Shown: piece after piece, positions 1 to 64,000 of the stretch
Position numbering within the stretch: the stretch's first letter is position 1
Layout of the letters: each line of letters opens with the position of its first letter
Source of the DNA: Sphingobacteriaceae bacterium
GTDB lineage: Bacteria > Bacteroidota > Bacteroidia > B-17B0 > Aurantibacillaceae
Length of the DNA: 64,000 bases
Direction: 5' to 3'
Assembly (NCBI GenBank): GCA_947480015.1
Contig: CANKBS010000019.1
Span: 1 to 64,000, forward strand
Notes under the pieces: model-generated
Databases searched by the model: none
The model's input: only the letters and a program-made list of their open reading frames with translations
What the model was told of the DNA's origin: nothing
Position numbers and translations under genes: made by a program

Positions 1-343
1 CATATAAACCGCTTCGTGCGCCCCGTTGCTAGAAACTCCTTAATAATGTGATGTTTTTCTGTTTCGGTAAACAAGTAACCCGATTTTTGAATGATTTTTA
101 CTTCCATTTTTTTACACTTTTTAGTGTAAACCTATTTCAGGACAAGACACCTGCTCTAAGCCCCGACTGCACGGGGATGCCGCTGCGGTCAGTGGCGCTG
201 TGCTCAGGATTTACAGGTGAAAATAGCGTCATACATAATTTAATTTTATTACTACAATTTTTTCAGAGTAGTCCAAAATATAAATAAAATTCAGGTTGTT
301 TTTCTTTCCCCTATATTTCGATGAATTTTTAAATTAATCCCAT
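1..343. other. non-coding stretch before the folE terminator
   Basis: No supported gene. It holds the candidate structured RNA and a short AT-rich inverted repeat, TTTACAC/GTGTAAA, near 110-130. The 79-codon reading frame here looks like chance translation. Confidence 0.5.
148..219. ncRNA. candidate structured RNA element (possibly Flavo-1-like)
   Basis: A GC-rich island in an otherwise AT-rich gap. CACCTG at 148-153 can pair with CAGGTG at 214-219, enclosing CC(G)ACTG at 163-169 pairing with CAGTGG at 190-195, with a small CCG-CTG-CGG hairpin at 180-188. CCCC (161-164) and GGGG (172-175) offer a competing pairing. The run AGCCCCGACTG recalls the Flavo-1 type elements common in Bacteroidota, but this is from memory. 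Strand and boundaries are uncertain. The reading frame through it has no recognisable protein content. Confidence 0.35.
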
Positions 344-374
344 AAAAAAAGCCCGATGAATTTCAGCGGGCCTT
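344..374 (-). terminator. rho-independent terminator after folE
   Basis: Read on the minus strand, a GGCCCG...CGGGCT hairpin is followed by a run of seven T. It lies about 60 bases past the folE stop and probably ends the PTPS-folE transcript. Confidence 0.7.
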
Positions 375-390
375 CTTATTTATTTTAAAT

Positions 391-431
391 CTTTCTTAGT
401 GCTCCTAAGTGACCTTAGTGTCTCAGTGGTA
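391..431. repeat. dispersed ACTAAGG-type repeat fragment
   Basis: Contains CTTAGTG, CCTAAGTG, CCTTAGTG and CAGTGG units that match a second copy just before paaD at 26349-26386. It abuts the folE stop codon. Function unknown; similar non-coding motifs recur in Bacteroidota genomes. Confidence 0.5.
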
Positions 432-1151
432 TCAGTATTGGGTTTTCATCTCCACATACCTCAAAAACTCCTGTTTGGTAGTTTCGTTGGCGAACTTGCC
501 TCCGTAAAAAGAAGTTAAGGTAGCTGCGCTGTTATCTTGTATGCCGCGTGAGGATACACACAAATGCTTGGCGTCAATAATCACCGCAACATCTTCGGTT
601 TGTAAAACGTTTTGTAATTCCTTTGCAATTTGCATGGTAAAACGTTCCTGCACCTGTGGTCGTTTAGCATAATACTGTACAAGGCGATTTAATTTGGATA
701 AACCAATTACCTTACCATTTGAAATGTAGGCCACATGCGCTTTTCCGAAAATAGGCACAAAATGATGTTCGCAATTACTGTAAAACGTAATTTCTTTTTC
801 AACCAGCATTTGATTGTACTGGTAACGGTTTTCAAATAAGGCAATTTTTGGTTTGTTAGCCGGATCGAGCCCGCTGAAAATTTCTTTCACGTACATTTTA
901 GCCACGCGTTCAGGTGTTCCTTTTAAACTATCGTCAGTAAGATCTAAGCCCAGCGTTTCCATAATCTCTCTGAAATGAAATTCAATTTTATTCATTTTCT
1001 CATCGTCACTTAGTTTAAAGGCATCGGCCTTCATAGGCGTGTCAATGCTAGTCATAATATGGTTCTTGCCAATTTCCTCGCTACTTAGTTCGCTTAAGGT
1101 AATTTTTTTACCATTAACAAGGGAATTCAACATAATTTCTTTCTGTTTCAT
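432..1151 (-). CDS. folE: GTP cyclohydrolase I
   Basis: Converts GTP to dihydroneopterin triphosphate, the first step of folate and other pterin pathways, in the cytoplasm. The 239-residue protein has the family core, including the zinc-site stretch NCEHHFVP and the downstream Cys in HLCVSSRG, plus the QERFT helix. The first ~50 residues are a poorly conserved extension. The start overlaps the upstream PTPS-like gene by 38 bases; Met7 (1133) and Met33 (1055) are alternatives. Operon with the PTPS gene makes sense: its product is the substrate of PTPS/QueD enzymes. Confidence 0.95.
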   Translation of the reverse strand: MKQKEIMLNSLVNGKKITLSELSSEEIGKNHIMTSIDTPMKADAFKLSDDEKMNKIEFHFREIMETLGLDLTDDSLKGTPERVAKMYVKEIFSGLDPANKPKIALFENRYQYNQMLVEKEITFYSNCEHHFVPIFGKAHVAYISNGKVIGLSKLNRLVQYYAKRPQVQERFTMQIAKELQNVLQTEDVAVIIDAKHLCVSSRGIQDNSAATLTSFYGGKFANETTKQEFLRYVEMKTQY

Positions 1152-1527
1152 ATAAAGTAATTTTTAGGTCATAACGGTTATCAAGTTGTTGCTTCAGAAT
1201 AGTGTATATAACCATGGCAATATTCTCGGCTGTTGGGTTCAGGTCTTTAAATTCTTTAACATCTAAATTCAGGTTCTTGTGATCAAAACGTTCAATAATA
1301 TGCACGCGCATGAGTTCACTGAGCACCTTGGTGTCAATCACAAATCCGGTAATGGGATCTATTTCGCCAATTACCCTTACAATGAGGTCGTAATTGTGCC
1401 CGTGATAATTAGCATAATTACACTTACCAAAGGTTGCAGCATTTTCAGCATCACTCAGTTTATCACTGTGTAAACGATGGGCGGCATTAAAATGCTCTTT
1501 TCTGAATACGGCAACTTTATTGCTCAT
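1114..1527 (-). CDS. 6-pyruvoyl-tetrahydropterin synthase / QueD family protein
   Basis: A 137-residue T-fold enzyme acting on dihydroneopterin triphosphate. The first zinc ligand is in HFNAAHRL and the other two in HGHNY. The catalytic Cys sits in GKCNYANYHGH, that is Cys-X5-His-Gly-His. E. coli QueD has Cys-X3-HGH, whereas Cys-X5-HGH is the spacing of the biopterin-type PTPS (PTPS-II). The usual database label of 6-carboxytetrahydropterin synthase may therefore be wrong or incomplete. It is upstream of and overlapping folE, probably co-transcribed, and has a paralogue at 1688-2098. Confidence 0.85.
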   Translation of the reverse strand: MSNKVAVFRKEHFNAAHRLHSDKLSDAENAATFGKCNYANYHGHNYDLIVRVIGEIDPITGFVIDTKVLSELMRVHIIERFDHKNLNLDVKEFKDLNPTAENIAMVIYTILKQQLDNRYDLKITLYETERNYVEFPC

Positions 1528-1687
1528 AATTTAAGTTTTATCAAAAAATAGATGGTGAAGCTATCACTTGATTTTTTTTAATTTTTAAAGCACTGTGTCA
1601 AAAGTTTGCTGACCAAGTGGCTTATGATTGAGAAACAAAACCAAACAAATTTTGTTTAAATTATTTTATTTCGTTTTGTAAAAATAG

Positions 1688-2098
1688 CTAATTTCCGAAG
1701 TATTCTACACAAATACGGGGTGTTTCATATAATTTAACACAGTGTAATTTAACATTTGTCGGCAAATGCGGTGTTATTTGTTGCCAGATGGCAATGGCCA
1801 GATTCTCAGTGCTGGCGAGCACTCCGGCCATAAAGGGGACATCCATATTTAAATTGCGGTGATCGAGTGGTTCGCAAACATAAGTCTGTAAGATCTCACT
1901 TAATTTTTTTGCATCCATTAAAAATCCGGTCTCTTTTTCTATCTCTCCTTTAATGGTTACAATCAATTCATAATTATGACCATGCCAGTTCGCATTGGCA
2001 CATTTACCAAATACCTCCTGATTTTTTTCCTCGCTCCAACCGGTATTATACAATTTATGGGCAGCGTTAAAATGTTCGTGGCGGGTTAAGAATATCAT
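1688..2098 (-). CDS. second PTPS/QueD paralogue
   Basis: A 136-residue homologue of the gene at 1114-1527, with the same HFNAAHKL zinc motif and GKCANANWHGHNY, again Cys-X5-HGH. Both copies keep the C-terminal LYET...VEY segment carrying the substrate-binding Glu, so both look active. A 160-base AT-rich gap separates the two, so they may be expressed separately. Likely an old duplication; one copy may serve queuosine and the other a biopterin-like cofactor. No sepiapterin-reductase gene or other queuosine gene is in the window. Confidence 0.85.
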   Translation of the reverse strand: MIFLTRHEHFNAAHKLYNTGWSEEKNQEVFGKCANANWHGHNYELIVTIKGEIEKETGFLMDAKKLSEILQTYVCEPLDHRNLNMDVPFMAGVLASTENLAIAIWQQITPHLPTNVKLHCVKLYETPRICVEYFGN

Positions 2099-2120
2099 GT
2101 GACGAAGTTAAGCAAATTAT

Positions 2121-2128
2121 TAAATTTG
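2121..2128 (+). promoter_or_regulatory. -7 box TAAATTTG before mqnB
   Basis: Exact match to the Bacteroidota -7 consensus TANNTTTG, ending four bases before the mqnB ATG. If used, transcription would start at or next to the start codon, giving a leaderless mRNA. No clear -33 box was seen. Confidence 0.45.
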
Positions 2129-2132
2129 TGAT

Positions 2133-2786
2133 ATGCAAAAGCTTATTTTGGTTTCAGCCACAGCCGCTGAAATTGAACCGACTCTCAACTATTTAGAAGG
2201 ACAAAACTCCTTTAAGTGGAATACTTTTTTATTGGAAAAAGTGCAAATTACGGTTTGCATTTGCGGTGTTGGTATGTACCATACGGCTTTTGAATTAGGT
2301 AAGTTTAAAGGTGAACACTACGACCTGGCCATTAATGCAGGCTTGGCAGGTAGTTTTGGTCTGTTTGCGAAAGGTGAAGTGGTCAATGTCATCAGCGATT
2401 GTTTTAGTGAACTGGGTGCAGAAGATGGGTCTGATTTTTTAAGTATGGATGATCTGGGTTTTGGTAAACAACATACCAAGATAGTTAAACCTGCCGATTT
2501 GAGAGCCCTGCGCGACTTACCTGAAACTACCGGAATAACCGTGAATACCGTGCATGGGAATGAACGAAGCATTGAAAAAGTTAAAAAACGGTATGCTGCC
2601 GGTGTTGAAACCATGGAAGGCGCAGCCTTTACAGAAGCAACCAACACCTTAGGTTGGAAGGCCATTCAACTCAGAGCCATTAGTAATTTGGTTGAAAAAC
2701 GAAACAGATCGAACTGGAATATCCCCCTGGCTGTAAAAAATCTCAATGAGGTCCTCATCACCATCATCAACGAATTAAACGCTTAA
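2133..2786 (+). CDS. mqnB: futalosine hydrolase
   Basis: Releases hypoxanthine from futalosine in the futalosine route to menaquinone. The 217-residue protein has the nucleoside phosphorylase/MTAN fold: INAGLAGSF early, and VETMEGAA near residue 157, matching the E-S/T-MEGAA ribose-binding motif of MTA/SAH nucleosidases. The tail RAISNLVEKRNRSNWN has the conserved Arg and Asn of the active-site end. It is followed 22 bases later by mqnD, which confirms the pathway assignment over a plain MTA/SAH nucleosidase. Confidence 0.9.
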   Translation: MQKLILVSATAAEIEPTLNYLEGQNSFKWNTFLLEKVQITVCICGVGMYHTAFELGKFKGEHYDLAINAGLAGSFGLFAKGEVVNVISDCFSELGAEDGSDFLSMDDLGFGKQHTKIVKPADLRALRDLPETTGITVNTVHGNERSIEKVKKRYAAGVETMEGAAFTEATNTLGWKAIQLRAISNLVEKRNRSNWNIPLAVKNLNEVLITIINELNA

Positions 2787-2808
2787 CCCGCTTGAAAGCA
2801 ATTTCCCT

Positions 2809-3639
2809 ATGATACTTAGTTTAGCCTATTCGCCATGCCCTAACGATTGTTTTATTTTTGACGCCCTCATTCATAAAAAAATTGACACCGAAGGTCTCGA
2901 TTTTGAGATACACCTGGAAGATGTGGAAACCCTCAACAGAAAGGCATTAAAAGGCGAACTGGATATTACCAAACTGAGCTTTCACGCATACGGTCATGTG
3001 ATTTCAAACTACATCTTATTAAGAGCCGGATCGGCCCTGGGTTTTAATTGCGGACCGCTTTTAGTACAAAAGGACGCGTTTAATTTCAATGATTTAGAGA
3101 CGATGAAAGTGGCCATTCCAGGTAAACTTACGACAGCCAATTTTTTATTGTCATTAGCCTTTCCTAAAATTAAAAATAAAATCGAATATGTGTTTTCAGA
3201 TATTGAAGATGCGGTGTTGCGTGCTGAGGTAAATGCCGGACTCATTATTCACGAAAACCGATTTACCTACGAGCAAAAAGGGCTAAAAAAAGTCATGGAT
3301 TTGGGTGAATTCTGGGATTCTCACATTCATGCGCCCATTCCCTTAGGAGGTATTGTGATCAAACGAAATCGTGATACTCAACTCCAGCAAAAAGTAAATC
3401 GGGTCATCAAACGATCGGTGCAATTTGCATTTGCAAATCCCGAAAGTGCTATGCCTTATGTGCGCGCACATGCACAAAGCATGAGTGAAGAAGTGATGAA
3501 AAAACACATTGCGCTTTATGTAAATGAATTTTCAATCGATCTGGCCGAAACAGGTTCTAAAGCCATTGAACTTTTGTTTGCTAAAGCAAAAGAATTAAAT
3601 CTGTTTGAGGTGAAGGATGAAAAAATTATGATTGATTAG
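2809..3639 (+). CDS. mqnD: 1,4-dihydroxy-6-naphthoate synthase
   Basis: Converts cyclic dehypoxanthine futalosine to 1,4-dihydroxy-6-naphthoate in menaquinone synthesis. The 276-residue protein has the periplasmic-binding-like fold typical of MqnD, with the signature SPCPNDCFIFDA at the N terminus, DITKLSFHAYG, and a His in LIIHENRFTY. It forms a two-gene operon with mqnB. mqnA, mqnC and mqnE are not in the window. Convergent with folA. Confidence 0.92.
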   Translation: MILSLAYSPCPNDCFIFDALIHKKIDTEGLDFEIHLEDVETLNRKALKGELDITKLSFHAYGHVISNYILLRAGSALGFNCGPLLVQKDAFNFNDLETMKVAIPGKLTTANFLLSLAFPKIKNKIEYVFSDIEDAVLRAEVNAGLIIHENRFTYEQKGLKKVMDLGEFWDSHIHAPIPLGGIVIKRNRDTQLQQKVNRVIKRSVQFAFANPESAMPYVRAHAQSMSEEVMKKHIALYVNEFSIDLAETGSKAIELLFAKAKELNLFEVKDEKIMID

Positions 3640-3670
3640 GAACTCTGATCAATTGAAAAAGGACCAGGTC

Positions 3671-3770
3671 TAATCTTCTACCCAATCTCCAATCTTCTAC
3701 CCAATCTCTAATCTCTAATCTTTAATTTATAATCTTTAATCTGTAATCTGCAATCTGCAATCTGCAATCT
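3671..3770. repeat. heptamer array (AATCTNN) between mqnD and folA
   Basis: About fourteen degenerate 7-base units, mostly TTTAATC, TCTAATC and TGCAATC. An 18-base unit starting AATCTTCTACCC is present twice, at 3672-3689 and 3691-3708. The array ends at the folA stop codon, in a convergent gap. A related array lies at 26890-26947, also convergent. Confidence 0.8.
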
Positions 3771-4258
3771 TAGCCTTGTTTTCTCGACCATTTTTGAAAA
3801 CAATAATCAAAGGCATTTTTTAAATCGGCCTTATGACACATTTCCCAATCCATCTCAAATTCAGAAGTTTTTATTTCCGGAAAAAACGTGTCGGCTACAA
3901 ATTTATGTTGAATTACCGTACGATACAGTTCAACTACTAAGGGCATAGCCTGATGAAAGATCTCGGCCCCTCCAATAATAAAAATCTTTTCTTCCGCACA
4001 ACTTTTAATGGCCGAATCCAATGAATGAAAAATCTCAGCACCCTCAATGCGGTGATCTGAACTGCGGGTGATCACCATGTTTTTTCGCCCGGGTAATAAT
4101 CGCCCAATACTCTCATAGGTTTTGCGTCCCATAACAACCGGACAGCCCATGGTTGTTTCTTTAAAAAATTTCAGGTCGGCCGGCAAATGACACAACAACT
4201 GATTATTATTGCCAATGGCATTCGTTAAATCGGTGACTACTATAGCTGAAATAATCAT
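3770..4258 (-). CDS. folA: dihydrofolate reductase
   Basis: Reduces dihydrofolate to tetrahydrofolate with NADPH. The 162-residue length is normal. It shows AIGNNNQLL (Met20-loop region), HLPADLKFFK with the catalytic Asp, MGRKTYESIG and IIGGAEIF (NADPH binding). The Trp that normally precedes HLPADL (W22 in E. coli, within MPWNLPADL) is Cys here (codon TGT), giving QLLCHLPADL. That Trp positions an active-site water, so this is unusual. Monocistronic, with its own promoter. Confidence 0.95.
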   Translation of the reverse strand: MIISAIVVTDLTNAIGNNNQLLCHLPADLKFFKETTMGCPVVMGRKTYESIGRLLPGRKNMVITRSSDHRIEGAEIFHSLDSAIKSCAEEKIFIIGGAEIFHQAMPLVVELYRTVIQHKFVADTFFPEIKTSEFEMDWEMCHKADLKNAFDYCFQKWSRKQG

Positions 4259-4283
4259 GGTGAGGAGGGATTAATTGACCTTA

Positions 4284-4314
4284 CAAACCTATTCAAATTA
4301 GCCTGTCGAAACAA
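4284..4314 (-). promoter_or_regulatory. folA promoter
   Basis: On the minus strand, TAGGTTTG (4291-4284) matches the -7 box TANNTTTG, and TTG (4314-4312) lies 23 bases upstream, fitting the -33 box. The expected leader is about 19 bases to the folA ATG at 4258. Confidence 0.6.
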
Positions 4315-4379
4315 TTAAATTTTCTAAATTCAGTCAACAAAAGTACCGAGTGAAATTATTTTTATTTAGATTTACCCGC

Positions 4380-4919
4380 ATGCAAGGGCAGTTACTCATA
4401 GCACATCCACTTCTCAACGATGGTTTTTTTAACCGTTCGGTGGTATACCTTACCAATCACAGCGAAGAAGGGGCTGTTGGTTTTAGCTTAAATTTTAAGA
4501 CCCAGTTTTTATTACGCGATTTGCGCCCACAGGTTAAAAACGGAAATTTTCCTATTTACGAAGGTGGTCCCGTAGCCAAAAGTCAATTGTTTTTTTTACA
4601 CACCCTGGGCAACGATTTGGCCGATTCGGTTGAAGTAAGTAAAAATATTTTTGTGGGTGGTGATTTTAATGAGTTAATCCATATGATCGAACATGGTAAA
4701 GTAAAGCAGTATCAGGTGCGGTTTTTTGCCGGATACAGTGGTTGGAGTGATTATCAGTTGGAAGGTGAAATTGCGAAAGGTCATTGGCTCATTCAAAATC
4801 CGATTAACTCCGACTTTTTCGGCCATGCTCCCGAAAACCTGTGGGGACTTAAACTCAGCGAAGTAAAAGAAACTTACCGCATCTTCTCCGACTTTGGTTC
4901 CGATCCTTCGATGAATTAG
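4380..4919 (+). CDS. YqgE/AlgH family protein (UPF0301)
   Basis: Cytoplasmic family of unknown biochemical role. The 179 residues show the family blocks: QLLIAHPLLND at the start, FNRSVVYLTNHSEEGAVGFSLN, a GGPV segment, and FAGYSGWSDYQLEGEI. The frame is open to a GTG at 4350, which would add ten residues. ATG 4380 is preferred because homologues begin a few residues before the LLIA strand and a -7-like TAGATTTA lies at 4367-4374. The GTG start cannot be excluded. Divergent from folA. Confidence 0.85.
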   Translation: MQGQLLIAHPLLNDGFFNRSVVYLTNHSEEGAVGFSLNFKTQFLLRDLRPQVKNGNFPIYEGGPVAKSQLFFLHTLGNDLADSVEVSKNIFVGGDFNELIHMIEHGKVKQYQVRFFAGYSGWSDYQLEGEIAKGHWLIQNPINSDFFGHAPENLWGLKLSEVKETYRIFSDFGSDPSMN

Positions 4920-5220
4920 TTTTTAATCTTAAGTAATATTACCCCTTACATTCATTGCAAATAGCGATCACGTTAGGCTGATTCTAGGGATTGGCCTTAA
5001 GCCTGAAATTTCTATTAGAAATAGTATTTATTTCTCAGATTATTAAGGCATTCATGAAAGTTCCCACATACAGATCAGCGAAATTAAGCCGAAGGCTTTA
5101 TTAAATTATTTCATTTCTGTAAAATCCGTGAAATCTGCGTCAACAAAGTGAGATGAGATGGAACCAGAACTTAACTATGTATCCATAATGTCTGAAGGAC
5201 CAACCGGATAAAAAATCAAA
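4920..5220. other. intergenic stretch with a dispersed repeat fragment
   Basis: No gene is supported. At 5118-5142 the run AAAATCCGTGAAATCTGCGT resembles a short non-coding repeat often seen in Bacteroidota genomes. The rest is AT-rich and unremarkable, between the convergent yqgE and LEA-2 genes. Confidence 0.45.
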
Positions 5221-5688
5221 TCAATTCAAATTAATTTTTTCCTGCACACTCACCGGAAATTTTTTCTTATAATAAAACTTACCCACTTTTAATTCGCCTT
5301 TTACTTCAATCAATCCTTTATTTACAGCACCATTTAAGAGCTTCATCACATCCAGCAGATTAATATCTTTAAAATCTTTTTTTAAATGAAAACTATAGTT
5401 TCCTTCTTCATTTCCATTAATTCGCACCACTTTACTCAGTTTGGCTTTTCCTAAATAAATGCCCGAAAAGGTAATGTCGAACTCACTGGGGTAAATATTA
5501 AAACTAAAGGCATTGGGGTTTTTTAATCCTAACATCACCTCACTATCCATCCCTTTTGTATCAATGCTGTTCACCTTAAAGCCTTTTACACCGCTGCATT
5601 CCACTTCTTTGATGGTTTTGCAACTGCCAAAAAATAACACGATGCTGAGCAAACACAGTGTGTGAATAAAACGAAATTGAAAGGTCAT
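5221..5688 (-). CDS. LEA type 2 family lipoprotein
   Basis: A 155-residue protein with a lipoprotein signal peptide: hydrophobic LCLLSIVLFF then GSC, with Cys ~23 the likely lipidated residue. The mature part has the LEA-2/WHy-like pattern: VNSIDTKGMDSEVMLGLKNPN, SEFDITFSGIYLGKAKLS, and a final strand KVGKFYYKKKFPVSV. Such domains are beta-sandwiches; their bacterial role is not settled. The start overlaps the preceding gene by four bases, so it is the last gene of a three-gene operon. Confidence 0.8.
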   Translation of the reverse strand: MTFQFRFIHTLCLLSIVLFFGSCKTIKEVECSGVKGFKVNSIDTKGMDSEVMLGLKNPNAFSFNIYPSEFDITFSGIYLGKAKLSKVVRINGNEEGNYSFHLKKDFKDINLLDVMKLLNGAVNKGLIEVKGELKVGKFYYKKKFPVSVQEKINLN

Positions 5689-5921
5689 TTTTTAATGGAT
5701 CTAAGTAACATAATAAATGAAGAAATGGTCCAAACGCCTTCGAGTACCACAAAGGGCCAAAATTTAATGAGGTAACTGGAAACACAAGCCAAGCCTGCGC
5801 CCAGGATATTTAAAGCCAGATACGTAAATGATGAAGCCGATAATTTATTAGCCAGGTTTAAGGCAAAAGCAATTAACAGCAAAGTTACACCCAGCGTACC
5901 CAGCAATTCGCCGCTACTCAT
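5685..5921 (-). CDS. CBU_0592-like small membrane protein
   Basis: A 78-residue inner-membrane protein with three predicted transmembrane segments (about residues 8-25, 31-50 and 54-73). GTLGVTLLLIAFALN and the central SSFTYLALNILGAGLACVSS match the CBU_0592-like family of small membrane proteins. Function unknown. Overlaps its upstream neighbour by one base and its downstream one by four, indicating translational coupling. Confidence 0.75.
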   Translation of the reverse strand: MSSGELLGTLGVTLLLIAFALNLANKLSASSFTYLALNILGAGLACVSSYLIKFWPFVVLEGVWTISSFIMLLRSIKK

Positions 5922-7318
5922 TATTTTTTGTTTAATTGGGTGAAGTACTTGTAAAATAACGGAATGGTTTCAATGCCTTTGTAATAATTAAACAAACCGT
6001 AATGTTCGTTAGGCGAATGCAAAGCATCGGAGTCTAAACCGAAACCAAATAGAATACTATCTAAACCCAATTCTTTTTTGAAAAGTGCAACAATGGGAAT
6101 ACTTCCACCACTGCGTGTTGGAATGGGTTTTTTACCATAGGTTTCTTCCATAGCCCGACTGGCTGCTTTGTAGCCAATGCTATCAATACTTACCATTACC
6201 GGTTCGCCACCATGATGGGCCGTTACTTTTACTTTTACAGATGCCGGAGCAACTTTTTCAAAATGTTTCTGAAATAATTCGGAAATTTTTTTTGATCCCT
6301 GATCAGGAACCAAACGCATACTTATTTTCGCAAATGCTTTAGAAGGTAAAACTGTTTTTGCCCCTTCACCGGTATAGCCGCCCCAAATGCCGTTCACATC
6401 TAAAGTCGGACGAATGCCGGTGCGTTCAATACTGCTGTAACCTTTTTCTCCGAGCACATCCGCCACATCCAAATCTTTGTTATAAGCCGCCACATCAAAA
6501 GGGGCTTTAGCTAACTCCATGCGCTCGTTGGCACTGAGTTCAAGCACATCGTCATAAAATCCGGGAATGGTAATGTGTCGGTTTTCATCGTGACAATCGG
6601 CAATGAGTTGACATAATATATTAATGGGATTAGCCACGGCTCCACCATAAACACCACTGTGTAAGTCGCGGTTCGGGCCGGTAACTTCCACTTCCATATA
6701 GGCTAGTCCACGTAAACCACTGTCTATACTCGGAATGTCATTGGCAATAATGGAGGTGTCAGAGATCAGAATCACATCACCCTTTAGTTTTTCTTTGTTG
6801 GCAATAATCCATGGACCCAAATTCGGCGAACCCACTTCTTCCTCGCCTTCAATCATAAATTTTACGTTGCAGGGCAGGGTGTTGGTTTTCATCATCAATT
6901 CAAAAGCCTTCACATGCATGTACATCTGCCCCTTGTCGTCGCAGGCCCCACGGGCATAAATAGCCCCATCGGGATGCTCTTCTGTTTTTTTAATTACCGG
7001 TTCAAAAGGGGGCGAATGCCATAAATTTATAGGGTCGGCCGGTTGCACATCATAGTGCCCGTATACCACCACCGTTGGTTTTGAAGGATCAATTATTTTT
7101 TCAGCATAAACTACCGGAAAACCGTTGGTAGCAGAAATTTCCGCCTTATCGGCACCGGCTTCAATGAGGCGCTGCTTCACAGCCTCAGCGGTTTTTAGCA
7201 TATCGGGCTTGTATTTACTGTCGGCACTAATGGAAGGGATTCTCAACAGATCCATTAATTCATTCAACAAGCGTTCTTTGTTTTGGTCTACATAGCTGGT
7301 AATAACTGACTTTTCCAT
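5921..7318 (-). CDS. M20 family dipeptidase/metallopeptidase
   Basis: A 465-residue cytoplasmic zinc hydrolase of the M20 family (carnosinase/CNDP-like dipeptidases). The metal-binding and catalytic motifs are GHYDVQPADP, ARGACDDKGQ with the bridging Asp, MIEGEEEVGSPN with the catalytic Glu pair, and a late His in ALHSPNEHYG. A lid/dimerisation domain with DLHSGVYGG is inserted in the middle. No signal peptide. First gene of the operon with the CBU_0592-like and LEA-2 genes. The substrate is probably small peptides; the exact specificity cannot be read. Confidence 0.9.
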   Translation of the reverse strand: MEKSVITSYVDQNKERLLNELMDLLRIPSISADSKYKPDMLKTAEAVKQRLIEAGADKAEISATNGFPVVYAEKIIDPSKPTVVVYGHYDVQPADPINLWHSPPFEPVIKKTEEHPDGAIYARGACDDKGQMYMHVKAFELMMKTNTLPCNVKFMIEGEEEVGSPNLGPWIIANKEKLKGDVILISDTSIIANDIPSIDSGLRGLAYMEVEVTGPNRDLHSGVYGGAVANPINILCQLIADCHDENRHITIPGFYDDVLELSANERMELAKAPFDVAAYNKDLDVADVLGEKGYSSIERTGIRPTLDVNGIWGGYTGEGAKTVLPSKAFAKISMRLVPDQGSKKISELFQKHFEKVAPASVKVKVTAHHGGEPVMVSIDSIGYKAASRAMEETYGKKPIPTRSGGSIPIVALFKKELGLDSILFGFGLDSDALHSPNEHYGLFNYYKGIETIPLFYKYFTQLNKK

Positions 7319-7406
7319 AGTAAATTTTAAAAACTTAAAGGTAGGCTTTTGTGAAGAATTACAAAATGATTAGATCTTGCCGGGTGTTATTAATTTCTAA
7401 TTTCAC

Positions 7407-7414
7407 TAAATTTG
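7407..7414 (+). promoter_or_regulatory. -7 box TAAATTTG before the BNR-repeat gene
   Basis: Exact TANNTTTG match ending six bases before the ATG at 7421, the same arrangement as at mqnB. It implies a leaderless or very short-leader mRNA. Confidence 0.45.
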
Positions 7415-7420
7415 TATATC

Positions 7421-8704
7421 ATGAATTTAAAATGGGCATTGTTAAGGCTGTTTGTGTTGGGTGTGTTTACGCAGGGCATGCAGGCACAGTTGCGTGCTAA
7501 ATTAGTAGCCGGTGATTTCGCGCCTCTCGATACCAAAAAGACACCGGACGAAAAAAATACCAAACATAAAGATGCCCCACATTCGGTATACGATGAAAAC
7601 CGAAATTTTTGGCATGCCAGCTGGACGCAATTTGACCGATATAAAAGCAAGAAAAAAGAAGACCAATCGGTTATCTATTATGCGCGCTCGGAGGAGGGTA
7701 AAACCTGGACCGAACCCAAACAAATTAATTGTGTATCGGGTAATTGTTTAGATGGCGATAGCACGGTAAAGGGACCTATGCCTTGTGTTGGACCAAATGG
7801 TGAAGTCTATATTGCCTGGGCTGCGCTGAAAGGTTTAGCCTTTCAACGTTCGCTCGATAGTGGAAGAACCTGGTTAAAGGAAGAACAGATGATTAATCCA
7901 ATTCGTGGTGGTTGGTCGAATAAGGTAGATGGCATTAAAACTAACGGTTTGCCACATGCCGCATGTGATGTGGGTTATTCGGCCTTCAGAGGACGCGTTT
8001 ACATTTGCTGGAGCGATGAAAAGAACGGGGCTACTAATAAGGATGTGTTTTTAATATACAGCGATGATAAAGGCGACCACTGGACAGAGCCCATTTTAGT
8101 CACTTACCGCCCAAATCACAAAGAACAGTTTAAACCCATTTTGAAAGTTGATCCGGTTACGGGTTATGTGTACCTGATGTATTTTGACAAACAAAATTTT
8201 ACCGATGGAAAAGAAACCGATATTTATTTGGCCATTAGTAAAAACGGCGGATTAAAATTTGACACCTATAAGGTGAATGAACGTCCCTTTTTATTTAACG
8301 CTAATTTTATGGAATTGCGATTAGATAGCGCTGTAAAAGTACGGTGGTTGCAGCCCGACGAAAAAAACAGATTTTGTTTGTACGAAGTGGCTTTGTCGGA
8401 AGAGGCCTTGAACGACTGCCTGTTGCGTGAAGCCGCCGAAGAAATGGACGTAGAACGGACCTTGAATTGGGCCGACAACATGGATTTGAATTTTACTTTA
8501 AAAAAGAACAGTACGCTCACGGCAGTCATTACCAAGCCACTGTTGCCGGGTTTTGAACAACCGGTCATAAAAAACAAGCGACTTCAAGCCGGCAACAATA
8601 CATTACGTATCGATACCAAGGCTTTGAAATTGAAAAAAGGGAATTATGTCATCACGCTCTATTACCAAAACAGAAACACCTATGTGTGGATCTCGGCAGA
8701 GTAA
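7421..8704 (+). CDS. secreted sialidase-like BNR/Asp-box repeat protein
   Basis: A 427-residue exported protein. The signal peptide is about residues 1-22, ending GMQAQ. Four Asp-box-type repeats follow: RSEEGKTWTEP, RSLDSGRTWLKE, YSDDKGDHWTEP and ISKNGGLKFD, as in sialidase-like beta-propellers. The ~75 C-terminal residues form a beta-rich tail resembling a sorting or adhesion domain (LKKGNYVITLYYQN), without a certain T9SS match. A catalytic sialidase Arg triad cannot be confirmed, so the enzyme activity is open. The start was moved from TTG 7412 to ATG 7421, which begins the signal peptide properly. Confidence 0.75.
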   Translation: MNLKWALLRLFVLGVFTQGMQAQLRAKLVAGDFAPLDTKKTPDEKNTKHKDAPHSVYDENRNFWHASWTQFDRYKSKKKEDQSVIYYARSEEGKTWTEPKQINCVSGNCLDGDSTVKGPMPCVGPNGEVYIAWAALKGLAFQRSLDSGRTWLKEEQMINPIRGGWSNKVDGIKTNGLPHAACDVGYSAFRGRVYICWSDEKNGATNKDVFLIYSDDKGDHWTEPILVTYRPNHKEQFKPILKVDPVTGYVYLMYFDKQNFTDGKETDIYLAISKNGGLKFDTYKVNERPFLFNANFMELRLDSAVKVRWLQPDEKNRFCLYEVALSEEALNDCLLREAAEEMDVERTLNWADNMDLNFTLKKNSTLTAVITKPLLPGFEQPVIKNKRLQAGNNTLRIDTKALKLKKGNYVITLYYQNRNTYVWISAE

Positions 8705-8746
8705 TTAGTTCTATTAAATTGAAAGTAAATCACATCAAATATCTAT

Positions 8747-8754
8747 TATCTTTG
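8747..8754 (+). promoter_or_regulatory. -7 box TATCTTTG
   Basis: Exact TANNTTTG match 37 bases upstream of the ATG at 8792. No convincing -33 box at the usual spacing. Confidence 0.45.
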
Positions 8755-8791
8755 TTAGTAATCAAATTAGCTTTTTAAAACAGACTCTCAC

Positions 8792-9391
8792 ATGCGTTAC
8801 TTTTTTGGCAACCTATTTTTTCTGTTTTCCCACTTGGCCTTTTCGCAACTCATTACCAATTTTAATGCCTTTCAGGTAAGTAAAACGGTGGTGTTAAAAT
8901 TAACCTGGAATGTAGGGGCTAGTTGCAGCGGTTACTCGGTTTATAGAAGTACCGATTCACTTAATTTTACAAGCATCTACGACTATGCAGGTATTTGCGG
9001 CTCCAGTCCGGGTAATTCTGTTTTAACCTATATCGATCAGTATCCTCTAATGGGTTATACCAATTATTATAAAATTCAGTTATCCACACTCGAATCTAGC
9101 GACATAAAAAAAGTGTTGGTAAGCGCTAACCCAAACTCAAAATTACAAGTCTTTCCCGATCCGGTTTTCCAAAATGTGGAGACCCTAAACCTCCGCCTTT
9201 TAAACATTAATGGTAATTCTATTGTTGGCAATATTTTTGATCGGTATGGTACACCTTTAAAACCCTTAAGTTTTTACACCACCACAGGCGAAACCAGCAT
9301 TAATGTGAATGGTTTACATAATGGCTTGTATTTGATTTGGCTCACCGACGGCACACAGTTGTTTGCTTCTAAATTTGTAATTGCCCGCTAA
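8792..9391 (+). CDS. secreted protein with type IX sorting domain
   Basis: A 199-residue protein. The signal peptide (about 1-18) ends AFSQ. Residues ~20-105 look like a fibronectin-III-like sandwich (LKLTWNVGASCSGYSVYRS, TNYYKIQL). Residues ~118-199 match a T9SS type A C-terminal sorting domain: a QVFPDPV start, LRLLNINGN in the middle, and GLHNGLYLIWLTDG followed by a short KFVIAR tail. It is likely cleaved and anchored or released at the cell surface. The stop codon overlaps the ATG of the next gene (TAATG). Confidence 0.8.
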   Translation: MRYFFGNLFFLFSHLAFSQLITNFNAFQVSKTVVLKLTWNVGASCSGYSVYRSTDSLNFTSIYDYAGICGSSPGNSVLTYIDQYPLMGYTNYYKIQLSTLESSDIKKVLVSANPNSKLQVFPDPVFQNVETLNLRLLNINGNSIVGNIFDRYGTPLKPLSFYTTTGETSINVNGLHNGLYLIWLTDGTQLFASKFVIAR

Positions 9392-9762
9392 TGGAAGTTC
9401 GCACGGATACGTATTTATGGGCCATTCGCATGTACAAATCGCGTACACTGGCTTCTGAGGCCATAAAGAACGGCAAGGTGAAACTTGATGGTGAAAATTT
9501 TAAACCGGCGCATGTGGTTAAAATAGGCGAGCGGTATAGCATGACCATAAGCACCCTAAAAAAAATCATTGAAGTAACTGCTTTAATAGATAAACGCCAG
9601 GGTTTTGAGGTGGCCAAACAACATTATACCGATCATTCACCCGAACCCGAAAAAAAAGATATTCAGCCTTCTGCCTTCTTTGTAACGGTTCGTCGTGATA
9701 GAGGTACCGGACGACCGACAAAAAAAGATCGCCGCGACCAGGAAGATTTTGGTGCTGCTTAA
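9391..9762 (+). CDS. S4-domain RNA-binding protein (Hsp15/HslR-like)
   Basis: A 123-residue protein. The N-terminal S4 domain (residues ~3-60) shows RTDTYLWAIRMYKSRTLASEAI and GKVKLDGENFKPAHVVKIGE, typical of Hsp15, which binds 50S subunits carrying stalled nascent chains after heat shock. The basic tail (RRDRGTGRPTKKDRR) fits RNA binding. Start overlaps the stop of the secreted protein by one base, so translation is coupled although the functions look unrelated. Confidence 0.85.
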   Translation: MEVRTDTYLWAIRMYKSRTLASEAIKNGKVKLDGENFKPAHVVKIGERYSMTISTLKKIIEVTALIDKRQGFEVAKQHYTDHSPEPEKKDIQPSAFFVTVRRDRGTGRPTKKDRRDQEDFGAA

Positions 9763-9797
9763 GTAAAATGTTTTTTGAATAGGATTATTTTGAACGA

Positions 9798-10214
9798 TTA
9801 GATTAGAGAAATCGTTTCTTTATTTAGTGGTTTTTCTAAAACTAAAATTTCTTTCGATATGGCTGAAATTCTGGTGATATCTTTTGGCGATAACATTGAA
9901 CTCATTAATACCGCTTTTGGTCGGCGTGTTTCGTCTGGAAAAACCGCGTGAAATTCTTCTAAAAACCGAAAGCCGCCCCTTTTTAACATATTAAAATCAA
10001 TAATTACGACATCCGGTAAAACGCCGGCGCCACGGGCATGCAATTTTACTTGTTTTTTTAGTTGCTCAATCGACGTCACGGCACAAATTTGGGTTTGGAT
10101 CTTGTTTGCTAATTTGAATAAATGTAAAAGCGTACTACTGACAAAAAGGTCTAGTTCGTTGTCATCAATTAACATCACTCTTTTATATTTAAAGTCAATT
10201 ATCTCCTCAGTCAT
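9798..10214 (-). CDS. single-domain response regulator
   Basis: A 138-residue receiver with no output domain. It has the acidic pair in MLIDDNELD, the phospho-acceptor Asp in VVIIDFNM, a Ser switch residue in LMSSML, and the Lys in LEKPL. It resembles the regulator at 10389-10805 but has its own upstream region carrying a sigma-54-like element and a palindrome. Such receivers usually relay or buffer phosphate for the neighbouring PAS kinases. Confidence 0.85.
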   Translation of the reverse strand: MTEEIIDFKYKRVMLIDDNELDLFVSSTLLHLFKLANKIQTQICAVTSIEQLKKQVKLHARGAGVLPDVVIIDFNMLKRGGFRFLEEFHAVFPDETRRPKAVLMSSMLSPKDITRISAISKEILVLEKPLNKETISLI

Positions 10215-10234
10215 GTGTCCTAATACTGAACTTA

Positions 10235-10250
10235 TTCAATTATTATGCCA
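10235..10250 (-). promoter_or_regulatory. sigma-54-like -24/-12 element
   Basis: On the minus strand TGGCATAATAATTGAA: an exact TGGCA at -24 and TTG-A at the correct spacing, but with A in place of C in the -12 GC. It lies about 21 bases upstream of the regulator ATG (10214). A palindrome sits 66 bp upstream, centre to centre, as an enhancer would. Confidence 0.4.
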
Positions 10251-10302
10251 GAACGCATCAGTTTGTTTGACAGCTATTTAAAAAAAAACGGGTAAAAAAA
10301 AC

Positions 10303-10315
10303 TCCAGTTATTGGA
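10303..10315. promoter_or_regulatory. TCCA-N5-TGGA palindrome (candidate activator site)
   Basis: TCCAGTTATTGGA, arms of four bases. Read on the minus strand the spacer is ATAAC, close to the ATTAC and ATTAT spacers of the sites at 16444 and 22578. About 95 bases upstream of the regulator start. Confidence 0.4.
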
Positions 10316-10388
10316 CAGATTAACAGAGTTCGGAAATAACAATGCCTATTCACGATTCGTAAATGAAAAGAAAAATGCGTAAAAGAAC

Positions 10389-10805
10389 CTAGAGTTTCTC
10401 TAGAATTTCTTTTGTTAATGGTTTATTTAAAAAAACAATGTTCTCCGATATTTCAAGGGTTTTTTGCCTGTCATTCTGAAATATCGAAGAGGTAAGCACA
10501 ATTAGTTTCGGGTCTATAATTTTCGGATCAAAAAGTCGTTTGAATTCTTTAATAAACTGAAAGCCATCCATCATTGGCATATTAATATCTACAAAAATTA
10601 CGTCAGGGTACATCTTGCTTTCTTGACGGGAAATCGTTACAAGGTTTTTTAAAAATTCCAGAGCTGCTGTGGCACTTGTGTTCACATAAATATTTTTTGA
10701 AAAACCATTGATCTCCAATAATTTTTTATTGATAAAATTATCTAGTTCCATGTCATCAATTAATAACACGTTTTCGTATCTGAATTTAGTATTGGGTTCT
10801 TTCAT
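10389..10805 (-). CDS. single-domain response regulator paired with PAS kinase
   Basis: A 138-residue receiver-only protein: LLIDDMELD (acidic pocket), VIFVDINMPMMDG (phospho-Asp), a Thr/Ser switch in VLTSS, and LNKPL (Lys). It starts ten bases after the stop of the 992-residue kinase, so the two are co-transcribed and very likely partners. Paralogue of the regulator at 9798-10214. Confidence 0.88.
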   Translation of the reverse strand: MKEPNTKFRYENVLLIDDMELDNFINKKLLEINGFSKNIYVNTSATAALEFLKNLVTISRQESKMYPDVIFVDINMPMMDGFQFIKEFKRLFDPKIIDPKLIVLTSSIFQNDRQKTLEISENIVFLNKPLTKEILEKL

Positions 10806-10815
10806 GATTAGAGTT

Positions 10816-13794
10816 TTAGTATTTTTTAAATTGTAAAATAAATTCGGTGCCTTTGTTTACAGTACTTTCAACATTAATTGCGCCACCCAAAGTTTCCAAT
10901 TGCGATTTGATCAAAAACAAACCAAGTCCTTTTCCTTCACCAATACTATGAAATCGCTGATAAAGTTTAAATAGTTTTTCTTTGTGTAAATTAACGTCCA
11001 TGCCAATGCCATTATCATGAAATTTAAAAACAATCCAATTTTCGGTTATTTGACTGGTAATTTTTATGATGAGCGGCCTTTCCTTAGCCCTGTATTTAAT
11101 CGCATTGGATAATAAATTAGTAATAATGCTTTCAAAATAAGCCCGGTTAAAAACTACTGTATCCGTCATACTAAAATCAACCATAATTTTAGCATTTAAT
11201 TCCTTTAGCAAGGGAGCGCTCTGAGTTTTGGCCTGTTCAATGGCTTTTGAAAATTGTAACTCTTCAACTTGAGCCGACGGATTATCTTTTATGGTAAGAA
11301 TGTTAGAAAGGTCTCGGATGGTCTCGTCAAATCGCAGCGCTGAGCTTTTAATCCCATCTAAAATCTGAATAAGAGTTTGGTCTTCTAAATCGTAATTATC
11401 TAACAAATTTGCAAGACCTAATAAATTGGCTACAGGGCCTCGTAAATTATGTGAGGTGATATAGGCAAACTGCTGTAAATCCTTAACATTATGCGTTAAA
11501 ATTTGAAAGAGTTTTTCTTTCTCTTCATTGTTTTTGTTAATCAGTCGCTCGTTTTCTATTCGCTCGGTTATGTTTCTTATAAAACAAGCCGTACCTATCA
11601 CATCGTCATTTTGAACAATTGGAAAAAAGGAAGCTTCTGACCAACCGTATTGATGACCTGCGTTTTTGATTACCTGTGTAAATGTTTCGCCGTCAAATGC
11701 ACGTTTTAAAAGGGGTAGGTGGGTATCAAATAAATGCTTAGTCAAACCACCTTGTGCCATGCTTTCACCTATAATATTTGGCCGACCAATTTCTAACTGA
11801 TTAAAATCGGCAAAGGCTTTATTATAAGAAATTAATTTAAAATCCCTGTCGATACTAAAAATCAAATCGTTGGTATTATTTATTAGCGACTCCAGATTTT
11901 TTCGGTCAAATTCCTTTTCCTGCTCGTTAATTACCTTTTCGGTAACGTCAATTGCTGAAATACAACTACCTATGACTTTATTCTCGGAGTATACAGGACG
12001 AATTACCACTTCAACCCAAATGCATGTTAAACTCTCTAGTACAAATTCACGTCGGTATTCAATTGTTTCTCCCTGTGATGCCTTAAGCAGCGCGTAATTA
12101 AGAAAAGCAATCCTGCTGGGCGCAACAAAATCAAAAAGCGGGCTGCCTATTTGCATTTTAGTGCCAAACAATGTTAACCCTAAATGAAGAGTTTCCTGAT
12201 TAAAGGCTTTGATTTTACCTTCCGCGTCAAGTAGCACAAACCCCTGTGAGGAATTTTCAAAAATGGCTCTTAAATTTCCTTCCGATTCTTTCAGCTTGGC
12301 TTCAGCTAATCTATTTTTGGTAATATCCAATAGACTTAAGAAAACAGCTTCAACCACTTCATTTTTTAAAACCGGTTTAAAACTACAACGCAACCAATAT
12401 GGATTTTCATCGGCGCTGCTGCAATCGGCTTCATGTTCAATGGTTTCTCCTGCCAAAGCCCGCTCAAGCAGTCTTAGGAAGCCCTCGCGGCGCCCCAGAG
12501 CTATACAATCGATGAGATAAACTCCTTTGTGAAGTTTCTTGGACCCTTGATTTAATAGCGCATTATTTTGAGCTTTTGTATTATATTCCTGTAAAATAAA
12601 ATTACGGTCAATTAGAACAAAAGCCTCGCTTGAGTTTTCAAATATGGCTTTGTGGTTTGATACTGATTTGTTAATCCCGCTTTCGGTAATTTTGGTTTCT
12701 GTACTATTTCTGCCGGTAATGGATGCCCCTATCCTTTCGCCTTCTTTGTTAGTAAGTGGCGAAACCGACAATGCTACTGAAATTAATTGTCCACTTTTCG
12801 TCAATCGTTTTGTTTCAACAAACGTGATGTTTTCTCCTTGCTTTATTTTTGATTCCTCTAGTTCCAGTTCATGTTTTAAGTTTTCGGGAACGAGACGTTT
12901 AACTGGCATCCCCAAAGCTTCTTCTTGAGTATATTCAAATAATTTTTCTGCAGCCGGATTCCAGCTAGTAATTAGGCCATTCACATCCTTACTAAATATG
13001 GCATCCTTAGAGGTGTTTATGATGGCAGCCAATAGGGCCCCTTGCTCACTGAGTTTTTCTGAAACAAGGGCATCTTCCATTTGAAAGCAAAAATAACCGG
13101 GCCCGGGTGAATAAAGTGTTACACCAAACCATCGATCAACGTTCGGCGATTTGTATTCTAGTTTTATAACCTGCGCGGTTTTTTCAAGTTCTTGGATACT
13201 ATCAAAAACACATCCTAAATAACTTTTATGATCGGAAAACAGTTCACTTGCCTTTTTCCCTTCTGCACCCTGTATACTAAGTATGGCATTGAGCACTTTG
13301 TTAATATGGATAAATTTAAAATCATTCACCACATCTCCTTCCTTAATGAACCGACAATAAGCAAAACCCTGATCAAAGTTTCCTTCTTTATTTTGAGTTT
13401 CAACTGAAGCTTTAGAATTGAGTTCTCTTCGAAGTTTCGCAATAAAAAGGATCTTAAAAAAATAATGACTTAAAATGGTTGCCAGAGTAGAGGTAAGTAT
13501 ACTTATGCCGATTCCCATAAGCAAGGAATTACCTTCCTTTTCAAATAGAACCGGAAATTGTTTTAAGAGGTTAGGGCGCAGCAAAATTAAAATGGCCAAG
13601 CAGGCTGCCAAACATGTAAAACCCAGTACAATTGATTTTTGCTTTACTGAATGCATACTTAAACCTACTCTATACTTTAGAACTGAATCCTTTGTCCTTA
13701 CCCTACGATAAACTGGGAAGAAAGCATTCCATGCACCTAAATTTAAGAAACCACTAAAAGATTTTAAACTCAATCTTGGCATAATATGACGCAT
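10816..13794 (-). CDS. membrane PAS-domain sensor histidine kinase
   Basis: A 992-residue kinase. Two transmembrane helices (about residues 55-75 and 90-115) precede about five PAS-type domains, in order: a divergent one at ~135-235, then ~245-365 (AIFSKDVNGLITSWNPAAE), ~375-490, ~500-615 and ~630-745. The phospho-acceptor helix at ~765-835 contains SHNLRGPVANL with the His. The ATPase domain (~875-990) has NLLSNAIKYR, DNGIGMD and GKGLGLFL. No receiver of its own; the downstream receiver gene supplies it. The start at 13794 has an alternative Met four codons in. Confidence 0.9.
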   Translation of the reverse strand: MRHIMPRLSLKSFSGFLNLGAWNAFFPVYRRVRTKDSVLKYRVGLSMHSVKQKSIVLGFTCLAACLAILILLRPNLLKQFPVLFEKEGNSLLMGIGISILTSTLATILSHYFFKILFIAKLRRELNSKASVETQNKEGNFDQGFAYCRFIKEGDVVNDFKFIHINKVLNAILSIQGAEGKKASELFSDHKSYLGCVFDSIQELEKTAQVIKLEYKSPNVDRWFGVTLYSPGPGYFCFQMEDALVSEKLSEQGALLAAIINTSKDAIFSKDVNGLITSWNPAAEKLFEYTQEEALGMPVKRLVPENLKHELELEESKIKQGENITFVETKRLTKSGQLISVALSVSPLTNKEGERIGASITGRNSTETKITESGINKSVSNHKAIFENSSEAFVLIDRNFILQEYNTKAQNNALLNQGSKKLHKGVYLIDCIALGRREGFLRLLERALAGETIEHEADCSSADENPYWLRCSFKPVLKNEVVEAVFLSLLDITKNRLAEAKLKESEGNLRAIFENSSQGFVLLDAEGKIKAFNQETLHLGLTLFGTKMQIGSPLFDFVAPSRIAFLNYALLKASQGETIEYRREFVLESLTCIWVEVVIRPVYSENKVIGSCISAIDVTEKVINEQEKEFDRKNLESLINNTNDLIFSIDRDFKLISYNKAFADFNQLEIGRPNIIGESMAQGGLTKHLFDTHLPLLKRAFDGETFTQVIKNAGHQYGWSEASFFPIVQNDDVIGTACFIRNITERIENERLINKNNEEKEKLFQILTHNVKDLQQFAYITSHNLRGPVANLLGLANLLDNYDLEDQTLIQILDGIKSSALRFDETIRDLSNILTIKDNPSAQVEELQFSKAIEQAKTQSAPLLKELNAKIMVDFSMTDTVVFNRAYFESIITNLLSNAIKYRAKERPLIIKITSQITENWIVFKFHDNGIGMDVNLHKEKLFKLYQRFHSIGEGKGLGLFLIKSQLETLGGAINVESTVNKGTEFILQFKKY

Positions 13795-13903
13795 GTATGA
13801 TTTTTATTTTTCTATAAAGTAGATCGGGGCCAAAAAAACAGCTCTTAAAACAGAATGCAGAACAAAGAACCAAGTTTACTGGGTAAGACTTAAACACGCT
13901 GCA

Positions 13904-15130
13904 TTACATATTAAAGTAGATCTTTTTTAATTGAACTCCCCTCACATTCCAGTCGTAGCTCGATTCAAAACGCTCACGGGCATTTAAACTCATACTTAAT
14001 AAAGTTTTTTTGTTCGAATGCAATACCTTAATGGCTTGCGAAAGTTTGGCAATGGTTGAACTGTAATCGCCCGAACTAATCGTAAATCCACATTTATCTG
14101 TGATAAGGTTGGTATTTCCTGAATTATCAAGTCGAATAATCGGTATTCCAGCCGATAAGGCTTCGGCAACCTCCATGCCACTTCCATAATGAGAGGGAAA
14201 AATAAAGGCAGAGGAGTTTCGAAGCATCAGGTTAAATTCTTCAGCCTTCAGCGATTCAATAAATTCGACATTCTTTTCGATTTTATTTTCAGAAACCATG
14301 TTTTTAAAGAGGGCCAACTCAGGACCATTGCCAACTATGAGTAATTTGGTTTTGGCTTTTTCTTCGGTATTTAAACCCGATAAAAAATCGGCAAATGCCA
14401 ATATACTCAAATCAAAGCCTTTTTCAGGTACGAGTTTTCCGGCCGAAATAAGGGTAAAAGATTCAGGCGCAAAATTAATCGTATAACCTTTGTCATGCGC
14501 TGCAATGGTTGGAAGAATGCTGAATCTGGTATTTTTATCTTTTAATAAAGTGGCTGCATTTTGATTCATGCATAAAATATGATCAGCTCTGCTTATGGTT
14601 TGACGCAGGTTAGGTGAAAATTTCCAAATCATTTTTTTAATCAGCCAGTTAAACCGATCTTTTATAAGCCTGGTTTTTTTATACACACGTAAATACTGAT
14701 TCGGAATTAAAGGCATGTGTCCAATTGGCCCCCACACAAATGGTTTATTTAGTTTCCAAAGATAACCTAGGCCATAAGCACTGCCATCGGTAAATTGGTG
14801 TACAATATCGAACTTTAGCTGTTGTTTATTAACGAACTCCGGCACAGCTCTGTGCCATAGTATTTCATAAAAGCCGTCTAGAAAACTTGATTTTTTATAT
14901 TTTCTTTTACTGTTTTTATGGTCGAAATATTCAAATTGAATGTTTTCATAAAGCGGATCCGGGAATTCCAACATGTAAATGTTCATCACCTCTTCATTAT
15001 AACTAGGCGTAATAACTATTACTTTTTGATAACGGGCAATTTGGTATATAAAGTGCCAACTGGCACCGACTTCAAGATTGGCGAAAGGATTTAATGTGTA
15101 AACGCTAGTTAAAATTTTTTTCAATGGCAT
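13904..15130 (-). CDS. GT4-type glycosyltransferase
   Basis: A 408-residue protein with a GT-B fold of the GT4 family. The N-terminal half has WGPIGHMPLIPNQYLR. The donor-binding half has SAGKLVPEKGFDLSILAF, LLIVGNGPEL and the acceptor/nucleotide-sugar loop FIFPSHYGSGMEVAEALSAG with the conserved Glu-X7-Glu pattern. It follows the APH-fold gene by 34 bases, so the two probably form an operon. The sugar and acceptor are unknown. Confidence 0.85.
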   Translation of the reverse strand: MPLKKILTSVYTLNPFANLEVGASWHFIYQIARYQKVIVITPSYNEEVMNIYMLEFPDPLYENIQFEYFDHKNSKRKYKKSSFLDGFYEILWHRAVPEFVNKQQLKFDIVHQFTDGSAYGLGYLWKLNKPFVWGPIGHMPLIPNQYLRVYKKTRLIKDRFNWLIKKMIWKFSPNLRQTISRADHILCMNQNAATLLKDKNTRFSILPTIAAHDKGYTINFAPESFTLISAGKLVPEKGFDLSILAFADFLSGLNTEEKAKTKLLIVGNGPELALFKNMVSENKIEKNVEFIESLKAEEFNLMLRNSSAFIFPSHYGSGMEVAEALSAGIPIIRLDNSGNTNLITDKCGFTISSGDYSSTIAKLSQAIKVLHSNKKTLLSMSLNARERFESSYDWNVRGVQLKKIYFNM

Positions 15131-15164
15131 AGTTACCTATAAAAAGTGGTCTGGTTGATTAACA

Positions 15165-16349
15165 TTAAAAAGCATAAACTGAACTTTCATCTAATTCAGA
15201 TTGGTTTATATTGAGCGTTTCGGTTAGCGCTTCTTTCCATGTTCTAAGCGAGTGATTTGTTTCTAGTGGATTCACGCTGTATTCAACGTAAAATTTTAAA
15301 TAATTTATACACGTATAAACTAAGTACAACTGAAGGTGTTGCTCGATAGTACCTTTTTGAAATCGCGATAAAGCCTCAAAAGTGTCGCTAGTGATTTTTT
15401 TGTTAATCTCTTTTCGGATGGTCTTCCAGTTACTCTTGTCTACCAATAAGCCTTGTTGAATGATGAAATGGAAAGCATCGAACCCAACCGGCTTTATTAC
15501 ATTCGATAGCTCCCAATCGAAGATATAAAGCTTCAGATCTTTTTCAAACATGTTTTCAGAACTAAAATCACCATGACTTAAACACATTTCTACGGGTTTG
15601 TTTTCATTGGTGTTTTCAATGATCTGATTTAACATGTATAACAAATTCTTAGGTAAGCGCGAGTCGTCGCGTTTCATCAGTTCGAGCAGATCTTCTTTTA
15701 ATTCCCGCCAGCTTTTCAATTCATTTAAAGGCGTTAAAAAAGCAGTGAGTTCATTTAACTCGGATAAAGCCATGGTGTGTAAATTACAATACTCATGTAA
15801 TATAGTTCCATCATGAGAAATATCATCGAGTTCAACTGCGTTAGGGCTAACGTTAATCGTGTTTGGGATAGCAAAAGAACGAATACGGCTCTCATTTAAG
15901 CGATCAAGCACCATCGTTTCATTATGAATTAATGCTATACTGAGCGGGTGGGTAGCTATTTTTGTAAAACTCCCCTTGCCATTAATAACTTTGTATAACA
16001 TAGCTTTTTCAAGCTGAATGCTTTTGCGAACAAAAAGTGTCCACTGCGCATAACGACTTGACAATTCAGCTTCTTTGCTTTTATCTTTTACGTATAATGA
16101 TTTTGACGTAAAAAACAGTTTTTGCAAACGCAATAAAAAGATAAGCTTGCAGCCAAAAGAAAGTAAAATATTTATGAATGATTTACTGCCACGAAACTTC
16201 AAAAATAAAGCTTTGTTTAAATTAGCCGGCCAAGCATAACGAATACTCTTATCCCAGTTGCGAACAACCAGTAATTTTATTTCCGAATTAAAAACAGAAC
16301 TTCTGGTTTCTGAAACCGTGTAGCCTAATTTTTCAAAAATAGTTATCAT
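15165..16349 (-). CDS. APH/choline-kinase-fold phosphotransferase
   Basis: A 394-residue cytoplasmic protein of the aminoglycoside-phosphotransferase fold. The catalytic loop LSHGDFSSENMF supplies the Asp and Asn, and the metal-binding LYIFDWELS follows ~16 residues later. The N-terminal ~200 residues are divergent and lack a clear glycine-rich loop. Such proteins in glycan loci usually phosphorylate a sugar or lipid-linked precursor; antibiotic resistance is unlikely given the context. It heads an operon with the GT4 gene and has a sigma-54-like element and two palindromes upstream. Confidence 0.75.
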   Translation of the reverse strand: MITIFEKLGYTVSETRSSVFNSEIKLLVVRNWDKSIRYAWPANLNKALFLKFRGSKSFINILLSFGCKLIFLLRLQKLFFTSKSLYVKDKSKEAELSSRYAQWTLFVRKSIQLEKAMLYKVINGKGSFTKIATHPLSIALIHNETMVLDRLNESRIRSFAIPNTINVSPNAVELDDISHDGTILHEYCNLHTMALSELNELTAFLTPLNELKSWRELKEDLLELMKRDDSRLPKNLLYMLNQIIENTNENKPVEMCLSHGDFSSENMFEKDLKLYIFDWELSNVIKPVGFDAFHFIIQQGLLVDKSNWKTIRKEINKKITSDTFEALSRFQKGTIEQHLQLYLVYTCINYLKFYVEYSVNPLETNHSLRTWKEALTETLNINQSELDESSVYAF

Positions 16350-16374
16350 AATGCCATATTTACGTTACGTGCAT

Positions 16375-16390
16375 TACAAAATAATCGCCA
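16375..16390 (-). promoter_or_regulatory. sigma-54-like -24/-12 element
   Basis: On the minus strand TGGCGATTATTTTGTA: TGGC at -24 and TTG at the correct distance, with T in place of C at the -12 GC. It lies about 26 bases upstream of the APH-fold gene ATG. The palindrome at 16444-16458 is 68 bp upstream, nearly the same geometry as at 10235-10315. Confidence 0.4.
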
Positions 16391-16443
16391 AACTTATAAT
16401 ACACTGATTATCATAGTGTTAAAAGCGTTCAGAAAGTGTAAAA

Positions 16444-16479
16444 TTCCAGTAATTGGAAACAATTTCCACAAATGGAAAT
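16444..16479. promoter_or_regulatory. tandem palindromes TTCCA-N-TGGAA (candidate activator sites)
   Basis: Two inverted repeats: TTCCAGTAATTGGAA at 16444-16458 (5-base arms, spacer 5) and ATTTCCA-CAAA-TGGAAAT at 16462-16479 (7-base arms, spacer 4). Their centres are ~19 bp apart, about two helical turns. Doubled sites upstream of a sigma-54-like element are typical of NtrC-class enhancers. Confidence 0.5.
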
Positions 16480-16499
16480 AGCTAATATTCTGATGTTCA

Positions 16500-16508
16500 G
16501 GGGGGGGG
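16500..16508. repeat. homopolymeric G9 tract
   Basis: Nine consecutive G on the plus strand, in the gap between the hybrid kinase stop and the APH gene leader. It is the longest G run noticed in this AT-rich window and prone to slippage. Lying just after a stop codon, it would not change a protein. Confidence 0.8.
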
Positions 16509-16525
16509 CTATTAGAGTAACCAGA

Positions 16526-19500
16526 TTAAGAAAGATTTTCTTTTTCAAGATTATCGATCACTTTGCGAAGTACCTTTTGGGTATAATGTAGTGAGGTGAT
16601 TAAATTTTCAGAGTAAAGCCCTGCTTTCGCTGAACGTTCAAGTTCGAGAATCTCATTTTTTAAACTCACAATGCCTAGTCCATCAATGCTGGGTTTGATG
16701 CGATGCGCAATCTGATATATTTGCTGTGTGTTTTTTGATTCAATTGCTGTATTAAAATCGGTTATCGCATCTTTGGATTGCTTAATGAAGATAAAAATCA
16801 TTTTAGCGAATTGCTCCGAGTCGCCCTGACATAGGCCGCGCAGCATGGTAAGATCATATAGCCCCTTAGTAGTTTTAGCTGCAATATTCATAGGTTGTGG
16901 TTTTTCAGAGACAATGTTTTTATATACGGTATCGATTAATAGTTTTTCTTCATAGGGTTTGGTTACATAACCATTCATGCCAATTTTCATACACAAATCA
17001 ATTTCATTTTTGAAGGCATTGGCTGTTAAGGCAATTATTGGCGTGGTATTATGTAACACATTTCTAATAATTCGAGTTGCTTCAAGCCCATCCATTACGG
17101 GCATTTGAAGGTCCATTAAAATCACATCAAAATTTTCTTTTTTCACTAAGTCAACGGCATCAGCACCATTAACAGCTTCTGAAACAATACAGTCGTGGCG
17201 GTTAAGTGTTTTAATGGCGACCAATCGGTTAAATTCGTTGTCTTCGGCCAGTAAAATTTTTATTTTTTTGCCCGTCGGGTTCATCCGAATCACTTCCTGT
17301 GCTTTAATTCCTTTTTCATCGCCAATAGGTAGCGTAATATTAAATTTAATGGTAGTGCCTTTGTTTTTGCTACTTTCTACATCAATACTTCCTTGCATCA
17401 GGTGTATTAATTCTTGTGAAATGGCCATACCTAAACCGGTACCACCGTATTTACGCGAGGTGGAAATGTCCTCCTGTGAAAATTTATTGAAGATGTTTTT
17501 TACATAAGTTTGGTCCATGCCAATTCCCGTATCCACAATACTTATTTGTAATTTTTGTTCTGTTTTCGATTCGTTGAGCAAATCACATTTAATGGTAATG
17601 CCGCCGGTGTTGGTAAATTTGATGGAGTTGCCTATGAGGTTTATCAGAATTTGTTTTAACCTAACTGGGTCGCCGGCAAACATTTTTTTAACACCAGGCG
17701 CCACCGATAATTTTAAATATAAATTTTTCTCCGAAGCTTTGTTTCCCATGATGGAAATCACCTCTTTTAAAATAGCATTCAGATTAAAATTCTGCAAATC
17801 CAATTGAAATTCGCCAGCTTCAATTTTTGAAATATCCAGAATGTTATTTAAAACAGAATATAAATGTTGCGAGGCAGTAGAGGTATTATCCAAATAGACG
17901 CGTTGATTGGAAGTTAAATTTTCGAGCGATAATTCTCTAATCATACCAATGATGGCATTTAATGGGGTTCTGATTTCGTGACTCATATTGGCCAAAAAGG
18001 CTTCTTTGGCTTTGGACGATTCTTCAGCTTTTTGTTTCGAAATCTCCAGTTCATGCTCAAGGGTTTTTCTTTCCGTTACATCTAGGTGAATACCAATGGA
18101 CCCGATTAATTTACCGGCTTCATCATAATTTGGCGCCCCACTTATCATCCACCATTTTAATTCACCTTTTTTGTTTTTAACCTGAATTTCATAAATATCA
18201 GAAATGCCGTTTAAACGTTGAGGTGTTTTATGGCCGATAGTATTCTTCAGGGTTTCAGGAACTATTAATTCTATAATGTTTTTACCTAAGAGTTCTTCTT
18301 TTGTATAACCCGATAATTCACAAAAGCCCTGATTGCAGAATTTAATAAGTTCTTGTTTATCCACTTCTACCAAACCAAGGTTCATGTTGTCGATAATGTT
18401 GCGGTATTTTTTTTCCTGCAAAAAGATGCTGCGTTCGTGAATTTTCCGTTCGGTAATATCAATGGCTAACACCGTTAATTCAAAGTCGTTGTCAGGAAGC
18501 GGCGTGTATTGTACACTCTGACCAATCCATTTTTCTTGAGCTGACTTGGTTACAATAGGGAATTCAAAATATGTTGTTGGTTTTTTTGTTTCAACCTGAT
18601 CGCGGTAAAATACAATTGCTCTTTTTCTATAGTCCTCATGAATTAAATCACTATAATGCTTGTGGTAAAGTTCGCGCGCTGAAAAACCAGTAATACGCAC
18701 GCCAACCGGATTTACAAATGTAAAAAAGCCGTGTTTGTTGATTTTATAAATAATGTCGGTCGACTTTTCAATGATGTTTTTGTACTTTTCTTCACTTATT
18801 TTTAAGGCTTCCTGCGCTTGTTTTTGTTCTGAAATGTCACGTGCAATACCTAAAAAGCCTGTAATCTCACCCACCGAGTTTTTAATAGAACAAATAGTAA
18901 GTGATACCGGAAATCTCTGTCCGTTACTTCTAATATATGTCCATTCGCGGCGTTCAGCTATATCGCGGCGAGGATACGTTACAAAAACTTCAAAACCGGG
19001 TTCAACTTTTTCAACTAACTCTCCCGACAATTCTTCTGCACGAATACGAATTTCATCAGAAAGGTGAAATAATGAAGGGTTTTGTTTATCAATCATTTCC
19101 TCGGCTTTATACCCGAGCATTTTTTCTGCGCCTTTATTAAAGGTTTTAATGGTTCCTACTGCATCGGTAAAAATAATAGCATAATTGGTGCCGTTTAAAA
19201 TAGCTTCCTGCATGTTATTGAGGTAACGCAGATTGTTTTCATTTTGTTTTCGATCGGTTATGTTTTTATAATGCCATAAATGACCTTTGTAATTATTGTG
19301 AATGAAAATCGGAATAAAATCACGCTCCAGATATCGGCCATCGGCCAAGGCCAGCTCTTCCGATATCACCGGCTTACGTTCCTGTAAGGCTTTATTCACG
19401 CCGGTTAAAAAACCATGAGGATCTTTAAAGAGGATTTTACTTTGTTCGGCCGATTGTGAGCAATCCGCTCCGCGTAAACTTTCGGGATCAACCGGTATGT

Positions 19501-19981
19501 TAAATAAGGCACAAAATTGATCGTTGGTATAAAGTATTTTTCTATTCTCATCTTCAACCAAAATACCCGAATGTAAATTGGTTAATAAGGTTTCGAGTAA
19601 ATTTACGGTGCGACTTAATTCGCGTTCTATGCCTTTTCTGCCTATAATCTGTTCATTGAGATAATCAGCTATTACCAGTAAATCATCATCTTTTTCACCA
19701 ACTTTTATATCAATTGATAAATCTATTTTTTTAACCGCCTGTTTTAATTTTTCAACCGAACGTTTTTTAAGTTCATATTCTTTAAGCAGGTTATTGTTTA
19801 CTTCCTGATATTCTGATTCGCTTATTTTAAAGGCGTGATTAATCAATTCACGATCGCGTTCGTTTGCCTGATAACTTTCATTGACGGAATTTAAAAAATC
19901 TAGAATACCAGGATCGTTTTTACAATCTTTAGGAAGATGTTTTTTAATCTGTTTTTCAAGTAATTTATGATAGCGTTTCAT
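16526..19981 (-). CDS. cytoplasmic PAS hybrid histidine kinase with receiver and HPt
   Basis: A 1151-residue protein without transmembrane segments. An N-terminal helical region (~1-125) is followed by four PAS domains (about 130-245, 250-390, 395-515, 520-645). The kinase core comes next: FLANMSHEIRTPLNAIIGM with the phospho-His (~675), then the ATPase domain (NLIGNSIKFT, GTGLGMAIS). A receiver (~905-1025) has LLAEDNEFNR and VILMDLQMPVMDG. A C-terminal HPt domain has AHRIKPSIDGLG. All modules for an internal His-Asp-His relay are present. The ATG follows the FIST gene stop by one base; FIST sensors are typically partnered with such kinases. Confidence 0.93.
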   Translation of the reverse strand: MKRYHKLLEKQIKKHLPKDCKNDPGILDFLNSVNESYQANERDRELINHAFKISESEYQEVNNNLLKEYELKKRSVEKLKQAVKKIDLSIDIKVGEKDDDLLVIADYLNEQIIGRKGIERELSRTVNLLETLLTNLHSGILVEDENRKILYTNDQFCALFNIPVDPESLRGADCSQSAEQSKILFKDPHGFLTGVNKALQERKPVISEELALADGRYLERDFIPIFIHNNYKGHLWHYKNITDRKQNENNLRYLNNMQEAILNGTNYAIIFTDAVGTIKTFNKGAEKMLGYKAEEMIDKQNPSLFHLSDEIRIRAEELSGELVEKVEPGFEVFVTYPRRDIAERREWTYIRSNGQRFPVSLTICSIKNSVGEITGFLGIARDISEQKQAQEALKISEEKYKNIIEKSTDIIYKINKHGFFTFVNPVGVRITGFSARELYHKHYSDLIHEDYRKRAIVFYRDQVETKKPTTYFEFPIVTKSAQEKWIGQSVQYTPLPDNDFELTVLAIDITERKIHERSIFLQEKKYRNIIDNMNLGLVEVDKQELIKFCNQGFCELSGYTKEELLGKNIIELIVPETLKNTIGHKTPQRLNGISDIYEIQVKNKKGELKWWMISGAPNYDEAGKLIGSIGIHLDVTERKTLEHELEISKQKAEESSKAKEAFLANMSHEIRTPLNAIIGMIRELSLENLTSNQRVYLDNTSTASQHLYSVLNNILDISKIEAGEFQLDLQNFNLNAILKEVISIMGNKASEKNLYLKLSVAPGVKKMFAGDPVRLKQILINLIGNSIKFTNTGGITIKCDLLNESKTEQKLQISIVDTGIGMDQTYVKNIFNKFSQEDISTSRKYGGTGLGMAISQELIHLMQGSIDVESSKNKGTTIKFNITLPIGDEKGIKAQEVIRMNPTGKKIKILLAEDNEFNRLVAIKTLNRHDCIVSEAVNGADAVDLVKKENFDVILMDLQMPVMDGLEATRIIRNVLHNTTPIIALTANAFKNEIDLCMKIGMNGYVTKPYEEKLLIDTVYKNIVSEKPQPMNIAAKTTKGLYDLTMLRGLCQGDSEQFAKMIFIFIKQSKDAITDFNTAIESKNTQQIYQIAHRIKPSIDGLGIVSLKNEILELERSAKAGLYSENLITSLHYTQKVLRKVIDNLEKENLS

Positions 19982-19982
19982 G

Positions 19983-21125
19983 CTAAAGTTCGTCGAAAGT
20001 GGTTATGGTCATCGTTTGATTGTGTAACTCACATTTTCCTTGATGAAAAACCGGAGAAATTTCACCATACGAATAAAATCCGGTTAATGCCACATCATTT
20101 CCGAAAACATCGGCAACGGCTTCTATTTCCTCTTCCACACGTTTACCTAAAATTAATTTTCGTCCCACACAACTTATTAAAATTGCTAATTTAGGTAATT
20201 GATGTTCATCTCGCTGAATGCTTTGTTGCGCGGCAATACTTGCTGCATCAACCAACTGATCGATGTTTGATTTCATAAATCGCACTTTCGATCCAACTGG
20301 CACATCACCGGCAAAAATCATGCTTTTGTTTTCCTTATTTATGCCAAGAATCGTTCTAACAACCGGTTCTACATCTTCACTTTGTTTAACCGAAAGGGGG
20401 AAAAATAAAGCTGAGCCCGGTAAATCGTCGGCATAAACGCCCAAGTATTTTTTGTAAAGGTCTAATGCGTTTTTATGGTCAATTTCAAAAAGTAGATTGT
20501 CTTTCGAATGGGTGACTGTTTTTTCCATGCCAAAGTTTTCCCAGCCTGCCATAGTGCCATGAGCTATTTTAATGGAGGGGCCATAAAAACCAATGGCTAA
20601 AACATTACCTTCTTCAGCTGGAGCATTTAAACCTACGCGGGTTGATTTGAATGCAACACCATTACCTGCCAAACCACCGGTTACAGGAATGTTGCTTAAA
20701 ACTAAACTGTTTATTCCATTCACTAACTGACTGCCGTTAACCTTTTCACCATCCGATAAAACAAATACATAACGTAAATCTTCTTTTTTAAGCTGACTGA
20801 TTAATGCAACCCCCGCATCAAAACTCGAACTAAAGTTGTTGATAGTTAGCTCAGCACATTGTATCTCTGTTTTTTCAAACTCAATAGCTGTTAACGACAC
20901 ACAATCTTCCATCACCTCATTTCCAAAAATTTCCCCTGCCGTGGAGCACAAGGCAATATTTGCATTTGGAAAACGATTTTTAATTTGTTCGTAAAATAAA
21001 GAACCGCCGAGTGTGGCCGTATTTCCAAAACCTAATACAAGTTGTGATTTTTCTTCGGAGAAGTTAGGACTTAAATGACTTTTATCAAGAAGTTCTTCAC
21101 GGTATAGGTAGGTAGCGGTTTTCAT
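19983..21125 (-). CDS. FIST-domain signal sensor protein
   Basis: A 380-residue cytoplasmic protein with FIST_N (roughly residues 25-215: LVLGFGNTA, LCSTAGEIFG, VTGGLAGNG) and FIST_C (roughly 220-370), ending with the diagnostic GFYSYGEISP. FIST domains are proposed small-ligand (perhaps amino-acid) sensors fused to or next to signalling enzymes. It sits between the sigma-54 activator (22 bases upstream) and the hybrid kinase (one base downstream), so it is probably the sensory input of that kinase. Confidence 0.9.
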   Translation of the reverse strand: MKTATYLYREELLDKSHLSPNFSEEKSQLVLGFGNTATLGGSLFYEQIKNRFPNANIALCSTAGEIFGNEVMEDCVSLTAIEFEKTEIQCAELTINNFSSSFDAGVALISQLKKEDLRYVFVLSDGEKVNGSQLVNGINSLVLSNIPVTGGLAGNGVAFKSTRVGLNAPAEEGNVLAIGFYGPSIKIAHGTMAGWENFGMEKTVTHSKDNLLFEIDHKNALDLYKKYLGVYADDLPGSALFFPLSVKQSEDVEPVVRTILGINKENKSMIFAGDVPVGSKVRFMKSNIDQLVDAASIAAQQSIQRDEHQLPKLAILISCVGRKLILGKRVEEEIEAVADVFGNDVALTGFYSYGEISPVFHQGKCELHNQTMTITTFDEL

Positions 21126-21147
21126 AACTCGTAACGTACAGTCTTGC

Positions 21148-22509
21148 TTAATTAATGAGCAATTCTTTTTTCTTAATCATGTTGTAAATGGTTGATTTGC
21201 CTACATCTAATTTATGCGCCACTTCCATCACATCATTGTTGTATTTTTTCATAAACAAGGCTATTATGTCGAGCGTATATTCTCTTAGTGTTTTTTCAAC
21301 GGACGTCAGTCGTTCTTCGTTTTGTAATGAATTGTAAGTGATGTCTTCAGCTTTAATTTCTTCACCATTACACATTACGCAAGCCAAATCAACTATAGAT
21401 TTTAGTTCACGCACATTACCTGGGTAATTATACTTGAGCAGTTTTTCTTTGGCATTATTTGAAATGTGTAAATGCTTAATGCCGTTTTCTTTGGTAAACT
21501 CTTCCATAAAATGCTTCGCCAAAATCAACACATCATTTCCTCTTTGACATAAAGGCGCTAAGTCTATTGGTAAACCAATGATCCTATAAAATAAATCTTC
21601 ACGAAATGCTTTCTTTTTAACTTCTTCAGATAAATTTTTATTTGTTGCAGTAATTAAACGGGCATTAAATTTTATTTTTTCGCGGCCGCCTAAGCGCACC
21701 ACTTCACGTTCTTGCAGCGCTCTTAAAATTTTACTTTGTAAGTTTAAATCCAACTCAGCAATCTCATCTAAAAACAAGGTGCCACCATTAGCTTCTTCAA
21801 ACTTTCCTATCTTCCTACCTGTGGCCCCTGTAAAGGCACCCTTCTCGTAACCAAACAATTCACTTTCCATTAATTCGCCGGGAATTGCAGCCATATTAAC
21901 GGCAATAAAAGGTTTCTTTTTACGATCGCTGTTATAATGAATGGCCTTAGCTATTACTTCTTTACCTGTTCCAGTTGCCCCGGTAATTGATACGTTGATA
22001 CTCGCTTTCACTGCTTTTTCAATAAGCACAAAGGTTTTTTTAATGGCATGGCTCTGCCCTAATATAGTTTTTTCAAAACTATATTTTTGTTCGAGTTTTT
22101 CCTTGAGTTCTTCTACCTCTTCCTTTAGTTGCGTGTTTTCTTTTATTTTTAAAATAGCATTCCACAATAGTTCCTTGGTATTGTCATTTTTTATAAAGTA
22201 ATCACTGGCCCCGGCTTTTAAAAGGTTTAAAGCAACCGAAATTTCTTCTTGCCCACTAATTATAATAACAGGCAGGTTTTTATTCACCGCAAGAATTTTC
22301 GCTAACAACTTATCACCCGTCATGTCCGGTAATTCATAATCAATACTCACCACATGGGGTTTTTTGTATAAATTATCGAGGCACTCTTTAGCGCTCATGT
22401 ACAAAAAAACTTCATACTCGGGGTTTAAAGAGAGATGGTGCTTAAGGAGATTGCCAAACCAAGGATCATCTTCAACCAAAAAAATTTTTAATGCGTTCAT
22501 TTTAGACAT
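21148..22509 (-). CDS. NtrC-type sigma-54-dependent response regulator
   Basis: A 453-residue activator. Residues ~6-120 form a receiver (LVEDDPWFG, phospho-Asp in VVSIDYELPD). Residues ~145-380 are the AAA+ domain: Walker A GATGTGKE, the sigma-54-contacting loop GAFTGATG, Walker B GGTLFLDEI, and an R-finger region FREDLFYRI. Residues ~415-453 are a Fis-type helix-turn-helix (VMEVAHKLDVGKSTIYNMI). An intact GAFTGA loop means it should open sigma-54 promoters. First gene of the operon with FIST and the hybrid kinase. Met4 (22500) is an alternative start. Confidence 0.93.
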   Translation of the reverse strand: MSKMNALKIFLVEDDPWFGNLLKHHLSLNPEYEVFLYMSAKECLDNLYKKPHVVSIDYELPDMTGDKLLAKILAVNKNLPVIIISGQEEISVALNLLKAGASDYFIKNDNTKELLWNAILKIKENTQLKEEVEELKEKLEQKYSFEKTILGQSHAIKKTFVLIEKAVKASINVSITGATGTGKEVIAKAIHYNSDRKKKPFIAVNMAAIPGELMESELFGYEKGAFTGATGRKIGKFEEANGGTLFLDEIAELDLNLQSKILRALQEREVVRLGGREKIKFNARLITATNKNLSEEVKKKAFREDLFYRIIGLPIDLAPLCQRGNDVLILAKHFMEEFTKENGIKHLHISNNAKEKLLKYNYPGNVRELKSIVDLACVMCNGEEIKAEDITYNSLQNEERLTSVEKTLREYTLDIIALFMKKYNNDVMEVAHKLDVGKSTIYNMIKKKELLIN

Positions 22510-22548
22510 AATTAACAGTTAATAATCAAATACAGAATAAGTTCCGGT

Positions 22549-22556
22549 CAAAGATA
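22549..22556 (-). promoter_or_regulatory. -7 box TATCTTTG of the activator-FIST-kinase operon
   Basis: Exact TANNTTTG on the minus strand, about 40 bases before the activator ATG, so a housekeeping promoter. The palindrome at 22578-22594 covers the place of the -33 box. Confidence 0.5.
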
Positions 22557-22577
22557 ATTTGGAAAAGTAGTCTTTTG

Positions 22578-22594
22578 TTTCCAATAATTGGAAA
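22578..22594. promoter_or_regulatory. TTTCCA-N5-TGGAAA palindrome (candidate operator)
   Basis: Perfect 6-base arms around ATAAT. Same motif as at 10303 and 16444, located 22 bp upstream of the TATCTTTG box. Binding here would block RNA polymerase, suggesting negative autoregulation by the activator. Confidence 0.5.
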
Positions 22595-22902
22595 AGCAAA
22601 CATGTGTAAGATTTGTTGACTTTTTGTAAAATTTGAAATTCATCAGGTAGCAAGAAATAGTATTTAAGATTTACTAAATTATTTCTTTAGAAAATGCCGG
22701 GTTTTAGCAGTTCAATTGTTTTTTCTAAGCGCGATAAGATCAGAAAAAAATAAGAAGTCTAAGTTTTAGTTAAATAGAGGTTAGGTTGAAAGGATAAAGT
22801 TAGAAAAAAAGGACTAAAGTTGTGAATAAAAAAAGGCTGCGTAAGTAGTGCTTGGTTTTTAGTGAAAGTCGTCACCTCAGCATTCTCTATTTATTAATCT
22901 AC
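22595..22902. other. intergenic stretch upstream of the activator operon
   Basis: AT-rich, no gene and no strong terminator hairpin seen. It separates the paaE stop from the regulatory sites of the activator operon. Confidence 0.4.
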
Positions 22903-23967
22903 CTAGGCATCATAATCCACAATTACAATATCGGTAAGCGGATGAGCCTGACAGGTTAAAATAAAGCCTTCTTCTACTTCGGTATCTGTGAGTGCAAAAT
23001 TAGCAGCCATTTTTACTTTACCTTCTAATACCTTGGCACGGCAGGTGCAACAAACGGCTCCTTTACAACTGAAGGGTGCATCCACACCGGCTTCAATGGC
23101 GGCTTCCAGAATACTGATACTGCCAGTTTCTAATTGAAATTCGGTTTCAACACCGTATTGTATCACTTTTATTTTTGCGTTAACATTGGCACCCGACAAA
23201 TCTTCGGCCTTACTAACAGCTTCAATGACCGATGAAAAATATTCAATGTGAATCTTTCCTTTGGCAATCTTTAACGTTTCTAAGCTAACTTTTACATTCT
23301 CCATCATGGGTCCCGGACCACAGATAAAGTACTCATCTGCAGTTACACCACCAAAATTTTCTATTAAAGCCTGAGCCTTATCGGTACTTATTATTCCGGT
23401 TTGTAATTCAGAAATTTGAGCCAAGGGTTTATCAAACACATAAACCAATTTTAAATTCGAATTGCCGGCGGCTATTTTATCGAGTTCAGTTTTGAAAATG
23501 GTACTTTCTTCATTTTTGTTGGCATAAATTAACGTGATTTTACTTTGCTTTTCAACATACAACACGCTTTTTAAGATACTCATCATGGGCGTAATACCGC
23601 TTCCACCGGCAAACAACACATAATTTTTTGATTTGGATCCTGAAAGTACGGTATGAAAACTTCCCATCGGGGTCATCACTTCCATGCTATCCCCAACTTT
23701 TAATTCACGGTTCATGTATGTAGAAACCAAACCACCGGCTACTTCTTTAATGGCAACACGTAATTCTTTTTCACTAAACGGACTTGAACATAAACTGTAT
23801 GAACGACGAACTTCTTCACCTTTGATTTTTAATTTTAAGGTTACGTACTGCCCTTGTTTAAATTGATACTCGGGTTGTTGTTGTGCCGGAATTTCGAATG
23901 CGATAGAAACCGCATCGGAAGTTTCGCGTCGGATATCTTTAACTTTTAGGGTGTGAAAACGTGCCAT
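22903..23967 (-). CDS. paaE: phenylacetyl-CoA 1,2-epoxidase reductase subunit
   Basis: Passes electrons from NADPH to the PaaA di-iron centre. The 354 residues show an FAD domain (RRSYSLCSSP for flavin binding), an NAD(P) domain (LFAGGSGITPMMSI and FICGPGPMM) and a C-terminal plant-type 2Fe-2S ferredoxin domain with the cluster Cys in CKGAVCCTC and a fourth in LTCQAHP. Transcribed away from paaABCD across a 165-base shared regulatory gap, whereas in the classical E. coli operon it follows paaD. Confidence 0.93.
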   Translation of the reverse strand: MARFHTLKVKDIRRETSDAVSIAFEIPAQQQPEYQFKQGQYVTLKLKIKGEEVRRSYSLCSSPFSEKELRVAIKEVAGGLVSTYMNRELKVGDSMEVMTPMGSFHTVLSGSKSKNYVLFAGGSGITPMMSILKSVLYVEKQSKITLIYANKNEESTIFKTELDKIAAGNSNLKLVYVFDKPLAQISELQTGIISTDKAQALIENFGGVTADEYFICGPGPMMENVKVSLETLKIAKGKIHIEYFSSVIEAVSKAEDLSGANVNAKIKVIQYGVETEFQLETGSISILEAAIEAGVDAPFSCKGAVCCTCRAKVLEGKVKMAANFALTDTEVEEGFILTCQAHPLTDIVIVDYDA

Positions 23968-23985
23968 ATGCTATGAAATAGAGCG

Positions 23986-23993
23986 CAAAAATA
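23986..23993 (-). promoter_or_regulatory. -7 box TATTTTTG of paaE
   Basis: Minus-strand TANNTTTG match 19 bases upstream of the paaE ATG. No -33 box recognised. Confidence 0.4.
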
Positions 23994-24073
23994 GCCGTTT
24001 TCAAGCTATAAAAAAATTTATTTCCCTTAAACAAAGTTACCTGCCAACTGTTATGCTCTTGGAAAGGATATTT

Positions 24074-24104
24074 TTGGTTTAAAACCGCATAAATCCTATC
24101 TTTG
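24074..24104 (+). promoter_or_regulatory. paaABC promoter
   Basis: TTG at 24074-24076 and TATCTTTG at 24097-24104, start-to-start 23 bases, the same spacing as the folA promoter. Predicted leader about 23 bases to the paaA ATG. Confidence 0.6.
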
Positions 24105-24132
24105 TTAGAATAACCATAATTAAAATTACAGC

Positions 24133-25074
24133 ATGGGTCGTGTTAATGTTGAAGAAGTTTTTGAAGCCAAATTGGCTAAAAATGATTTTATTGAACCAAA
24201 GGATTGGATGCCCGAAAATTACCGTAAGCATTTAATTCGCCAAATTTCACAACATGCTCACAGCGAAATTTTGGGAATGCTTCCTGAAGGCAACTGGATT
24301 TCACGCGCTCCTAGTTTGCGCGCTAAATTGGTTTTATTAGCCAAGGTGCAAGATGAAGGTGGACATGGTTTATATTTGTATACAGCTGCCGAATCGCTTG
24401 GCATTAGCCGCGATGAAATGCTCAACGCCTTATTAACCGGCAAAGCTAAATACTCCTCAATTTTTAATTACCCTACACTCAGTTGGGCCGACGTTGGCGC
24501 AGTGGGCTGGTTAGTTGATGGCGCAGCTATCATGAATCAGGTAATGTTACAACGGTCATCATACGGGCCATACAGTCGCGCCATGGTGCGTATCTGTAAG
24601 GAAGAAAGTTTTCATCAACGCCAAGGTTATGAAATTATGACGCATTTGTCTTTTGGTACACCCGAACAAAAAGCCATGGCACAAGATGCACTCAACCGTT
24701 GGTGGTTCCCAACCTTGATGATGTTTGGTCCACCCGACAGAGAAAGTCCGAACAGCGAAAACGCCCTTAAATGGCGCATTAAACGCGAAACCAACGATCA
24801 GTTACGCCAGCGTTTTGTAAATCAAACGGTAATTCAAGCCGAATACCTAGGCTTAACTATTCCCGATAAAGGTTTAGTTTGGAACGAAGCGAAAAAGGCT
24901 TACGATTTTAGTGAACCCGATTGGGCCGAATTTAAAAACGTCATTAAAGGAAACGGTCCTTGTAATAAAGAACGTCTTGTTTCGCGTAATAAATCACACA
25001 AAGATGGCGAGTGGGTGAGAGCCGCTGCAGCCGCTTACGGTAAAAAACAAATGGAGGCTTCATTAGCCGCTTAA
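24133..25074 (+). CDS. paaA: phenylacetyl-CoA 1,2-epoxidase catalytic subunit A
   Basis: The di-iron oxygenase that epoxidises the ring of phenylacetyl-CoA in aerobic phenylacetate degradation. At 313 residues it has the family length. Helices with the iron ligands are visible: [28 protein letters not shown] with the Glu/His pair, and [15 protein letters not shown] with the second pair. First gene of paaA-paaB-paaC, followed 25 bases later by paaB. Confidence 0.96.
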
Positions 25075-25099
25075 TTTTTAATATTTTTTCAAGTTCAAT

Positions 25100-25387
25100 A
25101 TGAGTGATAGTCAAGGCCCGTTATGGGAAGTATTTGTACAAAAAAAAGCAGGCCAACCTTTTGTGCACTGCGGTAATCTGCATGCCTACGATAAAGAAAT
25201 GGCTCTGCAAAATGCACGCGATTTGTATACCCGTCGTGGAGAAGGCATGGCCTTATGGGTCGTATTAAGCGATGCCATCGTGTCGAGTAGTCCCGAAGAC
25301 ATGGGTTCGTTTTTTGAACCATCAAACGATAAAATTTTTCGGCACCCCACTTTTTATCAAATCCCCGATGGTGTGGGACACATGTAA
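25100..25387 (+). CDS. paaB: phenylacetyl-CoA 1,2-epoxidase subunit B
   Basis: A 95-residue subunit that bridges PaaA-PaaC heterodimers. It has the family start WEVFVQKKAGQPFVHCGNLHA and the middle ALQNARDLYTRRGEGMALWVV. Located between paaA and paaC in one operon. Confidence 0.95.
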   Translation: MSDSQGPLWEVFVQKKAGQPFVHCGNLHAYDKEMALQNARDLYTRRGEGMALWVVLSDAIVSSSPEDMGSFFEPSNDKIFRHPTFYQIPDGVGHM

Positions 25388-25410
25388 TTGAATTTTAATT
25401 TTGAATCTTA

Positions 25411-26169
25411 ATGACTAAGCAGGAAGCCTTATTTAATTATACATTACGACTGGGTGATACCAGTTTGATACTTGCACAACGCTTAAGCGAGTGGACAGGT
25501 CATGGCCCTTTTCTGGAAGAAGATTTGGCCCTTACAAATATTGCCTTGGATATTTTTGGTCGCGCAAAAAGTTTACTCGAATATGCCGCAAAAGTTGAAA
25601 ATAAAGGAAAAACAGAAGATGACTTGGCTTTTTTTAGAAATGACCGAGAGTATTTTAACGCTTTAATTACCGAACAACCAAATGGTGATTATGCCAAGAC
25701 TATTTTACGGCAGGCTTTTATTGATTGTTTTGATTTGATGTTTTATACAGAATTAAGCAACACAAAAGATGCAACACTAGTTGGGATCTCACAAAAATCG
25801 ATTAAAGAAATTACTTATCACAAACGTCATAGCTTTAGCTGGGTAAAACGTTTTGGAAACGGCACCGAGGAAAGTTTAACGCGCCTTCAACAAGGCTTTG
25901 ATGAATTATGGCCCTTTACCGGTGAGCTTTTTGAAATGAATGAAGTGGATGAAGTGTTATTGAAAGATGGTTTGGCCGTTGATCTCAGTAGATTAAAAGC
26001 TGTTTGGGAAAAGGAAATTGGCGATTTATTAAACGAATCACATGTTCAAATTCCTGAAAGCACTTACATTCAAACCGGCAGTCGTAAAGGCCTGCACAGC
26101 GAACACTTAGGTTATATACTGGCCGAAATGCAATCTTTACCAAGAATGCATCCAACAGCTAAGTGGTAA
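25411..26169 (+). CDS. paaC: phenylacetyl-CoA 1,2-epoxidase structural subunit C
   Basis: A 252-residue ferritin-like subunit that scaffolds PaaA. Recognised by LRLGDTSLILAQRLSEWTGH, DLALTNIALDIFGRAKSLL and the C-terminal GRKGLHSEHLGYILAEMQSL seen in PaaC (here SRKGLHSEH). The stop is four bases before the small membrane ORF at 26174. Confidence 0.95.
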   Translation: MTKQEALFNYTLRLGDTSLILAQRLSEWTGHGPFLEEDLALTNIALDIFGRAKSLLEYAAKVENKGKTEDDLAFFRNDREYFNALITEQPNGDYAKTILRQAFIDCFDLMFYTELSNTKDATLVGISQKSIKEITYHKRHSFSWVKRFGNGTEESLTRLQQGFDELWPFTGELFEMNEVDEVLLKDGLAVDLSRLKAVWEKEIGDLLNESHVQIPESTYIQTGSRKGLHSEHLGYILAEMQSLPRMHPTAKW

Positions 26170-26173
26170 TTTT

Positions 26174-26281
26174 ATGAGACTGAAAGAAAAATGGAATAAA
26201 TACGCGCCTTATTTTGTAGATGTTTGGCAGTATCTGATCATCATTGTGATCATGGTAATAGCAGCTATATTCATACTTTAA
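26174..26281 (+). CDS. 35-residue single-pass membrane protein in the paa operon
   Basis: ATG four bases after the paaC stop; 36 codons including TAA. An amphipathic, charged N terminus (MRLKEKWNKYAPYF) precedes one strong hydrophobic helix (YLIIIVIMVIAAIFIL) reaching the C terminus, so N-in/C-out topology is likely. The tight spacing suggests co-translation with PaaC. Possibly a membrane tether or chaperone for the epoxidase, which is otherwise soluble; that role is speculation. No family is recognised. Confidence 0.55.
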   Translation: MRLKEKWNKYAPYFVDVWQYLIIIVIMVIAAIFIL

Positions 26282-26348
26282 ACGAAACTGAGTTAACGGA
26301 TACTTGCGCTTAGTTTTGTTTTATAAACAAATAACAACCTGCAAAAAT

Positions 26349-26386
26349 CTTAGTGAGCCTAAGTGTCATCAGTGCCTTAGTGGTTA
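26349..26386. repeat. dispersed ACTAAGG-type repeat before paaD
   Basis: CTTAGTG, CCTAAGTG, CAGTG and CCTTAGTGG units matching the copy at 391-431. It ends two bases before the paaD ATG, so it forms the paaD leader. Confidence 0.55.
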
Positions 26387-26387
26387 A

Positions 26388-26873
26388 ATGGAAAACAAAG
26401 AAACAATACGCAACTTACTCCACCAAATTCCCGATCCGGAAATTCCGGTTATTTCTATTGTCGAATTAGGCGTAATCCGGGATGTTTTGCTCGATTCAAA
26501 AAACATTGAAGTCATCATAACGCCTACCTATAGTGGTTGCCCCGCTATGAAACAAATGGAAGATGATATTCGTAAAAAATTAATCGAAGCCGGCTTTGAG
26601 ACCATAAAAATCACAACGGTTTATGCACCCGCCTGGACCACTGACTGGCTCAGCGAAGCTGCCAAAGAAAAACTACGAAAATACGGCATTGCTCCACCAG
26701 AAGAAAGCACAACCGATAAATCGTTTTTAAGTCATCAACCTAAAAACATCACTTGCCCGCGCTGCAAAAGCAAAAACACGGCTATGGTTTCTCAGTTTGG
26801 CAGCACCGCCTGCAAGGCATTGTATAAGTGCAACGATTGTTTAGAAGCCTTCGATTATTTTAAATGTATTTAA
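26388..26873 (+). CDS. paaD: phenylacetyl-CoA epoxidase assembly protein PaaD
   Basis: A 161-residue MIP18/SufT-family protein thought to help insert iron into the epoxidase. It has IPDPEIPVISIVELGVIRDV at the N terminus, the TYSGCPAM motif with the conserved Cys, and a C-terminal zinc ribbon with CPRCKSK and CNDCLEAFDYFKC. About 106 bases separate it from the sORF, so it may be the distal gene of the same operon. Confidence 0.93.
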   Translation: MENKETIRNLLHQIPDPEIPVISIVELGVIRDVLLDSKNIEVIITPTYSGCPAMKQMEDDIRKKLIEAGFETIKITTVYAPAWTTDWLSEAAKEKLRKYGIAPPEESTTDKSFLSHQPKNITCPRCKSKNTAMVSQFGSTACKALYKCNDCLEAFDYFKCI

Positions 26874-26889
26874 TCGTATTAAATTTTTT

Positions 26890-26947
26890 CTTTAATCTTT
26901 AATCTTTAATCTTTAATCTGCAATCTTTAATATGCAATCTGCAATCC
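26890..26947. repeat. heptamer array (TTTAATC/TGCAATC) between paaD and the GT gene
   Basis: About eight units of TTTAATC, TGCAATC and one TATGCAATC. Same unit family as 3671-3770 and again between convergent genes. Confidence 0.8.
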
Positions 26948-26953
26948 CTTGCC

Positions 26954-27826
26954 TCAAAGCACTCTGTAATTCCTATTCTCCCCAACGCGCCAGCCGCTTA
27001 ATTTTTCCACCCAAAACAAAAAACGGTATTTAAAATTGGTTTTTACTCTGGAGCGATCGTATGTAAAGATCCATGTAGCTTGTTGAATGCGATTAGCAAC
27101 CACCTTAGGATGCGATCCCTTATAAATTTCAAGCAGATCAATATTACTGTAATCAAATTCTTCCACTTCAAGAATGTTTTTTTTCATCCATTCATCATCA
27201 TGCCACATTTTGTGAAAGGAGCTTTGTTTGGCTTGCTGCGCCTGTGGCGATTTCACCCAGCCATAATGATAAATAAACGCGCCGGTAGATTTTACCCGTA
27301 ATTTTTTATCATCACCGGTTCTAAAACCCTGAGCATCTTTATAAGATCGGATGGCTTTGTTGTTTTTAATAATCCGAATTTCGTGTTTGTACCAACGTCT
27401 GCCAATACCTATGTATGAATAATGTCCGTAAAAATGTTTGTATTCAAATAATAAGCCATCCACGGCTGCATCATCCTTATAAGTAAGCATGGCTTGTTTT
27501 AATGTTGGCAAATCTTCTTCATGAACACATTCATCGCTCTGAATGTAAAAACACCAATCGAAGTCGTTTGGAATCTGATCAAAGACCACATTGGTTTCGA
27601 TGGATAAAATTTCCCCACCTTTCCGCATTTTATCATCCCAAATGGTATCAATAATTATTAGTTTATCCGACTTTATACTTTCAATGAGTTGGCGGGTCCC
27701 GTCATCACTCTTTCCTACACCCACATAAAAAGCATCGCAAAGGGGTAAAATGGAAGTGATGGCTTCCACCACAGGGTAGTCAAATTTTAATGCGTTTCTT
27801 ATAATTGTAAATCCTGCTATGCGCAT
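26954..27826 (-). CDS. GT2-like glycosyltransferase
   Basis: A 290-residue protein, probably a GT-A fold related to family 2. The N terminus MRIAGFTIIRNALKFDYPVVEAI and the spacing CDAFYVGVGKSDDGT fit the nucleotide-binding start of the group. WCFYIQSDECVHEED holds the likely metal-binding acidic motif, and IYHYGWVKSP is a C-terminal catalytic-region block. The sugar is unknown. Ten bases downstream of tamL on the same strand, so possibly co-transcribed. Confidence 0.75.
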   Translation of the reverse strand: MRIAGFTIIRNALKFDYPVVEAITSILPLCDAFYVGVGKSDDGTRQLIESIKSDKLIIIDTIWDDKMRKGGEILSIETNVVFDQIPNDFDWCFYIQSDECVHEEDLPTLKQAMLTYKDDAAVDGLLFEYKHFYGHYSYIGIGRRWYKHEIRIIKNNKAIRSYKDAQGFRTGDDKKLRVKSTGAFIYHYGWVKSPQAQQAKQSSFHKMWHDDEWMKKNILEVEEFDYSNIDLLEIYKGSHPKVVANRIQQATWIFTYDRSRVKTNFKYRFLFWVEKLSGWRVGENRNYRVL

Positions 27827-27835
27827 ACTATCATT

Positions 27836-30373
27836 TTAAAAGGGATAACCAATACCAAAGTTAGCAACGGTGTATTGCCAAGGTTTTTTGTCAATTGTCC
27901 ATCGGTTACCTTGTGCAAATTTAGGATCTTTAAGCGGAGCAGCGAGATCTAATCGTAAAACAAAAAAGGTCAAATCCCAACGTAAACCAAAGCCGCCACC
28001 AATGGCAATCTGATCTAAAAATTTATTGGCTAAAAATTCAGCGCCGGGTTTATTTTCATCGGGCTGCAAGCGCCAAATATTGCCGGCATCCACAAAAAAC
28101 GCGCCATGAAATGTTTTTATGATGTGAAAACGGTATTCAATATTTCCTTCCAATAAAATATCTCCTATTTTATCGTAACGCGTTGTACTCTTACTCGGAT
28201 CGTATGCCCCTGGGCCCAAGGTACGGGCACGCCAAGCGCGCACACCATTTGGACCGCCGCTAAAAAAACTTTGTTCATAAGGTAATACACCTAAATTGGT
28301 GAGCGGTTTGCCAATGCCGGCTGCCACACGGTATACCATGCGGCTTTTTTTATGTATGGGGACATAAATCCTGAAATCAATATCGGTTTTTACAAACTGA
28401 GCAAAGGGGATCTTGAATAATTCATAGTGACCGGCAGAGTCAGCTTTTTGTCCGCTTACAATATAAAGCTGACGTAATAAGTTGCCCGAAGATTGTAAAT
28501 TAAATTTTACAAAGTAGGCAGTGCGTTGTCCTGTTGTGGAGTTTTCGCGTGAGGTGTAGGTGAGTCCGTATTTGCTTAGAGTAGTAATGTGATCTTGAAA
28601 CGAATTCAGAATAAAGGCATCGTGTAATTTTTCTAAGGTATCCTGATACGATTTAACCAGTTTAGCATTTACCAAATACGCTTCAATAGGAATGATGTCA
28701 TGTTTTAATCTTCCACCAAGTGTTCTGAAACTTAAACCATAGTTAATATTTGTAATGATACGTGAGAACAAAGGACTGGACTGGTAATTAAGCGATGATT
28801 TAATATAAGTACGAGGCAATTGATCTTTATGAAAAGGGAGTAATGAGAAAGGGAAAAGGGCACGGGGCACCGAAAAACTTAACTGTGGTCCGAATTGAAT
28901 GGTGCTAAAGGTTTGTTGCAGGTTTTTAAAGTCAGTAATATCATTTACCGAATTAATGTAGCTGGTATCTTTCGATAATTGTTTTTGCGCGGCTACTGCC
29001 CCCTGAATTTTTATTTCAAGTAATTCGCCTCCTTTAAAGGTACTACGATTTTGGTATACTAAGCTACCATCAATACCTAGGTTTCCTGATGTATTTGTGC
29101 CTTCAGTTTCAGCCGTGAGCGATTGTTTGATAAGTGGATTACACATGATGTAACAATCTAAACGGTTGGTATAATCATCGTTAACATAAAACTTAACCGT
29201 TACGTTTTTAAATAAGCCCAATCCCAATAGTTGTTTATAGGTTTGTTGTGCCGTGTCTTTACTGTAAAGCTGCCCCTTATAAATATCGGCATTGGTAGTA
29301 ATTAAACTTTGGCGGTAAGCAAGCGGTTTGTTAACTAAAAAAAGAAGACCATGTTTTTTTGCATGGATGGTGTCTTTAAAAACCGCATCGTGCATATTAC
29401 CTAGTACCTGATCGGTAATAATATACACATTTTCAATTATAAATTGTGGGTGATTTACGTAAACCATAGAATCGTTCGCTGAATTATTGGGCTTCATGAA
29501 TTTTTTTAAACGTATAGCTAAAGCTACGGTATGGTTGGCATGGGCAGTATCGGCATAAAAATTAAGATAGGCGTTCTCAAAATAATAATAGCCTTTATTT
29601 AGAGCAAAATCAGTAATGCGTTGTTGTTCTAATTTAAAGGTCTCTTCATCGTACTGCATACCTCTTTTGAGAAGACTGTTTACGGTGTCGCGTAAAATCA
29701 TTTCGCCCAATTGTTTATCCTCCAGGTCGTATTTGATGACATTTACGGTATAAGCATGTTCGGGATGCAGGATATAATGAATGGCAACACGTTTTGAATT
29801 TCTTCCAACAAGGATACTATCACTCACATGATTATTAAAATAACCTTTGCTGAATAAGTACTTGCTTAATTGAAAACGGGTTTGGCCGGTTAAGGTGGAA
29901 TCAAATATTACGGCGGGCTCACCAATCTCGCGCACGCTTTCAATCATCATCGGACTTTCCTTATCCTTTAATTTAGGCACTCTTGGTTTTTTACCTTTTT
30001 TAATCCGAGCCTCATTTTTCTTTTCAAAACGACGCACCTTATCCGAATTTTTTTTATCGTAACTTAAATTACGCTTTATTCTTCTTTCTGAAATAGTTTG
30101 TTCATCAAATAAATTATACCACCAAACAAAAAAATCTACTTTTCGAGCTAATTTTCTATTTGGTTTTTGACGAAAAAAGGCTTCTAAATTTTCGGAGGGG
30201 ATATTGGTTTCTTTGGCGTTTTTTACTTCCACCCTATCAACAATGTATTCGTTGGGTAGTAATTTTTTAGTAGGATTACACGCGCCGAATATAAAAAGAG
30301 ATAATATACCCAATAACAAGCTAACTTGTTTTGAACAGGCCCAAAGCCTGATTATTTTTGCTTGTAAGTTCAA
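27836..30373 (-). CDS. tamL: TamL-type BamA/TamA-family outer-membrane lipoprotein
   Basis: An 845-residue Omp85-superfamily protein. The N terminus has a lipoprotein signal (LLLGILSLFIFGAC, lipidated Cys ~32) followed by NPTKKLLPNEYIVDRVEV, the usual start of the Bacteroidota TamL group. POTRA-like domains occupy the first half (TRFQLSKYLFSKGYFNN). The C-terminal barrel includes the FSGGPNGVRAWRARTLGPGAY loop with the conserved arginine and ends GIGYPF with a terminal Phe. It is expected to work with TamB in outer-membrane biogenesis; no tamB is in the window. Confidence 0.88.
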   Translation of the reverse strand: MNLQAKIIRLWACSKQVSLLLGILSLFIFGACNPTKKLLPNEYIVDRVEVKNAKETNIPSENLEAFFRQKPNRKLARKVDFFVWWYNLFDEQTISERRIKRNLSYDKKNSDKVRRFEKKNEARIKKGKKPRVPKLKDKESPMMIESVREIGEPAVIFDSTLTGQTRFQLSKYLFSKGYFNNHVSDSILVGRNSKRVAIHYILHPEHAYTVNVIKYDLEDKQLGEMILRDTVNSLLKRGMQYDEETFKLEQQRITDFALNKGYYYFENAYLNFYADTAHANHTVALAIRLKKFMKPNNSANDSMVYVNHPQFIIENVYIITDQVLGNMHDAVFKDTIHAKKHGLLFLVNKPLAYRQSLITTNADIYKGQLYSKDTAQQTYKQLLGLGLFKNVTVKFYVNDDYTNRLDCYIMCNPLIKQSLTAETEGTNTSGNLGIDGSLVYQNRSTFKGGELLEIKIQGAVAAQKQLSKDTSYINSVNDITDFKNLQQTFSTIQFGPQLSFSVPRALFPFSLLPFHKDQLPRTYIKSSLNYQSSPLFSRIITNINYGLSFRTLGGRLKHDIIPIEAYLVNAKLVKSYQDTLEKLHDAFILNSFQDHITTLSKYGLTYTSRENSTTGQRTAYFVKFNLQSSGNLLRQLYIVSGQKADSAGHYELFKIPFAQFVKTDIDFRIYVPIHKKSRMVYRVAAGIGKPLTNLGVLPYEQSFFSGGPNGVRAWRARTLGPGAYDPSKSTTRYDKIGDILLEGNIEYRFHIIKTFHGAFFVDAGNIWRLQPDENKPGAEFLANKFLDQIAIGGGFGLRWDLTFFVLRLDLAAPLKDPKFAQGNRWTIDKKPWQYTVANFGIGYPF

Positions 30374-30399
30374 GTGGGCTTAATAAAATATGCTAATTT

Positions 30400-30404
30400 A
30401 GGAG
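30400..30404 (+). promoter_or_regulatory. Shine-Dalgarno AGGAG
   Basis: AGGAG five bases before ATG 30410. Such sites are uncommon in this window, and this one decides the start of the methyltransferase gene against GTG 30374. Confidence 0.7.
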
Positions 30405-30409
30405 AAATT

Positions 30410-31177
30410 ATGCTTAGTAAAAATCAAATCAAGGAAATACAATCGTTACGCTTGAAAAAATTCAGGGATGAACAAAATACCTTCATTGCTGAAGGAATAA
30501 AAACGGTTGCTGAAATCATTGAACAGGCGCCAATTCTATTGCAAGAAATTTTCGCCACTAAAGATTTTATTTACCAATATAAAACCAAACTCCGTCAATT
30601 AAACATCCATTTTACCGAAGTGTCGGAAGATGAGTTAAAAAAAATAAGCCTGCAAAGCACCCCTAACCATGCTTTAGCACTCTGTAATTATTTTAAAGAG
30701 AAGAAAGATAAGTTTGATTTTACGACTAATTTTTCTTTTTACCTCGATGACGTGCGTGATCCGGGAAATTTTGGCACGATTGTTCGATTGGCTAACTGGT
30801 TTGGAGTTTCAACCATTTATGCGTCGGAGACTAGCTGTGATTTTTATAACCCTAAGGTCATTCAATCTACCATGGGTGCTTTTTTACGGGTAGCAGTGAA
30901 GTATGCCGAATTAGAACAACTCATTGCTTCCGAAAAAATTAAAACCGTTTATGGCGCAGTACTTACCGGCAAAAATTTGTATCAGCAAAAACTACAACAG
31001 GGCTTAATTGTGATAGGTAATGAAGCTAACGGCATCAGCGAATTGAATTTAAAGCAAATCACACATCCACTCACTATTCCCTCGCATCAAAACAATGGTA
31101 CCGAGTCGCTCAATGCGGCTATGGCCACCTCCATCATTGCCTCCGAATTTTTCAGGCAATTAAAAGTACAGTCTTAA
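30410..31177 (+). CDS. TrmH/SpoU-family RNA 2'-O-methyltransferase
   Basis: A 255-residue SPOUT methyltransferase acting on rRNA or tRNA ribose. An N-terminal substrate-binding domain (LKKFRDEQNTFIAEGIKTVAE) precedes the catalytic domain. Motif 1 is DVRDPGNFGTIVRLANWFG, motif 2 is IVIGNEANGIS and motif 3 is ESLNAAMATSIIASEFF. These build the trefoil knot. The start is set by the AGGAG site; the longer GTG frame would abut tamL. Divergent from tamL. Confidence 0.9.
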   Translation: MLSKNQIKEIQSLRLKKFRDEQNTFIAEGIKTVAEIIEQAPILLQEIFATKDFIYQYKTKLRQLNIHFTEVSEDELKKISLQSTPNHALALCNYFKEKKDKFDFTTNFSFYLDDVRDPGNFGTIVRLANWFGVSTIYASETSCDFYNPKVIQSTMGAFLRVAVKYAELEQLIASEKIKTVYGAVLTGKNLYQQKLQQGLIVIGNEANGISELNLKQITHPLTIPSHQNNGTESLNAAMATSIIASEFFRQLKVQS

Positions 31178-31187
31178 GGGTTTACCA

Positions 31188-31610
31188 TTACTTTTTTGAC
31201 ACTACACCTTTGTACCGAAGTTGTTGATCACCACGAGGGTCGTTGCTTTTTAAGTAAACGCTTCGATCTTGGCGACCATATACACTGGCTGTATTAAAAA
31301 TAACCGTAACCGTCATACTTTGTCCGGGCAATAAGGGTTGTCTCGAAAATTCGACGCTGGTGCAGGAGCAAGATACTTCCGCTTCGGTAATGACTAAGGG
31401 TGCCTTGCCGGTATTGCACACGTGGTAGTTGTTACGAATAACATCGCCCCGTTTTGCGAAACCAAAATTTACTTTGGCGTTCTTTACCTGCAGTTTGGCT
31501 TGCGAGAAAGCAAATGAAGTCATAACTAGGCAGCATAGGAGTATAACCGACTTGAAACAAAAAATCCCGCACGTGGCGGGATTTTTTAACGGTTGTGGTT
31601 GACTATCCAC
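31188..31610 (-). CDS. DUF1573 protein, third tandem copy (uncertain start)
   Basis: The exported part, from about SQAKLQVKN, carries a DUF1573 Ig-like fold: VNFGFAKRGDVIRNNYHVCNTGKAPLVI, SCSCTSVEFSRQPLLPG and the C-terminal SNDPRGDQ. The hydrophobic signal SVILLCCLVMTSFAFS lies upstream of the only nearby ATG (31523), which would truncate it. GTG 31610 keeps the signal but reads through the terminator hairpin at 31561-31585. A rare ATT start just past the hairpin is also possible. The longest frame, from 31673, overlaps the previous gene by 71 bases. Confidence 0.7.
   Translation of the reverse strand: MDSQPQPLKNPATCGIFCFKSVILLCCLVMTSFAFSQAKLQVKNAKVNFGFAKRGDVIRNNYHVCNTGKAPLVITEAEVSCSCTSVEFSRQPLLPGQSMTVTVIFNTASVYGRQDRSVYLKSNDPRGDQQLRYKGVVSKK
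31561..31585 (-). terminator. perfect-stem terminator between DUF1573 genes
   Basis: A 10-base perfect stem (AAAATCCCGC with its complement) around a 5-base loop, followed on the minus strand by a T-rich run. It lies 18 bases past the second DUF1573 stop and inside the likely 5' end of the third gene. Confidence 0.75.
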
Positions 31611-32040
31611 CAGTACTAACTTTTGGTTTAATTTCACCTTTGATACGAACTTTTTTTGTTGCGAATTTAGCATTGGACGTTACGGTTACGTTTTTTTCAA
31701 AACGACCTTCACGCTTGGTGTCATATTTTACTTTAATAACACCACTTTTACCCGGTAAAATTGGTTCTTGTGGCCAACCCGGCTTACCATCAATGGTAGT
31801 AGCGGTACAACCACATTCACCAGATACTGAAGTAATGGTTAAGGGTGTTCTGCCGGTATTCGTAAATTTAAATTCACGTAAACCATTGGCATCGTAATCA
31901 ATAACGCCATAATCCAACACTTCATTCTCAAATTTAATATCCGGTGCATTTGGATCCATATTTGGAATAACCGATTCCTGAGCCTTCACACCGAAGTTCA
32001 AACCTAACATAAGAACGAGTAACGAAAAAATCTTTTTCAT
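31603..32040 (-). CDS. DUF1573 exported protein, second tandem copy
   Basis: 145 residues. The signal peptide (1-20) ends GVKA. The mature DUF1573 domain has VLDYGVIDYDANGLREFKFTNTG, a Cys-rich turn GECGCTAT, and PILPGKSGVIKVKYDTKREGRF, then KGEIKP. The family is a periplasmic Ig-like domain of unknown function that is expanded in Bacteroidota. Twenty-two bases from the upstream copy, so one transcript. Confidence 0.85.
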   Translation of the reverse strand: MKKIFSLLVLMLGLNFGVKAQESVIPNMDPNAPDIKFENEVLDYGVIDYDANGLREFKFTNTGRTPLTITSVSGECGCTATTIDGKPGWPQEPILPGKSGVIKVKYDTKREGRFEKNVTVTSNAKFATKKVRIKGEIKPKVSTGG

Positions 32041-32062
32041 AGCTTCAATAAATATTTAAATA

Positions 32063-32551
32063 TTAACCTTTCTTTTCAACAGGAGCCCCTGCAGGAGTTG
32101 GGTTTTGAGGAAATGCCTCTTCAACCGGTTTTACTTCAACAGTTCCTTTAATGGTTAACACAATGTTTCCGCTTTTTGCGTTTGAATTAACAGTAACTGT
32201 TTTGTAGATGCCACCCGGACGGTTGGTATCGTATTTTACTTTGATAATTCCGTTTTTACCTGGAAGGATCGGTTCTTTTGGACACTCAGGAACAGTACAA
32301 CCGCAACTGCCTTGGCAATTGGTGATTACCAATGGTTCTTTACCGTTGTTGGTAAATTTAAACTCACACACACCATTTCCGCCTTGAGGAATAGTTCCAT
32401 AATCGTGTACCATTTTGTCCATTTTAATATCTGCAAGACTCGTTGGTACAGCGGCATCAGTAGCGCCAGCAGCAGCAGCATGTCCGTCTTGTGCAAATGT
32501 TAAAGCAGATAGCCCTGCTACTAAACCCAGAGTAAAAATTAGTTTTTTCAT
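32063..32551 (-). CDS. DUF1573 exported protein, first tandem copy
   Basis: 162 residues. The signal peptide (1-20) ends LTFAQ. An Ala-rich linker precedes the DUF1573 domain: MVHDYGTIPQGGNGVCEFKFTNNG, CQGSCGCTVPECPKEPILPG, KVKYDTNRPGGIY. The tail is Pro-rich. It is the promoter-proximal gene of the trio and diverges from valS. The Cys-rich turn CxxSCGCxxxxC could bind a metal or form disulfides in the periplasm. Confidence 0.85.
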   Translation of the reverse strand: MKKLIFTLGLVAGLSALTFAQDGHAAAAGATDAAVPTSLADIKMDKMVHDYGTIPQGGNGVCEFKFTNNGKEPLVITNCQGSCGCTVPECPKEPILPGKNGIIKVKYDTNRPGGIYKTVTVNSNAKSGNIVLTIKGTVEVKPVEEAFPQNPTPAGAPVEKKG

Positions 32552-32597
32552 GTTTGGTTTTTTTTATTTAATTAGAATTAATGCTAAAATCGTGCCA

Positions 32598-32605
32598 TAA
32601 AGATA
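32598..32605 (-). promoter_or_regulatory. -7-like box TATCTTTA of the DUF1573 operon
   Basis: Seven of eight positions match TANNTTTG on the minus strand, 46 bases upstream of the first DUF1573 ATG. Confidence 0.35.
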
Positions 32606-32670
32606 TTATAAACACGGGTTTGTTTGCGTAATTTTACGAAATTTAACAAAATATTTTTTAATAGTTTAAC

Positions 32671-35319
32671 ATGGACATTGCCAAAACCTATAATCCCGGC
32701 GAAGCAGAAAGCAAGTGGTATCCGTATTGGATAAAACAGCAATTTTTTAAATCTACTCCCGATCACCGAACGCCATATACCATCGTTATTCCACCACCTA
32801 ACGTAACCGGGGTTTTACACATGGGGCATATGCTCAACAATACCATACAAGATGTACTTATTCGCCGTGCACGCATGTTAGGCTTTAATGCTTGCTGGGT
32901 GCCCGGTACCGACCATGCCAGTATTGCAACAGAAGCCAAAGTGGTGAAATTATTGGCCGATAAAGGAATAAAAAAAGCAGAGCTAAGTCGCGATGAATTT
33001 TTAACGCATGCTTGGGATTGGAAAGAAAAGTATGGCGGCATCATTTTAGAACAACTTAAAAAACTTGGTGCCAGTTGCGACTGGGATCGTACACGTTTTA
33101 CCATGCAGGATGACATGAGTGATGCGGTGTTAGATGTGTTTGTTGATTTATTCAACAAAGGTCAAATCTACCGCGGCGTGCGCATGGTTAACTGGGATCC
33201 GCAAGGCTTAACCGCTGTAAGTGATGAAGAAGTTATTCACAAAGAAACCAACTCGAAGCTGGTTTATGTGAAATATAAAATAGAACATTCAAACGAATTC
33301 ATTACCGTTGCAACAACTCGTCCCGAAACCATTATGGGCGATACCGCAGTATGTGTGAATCCCAAGGATGAACGTTATGCTTCGCTTAAAGGGAAGAATG
33401 TGCTGGTGCCCATTGTTAACCGCGTCGTACCTGTCATCTTTGACTCTTATGTGGACGCCTCTTTTGGAACAGGGGCATTAAAGGTAACACCGGCACATGA
33501 TATCAATGACTTTAACCTCGGGCAGAAATATAAATTACCCACCATTGATGCTTTAACGCCCGATGGCAAGATTAGCGAAGCTGCCGGTGCATATATAGGC
33601 ATGGATCGTTTTGCCTGTCGAAAACAAATTATCAAAGATTTGCAAGAACAAGGTTTGGTTGAAAAAATTGAAGAGATCAAAAATAAGGTAGGATATAGTG
33701 AGCGCACCGATGCGGTTATTGAACCTAAATTATCGATGCAGTGGTTTTTAAAAATGCAAGACATCAGTCAACCTGCCTTGGATGCAGTGTTGAACGGAGA
33801 GGTAAAATTAATTCCCGAAAAATACATCAATACCTATAAACACTGGATGGAGAATGTGCACGACTGGTGTATCTCACGTCAGTTATGGTGGGGACAACGC
33901 ATTCCGGCTTGGTACGACAATAAAGGCAATACCGTTGTTTGCAAAACCAAAGAAGAAGCATTTGAAAAATTAAAAGCACAAAACGCCGACATTAAAATAA
34001 CCGATCTCAACCAAGATGAAGATGTATTGGATACCTGGTTTTCATCCTGGTTATGGCCTCTTACCGTTTTTGATCCAAAGGTGATTACAAACGGTTGGGA
34101 TAATGCCAATGCCGACCTTAAATATTATTATCCAACCAATGATCTGGTGACTGCTCCCGAAATTTTATTTTTCTGGGTGGCCCGTATGATTATTGCAGGA
34201 AAAGAATACACCGGCTTAAAACCCTTTAACAACGTGTATCTCACCGGCATTGTACGCGACAAACAAGGTCGCAAAATGAGTAAGTCTTTAGGGAATAGTC
34301 CTGACCCACTAGACCTTATTAAACTATACGGTGCCGACGGTGTGCGTGTGGGCATGTTATTAAGTTCGCCGGCAGGTAACGACTTGCTCTTTGACGAAAG
34401 TTATTGCGAGCAGGGAAGAAATTTTGCCAATAAAGTATGGAATGCCTCGCGTTTAATTTTAGGATTTGAGGTTGATAGCACCGGTAATATTACCCAACCT
34501 CAGTCATCAAAGGCGGCTATCAGCTGGTTCGAAAATAAATTGTCTGAACAATTGGAGATGATTAACGATCATTATACAAAATACCGCATGAGCGATGCAC
34601 TCATGTCGACCTACAAACTGGTATGGGATGATTTTTGTGCCTGGTATTTGGAAATGATTAAACCCGAATTTATAGATGGTAAAGCACAAGCCATTGATGC
34701 GGCTACGCATGCGGCTACCATTCATTTTTTAGAGGAATTAATCAAAATCATGCATCCTTGGATGCCTTTTATTACCGAAGAAATTTGGCACCTCATTACT
34801 GAACGAAAAGAAAAAGACTGTATTATCGTTGCTACATGGCCTCAAGTAAAATCAGAACGCAACACCAAACAATTGACTCAATTTGAAATTTGTAAAGAAC
34901 TCGTAACCATGATTCGTAATGTAAGAGCGCAAAAACAAATTTCCCCAAAAGAAAAATTGGAAGTGATTGAACGCTCCCAACACGCACCTAGTTTCTTCAA
35001 CTCCACCGTGATAAAACTTGGCAACTTATCGGCCTTTAATTACAGTAACAACAAGGTAGAAGGAGCATTTAGCTTTGTAATTGCCAACACCGAATTTTAC
35101 ATTCCGCTGGCAAATAATCTTAACAAGGACGAAGAAATACAGCGCTTGAAAAAAGAATTGGACTACAACAAAGGATTTTTAAAATCGGTGCAGATTAAAC
35201 TTTCCAATGAAAAATTTGTAGCCAACGCCAAACCCGAAATTATTGATGTGGAACGCAAAAAAGAGAGTGACGCTTTAAATAAAATAAAATCAATTGAAGA
35301 GCAACTAGCCGTTTTATAG
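32671..35319 (+). CDS. valS: valyl-tRNA synthetase
   Basis: Charges tRNA-Val. An 882-residue class I synthetase. The HIGH motif appears as PPPNVTGVLHMGHM (residues ~43-56), and KMSKSLGNSPDPLDLI is the KMSKS loop (~535). The editing domain (TTRPETIMGDTAVCV) is present, as are the anticodon domain and a C-terminal coiled coil (RLKKELDYNKGFLKSVQIKL) typical of ValRS. Divergent from the DUF1573 genes. Confidence 0.97.
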   Translation: MDIAKTYNPGEAESKWYPYWIKQQFFKSTPDHRTPYTIVIPPPNVTGVLHMGHMLNNTIQDVLIRRARMLGFNACWVPGTDHASIATEAKVVKLLADKGIKKAELSRDEFLTHAWDWKEKYGGIILEQLKKLGASCDWDRTRFTMQDDMSDAVLDVFVDLFNKGQIYRGVRMVNWDPQGLTAVSDEEVIHKETNSKLVYVKYKIEHSNEFITVATTRPETIMGDTAVCVNPKDERYASLKGKNVLVPIVNRVVPVIFDSYVDASFGTGALKVTPAHDINDFNLGQKYKLPTIDALTPDGKISEAAGAYIGMDRFACRKQIIKDLQEQGLVEKIEEIKNKVGYSERTDAVIEPKLSMQWFLKMQDISQPALDAVLNGEVKLIPEKYINTYKHWMENVHDWCISRQLWWGQRIPAWYDNKGNTVVCKTKEEAFEKLKAQNADIKITDLNQDEDVLDTWFSSWLWPLTVFDPKVITNGWDNANADLKYYYPTNDLVTAPEILFFWVARMIIAGKEYTGLKPFNNVYLTGIVRDKQGRKMSKSLGNSPDPLDLIKLYGADGVRVGMLLSSPAGNDLLFDESYCEQGRNFANKVWNASRLILGFEVDSTGNITQPQSSKAAISWFENKLSEQLEMINDHYTKYRMSDALMSTYKLVWDDFCAWYLEMIKPEFIDGKAQAIDAATHAATIHFLEELIKIMHPWMPFITEEIWHLITERKEKDCIIVATWPQVKSERNTKQLTQFEICKELVTMIRNVRAQKQISPKEKLEVIERSQHAPSFFNSTVIKLGNLSAFNYSNNKVEGAFSFVIANTEFYIPLANNLNKDEEIQRLKKELDYNKGFLKSVQIKLSNEKFVANAKPEIIDVERKKESDALNKIKSIEEQLAVL

Positions 35320-35385
35320 TCAGGTTACCGACTTGGTTTGAGTTGTGGAGGACGATGCCATTTGCTGTCTAAACCAAAAAGGAAG

Positions 35386-36684
35386 ATGAGATCTTTGTTA
35401 CTTGCCTTCATGACCTTATTCGTTTCATTGGCTGTTTCACAAAACATCCGAGGCGTCTTGCTGGATAAAAAAACCGGCACGGCTATTCCGAATGCTTTGG
35501 TGTTAGTTAAAGGAAAGCTTTTGAACACGGTAAGCGATCAAGCTGGGCGATTTCACCTCAAGGTACCTTATACCCAGCCTACACATACACTGGTAATCAC
35601 GCTTTTAGGTTATTACAGCGCCGAGTTTCCGGTTGATGCCATTCAGAGTGATACTTTTTTTCTGGTTCAAAAAAGCATCGAATTGCGCGAAATTGTTATT
35701 TCAGCGACCAAAAAGAACATCGTGAATAAAAAAAGTGATGAGGCCATCTTGGATTTTGATTTGCTGAACGACCAGTTTATTTATTTGAGTGCTTATCCCG
35801 GGCATAACATTTTAAAAATGATTAATGAATCGGGCGACATACAAAGCCGTTTAAACGTTAATCCAAACACCGATAAATTAAATTACGATTGTGTGGGCAA
35901 TCTGCAATTATTCAGTAAAGACAGTACCTGGCAGATCTATTACGATTTTGTGAAACTTAATAATCTGAATGCCTATCACATAAACACTTATAATAGTGTT
36001 TTGGGTAATTGCGTATGCAGCGACTCCCATAATTATTATTTTCAAACGCACACGTATAAAAATTTAAGAACGGAGTTTTTTTATTATAATGTAAATGAAA
36101 AAGGAAGGCCTCGGCCATTGGTGAAATTTGAGAATGAGGCGAAGGTAAAGGTCTTTCAAAAAGATTACGACATCAATTATTTTTTAAAAGCCCGTCGCGC
36201 CTCTGGTTACACCATGTATGCCGAGCCACTTGATGTGATGAAACAAAAGCTGGAAATTTACCGTGAACAAGTTAAGCTCAGTTGGGAATACAGTAAATTA
36301 TTGGGAAGTGTTGAGACACAGCTGTTGAAAGTTGACACAAATTTGTACCTGGTAAATTTTACCGACACCGTTGTTTTTGCTTTAGGAGCAAAGGCTGAGG
36401 CGATCCCTTTATGTAAACTGCAGGTGTTTAAAGAACCCGGTTTGGAGACAAAAGTATATGTGGATGCAGATTTTAGGGAAACTTATTTGGTAAAATACGC
36501 CGATAAACAGCTGCAATTTTACAAATTTGATATCCGCAGTGGGAAATTTATTTCAAAAAGCAGTGTTGAACACGTGCCCTTTCTGCCAAAAAAAATTCTT
36601 ATAAAGAGCGGTGCGGCCTACTTTATGCAAAAAAATTTGGCCGACGAACAAGTATATAAACTGGTAAAGTATAATCTCGATTAA
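35386..36684 (+). CDS. exported protein with carboxypeptidase-regulatory-like domain
   Basis: A 432-residue protein. The signal peptide (1-19) ends SLAVSQ. Residues ~21-100 form a CarboxypepD_reg-like beta-sandwich (IRGVLLDKKTGTAIPNALVLVKG, DQAGRFHLKVP), common at the start of Bacteroidota outer-membrane proteins. A TonB-box-like LREIVISATKK follows, but the next ~320 residues show no barrel and read as a globular beta-rich domain of unknown function. The start was moved from TTG 35338 to ATG 35386, which is preceded by AGGAAG and begins the signal peptide. Confidence 0.75.
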   Translation: MRSLLLAFMTLFVSLAVSQNIRGVLLDKKTGTAIPNALVLVKGKLLNTVSDQAGRFHLKVPYTQPTHTLVITLLGYYSAEFPVDAIQSDTFFLVQKSIELREIVISATKKNIVNKKSDEAILDFDLLNDQFIYLSAYPGHNILKMINESGDIQSRLNVNPNTDKLNYDCVGNLQLFSKDSTWQIYYDFVKLNNLNAYHINTYNSVLGNCVCSDSHNYYFQTHTYKNLRTEFFYYNVNEKGRPRPLVKFENEAKVKVFQKDYDINYFLKARRASGYTMYAEPLDVMKQKLEIYREQVKLSWEYSKLLGSVETQLLKVDTNLYLVNFTDTVVFALGAKAEAIPLCKLQVFKEPGLETKVYVDADFRETYLVKYADKQLQFYKFDIRSGKFISKSSVEHVPFLPKKILIKSGAAYFMQKNLADEQVYKLVKYNLD

Positions 36685-36776
36685 AAAATTATCAGGGATT
36701 AAGGCTTGAAAGTTCATTAAACAGGGCCTTACGGCGCATTTACAACAATTCGAAAAAATACACGCCTCTTAAAATC

Positions 36777-36807
36777 AAAAAACCCCCTCAGTAAACTGAG
36801 AGGGTTT
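36777..36807 (-). terminator. terminator downstream of tRNA-Gln
   Basis: Hairpin CTCAG/CTGAG extended by CCC/GGG and A/T pairs with one mismatch, followed by a T run on the minus strand. It begins six bases after the tRNA discriminator. Confidence 0.75.
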
Positions 36808-36812
36808 TGTTG

Positions 36813-36883
36813 TTGCCCGAGCAGGATTCGAACCTACATAGTCGGTACCAAAAACCGAAGTCCTGCCATTAGACGATCGGGCA
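36813..36883 (-). tRNA. tRNA-Gln (TTG anticodon)
   Basis: A 71-base cloverleaf on the minus strand. The acceptor stem TGCCCGA/TCGGGCA starts with the U1-A72 pair typical of tRNA-Gln. The D stem is GTC/GAC and the anticodon stem TCGGT/ACCGA with loop TTTTGGT (anticodon TTG). The T stem is GTAGG/CCTGC with loop TTCGAAT, and the discriminator is A. CCA is not encoded. Followed by its own terminator. Confidence 0.95.
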
Positions 36884-36994
36884 TTTTATTTTTGGAGACT
36901 GCAAAAATACTAAAATTTTAATTTAATCAAATACTTTTTAATAAAATTACTTGTTATTCTCTTTTTGGGCCAAAAAATAAACCAAGTAAAATAG

Positions 36995-37002
36995 TATCTT
37001 CG
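36995..37002 (+). promoter_or_regulatory. -7-like box TATCTTCG before the DUF2723 gene
   Basis: Seven of eight bases match TANNTTTG, 18 bases before the ATG at 37020. Confidence 0.3.
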
Positions 37003-37019
37003 CAGACATTCTATTTTTT

Positions 37020-40000
37020 ATGATGACAAAAGAATTCAAAACACTTAATAATCTTATTGCTTGGCTGGTTTTTGCCATCGCTACCTTTACTTATTGCTTT
37101 ACCATTGAGCCAACAGCCAGTTTTTGGGATTGCGGTGAATACATCGCCTGTGCTTACAAATTAGAAGTGGGTCACCCCCCGGGAGCGCCTTTCTTTTTGA
37201 TTATTGGACGGTTTTTCACTTTATTTGGCGGTACCGACCCGGCCCATGCGGCCATGATGATTAACGTGATGAGTGCTTTATCGAGTTCGTTCAGTATTTT
37301 ATTCTTATTCTGGACCATTACCCGTTTAGGCATTAAAATGTATGGGAACAAAGTAGCTGAACTTTCTAAAGCACAACAATGGGCCATTTTAGGTGCCGGT
37401 ATTGTGGGTAGTTTAGCGTATACCTTTTCCGATTCCTTTTGGTTTAGTGCCGTTGAAGGTGAGGTATATGCAATGTCATCGTTCTTTACAGCAGTGGTGT
37501 TTTGGGCGATCTTAAAATGGGATGAAGAAGACACGGTTAATCCAACTTCTGCCTTACGTTGGTTGGTGCTCATTTCTTATCTCATGGGACTTTCAATCGG
37601 TGTCCATTTATTAAACTTGCTGGTTATTCCGGCAATTGGCTTTATTATTTATTTCAAAAAATATAAATTCACCTGGAAGGGTTTTTTCACGGCGGGTATT
37701 TCATCGGTATTGATTCTGGGTCTGGTTCAAAACCTTATTATCCCTAAAGTGGTGAAGTTTGTAAGTGATTATGAGGTATTCTTTACCAATCGTTTTCACT
37801 TAGGTTATAGCACGGGTACTCTTGTTTACTTTATTTTATTAGTGAGTACTTTAACCTATTTTATCCTCTACACCGTTAGCAAAAAAGAGAAGTATTATAA
37901 ATTCGGTTTTTATCTAGCCTGTGTGTTTTCAGGCTTAGCAGTAATCGTGGCGCCAAGTGGAGATGGTATGTTTTTCCGTTTGCTGATGTTAGGTGGGATG
38001 TTGTATGCCATTCATAAATTCAAAACAAAAACCATTACACTTAATGTAATCTTTTTAAGTTTTGCTACCCTACTCATTGGTTATTCTTCCTTTTTTGTTT
38101 TAGTTATTCGTTCACAGGCAAATCCGCCAATGGATGAAAATGATCCTGAAAATGCCCCTAACATGTTGTCTTATTTGTTGCGTGAGCAATATGGTGATTG
38201 GCCGGTATTATACGGACAGTATTATAACGCCCCACAACGTCCGCATAACGAATTTGGCAGTGGCGATCCTATTTATGCTAAGGATACGGCTAATCACAAC
38301 TACAAAGTATTGGATGCGCGTAAAAACTCCATTCCTAAATACGAGAAAGATTTTTGTACGCCATTTCCACGTATGTGGAGCAGTCAGCAACATCACGAAA
38401 CCGGTTATAAATACTGGGGTAATGTGGCCGAACATCATAAAACGAAACAAGTTGAAACCGGCGAAGTCGAGTCCGAAACGGTTGAAATTCCAACCATGGG
38501 TGCCAATCTTACTTATTTTTTTCGTTATCAGGTGAATTATATGTACCTGCGTTATTTCTATTGGAATTTTGTAGGCCGTCAGAATGATGTACAGGGTTCT
38601 ACCGGAAATAATATGGATGGTAACTGGGTAAGTGGTATTAAACCTTTGGATGATTTTAAATTAGACACCGATACCTCAAAAGTTATTTACCGCGATCAAC
38701 GTAATTTCGCAAGCAATCATTTTTATGCTTTGCCATTCATACTGGGTTTATTGGGCATGTTCTTCCATTTTAAACGAAGTAAACCCGATGCATGGGTGGT
38801 GTTATCTTTTTTCTTACTAACCGGCCTGGCCATTGTTATTTATTTAAATCAATCGCCTTATCAGCCACGTGAGCGTGACTATGCCTATACGGGAAGTTTT
38901 TATGCCTTTGCCATTTGGATAGGTTTTGGGGTCTTGTACCTCTTCGATTTATTCAGCAAAAAAGCAGCCACCATGGGTATCGCCATTGGTTCAACGGCGT
39001 TAAGTATGGTTGTGCCTGCTATTATGGCTAAAGAAGGTTGGAACGATCACGATCGTTCGCTTCGCAGCTTATCACGTGATTGTGCCATTAATTATTTGCA
39101 AAGTTGTGCACCCAATGCGATTTTATTTACCAACGGAGATAACGATACCTTCCCGCTTTGGTATGCACAGGAAGTAGAAAACATTAGAACCGATGTGCGT
39201 GTGGTGAACTTAAGTTTATTGCAAACGGATTGGTACATTCGTCAAATGCGTCGTGCAGCATACGATAGCAAGCCAGTTCCATTTACCATACCGGAATCGC
39301 GACTAGAAGCTGAAAAAATGTCTTATGTTATTGTGAACCGTCAGAATACCGAAGCCATGAATTTGAAGGAAGCCATTAAAATTGCGATGAGTGATGATCC
39401 AAGCACCAAATACGATAACGGTGGTGATTTGCTTGACATTATTCCAACCGGTAAGTTTTTTGTAAATGTAGATAGCATGAGCGTTATGAAACACAAGGTG
39501 ATAACGGTTAAAGATACGGCTCGTTTAACAAAACGTATAAACTGGGATCTTAGTGGCAGAGGGTATATACTTAAAAACGACATGCTTGTGTTAGATTTAA
39601 TTGCTCATAATAATTGGGAACGTCCGATTTACTTTGCTGTTACAACCGGTGATGAAGCTTATGTAGGATTAAAACGTTATTTCCAATTAGAAGGTTTAGC
39701 TTATCGTTTTGTGCCGATTAGACAAACTGAAACGGAGGAAGCCCAAGGTGGCCGTGTAAATACGGATGTCATGTACGATAACATTATGAATAAATTTTTA
39801 TGGGGTGGTATGGATAAGGCCGGTGTGAATTTAGATGAGAATTGTGTGCGTATGACCGGAAATTTAAGAATGCAAATGAGTATTTTGGCAGGAGCCCTTG
39901 TAAATGAAGGTAAAAAAGGGAAAGCTAAAAAGGTACTTGATAAGTGTTTGGAAGTAATGCCGGATGCTAACATTCCATACGACGCGACTGTATTTACTAT

Positions 40001-40289
40001 TTGTGGCATATATTATGAGCTCGGCGATATGAAAAAAGCGAACGAACTGGCTAAAAAATTATTTGATATTTATGAAGGCGATTTGAGAGTTTACAGCGCA
40101 CAAAAACAATTTCGCCGCAATGCTTACGGTCGCGATGTGAATCAGGCAAAAGAAATATTACGTCGTTTAACAGGTATGGCGCAGCAAAACAAACAAACTG
40201 AACTGTTTAATGAATTTTCAAAACGAATCCAATCGGTATTGAGTCCCGAAGATCTTGCTCCGCCAAAAGCTGAGCCGGCTATTCCATAA
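37020..40289 (+). CDS. DUF2723/TMEM260-like membrane O-mannosyltransferase family protein
   Basis: A 1089-residue inner-membrane protein. Residues ~10-400 hold about ten transmembrane helices. Helix 1 is followed by FWDCGEYIACAYKLEVGHPPGAP, the acidic first loop characteristic of DUF2723 (GT-C fold, TMEM260 relatives). More helices occur at ~570-680. A periplasmic soluble part then follows, with FTNGDNDTFPLWYAQEVE, ending in TPR-like helices (~950-1060). Likely glycosylates exported proteins from a lipid-linked sugar; donor and acceptor are not known here. It has its own promoter. Confidence 0.88.
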   Translation: MMTKEFKTLNNLIAWLVFAIATFTYCFTIEPTASFWDCGEYIACAYKLEVGHPPGAPFFLIIGRFFTLFGGTDPAHAAMMINVMSALSSSFSILFLFWTITRLGIKMYGNKVAELSKAQQWAILGAGIVGSLAYTFSDSFWFSAVEGEVYAMSSFFTAVVFWAILKWDEEDTVNPTSALRWLVLISYLMGLSIGVHLLNLLVIPAIGFIIYFKKYKFTWKGFFTAGISSVLILGLVQNLIIPKVVKFVSDYEVFFTNRFHLGYSTGTLVYFILLVSTLTYFILYTVSKKEKYYKFGFYLACVFSGLAVIVAPSGDGMFFRLLMLGGMLYAIHKFKTKTITLNVIFLSFATLLIGYSSFFVLVIRSQANPPMDENDPENAPNMLSYLLREQYGDWPVLYGQYYNAPQRPHNEFGSGDPIYAKDTANHNYKVLDARKNSIPKYEKDFCTPFPRMWSSQQHHETGYKYWGNVAEHHKTKQVETGEVESETVEIPTMGANLTYFFRYQVNYMYLRYFYWNFVGRQNDVQGSTGNNMDGNWVSGIKPLDDFKLDTDTSKVIYRDQRNFASNHFYALPFILGLLGMFFHFKRSKPDAWVVLSFFLLTGLAIVIYLNQSPYQPRERDYAYTGSFYAFAIWIGFGVLYLFDLFSKKAATMGIAIGSTALSMVVPAIMAKEGWNDHDRSLRSLSRDCAINYLQSCAPNAILFTNGDNDTFPLWYAQEVENIRTDVRVVNLSLLQTDWYIRQMRRAAYDSKPVPFTIPESRLEAEKMSYVIVNRQNTEAMNLKEAIKIAMSDDPSTKYDNGGDLLDIIPTGKFFVNVDSMSVMKHKVITVKDTARLTKRINWDLSGRGYILKNDMLVLDLIAHNNWERPIYFAVTTGDEAYVGLKRYFQLEGLAYRFVPIRQTETEEAQGGRVNTDVMYDNIMNKFLWGGMDKAGVNLDENCVRMTGNLRMQMSILAGALVNEGKKGKAKKVLDKCLEVMPDANIPYDATVFTICGIYYELGDMKKANELAKKLFDIYEGDLRVYSAQKQFRRNAYGRDVNQAKEILRRLTGMAQQNKQTELFNEFSKRIQSVLSPEDLAPPKAEPAIP

Positions 40290-40368
40290 ATACGAAAGGA
40301 TAGGGAGGGTGATTTACTAAACATTTAGTTATTTACGGGGTTATGTATTTATACCGGATTGTTTTTAA

Positions 40369-40989
40369 TTGAAAAATTTTTTACTCATACAACCGCGTCA
40401 TTTGCTAAAACGGATTTATCCCAAAGCAATTTGGAATTTTAGCAGGCAACAAGCAGTTATTTACTTGACATTTGATGACGGCCCTGTTGAGGGGCTCACC
40501 GAATGGGTATTGGATGAATTGCAAAAATATAAGGCCAAGGCTACATTTTTTTGTGTTGGAGCGAATGTTCTTAAAAATGACGCAATTTTCCAACGTATTA
40601 AAAACGAAGGACATCAGGTGGGAAATCACACCATGTCACACATTAAAGGTTCTAAGGTTTCTGTAAAAACCTATTTAGATGAGGCTCATGAGTGTAAAAA
40701 ACTTGCCGCAAACAATTTGTTCCGCCCACCTTATGGACAAATGAAACGCGCACAATATAAGGCCCTTTTATCTCAAGGATTTAAGCTTGTATTATGGGAT
40801 GTGATTAGTTATGATTACGAAAAAATTTCGACTGCGGCCTGTGCCGAGAATGTTTTGAAACACACCAGAAACGGGAGCATCGTATTATTTCACGACAATG
40901 TAAAGGCTGAAGTAAATCTGAAACATGCTTTACCACTTTTTCTGAAAGAATTTTCTGACAAAGGTTTTCGATTTGAGAAGATCACTTAA
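40369..40989 (+). CDS. polysaccharide deacetylase (NodB-type)
   Basis: A 206-residue CE4 carbohydrate esterase. Motif 1 YLTFDDGPVEG gives the catalytic base and metal Asp, motif 2 GNHTMSH the two metal His, motif 3 FRPPYGQ the Arg, then WDVISYDY, and motif 5 VLFHDN the catalytic His. No signal peptide is evident, although the N terminus is basic and hydrophobic. It removes N-acetyl groups from a glycan. It starts with TTG; no ATG lies in frame upstream before a stop. Confidence 0.87.
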   Translation: MKNFLLIQPRHLLKRIYPKAIWNFSRQQAVIYLTFDDGPVEGLTEWVLDELQKYKAKATFFCVGANVLKNDAIFQRIKNEGHQVGNHTMSHIKGSKVSVKTYLDEAHECKKLAANNLFRPPYGQMKRAQYKALLSQGFKLVLWDVISYDYEKISTAACAENVLKHTRNGSIVLFHDNVKAEVNLKHALPLFLKEFSDKGFRFEKIT

Positions 40990-41004
40990 AAAAGAATCTA
41001 AACT

Positions 41005-41514
41005 TCATGCAGATTTAGCTTTATAAAGAGGCACCGTACTGCATGGTTCGCCGTACATCAGACTTTTTGCATAAGGCTTTAAAATGGCAGAGAGCTGAAC
41101 AAAGGCATTGGTAGGTATGGCTTTATCGCCACAACCTTTTATCACGACACGGGCATCTTTGTAATGTGTTGGATCAATACCGGCTAGTTTTTCGGCAAAA
41201 AGCAAAGCTTCCATTTCTTGTAAATTTCCAAAAATCACACGTTTGGCAAAAGGCTGAAGTGCCAAAGCAAGTAACATAAAGGCCCATGTGGGTACAATGG
41301 CATCTGCTGTGCATATGATCCCAACTAGTTTGTCCTGATAAACCGTCCAATTATTCATTTTAATGAATTCACGAAAATCTTTTTCCTTCAAAATTAATTC
41401 TTGAAATAAATGGGGTTTGATGTCAAAAAGCACACGTTCTCCGGCAAGGTAAAACTCCTCTAGGTCAATACTTACTATACCGCTGGAGGCAACTTTATTT
41501 ATTATTTGGTCCAT
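41005..41514 (-). CDS. DUF2480 family protein
   Basis: A 169-residue cytoplasmic protein. It matches the Bacteroidota DUF2480 family by VASSGIVSIDLEEFYLAGERVLFDIK at the start, the central AIVPTWAFMLLALALQPFAK, and the highly conserved end YGEPCSTVPLYK. Function unknown. Monocistronic and convergent with the deacetylase. Confidence 0.85.
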   Translation of the reverse strand: MDQIINKVASSGIVSIDLEEFYLAGERVLFDIKPHLFQELILKEKDFREFIKMNNWTVYQDKLVGIICTADAIVPTWAFMLLALALQPFAKRVIFGNLQEMEALLFAEKLAGIDPTHYKDARVVIKGCGDKAIPTNAFVQLSAILKPYAKSLMYGEPCSTVPLYKAKSA

Positions 41515-41714
41515 TTAAAGAAAGTAAAATCAAGAAATTGTCATCTTAATTATAAAATTACGTAATATTTTAATAAGATTAAGTTTAACTAAAACCTAAA
41601 AAAACATAATTCCTTAAAAACACCTCGGCTATAGCATTTGAGTCAAATTATTGTTGAGTAAATAGAAAAATAATTATAACTTCGTATCACGAATATCAAA
41701 TCCCAAAAAACCGA

Positions 41715-42533
41715 TTGAATAAATTTGTTGTCATAGCTCTTTTTTTAATTTTCAATGTATTTTGTATCGCACAAAGTAACGATACACTCTATGTGAATTA
41801 TTATATACAAACACCTTTTGCTTATATCGAAAGTGGAATAACAAAGGGTATTGAAGTTGAAATCGTTAATGAGTACGCCAATTGGCTGCGATCCAAAAAG
41901 AAAGTGAATGTGACCACCAAGTTTACCGCTTTTAGCACTTTTGATAGCTTTTTTGCTGCCGCAAAAAAAAACGATAAAAATAATTTCGGATTGGGTTCAG
42001 TCACTATTAATACAGACCGGTCAAAAGAAATTGATTTTACCACGGCCTATCTTAAAAACGTTGCTTTTTGTGTTACAAACGGACATGCGCCAGACGTGAA
42101 GACAAAAAATCCGGATGAGATTATGCGCTCTCTTGGAAGTATGAGCGCCTTAACTATCAATAATACGTCTTTAAACAAGTATGTGAACGAACTCAAAAAA
42201 CAATATTTGCAGGATTTGAAAATAATTTACCAAACCGATGAAATAAAAATTTTGGATGAAATCGCAAAAAACGTGTTATCATTTGGTTATGTGGATGCTG
42301 TGGGATTTTGGTTCTATCTTAAAAACAATCCGGGTAAATTTTTAAAAATGCAAAAAATTCTTAACCAATCGAAAGAGGAATTAGGATTTATCATACCCAA
42401 AGGTTCTCAGCACAAAGCCCTTTTCAATGAATTTTTTAATGGACCGGGCGGATTTAAAGTCTCACAAGCTTACCGTGGCATTCTCGAAAAATACCTGGGA
42501 GCCTATATGACTCAAAATATGGCAATTAATTAA
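41715..42533 (+). CDS. periplasmic solute-binding protein, family 3-like
   Basis: 272 residues. The signal peptide (1-20) ends FCIAQ. The mature protein follows the SBP_bac_3 pattern: TPFAYIESGITKGIEVEIVNEYANWL, then FGLGSVTINTDRSKEIDFTTAYL and GYVDAVGFWFYLKNN. It probably binds an amino acid or similar ligand. No permease or ATPase gene is adjacent, so it may be a sensor rather than a transporter part. The start is TTG 41715; no in-frame ATG or GTG precedes the signal peptide. Confidence 0.75.
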   Translation: MNKFVVIALFLIFNVFCIAQSNDTLYVNYYIQTPFAYIESGITKGIEVEIVNEYANWLRSKKKVNVTTKFTAFSTFDSFFAAAKKNDKNNFGLGSVTINTDRSKEIDFTTAYLKNVAFCVTNGHAPDVKTKNPDEIMRSLGSMSALTINNTSLNKYVNELKKQYLQDLKIIYQTDEIKILDEIAKNVLSFGYVDAVGFWFYLKNNPGKFLKMQKILNQSKEELGFIIPKGSQHKALFNEFFNGPGGFKVSQAYRGILEKYLGAYMTQNMAIN

Positions 42534-42578
42534 AGTGTTTTATATTATTACTTATCTAATTGAAATTGCCCCGCCTGT

Positions 42579-43163
42579 ATGATCGCTATTGATAAAACCT
42601 TAATTTCCGAGGATCTCTTTGATAAAAAATTTGTGTGTGACCTCAATGCCTGTAAAGGCGCCTGCTGCGTGGCCGGTGATAGTGGCGCACCGTTAGACAA
42701 AGACGAATTGCCTTTGTTGGATGGCGTACTAGAACACGTAAAACCCTACATGGTGCCTAAAGGTATAAGAGCCGTTAAGAAACATGGCACGTATGTGATT
42801 GACAGCGATGGCGATTATACCACCACCTTGGTAAGCGAAGGAGCCGAATGTGCCTTTGTATATTTTGACGAACAAAAAATTGCCAAGTGCGCCATTGAGA
42901 AGGCTTATTTGGAGGGAAAAATAGACTGGAAAAAACCCATGTCCTGCCATCTTTACCCGGTGCGAATCACCAAAAGTAAAACTTACGACGCCGTTAATTA
43001 TAGCAAATGGGATATTTGTAAGCCTGCCTGCGAATGCGGTAAAAAGTTGGACGTGCCGGTTTATAAATTTCTAAAAGAGCCATTGATTCGTAAATACGGC
43101 AAGGATTGGTTTAAACAATTAGAAAAAAGCGCCGCTCTATTTTTGAAAAAAGAAGCAGAATAA
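42579..43163 (+). CDS. DUF3109 Cys-rich protein
   Basis: A 194-residue cytoplasmic protein. Cys residues cluster in FVCDLNACKGACCVAGDSG, ECAFVYF, KCAIEKAY, MSCHLYPVRI and ICKPACECG. This is the DUF3109 family, related to the YkgJ-type CxxxCxxCC zinc/iron proteins. A metal cluster is likely; the role is unknown. Followed 33 bases later by the rmlD-like gene. Confidence 0.88.
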   Translation: MIAIDKTLISEDLFDKKFVCDLNACKGACCVAGDSGAPLDKDELPLLDGVLEHVKPYMVPKGIRAVKKHGTYVIDSDGDYTTTLVSEGAECAFVYFDEQKIAKCAIEKAYLEGKIDWKKPMSCHLYPVRITKSKTYDAVNYSKWDICKPACECGKKLDVPVYKFLKEPLIRKYGKDWFKQLEKSAALFLKKEAE

Positions 43164-43196
43164 TTTTAATTTAGTTCATTCGTTTATCACTACATC

Positions 43197-44132
43197 ATGA
43201 AAATTCTTATCACGGGTTCAAACGGTCTTCTAGGACAGAAATTAGTATATAAATTACGTAATCAAACGGGTATTGAGCTTATTGCTACTGCCCGGGGCGC
43301 AAATCGTTTGGTGAAACAAGATGCGTATACCTACGAATCGCTTGACATCACTAATAAACAAAATATTGAAACCGTATTTGCAAAGTATTTACCCGATGCA
43401 ATCATTAATACGGCGGCTATGACCAATGTGGATGCCTGCGAAACCGATCGCGAAGGTAGTTGGCTCATGAATGCTACGGCGGTTGATTATCAAGTAAAAG
43501 CACTAGAGGCCTTGCAAAACAAAAACAGGCACTACAAACCGCATTTTATTCACTTGAGTACCGATTTTATTTTTGATGGCACCCATGGTCCGCTTGATGA
43601 AGAAGAAAAACCAAATCCGTTGAGTTATTATGCTGAAGGAAAATTGGAAGCAGAGAAAATCGTGAAAGCTTCTAAACTCGACTGGGCCATTGCCAGAACT
43701 GTGCTGGTTTATGGGATTGTTGATAATATGAGCCGCAGTAACATTGTACTCTGGGTGAAATCAAATTTAGAACAAGGCAAGGTTATTAATGTGGTGGACG
43801 ATCAGTTCCGAACACCTACATTGGCCGAAGATTTGGCCGATGGCTGTATTTTAATAGCACAGAAAAGAGCCAAAGGAATATATAATATTTCGGGTAAAGA
43901 TTTTTACAGCATCCTTGAGTTGGCCAATGTGGTGGCCGATTATTATGGATTGGATAAAGGCTTAATTAAACCGAGTAAGAGTGCCGATATTAAGCAACCT
44001 GCCAAACGTCCGCCGATTACAGGTTTTATCATCGATAAGGCTAAGAATGATCTCGGTTACAATCCTCATAGTTTTACTGAAGGCATAAAAATTCTGGAAG
44101 ATCAGATAAAAGCCATGCAGACTAATTCCTAG
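43197..44132 (+). CDS. RmlD-like NAD-dependent sugar reductase
   Basis: A 311-residue extended SDR. It has the Rossmann glycine motif ITGSNGLLGQ, AAMTNVDACETDRE as in dTDP-4-dehydrorhamnose reductases, STDFIFDGTHGP, and the catalytic YYAEGKLEAEK (Tyr-X3-Lys). Likely dTDP-4-dehydrorhamnose reductase or a related deoxysugar reductase; the rest of the rml pathway is not here. Upstream of the flippase, which fits a surface-glycan role. Confidence 0.8.
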   Translation: MKILITGSNGLLGQKLVYKLRNQTGIELIATARGANRLVKQDAYTYESLDITNKQNIETVFAKYLPDAIINTAAMTNVDACETDREGSWLMNATAVDYQVKALEALQNKNRHYKPHFIHLSTDFIFDGTHGPLDEEEKPNPLSYYAEGKLEAEKIVKASKLDWAIARTVLVYGIVDNMSRSNIVLWVKSNLEQGKVINVVDDQFRTPTLAEDLADGCILIAQKRAKGIYNISGKDFYSILELANVVADYYGLDKGLIKPSKSADIKQPAKRPPITGFIIDKAKNDLGYNPHSFTEGIKILEDQIKAMQTNS

Positions 44133-44141
44133 TTTGTTTTT

Positions 44142-44165
44142 TTCCACTTCCACTTCCACTTCCAC
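44142..44165. repeat. four tandem TTCCAC hexamers
   Basis: Exact (TTCCAC)4 just after the rmlD-like stop codon. Non-coding; copy number could vary between strains. Confidence 0.85.
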
Positions 44166-44252
44166 TGTCTACACTATCCGGTTAATATCTTAAAACAAGG
44201 AGCTATGGCAAAACATAGGATAATTCCTACTTTTATTAGTTATTAGTAGACT

Positions 44253-45767
44253 GTGTCAAATCCTTTAAAAAAGCTAGCTGGGCAAACAGTCGTTTACGGC
44301 TTAGGAACCATTTTGCCGAGGTTTTTGAATTATTTTTTGACGCCAATTTTAACCCGGGCCTTTTTACCGGCTGAATACGGCATCAATTCGGAGCTTTATG
44401 CTTATATCTCTTTTCTAAATGTGATATTCACTTATGGCATGGAGACTACCTTTTTTAATTTTAATGCCAAGCTCGAGAACAAACAGGACGTATACAATAC
44501 AGCCTTTGTTTCGCTCATCGCTTCCTCCATTGTATTTAGTCTTATCCTTTTAATTTTTGCCAGCACCATTGGTAATGTCTTATCCACACCAAATGCTGTA
44601 TATCCAACACAATTTATCACATGGTGTATCTTTATCATGGCTAGCGACGCGATGATGAGCATTCCTTTTGCCAAACTTAGGGCCGATAGTAAACCCCTGC
44701 AATTCTCGATGCTGAAACTTTTTAACGTGGTGGTTAATTTCGGCCTCACGGTTTTCTTTATATCGTTTTGCAAAAAGGCATACGACCAGTGTGATGATAA
44801 TTTTATGGCAAGCTTGTATGATCCTCAAATTGGGATTGGCTACTGTTTTCTTTCCAGTCTCATTGCTAATATTTTCACCCTCTTACTTTTGAGTAAACAA
44901 ATTTTTTCGGTGCAATTGGCAATTAATACCGAGCTCTTAAAGAAAATGCTGCGGTATACCTGGCCATTAATTATATTGGGCTTAGCCGGCATGGTGAATG
45001 AAACACTCGATCGGATCATTTTGAAAAAGTTGATGATCGATAAGTCGGCAGCTCAGGAAGCACAGGGCATTTACGGGGCATGCTACAAAATCGCCATTCT
45101 CATGACCATTTTCATTCAGGCCTTTCGTTTTGCTGCCGAGCCTTTCTTTTTTGGGAAAGCAAAAGAGAAAGATTCTAAAAAAACCTATGCCTTTGTAATG
45201 AAGTACTTTGTTATTTTTTGTTTGCTTTTATTTTTAGGAACGCTCATGAATCTCGACTGGATCAAATACATCATTGATAAACCTTATTGGGAAGGATTAA
45301 AAGTGGTACCGATTTTACTTCTGGCTAATCTTTGTTTGGGTGTGGTATACAATTTATCCATTTGGTATAAGTTAAGTGGACAAACCAAATACGGCGCCTT
45401 TATTTCAGTGGCTGGTGCTGTAATCACCATTGTGATCAATGTTATTTTTGTTCCGGCTTATTCTTATATGGCCTGTGCCTGGGCCACGCTGGCTGCTTAC
45501 GGAGGCATGATGATTCTGTCTTATTTCTGGGGACAAAAATATTTCCCTATCAACTACAATGTTAGGGCTATGACCGTTTATGCTGCCCTTAGTTTAGGTT
45601 TATATCTGGTTTCGCTCACTTATGCTGATATGGAAAGTTTGCCTGTTAAAATACTATTGAATAATTTGTTGATAGGAATATTTGTTTGGATAATTTATAA
45701 GCTAGAAATTAGTAATCTAAAAAAACTAAATTCCGATGTCGATCCTGCATTTAAAAGTAATCAATAA
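44253..45767 (+). CDS. oligosaccharide flippase / polysaccharide biosynthesis protein
   Basis: A 504-residue inner-membrane protein of the Wzx/MATE superfamily with about 14 transmembrane helices. The N-terminal [28 protein letters not shown] is typical of the family. It flips lipid-linked oligosaccharides across the inner membrane. The start is GTG 44253. Its last 32 bases overlap the dut start, so the two are translated from one mRNA. Confidence 0.87.
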
Positions 45768-46179
45768 GTCCAATCACCCATTACCGGAATATGCCACTGA
45801 GCATGCTGCTGGTTTGGACCTTAAAGCCAATTTAAAAGAACCCATTACCTTGAAGCCCATGGAACGCCAATTGGTATCAACGGGTTTGTTTATGCAATTG
45901 CCGGTGGGCTTTGAAGCTCAGATAAGACCGAGAAGTGGCTTGGCTTATAAGAGTGGCATAACCGTACTTAATTCGCCCGGCACCATTGATGCCGATTACC
46001 GAGGCGAAATAAAAGTGTTGCTAATTAATTTATCGGATGTAAATTTTGTGATTCACGATGGTGAACGCATTGCTCAAATGGTGGTGGCTAAACACGAGCA
46101 AATTGAATGGTACATTGTATCGGAGCTGGAAGCCTCGGGTAGGGGTGCCGGTGGCTTTGGAAGTACCGGGGAAAAGTAA
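45736..46179 (+). CDS. dut: dUTP diphosphatase
   Basis: Hydrolyses dUTP to dUMP and keeps uracil out of DNA. A trimeric, 147-residue enzyme with all five motifs: AAGLDLKAN (1), RPRSGLAYK (2), [11 protein letters not shown] with the catalytic Asp (3), ERIAQMVV (4) and the C-terminal [11 protein letters not shown] (5). It overlaps the flippase gene by 32 bases. Confidence 0.97.
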
Positions 46180-46231
46180 ATTAAAAGACTCCAAAAATTA
46201 GTGTGTTAAGCAGATTTAATGGTTCATTAAC

Positions 46232-46867
46232 TTACACACCAATTTCTAAATGAGATTTGTACTTGTTGTTGTAATCTTTCATGCTTCTTAAAATCACTTC
46301 GTGCGCTTCAGCGGCACCGTAGGTCTGCGTAATTTCAACGGCTTTGTTAGCATGACTGGGGATGTTTTTATAGGTTAAAAAATAATGTTTTAAGCGGTCA
46401 ATTAAAGTGGCCGGACATTCGGAAACATCTTTTAAATTCCCGTAAATCTCATCTTGTTTTAATACGGCTATAATTTTGTCGTCGGCCTCATTTTTGTCAA
46501 TCATTCTGAAACCGCCAATAGGTATAGCTTCCAGAATAATGTCGCCACTGGTAATGTTTCGTTCGGTGAGCACGCAAATATCGAGTGGGTCGCCATCGCC
46601 TTTGCTTACTTTTTTACCGGACATTAATTCGGAATAAGCACGAACCTCTTCATCACAAAACGTTTGGGGTACAAAACCATAAAGTGCCGGTAAGTAATTT
46701 GAAAATTTTTGTGGACGATCAACTTTTCGATATCCCGATAATTTATCTATTTCATATTTAACCGTATCGTTGGGTACCATTTCAATATAGGCGGTTACTA
46801 TTTTGGGACAATCCTCACCAATGGCGATACCATGCCAGGGATGAGGTTTATATAATTGCACTTTCAT
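46232..46867 (-). CDS. ppa: inorganic pyrophosphatase (family I)
   Basis: Hydrolyses pyrophosphate. 211 residues from ATG 46867. It has EIDKLSGYRKVDRP, YGFVPQTFCDEE and the Mg-binding GDGDPLDICVL. The longer frame from 46945 adds 26 residues with no family similarity, over the probable promoter, so the inner Met is used. Convergent with dut. Confidence 0.95.
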   Translation of the reverse strand: MKVQLYKPHPWHGIAIGEDCPKIVTAYIEMVPNDTVKYEIDKLSGYRKVDRPQKFSNYLPALYGFVPQTFCDEEVRAYSELMSGKKVSKGDGDPLDICVLTERNITSGDIILEAIPIGGFRMIDKNEADDKIIAVLKQDEIYGNLKDVSECPATLIDRLKHYFLTYKNIPSHANKAVEITQTYGAAEAHEVILRSMKDYNNKYKSHLEIGV

Positions 46868-47124
46868 TTGCCTTTTGTTTGATTCAAAATTAAAATTTTT
46901 AAATGGCAGCAGCCGAAAAAAGATAGCACGTTTTTCCTGATCCAAAAAACGTCTTCTTCACGTTTGCCACTAATAGGCGCCATGAGAAATGCAGGCTCGA
47001 TCTCGCGGGCCAAAAAAAGTGATCCTATGCCAACTATAAGTAATCCGCTCATGATTTTACCACGACGGTGATGTCTGTCTAAGTCTTTAAATCTTTCTTC
47101 GTTAAGTGAATTTTGCTCTTCCAT
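46864..47124 (-). pseudogene. remnant of a LiaF/DUF5668-like membrane protein
   Basis: Frame of 86 codons from ATG 47124. The first ~43 residues (DRHHRRGKIMSGLLIVGIGSLFLAREI) look like the start of LiaF-TM/DUF5668 small membrane proteins: basic, then one hydrophobic helix ending near FLAREI. The second helix pair expected next is missing. The rest (PISGKREEDVFWIRKN) has no membrane character and covers the ppa promoter region. Probably truncated; a genuinely short protein is the alternative. Confidence 0.45.
46918..46925 (-). promoter_or_regulatory. -7-like box TATCTTTT of ppa
   Basis: Seven of eight bases match TANNTTTG on the minus strand, ~51 bases before the ppa ATG. It lies inside the 3' part of the broken membrane-protein ORF, which suggests that part is not real coding. 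Confidence 0.35.
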
Positions 47125-47329
47125 GATGTTTTTAATTTTTAGGAAAAGTACAGCGCCTATAAAGCCCACACAAGGGGCATTAGGTTAAATCACGCAGGCA
47201 GGCGGTGAATGGTTTGGCTTTGTCGGTGAACGGTAATTTTTGTTTAAATTAACCCGAGTTTTAGTAAAAAACTGTCAGAATTTATACCTTAGTATGGTGC
47301 AAACCGAGATTTATTTTTAAAATGTAATA

Positions 47330-48226
47330 GTGTTGAAACCTTTCGTTTACATAGCATTTGGCCTTTTTGCAATCCTTTCGTTGCGATGTAATTCTCAAAC
47401 ACAGAGTTTTAAGGAAAATTTAAAATGGGGTATGAAGGAAAACGAATCGGTGATTATTCCGGCCATATACGATACCATTTTTAATTTTGACTCAACCGGA
47501 CAGGTCTGCATGGCTTGCTACAAGGTTAAATCGGCCTCTGCCAGTAAGTTCATTAAAGTAATGACTACTACTTATGTTTGTCGTTATTTGAATAAAAAAA
47601 ATGAAAAGTTGGTGATCAAAAATTTAAACAACGATACCAGTTCGGTGTTTGCCTATACCAAACATGCTTTAAAACAATATATGGGGAATAGTCCGTTTTT
47701 TGTGGTGAGTACAAAAGACAAGAAGAAGAATTTGCTCAGCAAGTCATTTAAACAACTTACCTTTAATGGCTACTACGACATCAATCCTTCACCTGAACCA
47801 GGATTTTATTTGACACATTTTATGAATGATGGTGATATTATTTTGGCAGGACTGATTAATGAAAAAGAAGAGGAGATTATTTCAAATAATTATTCAACCA
47901 TCAAAATGAATATTAGCGACTCACTTATAATAGCTTGTAGCGCGGGGGTCAGAATAAATGCTGATGATGAGGTTTTTAATTACAAAGGAAAAAAGCTACT
48001 GGGGACTTTCAGGCATTTAGACTTCGCCACCAAAAATTATTTGATCCATAAAATTTTTGAACCTAAAGAATATTATGTTTTTTACAATATTGCCACACGT
48101 GAAGAAAAAACAATCACTGCAGATGAACTGAAATTATTGGAACACGATACTATATTGATCCGGCAGAAAAGCGACTGGTATGTTTATGATCTGAAGACGA
48201 ATCAAAAAACTAACAAAGAAAATTAA
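47330..48226 (+). CDS. WG-repeat-like lipoprotein of unknown function
   Basis: 298 residues. The N-terminal signal is VYIAFGLFAILSLRC, with the likely lipidated Cys ~21. The next stretch LKWGMKENESVIIPAIYDTIFN fits one WG repeat (W-G then IP..YD). Later units are more divergent (TFNGYYDINPSP, KLLGTFRHLDFA). It starts with GTG (TTG one codon later); no ATG is available. It ends one base before gapA, so expression is probably coupled. No specific role can be assigned. Confidence 0.65.
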   Translation: MLKPFVYIAFGLFAILSLRCNSQTQSFKENLKWGMKENESVIIPAIYDTIFNFDSTGQVCMACYKVKSASASKFIKVMTTTYVCRYLNKKNEKLVIKNLNNDTSSVFAYTKHALKQYMGNSPFFVVSTKDKKKNLLSKSFKQLTFNGYYDINPSPEPGFYLTHFMNDGDIILAGLINEKEEEIISNNYSTIKMNISDSLIIACSAGVRINADDEVFNYKGKKLLGTFRHLDFATKNYLIHKIFEPKEYYVFYNIATREEKTITADELKLLEHDTILIRQKSDWYVYDLKTNQKTNKEN

Positions 48227-48227
48227 A

Positions 48228-49220
48228 ATGAAAAAAGTAAATATTGCTATCAATGGATTTGGCCGAATTGGAAGAATGTACTTACGTAATGCTATTCTGA
48301 ATGGAGGATTAGAGGTAAAAGTGATTAATGATATTGCCGATATTAAAACACTGGCCTATTTATTTAAATACGATTCGGTGCATCGGGCATTTAAAGGAAG
48401 TGTTGAGGTGCAAGGAGATTATTTGATTGTGAATGGCAATCCCATTAAAGTGGTGAGCCATAAAGATCCGGCGCAATTGCCTTGGAAGGAAAATGATATT
48501 GATAGTGTGATTGAAAGTACCGGCCACTTTTTAGATAAGGCAAGTGCGCAGTTGCATATAAATGCCGGCGCTAAAAAAGTTATTTTGTCAGCCCCACCAA
48601 AAGACGATAGTATTAAAACCATCGTACTGGGTGTAAATGATGAGATCTTGAGCCCGGATGATGTCATCATATCCAATGCCAGTTGTACGACCAATTGCGC
48701 AGCACCCATGTTAAAAGTATTGATGCAATTTGGTATAGAAGAAGCCTATATTACAACGGTTCACTCATACACGAACGATCAACGTATTCATGATGCGCCG
48801 CATAAAGATTTACGAAGAGCAAGAGCAGCAGCGGTTAGTATTATTCCAACTTCAACAGGTGCGGCCAAAGCCATTACCAAAATATTTCCGCATCTTGAAG
48901 GTAAGATAGGAGGCTGTGGCATGCGGGTTCCTGTGCCCGATGGTTCTTTAACCGACATTACCTGTGTTCTTAAAAAAACGCCAACTGTCAAAGAAATTAA
49001 TGATGCCTTTTTGAAATCATCGCAAGGTGATTTGAAAGGGATTTTAGAATACACCGAAGATCCCATTGTTAGTGTAGATGTTATTGGTAATGCCCACTCG
49101 GTATTATATGACTCGGAGTTTACCAGCATTGTGGGTAATCTCGTAAAAATTATTGGCTGGTACGATAACGAATGGGGTTATAGTAACCGCTTGGTAGACT
49201 TAAGTATGCGCGTTGGATAA
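48228..49220 (+). CDS. gapA: glyceraldehyde-3-phosphate dehydrogenase
   Basis: 330-residue type I GAPDH of glycolysis. It has the NAD-binding start INGFGRIGRMYLR, the active-site SNASCTTNCAAP with the nucleophilic Cys, HSYTNDQRIHD with the catalytic His, and WYDNEWGYSNR at the end. Asp at INDIAD fits NAD preference. Translationally close to the WG lipoprotein gene. Confidence 0.96.
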   Translation: MKKVNIAINGFGRIGRMYLRNAILNGGLEVKVINDIADIKTLAYLFKYDSVHRAFKGSVEVQGDYLIVNGNPIKVVSHKDPAQLPWKENDIDSVIESTGHFLDKASAQLHINAGAKKVILSAPPKDDSIKTIVLGVNDEILSPDDVIISNASCTTNCAAPMLKVLMQFGIEEAYITTVHSYTNDQRIHDAPHKDLRRARAAAVSIIPTSTGAAKAITKIFPHLEGKIGGCGMRVPVPDGSLTDITCVLKKTPTVKEINDAFLKSSQGDLKGILEYTEDPIVSVDVIGNAHSVLYDSEFTSIVGNLVKIIGWYDNEWGYSNRLVDLSMRVG

Positions 49221-49480
49221 ACCTTATTTAATTTTTAGTTAACTGTTTTTGTTCCAATCTTTGCGTGCTCACAGTATAAGTGCCGGGACTAATAACTTGT
49301 ATTCTATCTGAAATAGTTTCCTCAAAAAGACAGGAAAGGTTTTTATTCATGAATGCGCATCATCTGTCTATTATACAGCCAAAAAAAACCATCCTAAAAT
49401 CAAACTAACCTGTAGGGTTATTTATTTGAATTGGTTTAAATCACCAAAACAGAACTATTTTATAAGCTTGCCTCAAAACA

Positions 49481-52126
49481 CTAAAACTCAAAAGTAATTT
49501 GCCCGTCGCCGTCTAAAAAATCTTTTGCATTATCCTTATCCAGTTTCTCCATGGCTCTGCGGTGCAGTTCCATGGGTGATAAACCTGTTTTTTCATCTTC
49601 GGCCTTTGCTAAAAATTTGCGGGCAAGTTTTATTTCTTCGGGTTCGCGTAAATTAATTTCCTTCACCTTGTAAGAAGTTAATTTTTTTCCTTTGGCTTTC
49701 ATGTTAACCAGTGGACTAAACTCAACCATCTTTAAATTTTCGTCAGGAAGATCCATGCCTTTTTCTTTTCCGAACTTTACTTCAACCACCGGATTAATTT
49801 GTGTGGTCACGAGTTCTATACGCGATAGTTCGTGCTCGGTAATGATAAGGGTTTTATTGGTCGTTTGTTCGGGTTCAAAACGTTTGGTGAAATACGATTT
49901 ACTTAACCCGTCAAAATAAATGCAGGTTACAGGTTGTTGGGGATAATATTTTTCAATTAAAATAATATCCTCATCAAAATGATTTAACACATCATAGGTG
50001 TGTAAGCGGTAAAAGCCTTTGTTGGTAATGGTAAGAATTTTTTCATCCCCCGAAAATTTGCCTAAGTAACTACCACGCTCATCTTTGTTTAAACGGTGTG
50101 TGGCTTCGTCAAACCAGTAATCTTCACCTTCGAGGGTAGAAACGCCTTTTTCTTTTAAGCTCACCTTATTTACCGTGTATTTGGTCACGATATTGCCTAC
50201 AGCACTTCTGGCTTTAATTTCCATTTCACCAAAATCAACGGGAATCTCGAGTTTGCGTAAGCCCGGTACCGCGCGTAAATGAACGGTTACCTTTTCGCTT
50301 TCTCCATTTGGATTTACTGTAAACCAAAACACATTGGAGTTTGGTGTTCCTTTGGTAAGATCGTATTCTTTATCGCGTGTTACACCGGTAACATTAAAAC
50401 GTTTCATAAAGGTGATCCCCTTTGGTCCGTCGCGGTAGATCATGTTATAGGTCGTGCGTTCGTCGTTCTTTTTGAAAATGGCAACGTGCACAATGTCTTT
50501 ACCCACAAAGGTTTTGTCAGCCACTTTAAATATTTTCATTTTACCCTCTTTGGTAAAGGCAATAATGTCGTCAATATCCGAGCAATCACAAATAAACTCA
50601 TCCTTTTTCAAACTTGTACCAATAAAACCTTCGGCCTTATTCATGTAAAGTTTTTCGTTGGCCATCACTACTTCGGTAGCAATAATGGTTTCCAATTGTT
50701 TGGTTTCTGTTTTGCGTTCTCTGCCCGTACCGTATTTCTTTTTAAGATTTTTAAAATACTCAACGGCATAATCCGTTAAATTGGCCAAGTAATTTTTTAC
50801 AGTAGCAATTTTTGCGTCCAGTTCCTTCATCTGCTCTTCGGCCTTAATACTGTCGAAACGGGTGATACGGATCATCGGAATTTGAGTAAGGCGATGCAGA
50901 TCTTCATCGTTCACGTCACGAAGGAGTTTCTTTTTATGCGGTTTAAAACGTTCGTAGAGGTATTCGTATAACGTTTCCTTGTTTGAATATTTTTTAAAGT
51001 CGATGTACATTTCTTCTTTAATGAATATTTTTTCAAGAGAAGCAAAATGCCATTTTTCCTCTAGTTCTTTTTGTTCAATTTCTAATTCGCGGCGTAATAA
51101 CTCTAAAGTTTGATGCGTTGAAATCTTCAGAATTTCGCTTACGCCAACAAATCGTGGTTTATCACTTTCAATGATGCAGGCATTGGGAGAGATGCTCATT
51201 TCACAGTTGGTGAAAGCATACAGGGCATCAATGGTTTTATCGGTTGAAATACCCGGCTGTAAATGAATGAGAATCTCTACATTTTCAGCCGTATTATCTT
51301 CTACTTTTTTTACTTTTATTTTTCCTTTATCATTGGCTGCAATAATCGAATCAATTAAAGATCCGGTAGTGGTTCCGAAAGGAATTTCGGTAATAATGAG
51401 GGTTTTTGAATTGAGTTCTTTAACACGTGCGCGGATTTTTATTTTTCCACCACGTAACCCATCTTTATAATCACTAAAATCGGCAATACCACCGGTAATA
51501 AAATCGGGAAAAATGGTGGCTTTTTTGCCTCTTAAGATTTGTATAGAGGCATCGATGAGTTCATTAAAATTATGAGGGAGAATTTTAGTGGCCAAACCAA
51601 CTGCGATACCTTCAACGCCTTGAGCAAGAACCAAGGGAAATTTAACCGGTAGAGTAAGCGGCTCTTTATTTCGACCATCGTAACTGAGGCCCCAATTGGT
51701 GGTTTTTGGATTAAATACCACTTCCTGACCAAACTTTGATAAACGCGCTTCAATATAACGAGGAGCAGCAGCCGAATCGCCGGTGAGAATATTCCCCCAG
51801 TTTCCTTGGCAATCAATGAGAAGATCTTTTTGTCCGAGTGCCACCAAAGCATCACCAATACTGGCATCGCCGTGAGGGTGGTATTTCATGGTGTTCCCAA
51901 TTAAATTGGCCACCTTGTTATAACGGCCATCTTCGAGCTCCCACATACTGTGTAAAATACGGCGTTGCACGGGTTTTAGACCGTCTTCCATAGCCGGCAC
52001 AGCACGTTCTAGAATAACATAGGAGGCATACTCAATGAACCAATTTTTAAACATCCCACTTACGTGGGTAATGTTATCTACTTCATTATGATTCTCATTA
52101 TCCGTTCCTTCAAAAATGTCGCTCAT
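49481..52126 (-). CDS. parC: DNA topoisomerase IV subunit A
   Basis: 881-residue type IIA topoisomerase A subunit that cleaves and rejoins DNA. The N-terminal domain has VPAMEDGLKPVQRRILHSM, AAPRYIEARLSKF with the catalytic Tyr, and GIAVGLATKILPHNFNELI. C-terminal blades (IITKYTVNKVSLKEK, FDEDIILIEKYYP) form the pinwheel domain. ParC rather than GyrA is favoured because parE is ~3.5 kb upstream on the same strand and no full GyrA box is seen. Confidence 0.92.
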   Translation of the reverse strand: MSDIFEGTDNENHNEVDNITHVSGMFKNWFIEYASYVILERAVPAMEDGLKPVQRRILHSMWELEDGRYNKVANLIGNTMKYHPHGDASIGDALVALGQKDLLIDCQGNWGNILTGDSAAAPRYIEARLSKFGQEVVFNPKTTNWGLSYDGRNKEPLTLPVKFPLVLAQGVEGIAVGLATKILPHNFNELIDASIQILRGKKATIFPDFITGGIADFSDYKDGLRGGKIKIRARVKELNSKTLIITEIPFGTTTGSLIDSIIAANDKGKIKVKKVEDNTAENVEILIHLQPGISTDKTIDALYAFTNCEMSISPNACIIESDKPRFVGVSEILKISTHQTLELLRRELEIEQKELEEKWHFASLEKIFIKEEMYIDFKKYSNKETLYEYLYERFKPHKKKLLRDVNDEDLHRLTQIPMIRITRFDSIKAEEQMKELDAKIATVKNYLANLTDYAVEYFKNLKKKYGTGRERKTETKQLETIIATEVVMANEKLYMNKAEGFIGTSLKKDEFICDCSDIDDIIAFTKEGKMKIFKVADKTFVGKDIVHVAIFKKNDERTTYNMIYRDGPKGITFMKRFNVTGVTRDKEYDLTKGTPNSNVFWFTVNPNGESEKVTVHLRAVPGLRKLEIPVDFGEMEIKARSAVGNIVTKYTVNKVSLKEKGVSTLEGEDYWFDEATHRLNKDERGSYLGKFSGDEKILTITNKGFYRLHTYDVLNHFDEDIILIEKYYPQQPVTCIYFDGLSKSYFTKRFEPEQTTNKTLIITEHELSRIELVTTQINPVVEVKFGKEKGMDLPDENLKMVEFSPLVNMKAKGKKLTSYKVKEINLREPEEIKLARKFLAKAEDEKTGLSPMELHRRAMEKLDKDNAKDFLDGDGQITFEF

Positions 52127-52149
52127 GCTCGGTACTAAATTTTAAGATG

Positions 52150-52157
52150 CAAATATA
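52150..52157 (-). promoter_or_regulatory. -7 box TATATTTG of parC
   Basis: Minus-strand TANNTTTG match 24 bases before the parC ATG, so parC may be transcribed separately from the lipoprotein genes upstream. Confidence 0.45.
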
Positions 52158-52234
52158 AGATTCGAAAAACAAAAGTAATGGGTATTCATGGCCGTAAAAG
52201 GCTAAAATCTGCATGAAATATTCACAAATTTGGC

Positions 52235-53653
52235 TTAATAAACCAAAATTTTCCTTTTCAGAAAGAAAAGAGCCTCTGCCAGTTTAGCATTTAGCTTGGT
52301 ATTGGAGTAAGCGTTAATTCCAGCTTTTTCGGCACTATTGGCGTATCCGTATACATCAGAGACCTGCGTTTTATAGAGAATTTCGTTCGATTGGCGGTTC
52401 TTTAATTGTAAATTAATAATGAGCGATGCCAGTTTAATAGTATAATTGGCCTCTAAAATGTCGCTGCTAATGTCTTCTTGCGTATCGGCTGATGATTCGA
52501 TAATATAGTCGGCATCCTCTGGTTTATCAACCAAACGAACCTCCTGACCATTGAATTTTTGTTTGATGAACTGATCAATAAAATTTAAACCGGTTGGTTT
52601 ACCAAAATTTTTCTCAGATGAATTAACGTATATGGTTATAGTGGTTACGTTGGCTTGCACCTTGAGTGATGAAGTTTGAATAAATTGTTTTAATAAGGTG
52701 ATGCCGGCCCTGCTCACCGAATCGGTACCCATGAGACTAGTGATATCAGGATTAAGGGAAAAAGACACGTATTGATTTAATGGTTCAACAGAAGTGATCT
52801 TTACTTGCACTTCCCCTTTTTCATTGGTGCTTGTTTTGTCATTCACGCTTATCTTTTCCTCATCGCTGCTCACCAACATTGGAAAATTTTGAAGCGGTGT
52901 TTTGTTTTTTATTTCGAGTGTATATAAAAGGGCGGCATAACTTTGTTGATAGGGTTTAATAACCGGAATGGTTTTTTGTTGGGCAACAGTTATGGATTGT
53001 AATTGCTGTTGAATTAGATTGGTAAGGTCAAATACATTTTTTACGCCATTGGTTTGCGCGGCATCAAAATTAATTTCTTCGCTGAGGTAGGGGGTTAATA
53101 CACCAAAAGCTTGAATGCGTTTTTTAAGGGAAGAAGAAAAATCTTTGTTTTTTTCGTCGTTGGCAGCTGAGGCAATGAGGTTAGACGCTTTTGTGATGAT
53201 TTGTAATTTTTTTTTGGCTTTTAAATCGGCGTATTCCTGTTTATCTAATTGATAATATACCCAGTATTGTTTGTCGTTTTCATAAGAATCAACCAAGGTA
53301 TACCCTTCAATGTTATCGCTGCTTGATAATTTGATGAGGGAATTAAAATTCTCGTTAAAATTAGTATTGTTTTGAACCGTGTATAATACCGAGTTGCTTG
53401 ATATATCTACTTTAATTTCGGAAGACAGATCGTAAAGCGCGTTTTTTTTCGCTTCCATTTGGTAATTACTCCCCGATTTTTTTTCCGAAAAACCAATGCC
53501 AACATATTTAAAGCCATTGTTTGGGCGGCTGCTAACCCACACCGGAGCATTTGCTGCAGCCACTACCTCTGTTGAAACAGCAGGCACCTGTTTTTTACTT
53601 TTACAAGAAAGTAAAACAAAGAGGCAAATGATTATGTAGCTTAAATTTTTCAG
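52235..53653 (-). CDS. LPP20-family lipoprotein (CTG start)
   Basis: From CTG 53653 the N terminus reads as a clean lipoprotein signal: K-N-L, then YIIICLFVLLSC, with Cys 17 to be lipidated, then KSKK. GTG 53587, the first ATG/GTG/TTG-type start, lies past the Cys and would lose the signal. The mature part begins with an LPP20 domain (KYVGIGFSEKK...AKKNALYDLSSEIKVDISSNS). The C-terminal ~200 residues are beta-rich. Eleven bases after the TPR lipoprotein gene, so same operon. Role unknown; LPP20-like proteins sit in the outer membrane. Confidence 0.7.
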   Translation of the reverse strand: MKNLSYIIICLFVLLSCKSKKQVPAVSTEVVAAANAPVWVSSRPNNGFKYVGIGFSEKKSGSNYQMEAKKNALYDLSSEIKVDISSNSVLYTVQNNTNFNENFNSLIKLSSSDNIEGYTLVDSYENDKQYWVYYQLDKQEYADLKAKKKLQIITKASNLIASAANDEKNKDFSSSLKKRIQAFGVLTPYLSEEINFDAAQTNGVKNVFDLTNLIQQQLQSITVAQQKTIPVIKPYQQSYAALLYTLEIKNKTPLQNFPMLVSSDEEKISVNDKTSTNEKGEVQVKITSVEPLNQYVSFSLNPDITSLMGTDSVSRAGITLLKQFIQTSSLKVQANVTTITIYVNSSEKNFGKPTGLNFIDQFIKQKFNGQEVRLVDKPEDADYIIESSADTQEDISSDILEANYTIKLASLIINLQLKNRQSNEILYKTQVSDVYGYANSAEKAGINAYSNTKLNAKLAEALFFLKRKILVY

Positions 53654-53664
53654 TTTGTTTAATT

Positions 53665-55017
53665 TTATTTCATGCCGGAGGCCGAATTAATAAATACGTT
53701 AAGGGCCTGATTATAGGCATTGGTTCGTAATTCACTCATGTCTTTGAGGGTGCTGCGGGCACTGAATAACCCACGCCAGTTGCGTGCATTGTATTGCGCT
53801 AAAACAGCTGTTTGTGCCGGGTTGTATGGGTAAAGGTTGTTGATGTTTCCGCTAAATTGATGGTGAAATTCTTGATATTCGATGGCATCTGTTCCACGCA
53901 CATTTTGCGTTTGAGCCGCCACGATTTGATTGGTATAGGCATTAATAAGCTTGTACTTATAATCGAATGAAAAGGAACGCTGAGCTCTTACCACATTGTA
54001 ATCAAAAGGCTGGTACGTAGTGGTTACAAGTGTATTATTGCTAACGGTTTTAAACTCCTGAAACCCGCGGTTAACCGTTTTGTTAAGACCTGAATTTGTT
54101 TCCTGTTTATTTTGCACATCGTAAACGTAAAAATAATCGGCTGAAGTGGCCTTGCGAATGGCTTGAATGAGATCGATGTTGGTGCTATTATTAAAATCGG
54201 CCTTGGTAGCAGCACTTTGAAAAGGTGTATTATTAATGATGCGCAGGCTACTTAATTTTTGCCCGGCTATTTGCGAAAAATTTTCATACAAATAGTCTTC
54301 AATTTCTTTTTCGGCAGGATTACCGGATGGTTTGGGTTCAAACAAAATAAAACTTTTTGTTTGTTGAGCCGTAGAGAGTTCCAAAAGATCTTTAGCGTCT
54401 TTATAGTTTTCGCTTTTTGTATTTATGGTTGAAAGCAAACTCAGGGCTGCTGCATAATTTTTATTTTCAAGGTTGTTAATAGCGCTCTGGTAAAGCGGTT
54501 CACAAAAGGCCAGCACATCTATTTGCTGAATGTTTTTATAAGAAGCATTATACTTTTTTACACGTTCAATATAAGGAACGGCCTCCTTGTATTTTTTCTG
54601 AACCACCAATTGCTGGGCCTGGAATTGATTTTTTGAACAGTAGGTTTCAATGCCTTTCTGATAATCTTCGTCATAGGTTTTTGGGTAGTCCAGATCCACA
54701 CTTAAGGCCTTAGCCTTTGAATTAAAATCCTGTAGTTTTTCAAAAGAAGATAATGAGGCTTCGAGTTGTTGGGTATTATAATTTCTAAAAAATTCGGAAG
54801 CCATGTTTGAAACATGTTTTTGCCCCACTTCTTTTAATTTTATCCTGGCATTCACATTGGTGGGTTTGCGCTGCAGCGATTCGAGGTAATACTCGGCCGC
54901 TTCGTTAACCAGACCTTGCTTTTCGAGTTTTTCGGCCGCTTTAAAATACTTGCGCGAACCTGAGCAGGCAGTTAGGATAAGGATAGAAAAGATAAGTATG
55001 TGAATGTTCTGTTTCAA
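53665..55017 (-). CDS. TPR-containing lipoprotein
   Basis: 450 residues with signal IHILIFSILILTAC and Cys ~18. Residues ~25-220 are helical TPR-like repeats (AAEKLEKQGLVNEAAEYYLESLQRKP; later NLENKNYAAALSLLS). The C-terminal half (~230-450) is mixed alpha/beta with SADYFYVYDVQNKQ and an Asn/Tyr-rich end. Lies between two LPP20-type lipoprotein genes. The layout recalls the COG3014 (TPR) / LpoB / LPP20 lipoprotein trio of other Gram-negatives, but similarity to those is not established. Confidence 0.65.
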   Translation of the reverse strand: MKQNIHILIFSILILTACSGSRKYFKAAEKLEKQGLVNEAAEYYLESLQRKPTNVNARIKLKEVGQKHVSNMASEFFRNYNTQQLEASLSSFEKLQDFNSKAKALSVDLDYPKTYDEDYQKGIETYCSKNQFQAQQLVVQKKYKEAVPYIERVKKYNASYKNIQQIDVLAFCEPLYQSAINNLENKNYAAALSLLSTINTKSENYKDAKDLLELSTAQQTKSFILFEPKPSGNPAEKEIEDYLYENFSQIAGQKLSSLRIINNTPFQSAATKADFNNSTNIDLIQAIRKATSADYFYVYDVQNKQETNSGLNKTVNRGFQEFKTVSNNTLVTTTYQPFDYNVVRAQRSFSFDYKYKLINAYTNQIVAAQTQNVRGTDAIEYQEFHHQFSGNINNLYPYNPAQTAVLAQYNARNWRGLFSARSTLKDMSELRTNAYNQALNVFINSASGMK

Positions 55018-55027
55018 ATTATGGGGT

Positions 55028-55062
55028 AAAAAAAGAGCATCTTTTTTAAGGAGATGCTCTTT
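55028..55062 (-). terminator. strong terminator inside the lipoprotein cluster
   Basis: An 11-base perfect stem AAAGAGCATCT/AGATGCTCTTT with a 9-base loop, followed by seven T on the minus strand. It lies between the first lipoprotein gene stop (55075) and the TPR gene start (55017), so it ends the first gene or reduces readthrough to the next two. Confidence 0.85.
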
Positions 55063-55074
55063 ATTTGGTTGAAC

Positions 55075-55656
55075 TTATTTTTGTTCGTCGCCTAATTTTT
55101 TCATTTCCGAATCAAAAATTTGTTGAAATTTTTGTTTGTCGTAATCCAGTTTTAATTTGGCATCACTTGAAATTCTTGCATCAATTTTATCGAATACCGA
55201 TTTTTTATCCGCTTCAATAGCAATCCAATAGGTGTATTTACCATCCGGTTCTTTAAAGATTTTTTCGCCAATCTCTTTTACATTCGACATTTCAAGATTC
55301 ACCACTTCACGTGATAATTCTTCAAATTTATTTTCGAATTCCTGCGTGTTTCCAACGGTACGTTGGTTGGTGTATTGATCAGTCACACGTTTTACGGTAG
55401 CATTAATGTTTCCGGCCATCTCACCTCGTGCATTTTGAAAAGCAATTTTTTTAGCAGCAGCTAAATCAGTTGAGGTTCCAACTTGTTTTGCGCGGAAATT
55501 ATTTTCATCGCTACGGAATTCTTTTGTACTGAATGGTACGGTGATTTCTACGGCACCGGTTTCTTTTTGTACCGAAGTGGTTTTTTTCGATTTACAACCG
55601 GCCAGCATTATAGCAGCTAAGGCAGGTATTAAAACTAACTGTGTTACTTTAGTCAT
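55075..55656 (-). CDS. LPP20-like lipoprotein
   Basis: 193 residues. The signal LVLIPALAAIMLAGC has its lipidated Cys at ~21, followed by KSKK, the same sequence as in the 52235-53653 lipoprotein. The mature domain AKQVGTSTDLAAAKKIAFQNARGEMAG is an LPP20-type start, and YTYWIAIEADKKSVF is the conserved strand. It is charged and helical towards the C terminus. Single gene with its own promoter and terminator; the next two genes may be read through. Confidence 0.75.
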   Translation of the reverse strand: MTKVTQLVLIPALAAIMLAGCKSKKTTSVQKETGAVEITVPFSTKEFRSDENNFRAKQVGTSTDLAAAKKIAFQNARGEMAGNINATVKRVTDQYTNQRTVGNTQEFENKFEELSREVVNLEMSNVKEIGEKIFKEPDGKYTYWIAIEADKKSVFDKIDARISSDAKLKLDYDKQKFQQIFDSEMKKLGDEQK

Positions 55657-55730
55657 GATTTCTTGTTTTTAATTAAACGTTTTTAAATTTTGAGTTATTT
55701 TGTTGATAGACATAGTCTCATCTATTGTGC

Positions 55731-55738
55731 CAAAGATA
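55731..55738 (-). promoter_or_regulatory. -7 box TATCTTTG of the lipoprotein gene
   Basis: Exact TANNTTTG on the minus strand with a ~75-base leader to ATG 55656. Confidence 0.45.
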
Positions 55739-55825
55739 TTCATTTTATTCAAATTAACTTGCTTTAACAAAATTGCCCAATTTCTGTGATTTAAATCGGT
55801 TTAGAACGTTAAAACAGATTAACAA

Positions 55826-57685
55826 TTAGACAACCAATTCTTTTTCCACATCTTTTTCAACGCGCAGATTCTCGATAATAAAATCCTGACGACCCTGTGT
55901 GTTCTTACCCATATAATAGTTGAGTAATTCATTGATACTTGACTTTTGATCGATCAACACCGGCTCCAATCGAATATCCTTACCAATGAAGTGTTTAAAT
56001 TCATCGGGTGAAATCTCTCCTAATCCTTTAAAGCGCGTAATTTCAGGTTTTGGTCCGAGTTTAGCCACCGCGGCTTTACGTTCTTCGTCGCTATAACAAT
56101 AAGCCGTTTCTTTTTTATTGCGTACCCGGAATAAAGGCGTCTGCAAAATTTTAACGTGATTGTTTTTTACCAAATCGGGGAAGAACTGTAAAAAGAAAGT
56201 AAGTAATAACAATCGGATGTGCATGCCGTCTACATCGGCATCGGTAGCTATGACCACGTTATTATAACGCAGGTCATCCAATCCGTCTTCGATGTTTAAA
56301 GCCGATTGCAATAAATTAAATTCTTCATTTTCATAAACCACTTTTTTACCCAAAGCAAAACAGTTAAGGGGTTTTCCCTTTAAACTAAATACAGCTTGGG
56401 TATTCACATCGCGGGTTTTAGTTATGGAACCGCTGGCCGAATCACCCTCACAAATAAACAAGGTGGTTTCTAAACGACGCAGATCTTTGGTATCATCTAA
56501 ATGGGTTCGGCAATCGCGTAATTTTTTATTGTGAAGCGAAGATTTTTTAGCGCGTTCTCTGGCTAATTTCTGAATACCTGATAATTCTTTTCTTTCTCTT
56601 TCGTTGGCTAATATTTTGGCTTCAATGGCTCGTGCCGTCTCCGGATTTTTATGTAGGTAATTATCGAGTTGCTCTTTAATAAAATCACCAATAAAACTTC
56701 TGATGCTTTGGCCGCCGGGAGCAATTTCACTTGAACCCAATTTGGTTTTGGTTTGTGATTCAAAAACCGGTTCCTGAACTTTAATGGAAATGGCCGCCAC
56801 AATGGATTTACGCACATCGGATGGTTCAAATTCTTTTTTGTAAAACTCACGCATGGTTTTCACAATGGCTTCTCTGAAAGCCGCCAGATGGGTTCCGCCT
56901 TGAGTGGTATACTGACCATTCACATAACTGTAGTATTCCTCACTGTAGTGCTCGTTGCTATGTGTAACAGCTAACTCAATGTCTTCGCCTCTTAAATGAA
57001 TAATAGGATATAAGGTTTCGCCGGTAATGTTTTTTTCGAGCAGATCTTTTAAACCATTGTCTGATTTATACGATTGACCATTTAAGGTTAAGGTTAAACC
57101 GGTATTTAAAAAAGCGTAATTCCAAACCATGCGATCGATGTACTCGTGCACAAAATGGTATTTTTTAAAAATGCTGTCATCAGGGCGAAACTCAACGTAG
57201 GTGCCGTTTTTTTCTCCCGGCGCCGCAACTAATTTATGTTCTTTTACTAATTCACCTTTGCTAAACTCGGCAGTTTTAGCTTGTCCATCGCGGTAAGCCG
57301 TGACTTTAAAATTCATGGAAAGGGCATTTACTGCTTTCGTACCTACACCATTTAATCCAATTGATTTTTTAAAGGCTTCACTATCGTATTTACCGCCGGT
57401 GTTCATTTTAGAAACCACCTCTACCACTTTACCTAAAGGAATTCCGCGGCCAAAATCGCGAATGGAAACAACACCTTCTTTCACCACGATGTCAATGCGG
57501 TGACCTTCGCCCATCATAAACTCATCAATGGAATTATCCATAACCTCTTTCAAGAGCACATAAATACCATCATCGAAAGCACTGCCATCGCCGAGTTTAC
57601 CAATGTACATACCGGGGCGGGTACGAATGTGTTCTTTCCAGTCTAAGGATCGTATGTTGTCTTCTGTATAATTCGACTTAGCCAT
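55826..57685 (-). CDS. parE: DNA topoisomerase IV subunit B
   Basis: 619-residue ATPase subunit of topoisomerase IV. The GHKL ATP site has [13 protein letters not shown] and [13 protein letters not shown]. The transducer domain has [15 protein letters not shown]. The TOPRIM domain has [11 protein letters not shown] and the metal-binding [10 protein letters not shown]. Same strand as parC, with three lipoprotein genes between. Confidence 0.94.
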
Positions 57686-57775
57686 ATATTAAATTTTTTT
57701 ACTGTTGTTTTTGATTTGTTCTGATTCTAAAAGCATTTTGAACGGCTTTAACATAAGAACGTATTTGAAGGAAGC

Positions 57776-58558
57776 TTATAGTCCGTCACCATCGAGTAAA
57801 TTCCCGAGTCCGCCAAGGATACTGCCTTCTTCTTTTCTGCCACCATGACCATAGGATAAAATTCTTCCGGCCAAACGGCTTATTGGTAAGGATTGAATCC
57901 ACACTTTTCCGGGACCGCGCAGGGTTGCATAAAATAAACCTTCGCCGCCAAAAATGGCATTCTTCACGCCTTTTACAAATTGAATATCATAATCCACATC
58001 GCTGGTAAAACCAACTAAGCAGCCGGTATCAATTTTAAGCATTTCGCCCGGAGCCAATGTTTTTTCAAGCACATAACCACCCGAGTGTACAAATGCCATG
58101 CCATCGCCTTCGAGTTTTTGCATGATAAATCCTTCGCCGCCAAACAATCCGGTTCCTAATTTGCGTTGAAACTCAATACCAATGGACACGCCTTTAGCCG
58201 CGCAAAGAAAACTATCTTTCTGACAAATAATTTTTCCGCCCATGGCTTGTAAATTGATGGGAATTATTTTTCCGGTATATGGTCCGGCAAAAGTAATTTG
58301 TCTTTTTTGTGCCGATACGTTGGTGTACACCGTCATGAATAAGCTTTCACCGGTAAGCATACGACGACCGGCTGTAACGAGTTTACCCATGAAGCCCTGG
58401 TTGGTGCCATCACCAAACATGGTTTGCATGTCGATGCCATCGGTCATCATCATAAAACTTCCGGGTTCGGCAATAACAGCCTCCTGAGGATCCAGTTCAA
58501 TTTCTACGCATTGGAGTTCTTCACCAAAAATTTTGTAGTCAATTTCGTGATTGTTCAT
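57776..58558 (-). CDS. AIM24/TIGR00266 family protein
   Basis: 260 residues, all beta with many Gly. VEIELDPQEAVIAEPGSFMMM at the start, then GEGFIMQKLEGDGMAFVHSGG and the Gly-rich C terminus GHGGRKEEGSILGGLGNLL match the TIGR00266/AIM24 family. Function unknown in bacteria. No signal peptide. Confidence 0.87.
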   Translation of the reverse strand: MNNHEIDYKIFGEELQCVEIELDPQEAVIAEPGSFMMMTDGIDMQTMFGDGTNQGFMGKLVTAGRRMLTGESLFMTVYTNVSAQKRQITFAGPYTGKIIPINLQAMGGKIICQKDSFLCAAKGVSIGIEFQRKLGTGLFGGEGFIMQKLEGDGMAFVHSGGYVLEKTLAPGEMLKIDTGCLVGFTSDVDYDIQFVKGVKNAIFGGEGLFYATLRGPGKVWIQSLPISRLAGRILSYGHGGRKEEGSILGGLGNLLDGDGL

Positions 58559-58596
58559 GATATCCGGTTTTTAAGATTTATAATTTTAACCTACAC

Positions 58597-59697
58597 TTAA
58601 ACATTAAATCTGAAGTGCATGATGTCACCGTCATTCACCACGTATTCTTTTCCTTCGATGCGTAATTTACCAACTTCACGGCAAGCCGCTTCAGACCCTA
58701 AGGTCACAAAGTCATTATAGGCCATAACCTCGGCTTTGATAAACCCTTTTTCAAAATCGGTATGAATAACGCCTGCTGCCTGTGGGGCTTTCATGCCATG
58801 TTCAATGGTCCATGCTCTCACCTCTTTTACACCACAGGTAAAATAAGTTTCTAATTTTAATAATTTGTAGGCCGATTTAATCAATTTGTTCACACCCGGT
58901 TCATCCAATCCCATTTCGCCTAAGAACAGTTGTTTTTCTTCATAGGTTTCAAGAGAGGCAATTTCACTTTCCATTTGCGCGGTGATTACAAGAATCTCGG
59001 CATCTTCACCTTGTACGGCCGCTCTTAGGGCGTCCACGTGTTTGTTACCGCTTTTGGCCGAAGCTTCATCCACATTACACACGTACATCACCGGTTTAAT
59101 GGTTAATAAATGTAAATCGGCCACAAATGGCAATTCAGTGTCTTCCAAATTGGCCGTTCTGGCTGAGTGTCCGCTTTCTAGAGCCGTTTTTACTTTCGTA
59201 AGTACCGCAAATGTTTTTACGGCTTCTTTATCGGTGCCGGTTTTAGCCAGTTTTTCAAACTTTTTCATTTTGGCTTCCACACTTTCAAGATCTTTGAGTT
59301 GTAATTCGGTATCAATAATTTCTTTATCAGCCACCGGATTTACTTTACCATCCACGTGGATTACATTATCATCATCGAAACAACGCAGTACATGCAAAAT
59401 AGCATTACACTCGCGAATGTTTCCTAAAAATTTATTTCCTAAACCCTCTCCCTTGCTGGCTCCTTTTACCAAACCCGCAATGTCAACAATTTCAACGGTA
59501 GTTGGGAGAATGTTTTGAGGATTCACCAGTTCCGCTAATTTCGTTAATCGTTCATCGGGAACCGTAATTGTGCCAACATTCGGATCAATCGTACAAAAAG
59601 GAAAGTTTGCAGCCTGCGCTTTCGCATTACTCAAACAATTAAACAAGGTCGATTTTCCAACATTCGGCAAACCCACAATCCCACATTTTAAAGCCAT
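58597..59697 (-). CDS. ychF: redox-regulated ATPase/GTP-binding protein YchF
   Basis: 366-residue Obg-family P-loop ATPase of the YchF/Ola1 type, associated with ribosomes. G1 GLPNVGKS, G3 DIAGLVKGASKGEGLG, and a modified G4 YVCNVDE in the place of NKxD, which explains ATP rather than GTP preference. The C-terminal TGS domain ends ISFR-like in GDIMHFRFNV. The longer frame to 59754 adds 19 residues without homology; ATG 59697 starts MALKCGIVGLP as in the family. Confidence 0.95.
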   Translation of the reverse strand: MALKCGIVGLPNVGKSTLFNCLSNAKAQAANFPFCTIDPNVGTITVPDERLTKLAELVNPQNILPTTVEIVDIAGLVKGASKGEGLGNKFLGNIRECNAILHVLRCFDDDNVIHVDGKVNPVADKEIIDTELQLKDLESVEAKMKKFEKLAKTGTDKEAVKTFAVLTKVKTALESGHSARTANLEDTELPFVADLHLLTIKPVMYVCNVDEASAKSGNKHVDALRAAVQGEDAEILVITAQMESEIASLETYEEKQLFLGEMGLDEPGVNKLIKSAYKLLKLETYFTCGVKEVRAWTIEHGMKAPQAAGVIHTDFEKGFIKAEVMAYNDFVTLGSEAACREVGKLRIEGKEYVVNDGDIMHFRFNV

Positions 59698-59842
59698 ACT
59701 TCTTACAAAAAAATTATTAATAAAACGTGCAAATATACTAATATGAAAGGCCAAATGCCAAGCCCCACCTGAACAAAAACGATAGTTTTTAACATCCTAT
59801 ATTTATTATTAACATTAAGCCGCTGAAGCCGTTCTCAAATGC

Positions 59843-59850
59843 TATTTTTG
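59843..59850 (+). promoter_or_regulatory. -7 box TATTTTTG of the transketolase gene
   Basis: TANNTTTG match 35 bases before the ATG at 59885. Confidence 0.45.
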
Positions 59851-59884
59851 CCGCTTATACAGCTACATTCAGAATTATACAACC

Positions 59885-60733
59885 ATGAAAAATACAGCCG
59901 AGTTAAAAAGTTTGTGCACGCAGGTTCGCCGGGATATCTTAAGAATGGTGCACGCCGTAAGTTCGGGACACCCAGGCGGTTCGCTGGGTTGTGTGGAATA
60001 TCTGGTAGCGCTGTATGGTAAAGTGATGCAACACGATCCGGCACATTTTACAATGGACGGACGCAACGAAGATCTTTTCTTTTTAAGTAACGGCCATATC
60101 TCTCCTGTGTTTTACAGTGTTTTAGCGCATTCCGGGTATTTTCCGGTTTCTGAGTTAAACACCTTTCGTAAACTCAATACCCGATTACAAGGACACCCCA
60201 CAACACATGACGGCTTGCCGGGTGTTCGCATTGCCAGCGGTTCATTGGGACAAGGTATGAGCGTGGCCATTGGTGCGGCTTTAGCCAAAAAATTAAATCA
60301 CGATGCCGGTATTATTTATAGTTTGCATGGTGACGGTGAGTTACAGGAAGGGCAAATTTGGGAAGCAGCCATGTATGCCGCCGCGCATAAAATTGATAAT
60401 TACATTGCTACCGTTGATTATAACGGTCGCCAGATAGATGGGGATACCGATCAGGTATTGCCTTTAGGAAATTTAAAAGCTAAGTTTGAAGCCTTTGGCT
60501 GGACAGTACTTGAGAACAATGCAGGTAATGCGCTCGATCACGTCATTGCGTCGTTTGAAGAGGCTAAAAAACATTTAGGAAAAGGCAAGCCCGTAATTGT
60601 TTTGATGAAAACCGAAATGGGAGCAGGTGTTGATTTTATGATGGGAACCCACAAATGGCACGGTTCGGCGCCTAATGACGAACAATTACAAAAGGCCTTA
60701 AGTCAGCTACCGGTTACTTTAGGCGATTACTAA
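59885..60733 (+). CDS. transketolase, N-terminal subunit
   Basis: 282 residues. It carries the thiamine-diphosphate-binding half: HAVSSGHPGGSLG, IASGSLGQGMS, and the ThDP motif GDGELQEGQIWEA ... YNGRQIDG. It joins with the product of 62321-63274 to form an active transketolase of the pentose phosphate pathway. Split transketolases are known, but here the VWA gene lies between the halves. Confidence 0.93.
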   Translation: MKNTAELKSLCTQVRRDILRMVHAVSSGHPGGSLGCVEYLVALYGKVMQHDPAHFTMDGRNEDLFFLSNGHISPVFYSVLAHSGYFPVSELNTFRKLNTRLQGHPTTHDGLPGVRIASGSLGQGMSVAIGAALAKKLNHDAGIIYSLHGDGELQEGQIWEAAMYAAAHKIDNYIATVDYNGRQIDGDTDQVLPLGNLKAKFEAFGWTVLENNAGNALDHVIASFEEAKKHLGKGKPVIVLMKTEMGAGVDFMMGTHKWHGSAPNDEQLQKALSQLPVTLGDY

Positions 60734-60759
60734 TGGCACGTCGTAAAATTTAATTACAA

Positions 60760-62160
60760 ATGACAGGTATGAACGCGATCGCTTTGAGGTCAGGAAAGTT
60801 TAGCGCCGTTAGTTTGTTTTTTATTCTGAGTATTTTTTTACGTCCACTTCAAGCACAGGTAACCAACCGCATTCTCTTTATTTTTGATGATTCCTACAGC
60901 ATGTATGCGCCTTGGAACAGCAACATTAAGATAGAAGTGGCTAAAAAAGTGATGGGTGATTTTTTAGACAGTCTGAAAAATGAACCCAATTTGCAACTCG
61001 CTTTGCGGTGTTATGGTCACACCACTTTTTTTAAACCCGATAGAAACTGCAAAGACAGCAAGTTGGAGGTGCCTTTTGCAGAAGCTAAGGCCAATGCCCA
61101 AAAAATTAAACAACGCATTCAAAAGCTCGAACCCCTTGGTACAACGCCTATTGCCTACTCATTGGGCGAATCGGTGAATGATTTTACACCTTGTGGTAAT
61201 TGTCGAAACATTGTGATTTTAATTACCGATGGCATTGAAGAGTGTAACGGCAATCCATGCGAAGTGAGTGCGATGCTTCAGAAAAAAGGCATCTTTCTTC
61301 GTCCTTTTGTGATAGGTGTTGGTTTAGATGTGAAGTTTGCCGATGTGTTTGCCTGTATGGGGAAATTTTATGATGTGAGTAATGAGGCCAATTTTAAGGA
61401 TGTATTAAAGTTGGTGATTACGGAAGCACTTTCACAAACCACGGTGGAGGTTGATTTATTGGATATAAGCAAAAAGCCCACCGAAACCGATGTGGACATG
61501 ACCTTTTACGAAGCCGGCACCGAAAAAGTAAAATATAATTACCTGCATACTATTAACCATCGCGGAAATCCCGATACCCTGGTTCTTGATCCGGATTTGA
61601 AATACGACCTAACGGTTCACACCTTACCGCCGGTTGAAAAAAAGGACATCAGCATTACCCGTGGTAAACACAATGTTATTTCACTCGATGCGCCACAGGG
61701 CTATTTAAAGCTCGATCTCGATGGCGCTTTCAATAAATACTATCCCAGCACCATTGTACGAAAAAGTAACGACATGAAAACGCTCAATGTGCAGGACTTC
61801 GGAAAAAGTGAAAAATACATTTGCGGAAAATATGACCTCGAAGTATTAACCTTGCCTCGCATTTATATAAAGGGTGTAGAGATTAAACAAAGCAGTACTA
61901 ACTCCATCCTAATACCTACCAGTGGTTCTGTTTTTTTTAATAAAGCAGGAACCGGTTATGGTAGCGTATACACCGATGATGGCAAAACAGTAACTTGGGT
62001 CTGTAATTTTAACCCCGGTTTACAAAATGAAATTATTTACCTGCAACCGGGGCGGTATAAATTGGTATTTAGACTCGAATTTTCAAAAGAAACCATTAAA
62101 ACTGTAGAAAAGAATTTTGAAGTAAAATCGGGCACACCCTTAACCGTTAAATTATTTTAA
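60760..62160 (+). CDS. exported VWA-domain protein between transketolase halves
   Basis: 466 residues. The signal peptide spans about 14-33 (FFILSIFLRPLQAQ). Residues ~38-215 are a VWA domain with an intact MIDAS: IFDDSYSMYA (D-X-S-X-S), a Thr in PLGTTPIAYSL, and ILITDGIEECN. Residues ~220-466 are beta-rich repeats with DLKYDLTVHTLPPVE and GRYKLVFRLEFSKE, possibly carbohydrate- or protein-binding. The start is Met1, or Met4 (60769). Twenty-six bases after the N-subunit gene, so one operon; relation to transketolase is unexplained. Confidence 0.75.
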   Translation: MTGMNAIALRSGKFSAVSLFFILSIFLRPLQAQVTNRILFIFDDSYSMYAPWNSNIKIEVAKKVMGDFLDSLKNEPNLQLALRCYGHTTFFKPDRNCKDSKLEVPFAEAKANAQKIKQRIQKLEPLGTTPIAYSLGESVNDFTPCGNCRNIVILITDGIEECNGNPCEVSAMLQKKGIFLRPFVIGVGLDVKFADVFACMGKFYDVSNEANFKDVLKLVITEALSQTTVEVDLLDISKKPTETDVDMTFYEAGTEKVKYNYLHTINHRGNPDTLVLDPDLKYDLTVHTLPPVEKKDISITRGKHNVISLDAPQGYLKLDLDGAFNKYYPSTIVRKSNDMKTLNVQDFGKSEKYICGKYDLEVLTLPRIYIKGVEIKQSSTNSILIPTSGSVFFNKAGTGYGSVYTDDGKTVTWVCNFNPGLQNEIIYLQPGRYKLVFRLEFSKETIKTVEKNFEVKSGTPLTVKLF

Positions 62161-62320
62161 GTGGCTTATGATTTTATACTTAACCAAGACACTTAATTGT
62201 CCAATTGTTTGAAAGTAGGCGGTTTTTTTGAATAATTCGTGCCTGTAAAAAATTAAAACAAAAAGGCTTTTTGTAGATTAGCGGACTGAAAAAACACTCT
62301 CTTACAAGTAACCATACGCA

Positions 62321-63274
62321 ATGAAAAAATACACATATACCGAAAAAAAAGACACGCGCTCAGGATTTGGTGCAGGCTTATCGGAACTCGGAAAAACAAC
62401 AACCGAAGTGGTGGCCTTATGTGCCGATCTTACGGGCTCATTAAAAATGGATGCTTTTCAAAAGGATCATCCTGATCGTTTTTTTCAAATAGGTATTGCC
62501 GAAGCTAACATGATGGGCATTGCAGCGGGCTTAACCATTGGCGGTAAAATTCCTTTCACCGGAACCTTTGCTAACTTTAGTACCGGCCGTGTGTACGATC
62601 AAATTCGTCAAAGCATTGCTTACTCAGGCAAAAATGTAAAAATTTGCGCATCTCACGCAGGCCTCACCTTAGGCGAAGACGGAGCCACCCACCAAATTCT
62701 AGAAGACCTTGGTTTGATGAAAATGCTACCGCACATGGTGGTTATCAATCCTTGTGATTACAATCAAACCAAAGCGGCTACCATTGCTATTGCAAAATAT
62801 TATGGTCCGGTTTATTTACGTTTTGGCCGCCCGGCCGTACCTAATTTTACACCTGCGGATCAGAATTTCGAAATTGGAAAAGCAGTGATGTTAAACGAAG
62901 GTGCTGATGTCACAATTATTGCAACCGGGCATTTAGTTTGGAAAGCCATTGAAGCAGGAGAAAAATTAGCCGAAAAAGGCATCTCAGCCGAGATTATCAA
63001 TATTCATACCATTAAACCGTTGGATGATGCCGCCATTCTGAAATCATTAAGCAAAACCAAATGTGTGGTTACTGCCGAAGAACATCAAATGAATGGTGGT
63101 TTGGGTGACAGCGTTGCACAGTTGCTAGCGCGCAACTTACCTTGCCCACAAGAGTATGTAGCTGTGAACGATTCATTCGGAGAAAGTGGCACGCCCGATC
63201 AACTCATGACCAAATACGGATTAGATACCATTGATATCTTAAACGCTGTTGAACGCGTGATGAAACGCAAGTAA
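62321..63274 (+). CDS. transketolase, C-terminal subunit
   Basis: 317 residues with the pyrimidine-binding and C-terminal domains of transketolase. It has CADLTGSLKM, FQIGIAEANMMGIAAGL with the catalytic Glu, HAGLTLGEDGATHQ and VTAEEHQMNGGLGDSVA. It partners the N-terminal subunit at 59885-60733. A 160-base gap after the VWA gene has no convincing promoter. Confidence 0.93.
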   Translation: MKKYTYTEKKDTRSGFGAGLSELGKTTTEVVALCADLTGSLKMDAFQKDHPDRFFQIGIAEANMMGIAAGLTIGGKIPFTGTFANFSTGRVYDQIRQSIAYSGKNVKICASHAGLTLGEDGATHQILEDLGLMKMLPHMVVINPCDYNQTKAATIAIAKYYGPVYLRFGRPAVPNFTPADQNFEIGKAVMLNEGADVTIIATGHLVWKAIEAGEKLAEKGISAEIINIHTIKPLDDAAILKSLSKTKCVVTAEEHQMNGGLGDSVAQLLARNLPCPQEYVAVNDSFGESGTPDQLMTKYGLDTIDILNAVERVMKRK

Positions 63275-63294
63275 TTTTTAAAGAATTTTTTTTG

Positions 63295-63325
63295 CAACCT
63301 GTGTTCGAACAACACAGGTTGTTTT
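63295..63325 (+). terminator. terminator after the transketolase C-subunit gene
   Basis: An 11-base perfect stem CAACCTGTGTT / AACACAGGTTG with a 5-base loop CGAAC, followed by TTTT. Confidence 0.85.
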
Positions 63326-63430
63326 ATGAAGGACCGTTCACACACATTAATCCCAACAAATTAACCATTTATTAATTTTCAGACTTCATTCCTTTTTTTA
63401 CCTTAGATGTCTTATTGTAAGCACGCTATT

Positions 63431-64000
63431 ATGAAAAAATTTAACAGGACCAAAATTGTGGCCACCATGGGTCCCGCAACAGCCGATATAAATGTTTTAG
63501 AAGAAATGTTTAATGAAGGTTTGGATATTTGCAGGATCAATTTTTCGCACGGCGATTATGAAGCCGTATTAAACAATGTGGCCAATATTCGCGCATTAAA
63601 TAAAAAATTAAATAAACACGTTGGCATACTTGCCGATTTACAAGGACCAAAATTGCGTATAGGTTTGGTGAAAAATAACAGCGCCACTTTAGTTACCGGT
63701 CAAGAAATAAACATTACCACCAAAGAGTGTGAAGGTGATGCAGACGTTATTTATATCACTTATCCGCAATTTCCACTGGATGTTAAGGTGGGTGAAACGG
63801 TTTTAATTGATGATGGAAAAATTCATTTAAAAGTAATGGATACCAATAAAAAAGATAATGTTCGCTGTATGATTACCGTTGGCGGAATCTTATCGTCTAA
63901 AAAAGGGGTGAATCTTCCCAACACAAAAATATCTTTGCCTTGTTTAACGATTAAAGATTTGCGTGATCTGGATTTTGCCTTGGAACAAGACTTTGACTGG
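63431..64000 (+). CDS. pyk: pyruvate kinase (3' end outside the window)
   Basis: The first 190 codons, open to the window edge; partial by truncation of the window, not of the gene. KKFNRTKIVATMGPA begins the A domain, and DICRINFSHGDYEAV has the Arg and the substrate-binding loop. LADLQGPKLRIG and SLPCLTIKDLRDLDFAL follow in order. Makes ATP and pyruvate from PEP. ATG 63407, eight codons upstream in frame, is possible but less conserved. Confidence 0.93.
   Translation, partial: MKKFNRTKIVATMGPATADINVLEEMFNEGLDICRINFSHGDYEAVLNNVANIRALNKKLNKHVGILADLQGPKLRIGLVKNNSATLVTGQEINITTKECEGDADVIYITYPQFPLDVKVGETVLIDDGKIHLKVMDTNKKDNVRCMITVGGILSSKKGVNLPNTKISLPCLTIKDLRDLDFALEQDFDW

Follow-up and report, generated by a model that had tools for sequence, protein, structure and literature searches.

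A candidate sigma-54 regulon with palindromic enhancers at a fixed distance from its promoters in a Bacteroidota genome

The locus and its two candidate promoters

The window, meaning the whole stretch of 64,000 nucleotides analysed here, carries on its minus strand a set of signalling genes and two groups of candidate target genes (Table 1). The product of the gene 21148-22509 combines a receiver domain with an AAA+ domain holding the GAFTGA motif, as NtrC-family enhancer-binding proteins do. In an alignment of 21 sequences its residue D57 is invariant and the GAFTGA region is conserved; its C-terminus has no Pfam helix-turn-helix match at E 0.001, and a sequence resembling such a motif can be made out there by eye. 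The hybrid histidine kinase gene adjoins the activator gene in relatives too. The genome also codes for RpoN (E 1e-50), the presence of which the original prediction had asked to see confirmed, and it has seven matches to the sigma-54 activator family, three of them strong, one lying in the window. Both the sigma factor and an activator, as expected of sigma-54-dependent promoters, are therefore encoded.

Table 1. Features of the window discussed in the text
Feature	Position	Strand	Basis or remark
Receiver-domain protein 2, putative target of promoter 2	9798..10214	minus	stand-alone; Response_reg E 6.5e-5, under curated cut-off
Predicted sigma-54 promoter 2 (-24/-12), TGGCATAATAATTGAA	10235..10250	minus	pattern match and comparison with relatives
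Weak dyad of promoter 2	10256..10280		11/16; place corresponding to the promoter 1 dyad
Putative enhancer palindrome of promoter 2, TCCAGTTATTGGA	10303..10315		outer 15-mer bases unmatched
Receiver-domain protein 1	10389..10805	minus	stand-alone; Response_reg E 5.7e-12
PAS sensor histidine kinase	10816..13794	minus	domain match; probably in operon 1
GT4-type glycosyltransferase	13904..15130	minus	Glycos_transf_1 E 3.1e-23
First gene of operon 1, kinase/phosphotransferase-like	15165..16349	minus	APH just under cut-off
Predicted sigma-54 promoter 1 (-24/-12), TGGCGATTATTTTGTA	16375..16390	minus	pattern match and comparison with relatives
25-bp dyad, TAACACTATGATAATCAGTGTATTA	16397..16421	minus	mirrored IHF consensus, 15/16
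Putative enhancer palindrome of promoter 1, TTCCAGTAATTGGAA	16444..16458		pattern match
Second, imperfect palindrome, TTTCCACAAATGGAAA	16463..16478		about 19 bp upstream of the main palindrome of promoter 1
Hybrid histidine kinase (PAS, HisKA, HATPase, receiver)	16526..19981	minus	domain matches
FIST-domain protein	19983..21125	minus	FIST E 1.2e-39, FIST_C E 1e-38
NtrC-family sigma-54 activator with receiver domain, likely palindrome binder	21148..22509	minus	Sigma54_activat E 3.4e-67, Response_reg E 7.7e-17
Palindrome TTCCAATAATTGGAA	22579..22593		ahead of activator gene; sigma-54-like promoter absent at the usual distance

At the head of operon 1 stands a gene whose product resembles the N-terminal half of a protein of 805 residues (50% identity, residues 3-380 of 805) that heads a polysaccharide operon in relatives, and the glycosyltransferase shares 51% identity with that of one such operon, in genome G030. 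Operon 1 resembles a surface-polysaccharide operon in reduced form, supplemented with a sensor kinase and a receiver. Judged from the DNA, two gene groups appear to be under sigma-54 control through a palindrome-binding regulator acting at a fixed distance, and one of them probably makes a surface polysaccharide.

The starting point was a proposal that two sigma-54-like sequences, at 10250-10235 and 16390-16375 of the minus strand, each follow a TCCA-N5-TGGA palindrome at a nearly identical distance. Both sequences are found there, with GG at -24 and the right spacing to -12; the palindromes lie upstream at 10303-10315 and 16445-16457, and the claimed distances of 66 and 68 bp become 66.5 and 68.5 bp from centre to centre when counted by hand, that is, gaps of 52 and 54 bp from the 13-mer palindrome to the promoter. 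Three elements had escaped the original prediction: the imperfect palindrome and the dyad ahead of promoter 1, and a palindrome ahead of the activator gene. The latter probably serves autoregulation, and a search of the window for a sigma-54-type promoter belonging to the activator gene showed none. We grade the site at 16375-16390 as strong, with its dyad at 15/16, even though its -24 element reads GGCG instead of GGCA. The site at 10235-10250 is weaker in palindrome and dyad; its geometry fits and it has the commoner GGCA, with the minority base A at -12 (6 of 32 sites).

Recurrence of the layout and the -12 element

Could both pairs be fortuitous, palindrome and promoter patterns each being common in an AT-rich genome? 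Taken singly, the motifs stay close to expectation: the promoter pattern occurs five times in the window for 3.47 expected, which is not rare, and the palindrome four times for 1.02, a mild excess. In the genome as a whole, TGGC stands at a 13-mer gap of 52-55 bp for three of the 38 TCCA-N5-TGGA palindromes, both window sites included, where 1.3 would be expected, so that the association is not significant (p 0.15). By contrast, the window has three instances of palindrome, 45-60 bp and TGGC-N7-TTG in succession, a rare conjunction: 400 windows generated by a first-order Markov model averaged 0.0025, and no single one of them contained two pairs. The third instance (palindrome 9168, gap 45) falls within an open reading frame, 8792-9391, and looks like chance. 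Promoter 1 moreover carries a third element at 15/16, and a related gene in relatives shows a layout identical to its own. Coincidence for both pairs is thus very improbable, while for promoter 2 taken separately it may still be the explanation. The case for the proposed layout is comparative; it does not come from the own-genome count.

That comparison used 16 loci chosen solely for relatives of the window activator. Among their 34 intergenic TTCCA-N5-TGGAA palindromes, GGCA follows at a gap of 51-54 bp 12 times for 0.76 expected (p 4e-11), a range chosen after the peak was visible in the histogram; gap range, dyad and site list were all fixed post hoc, on data already seen. For the window activator and 15 others at 62% identity or more, the palindrome core, with at most one mismatch, lies within 300 bp upstream in 11 of the 16 cases (six exact), and five of these 16 near activators have no upstream palindrome. 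Relatives of the first gene of operon 1 are present in 7 of 120 genomes; the six sequences that include the gene start all have the palindrome upstream, in three families, and five have TGGC at a 15-mer gap of 53-54 bp, in two families. In a genus search the gap of 51-54 bp was seen in 7 of 15 matches of activator-bearing genomes against 1 of 21 in others (p 0.005), G062 being counted with the latter.

In other samples the picture thins out. In a test set of 20 loci the gap peak reached 6 for 0.45 expected, but five of the six came from one genome, and such a palindrome was present in only 10 of the 20. Ten loci with 47-55% activator identity were scanned, and four had a TTCC-N7-GGAA match; one candidate (L225), with TGGCA at gap 52, was rejected, as it lies in an open reading frame and has no dyad. 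A search of genome contigs gave 54% as the best identity among the matches listed. The predicted layout appears, then, to recur in related bacteria and to be patchy past near relatives. A relaxed pattern, TGG-N8-TT at gap 40-69, gave 188 matches against 116 in the reversed control for 16 activator-bearing genomes, and 134 against 77 for 16 others, so that the two sets do not differ. By eye, many of the matches listed for this pattern look coding.

For the alignment of sites, three of 25 rows (L060 minus 11654, L061 minus 292, L069 minus 15131) were left out, as were three matches at gap 51-54 (L061 4605, L062 125, L158 4871), and L156 4251 was added despite falling outside the intergenic filter. 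It was seen from the outset that both window sites lack the C of the -12 GC (they read GA and GT), which was held to mean either a weak call or a local preference, and a strict -12 GC had been named as grounds for abandoning the idea. Across the 32 aligned sites, the G position of -12 is followed by T in 12, C in 11, A in 6 and G in 3. In the 22 sites unselected on -12, the G is kept in 19 and is followed by C in 9, T in 9, A in 2 and G in 2; two further sites in the genome of the window (C24, C7) both have GC. A strict requirement is excluded for the regulon, where the -12 C would be common yet dispensable. With rpoN, a nearby activator that has its own upstream palindrome, and a geometry recurring in relatives, the reading as enhancers and sigma-54 promoters has gained support.

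A different account would retain the palindromes as operators of the activator and have the genes transcribed from sigma-A promoters, with TAnnTTTG at -7, TGGC-N7-TTG being coincidental. Indeed TAAGTTTG, a fit to the Bacteroidota sigma-A -7 box, overlaps promoter 1, TAnnTTTG is the sigma-A box in Flavobacterium according to the available text of PMC9723704, and boxes resembling TAnnTTT can be seen by eye beside the palindromes at the activator genes of some relatives. Yet GGCA and the T or G of -12 are retained at a fixed gap over differing target genes, and TAnnTTTG stands near the promoter in only one of the 32 aligned sites. We consider this account improbable.

A dyad between palindrome and promoter

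The third element is a 25-bp dyad, TAA-N4-YTGAT-N-ATCAR-N4-TTA, placed mostly 30-31 bp ahead of TGG, which amounts to the IHF consensus mirrored about one centre; YAANNNNTTGATW, or its complement, can be read in it. In 0.99 Mb, 36 dyads score at least 14/16, 19 of them with a correctly placed GG (about 3.3 expected) and 15 with both GG and the palindrome (about 0.04 expected); without the 12 dyads used to write the pattern, these counts are 7 and 3 of 24. At -19 before TGG, the 32 sites agree with the complement, WATCARNNNNTTR, in 5.97 of 9 positions on average, and the 23 non-redundant ones in 6.13; none of 2000 spacer shuffles came up to the mean, and the match varies between single sites. 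This suggests a DNA bend site that would fix the spacing. One HU-family gene was seen at C7.

The dyad might instead be the operator of a second transcription factor, of the FNR/CRP kind for example, the remainder of the layout being right. Half-sites TTGAT/ATCAA resemble those of FNR, and the dyad is symmetric while the known IHF consensus is asymmetric. FNR half-sites are, however, 4 bp apart, against 1 bp here. The outer TAA-N4 and N4-TTA, furthermore, fit the IHF consensus (PMC5963220), and the interval between enhancer and promoter is a common place for IHF at RpoN promoters (PMC7962754), as far as the accessible parts of these sources go. We find a second factor unlikely, though a more serious contender than the two alternatives discussed above.

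A putative regulon and its known counterparts

Both sites are, in our judgement, probably sigma-54 promoters of a single regulon governed by a relay, a palindrome-bound activator and a bend at the dyad. The FIST protein and the hybrid kinase (16526-21125) would form a phosphorelay that probably activates the NtrC-family regulator. The latter would bind TTCCA-N5-TGGAA palindromes, which in some cases form tandems spaced 18-20 bp, and would contact the sigma-54 RNA polymerase at a -24/-12 element. This element mostly reads GGCA, followed by T, T or G, and G, and in the comparison its TGG starts 51-54 bp downstream of the palindrome. In between, the observed dyad with its two mirrored IHF half-consensus sequences would be bent by a protein of the HU/IHF family, and this bend would explain the fixed spacing. 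Promoter 2 would drive the second receiver protein. Besides the polysaccharide operon, the predicted targets are secreted proteins and receiver proteins of the stand-alone type. In genome G147, the layout occurs five times ahead of RNA-like units that are arranged in tandem next to the activator gene. These units (L337) had no Rfam match at the gathering threshold; a model derived from them, R1, recognized five units and two opposite-strand matches in L337, its best E among 49 sources being 0.08 when L337 is set aside, and no second genome with this arrangement came up in the sources searched.

A broader proposal is tentative, and we would put it at somewhat less than an even chance: part of the phylum Bacteroidota would have a rigid type of sigma-54 promoter, with a palindromic enhancer, a symmetric 25-bp site for a sequence-specific bending homodimer of the HU/IHF family, a -24/-12 element independent of the -12 C, and fixed distances. 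Its outputs, all under one FIST/hybrid-kinase relay, would be polysaccharide, signalling proteins, surface proteins of giant size and, in a single lineage, a Qrr-like tandem array of regulatory RNAs. Our literature search retrieved no published report of the enhancer motif, which is no proof of absence, and little on sigma-54 control in Bacteroidota. Sigma-54 targets in genomes of the group can be sought with the concrete enhancer sequence and with the rules on spacing and on -12; the sites tie sigma-54 control to polysaccharide and surface-protein genes; and an IHF-type site that is symmetric and fixed in place would allow a direct test of whether a homodimeric HU/IHF protein can be site-specific in sigma-54 initiation.

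Several known systems share parts of this arrangement. In NosP-NahK, a FIST gene likewise adjoins a hybrid histidine kinase gene; by contrast, the pair here seems to feed into a sigma-54 activator, and the FIST protein scores 61.8 on the NosP model (NF041558) for a cut-off of 450. The G147 units, preceded by sigma-54-type promoters, recall the LuxO-Qrr small RNAs of vibrios, but they belong to another phylum, come from one genome and lack an Rfam match at the gathering threshold. PrsK-PrsR, which exerts sigma-54 control over PEP-CTERM/exopolysaccharide genes in Proteobacteria, similarly relies on an NtrC-like response regulator, has a putative motif for the activator ahead of -24/-12 and is linked to exopolysaccharide genes (PMC1569441). 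PEP_resp_reg is indeed the best NCBIfam match of the window activator, at 360.5 bits, below the 502.6 bits required for PrsR (TIGR02915), and the spacing of PrsR promoters is variable (32-92 nt, S.D. 10.6, in the accessible text of PMC1569441) against 51-54 here. Within Bacteroidota, the sigma-54 regulon of Flavobacterium psychrophilum (motif SM4) has exported proteins and gliding genes among its targets, and three PF00158 activators (PMC9723704); the available sections of that report make no mention of an enhancer motif, a spacing or a bending site. Finally, IHF-assisted sigma-54 promoters of Proteobacteria display the same order of enhancer, IHF-type site and -24/-12 element, as described in the parts available of PMC7962754 and PMC5963220; what sets the present layout apart is its mirrored 25-bp dyad, a spacing range of 3 bp, its occurrence in Bacteroidota and a bending protein that is predicted.

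Palindromes and promoters in the window and in near relatives

Two sigma-54-like promoter sequences and two TCCA-N5-TGGA palindromes (TTCCA-N5-TGGAA as a 15-mer), which are putative enhancers, are present where the original prediction placed them; the predicted centre-to-centre distances of 66 and 68 bp were found to be 66.5 and 68.5 bp. From the end of promoter 1 to the start codon at 16349 there are 25 bp, and from the end of promoter 2 to the one at 10214 there are 20 bp; all genes read from 22509 down to 9798 lie on the minus strand. Taken alone, promoter pattern and palindrome are each near chance level in the window. The joint pattern occurs three times, whereas 400 Markov windows averaged 0.0025 and none of them holds two. 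The third match (palindrome at 9168, gap 45, counted in bp from palindrome to -24 element) falls within an open reading frame and is regarded as a chance match. Genome-wide, TGGC stands at the right gap for 3 of 38 palindromes (1.3 expected, p 0.15), an excess that is not significant, so that this genome alone leaves the link of palindrome and promoter unproven. The genome does hold rpoN, on which the prediction hinged, and seven matches to the sigma-54 activator family, of which three are strong; sigma-54 presumably uses these promoters.

Coordinates of the features discussed
Feature	Location	Coordinates	Strand
Sigma-54 activator with receiver domain	window	21148-22509	-
FIST protein	window	19983-21125	-
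Hybrid histidine kinase	window	16526-19981	-
Palindrome 1 (15-mer)	window	16444-16458	
Dyad of promoter 1	window	16397-16421	
Promoter 1	window	16375-16390	-
Kinase-like protein	window	15165-16349	-
Glycosyltransferase	window	13904-15130	-
PAS kinase	window	10816-13794	-
Palindrome 2 (13-mer)	window	10303-10315	
Promoter 2	window	10235-10250	-
Two small receiver proteins	window	between 10816 and 9798	-
tRNA gene	window	36813-36883	-
HU-family gene	same genome, contig C7 (locus L008)	8432-8713	
Large ORF	same genome, contig C24 (locus L155)	1-8898	-
Five-unit array	genome G147, C9:253000-272900 (locus L337)	~1502-3722	-

Relatives of the activator carry the argument further. Among the window activator and 15 others of at least 62% identity, 11 of the 16 genes have the palindrome core upstream, 6 of them in exact form; at 44-55% identity 4 of 11 have it, none exactly (Fisher p 0.10 for the core, 0.027 for the exact form). 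Next to the 34 intergenic palindromes (67 orientations) in 16 loci fetched for their activator only (L055-L070), GGCA falls at gap 51-54 twelve times where 0.76 is expected, a range chosen after a histogram that already contained these loci, and which also includes the two predicted sites (15-mer gaps 51 and 53). Over all loci fetched to that point (43 palindromes), 17 of 49 GGCA occurrences sit at these four positions. A genus-wide pattern search of 40 genomes gave 36 matches, with gap 51-54 in 7 of 15 from activator-bearing genomes versus 1 of 21 from the others, genome G062 being counted as non-bearing by assumption.

Upstream of the window's own activator gene (22510-22593) there is a palindrome with no sigma-54-like promoter at the usual gap. 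Palindromes of several relatives adjoin, by eye, TAnnTTT-like boxes, which suggests autorepression; the activator gene may well be autoregulated.

The original prediction remarked that both promoters lack the C of the -12 GC, which would either weaken the call or reflect a local sigma-54 preference. In 26 aligned sites the -12 positions T, T/G and G are conserved in 22, 24 and 23, and the following base is T in 9, C in 8, A in 6 and G in 3 (T12, C11, A6, G3 in 32 sites); 22 sites unselected on -12 keep the G in 19 and continue with C9, T9, A2, G2. The C is thus common yet dispensable, a pyrimidine being preferred. Promoter 1 has the usual T at this position; promoter 2 has a minority base, A, also met in the polysaccharide promoters of two relatives (G010 and G026).

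A dyad in the spacer

When 32 sites are aligned at TGG some columns of the spacer prove conserved (A at -29 in 30), and these compose a 25-bp dyad, TAA-N4-YTGAT-N-ATCAR-N4-TTA, whose best match begins 31 bp (20 sites) or 30 bp (8 sites) before TGG. Each half corresponds to the IHF consensus of E. coli, YAANNNNTTGATW (extracts of PMC5963220), the two being in opposite orientations. The complement of this consensus at -19 averages 5.97/9 over the 32 sites and 6.13/9 over 23 non-redundant ones, values that none of 2000 shuffles reaches. The mean dyad score is 12.53/16 against 9.54 shuffled, a partly circular comparison, the dyad having been written from the same sites. A search for the dyad only, in 0.99 Mb, found 36 places at 14/16 or more: at 19 of them GG stands at the expected spacing (~3.3 by chance), and 15 have the palindrome too (~0.04 by chance). 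Without the 12 dyad-defining places these become 7 of 24 (~2.2) and 3 of 24 (~0.03), expectations and split being worked out by hand. The window's strong dyad, at promoter 1, scores 15; that of promoter 2 scores 11, shuffled spacers averaging 9.5.

A protein of the HU/IHF family probably bends the dyad. An HU-family gene lies on C7, ~3.3 kb downstream of a further promoter of the regulon, and its product is a possible dyad binder.

Reach of the layout

A class-wide activator search matched 72 of 395 genomes, some already met earlier, and supplied a test set of 20 further loci (55-67% identity). There GGCA occurs at gap 51-54 six times against 0.45 expected, five of the six coming from a single genome, G147, and a palindrome of the tested form is present in only 10 of the 20 loci. 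Looser matching adds two loci, L346 and L334, the latter with one mismatch in its palindrome, a 16/16 dyad and TGGCATCATGATTGT. At 47-55% activator identity none of 10 loci has a convincing unit. The layout thus has good support within the near clade and becomes patchy further out.

The RNA-like array of G147 adjoins the activator gene but runs on the other strand. Each of its five units has a palindrome, a spacer and a sigma-54-type promoter; after the promoter come 181-197 nt that are conserved, apparently non-coding and closed by a terminator-like hairpin showing paired changes. Four units have no ORF of 40 codons; the fifth has one of 60 codons running from near the hairpin to beyond it. 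The one unit that was folded does better than its shuffles (z -2.57). Rfam gave no family match at the gathering threshold, and a covariance model of the units found no convincing member in 48 other sources.

Target genes, mechanism and known systems

A putative polysaccharide operon of G030, a locus itself picked up by pattern search, begins with a gene for 805 residues, and the kinase-like gene behind promoter 1 matches the first 380 of these. At this place the window has neither the C-terminal half nor the acyltransferase gene that comes next in G030, so the operon looks reduced; it also looks joined to a sensor kinase and a receiver. Relatives of this gene occur in 7 of 120 genomes. All six examined (G010, G026, G030, G049, G057 and the window's own, G000) have the palindrome upstream, and five have TGGC at a 15-mer gap of 53 or 54; for G049 the closest TGGC lies at gap 66 (hand count), with a poor -12. 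Further putative targets are small receiver proteins, small secreted proteins and, in G030 and G049, FG-GAP surface proteins with a Por_Secre_tail domain. The window's genome has two additional promoters, on C24 and C7, both with GC at -12. The former precedes a 165-aa protein followed by an ORF that is 2966 aa or longer, the latter two small proteins, secretion being judged by eye in both cases. Pfam gave no match for the C7 proteins, and none on C24 for the 165-aa protein or for the N-terminal 950 aa of the large ORF, which shows repeats by eye.

Genes, motifs, geometry and dyad can be read directly from the sequence. On this basis the activator would bind the palindrome, with the FIST protein and hybrid kinase perhaps supplying the signal, and a bend at a fixed place would bring activator and polymerase together; near-invariant spacing is as expected with such a bend.

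PrsR is the top family match of the window activator, but under the PrsR cut-off, and spacing is variable in PrsR promoters as described in excerpts of PMC1569441, whereas here it is near-invariant. Targets of sigma-54 promoters in Flavobacterium psychrophilum include gliding, exported-protein and protein quality-control genes (PMC9723704, in part), and a survey ties sigma-54 to the bacterial exterior generally (PMC3162934, in part). The order proposed here, enhancer, IHF-type site, promoter, is that of the IHF-assisted sigma-54 promoters known from Proteobacteria (passages of PMC7962754).
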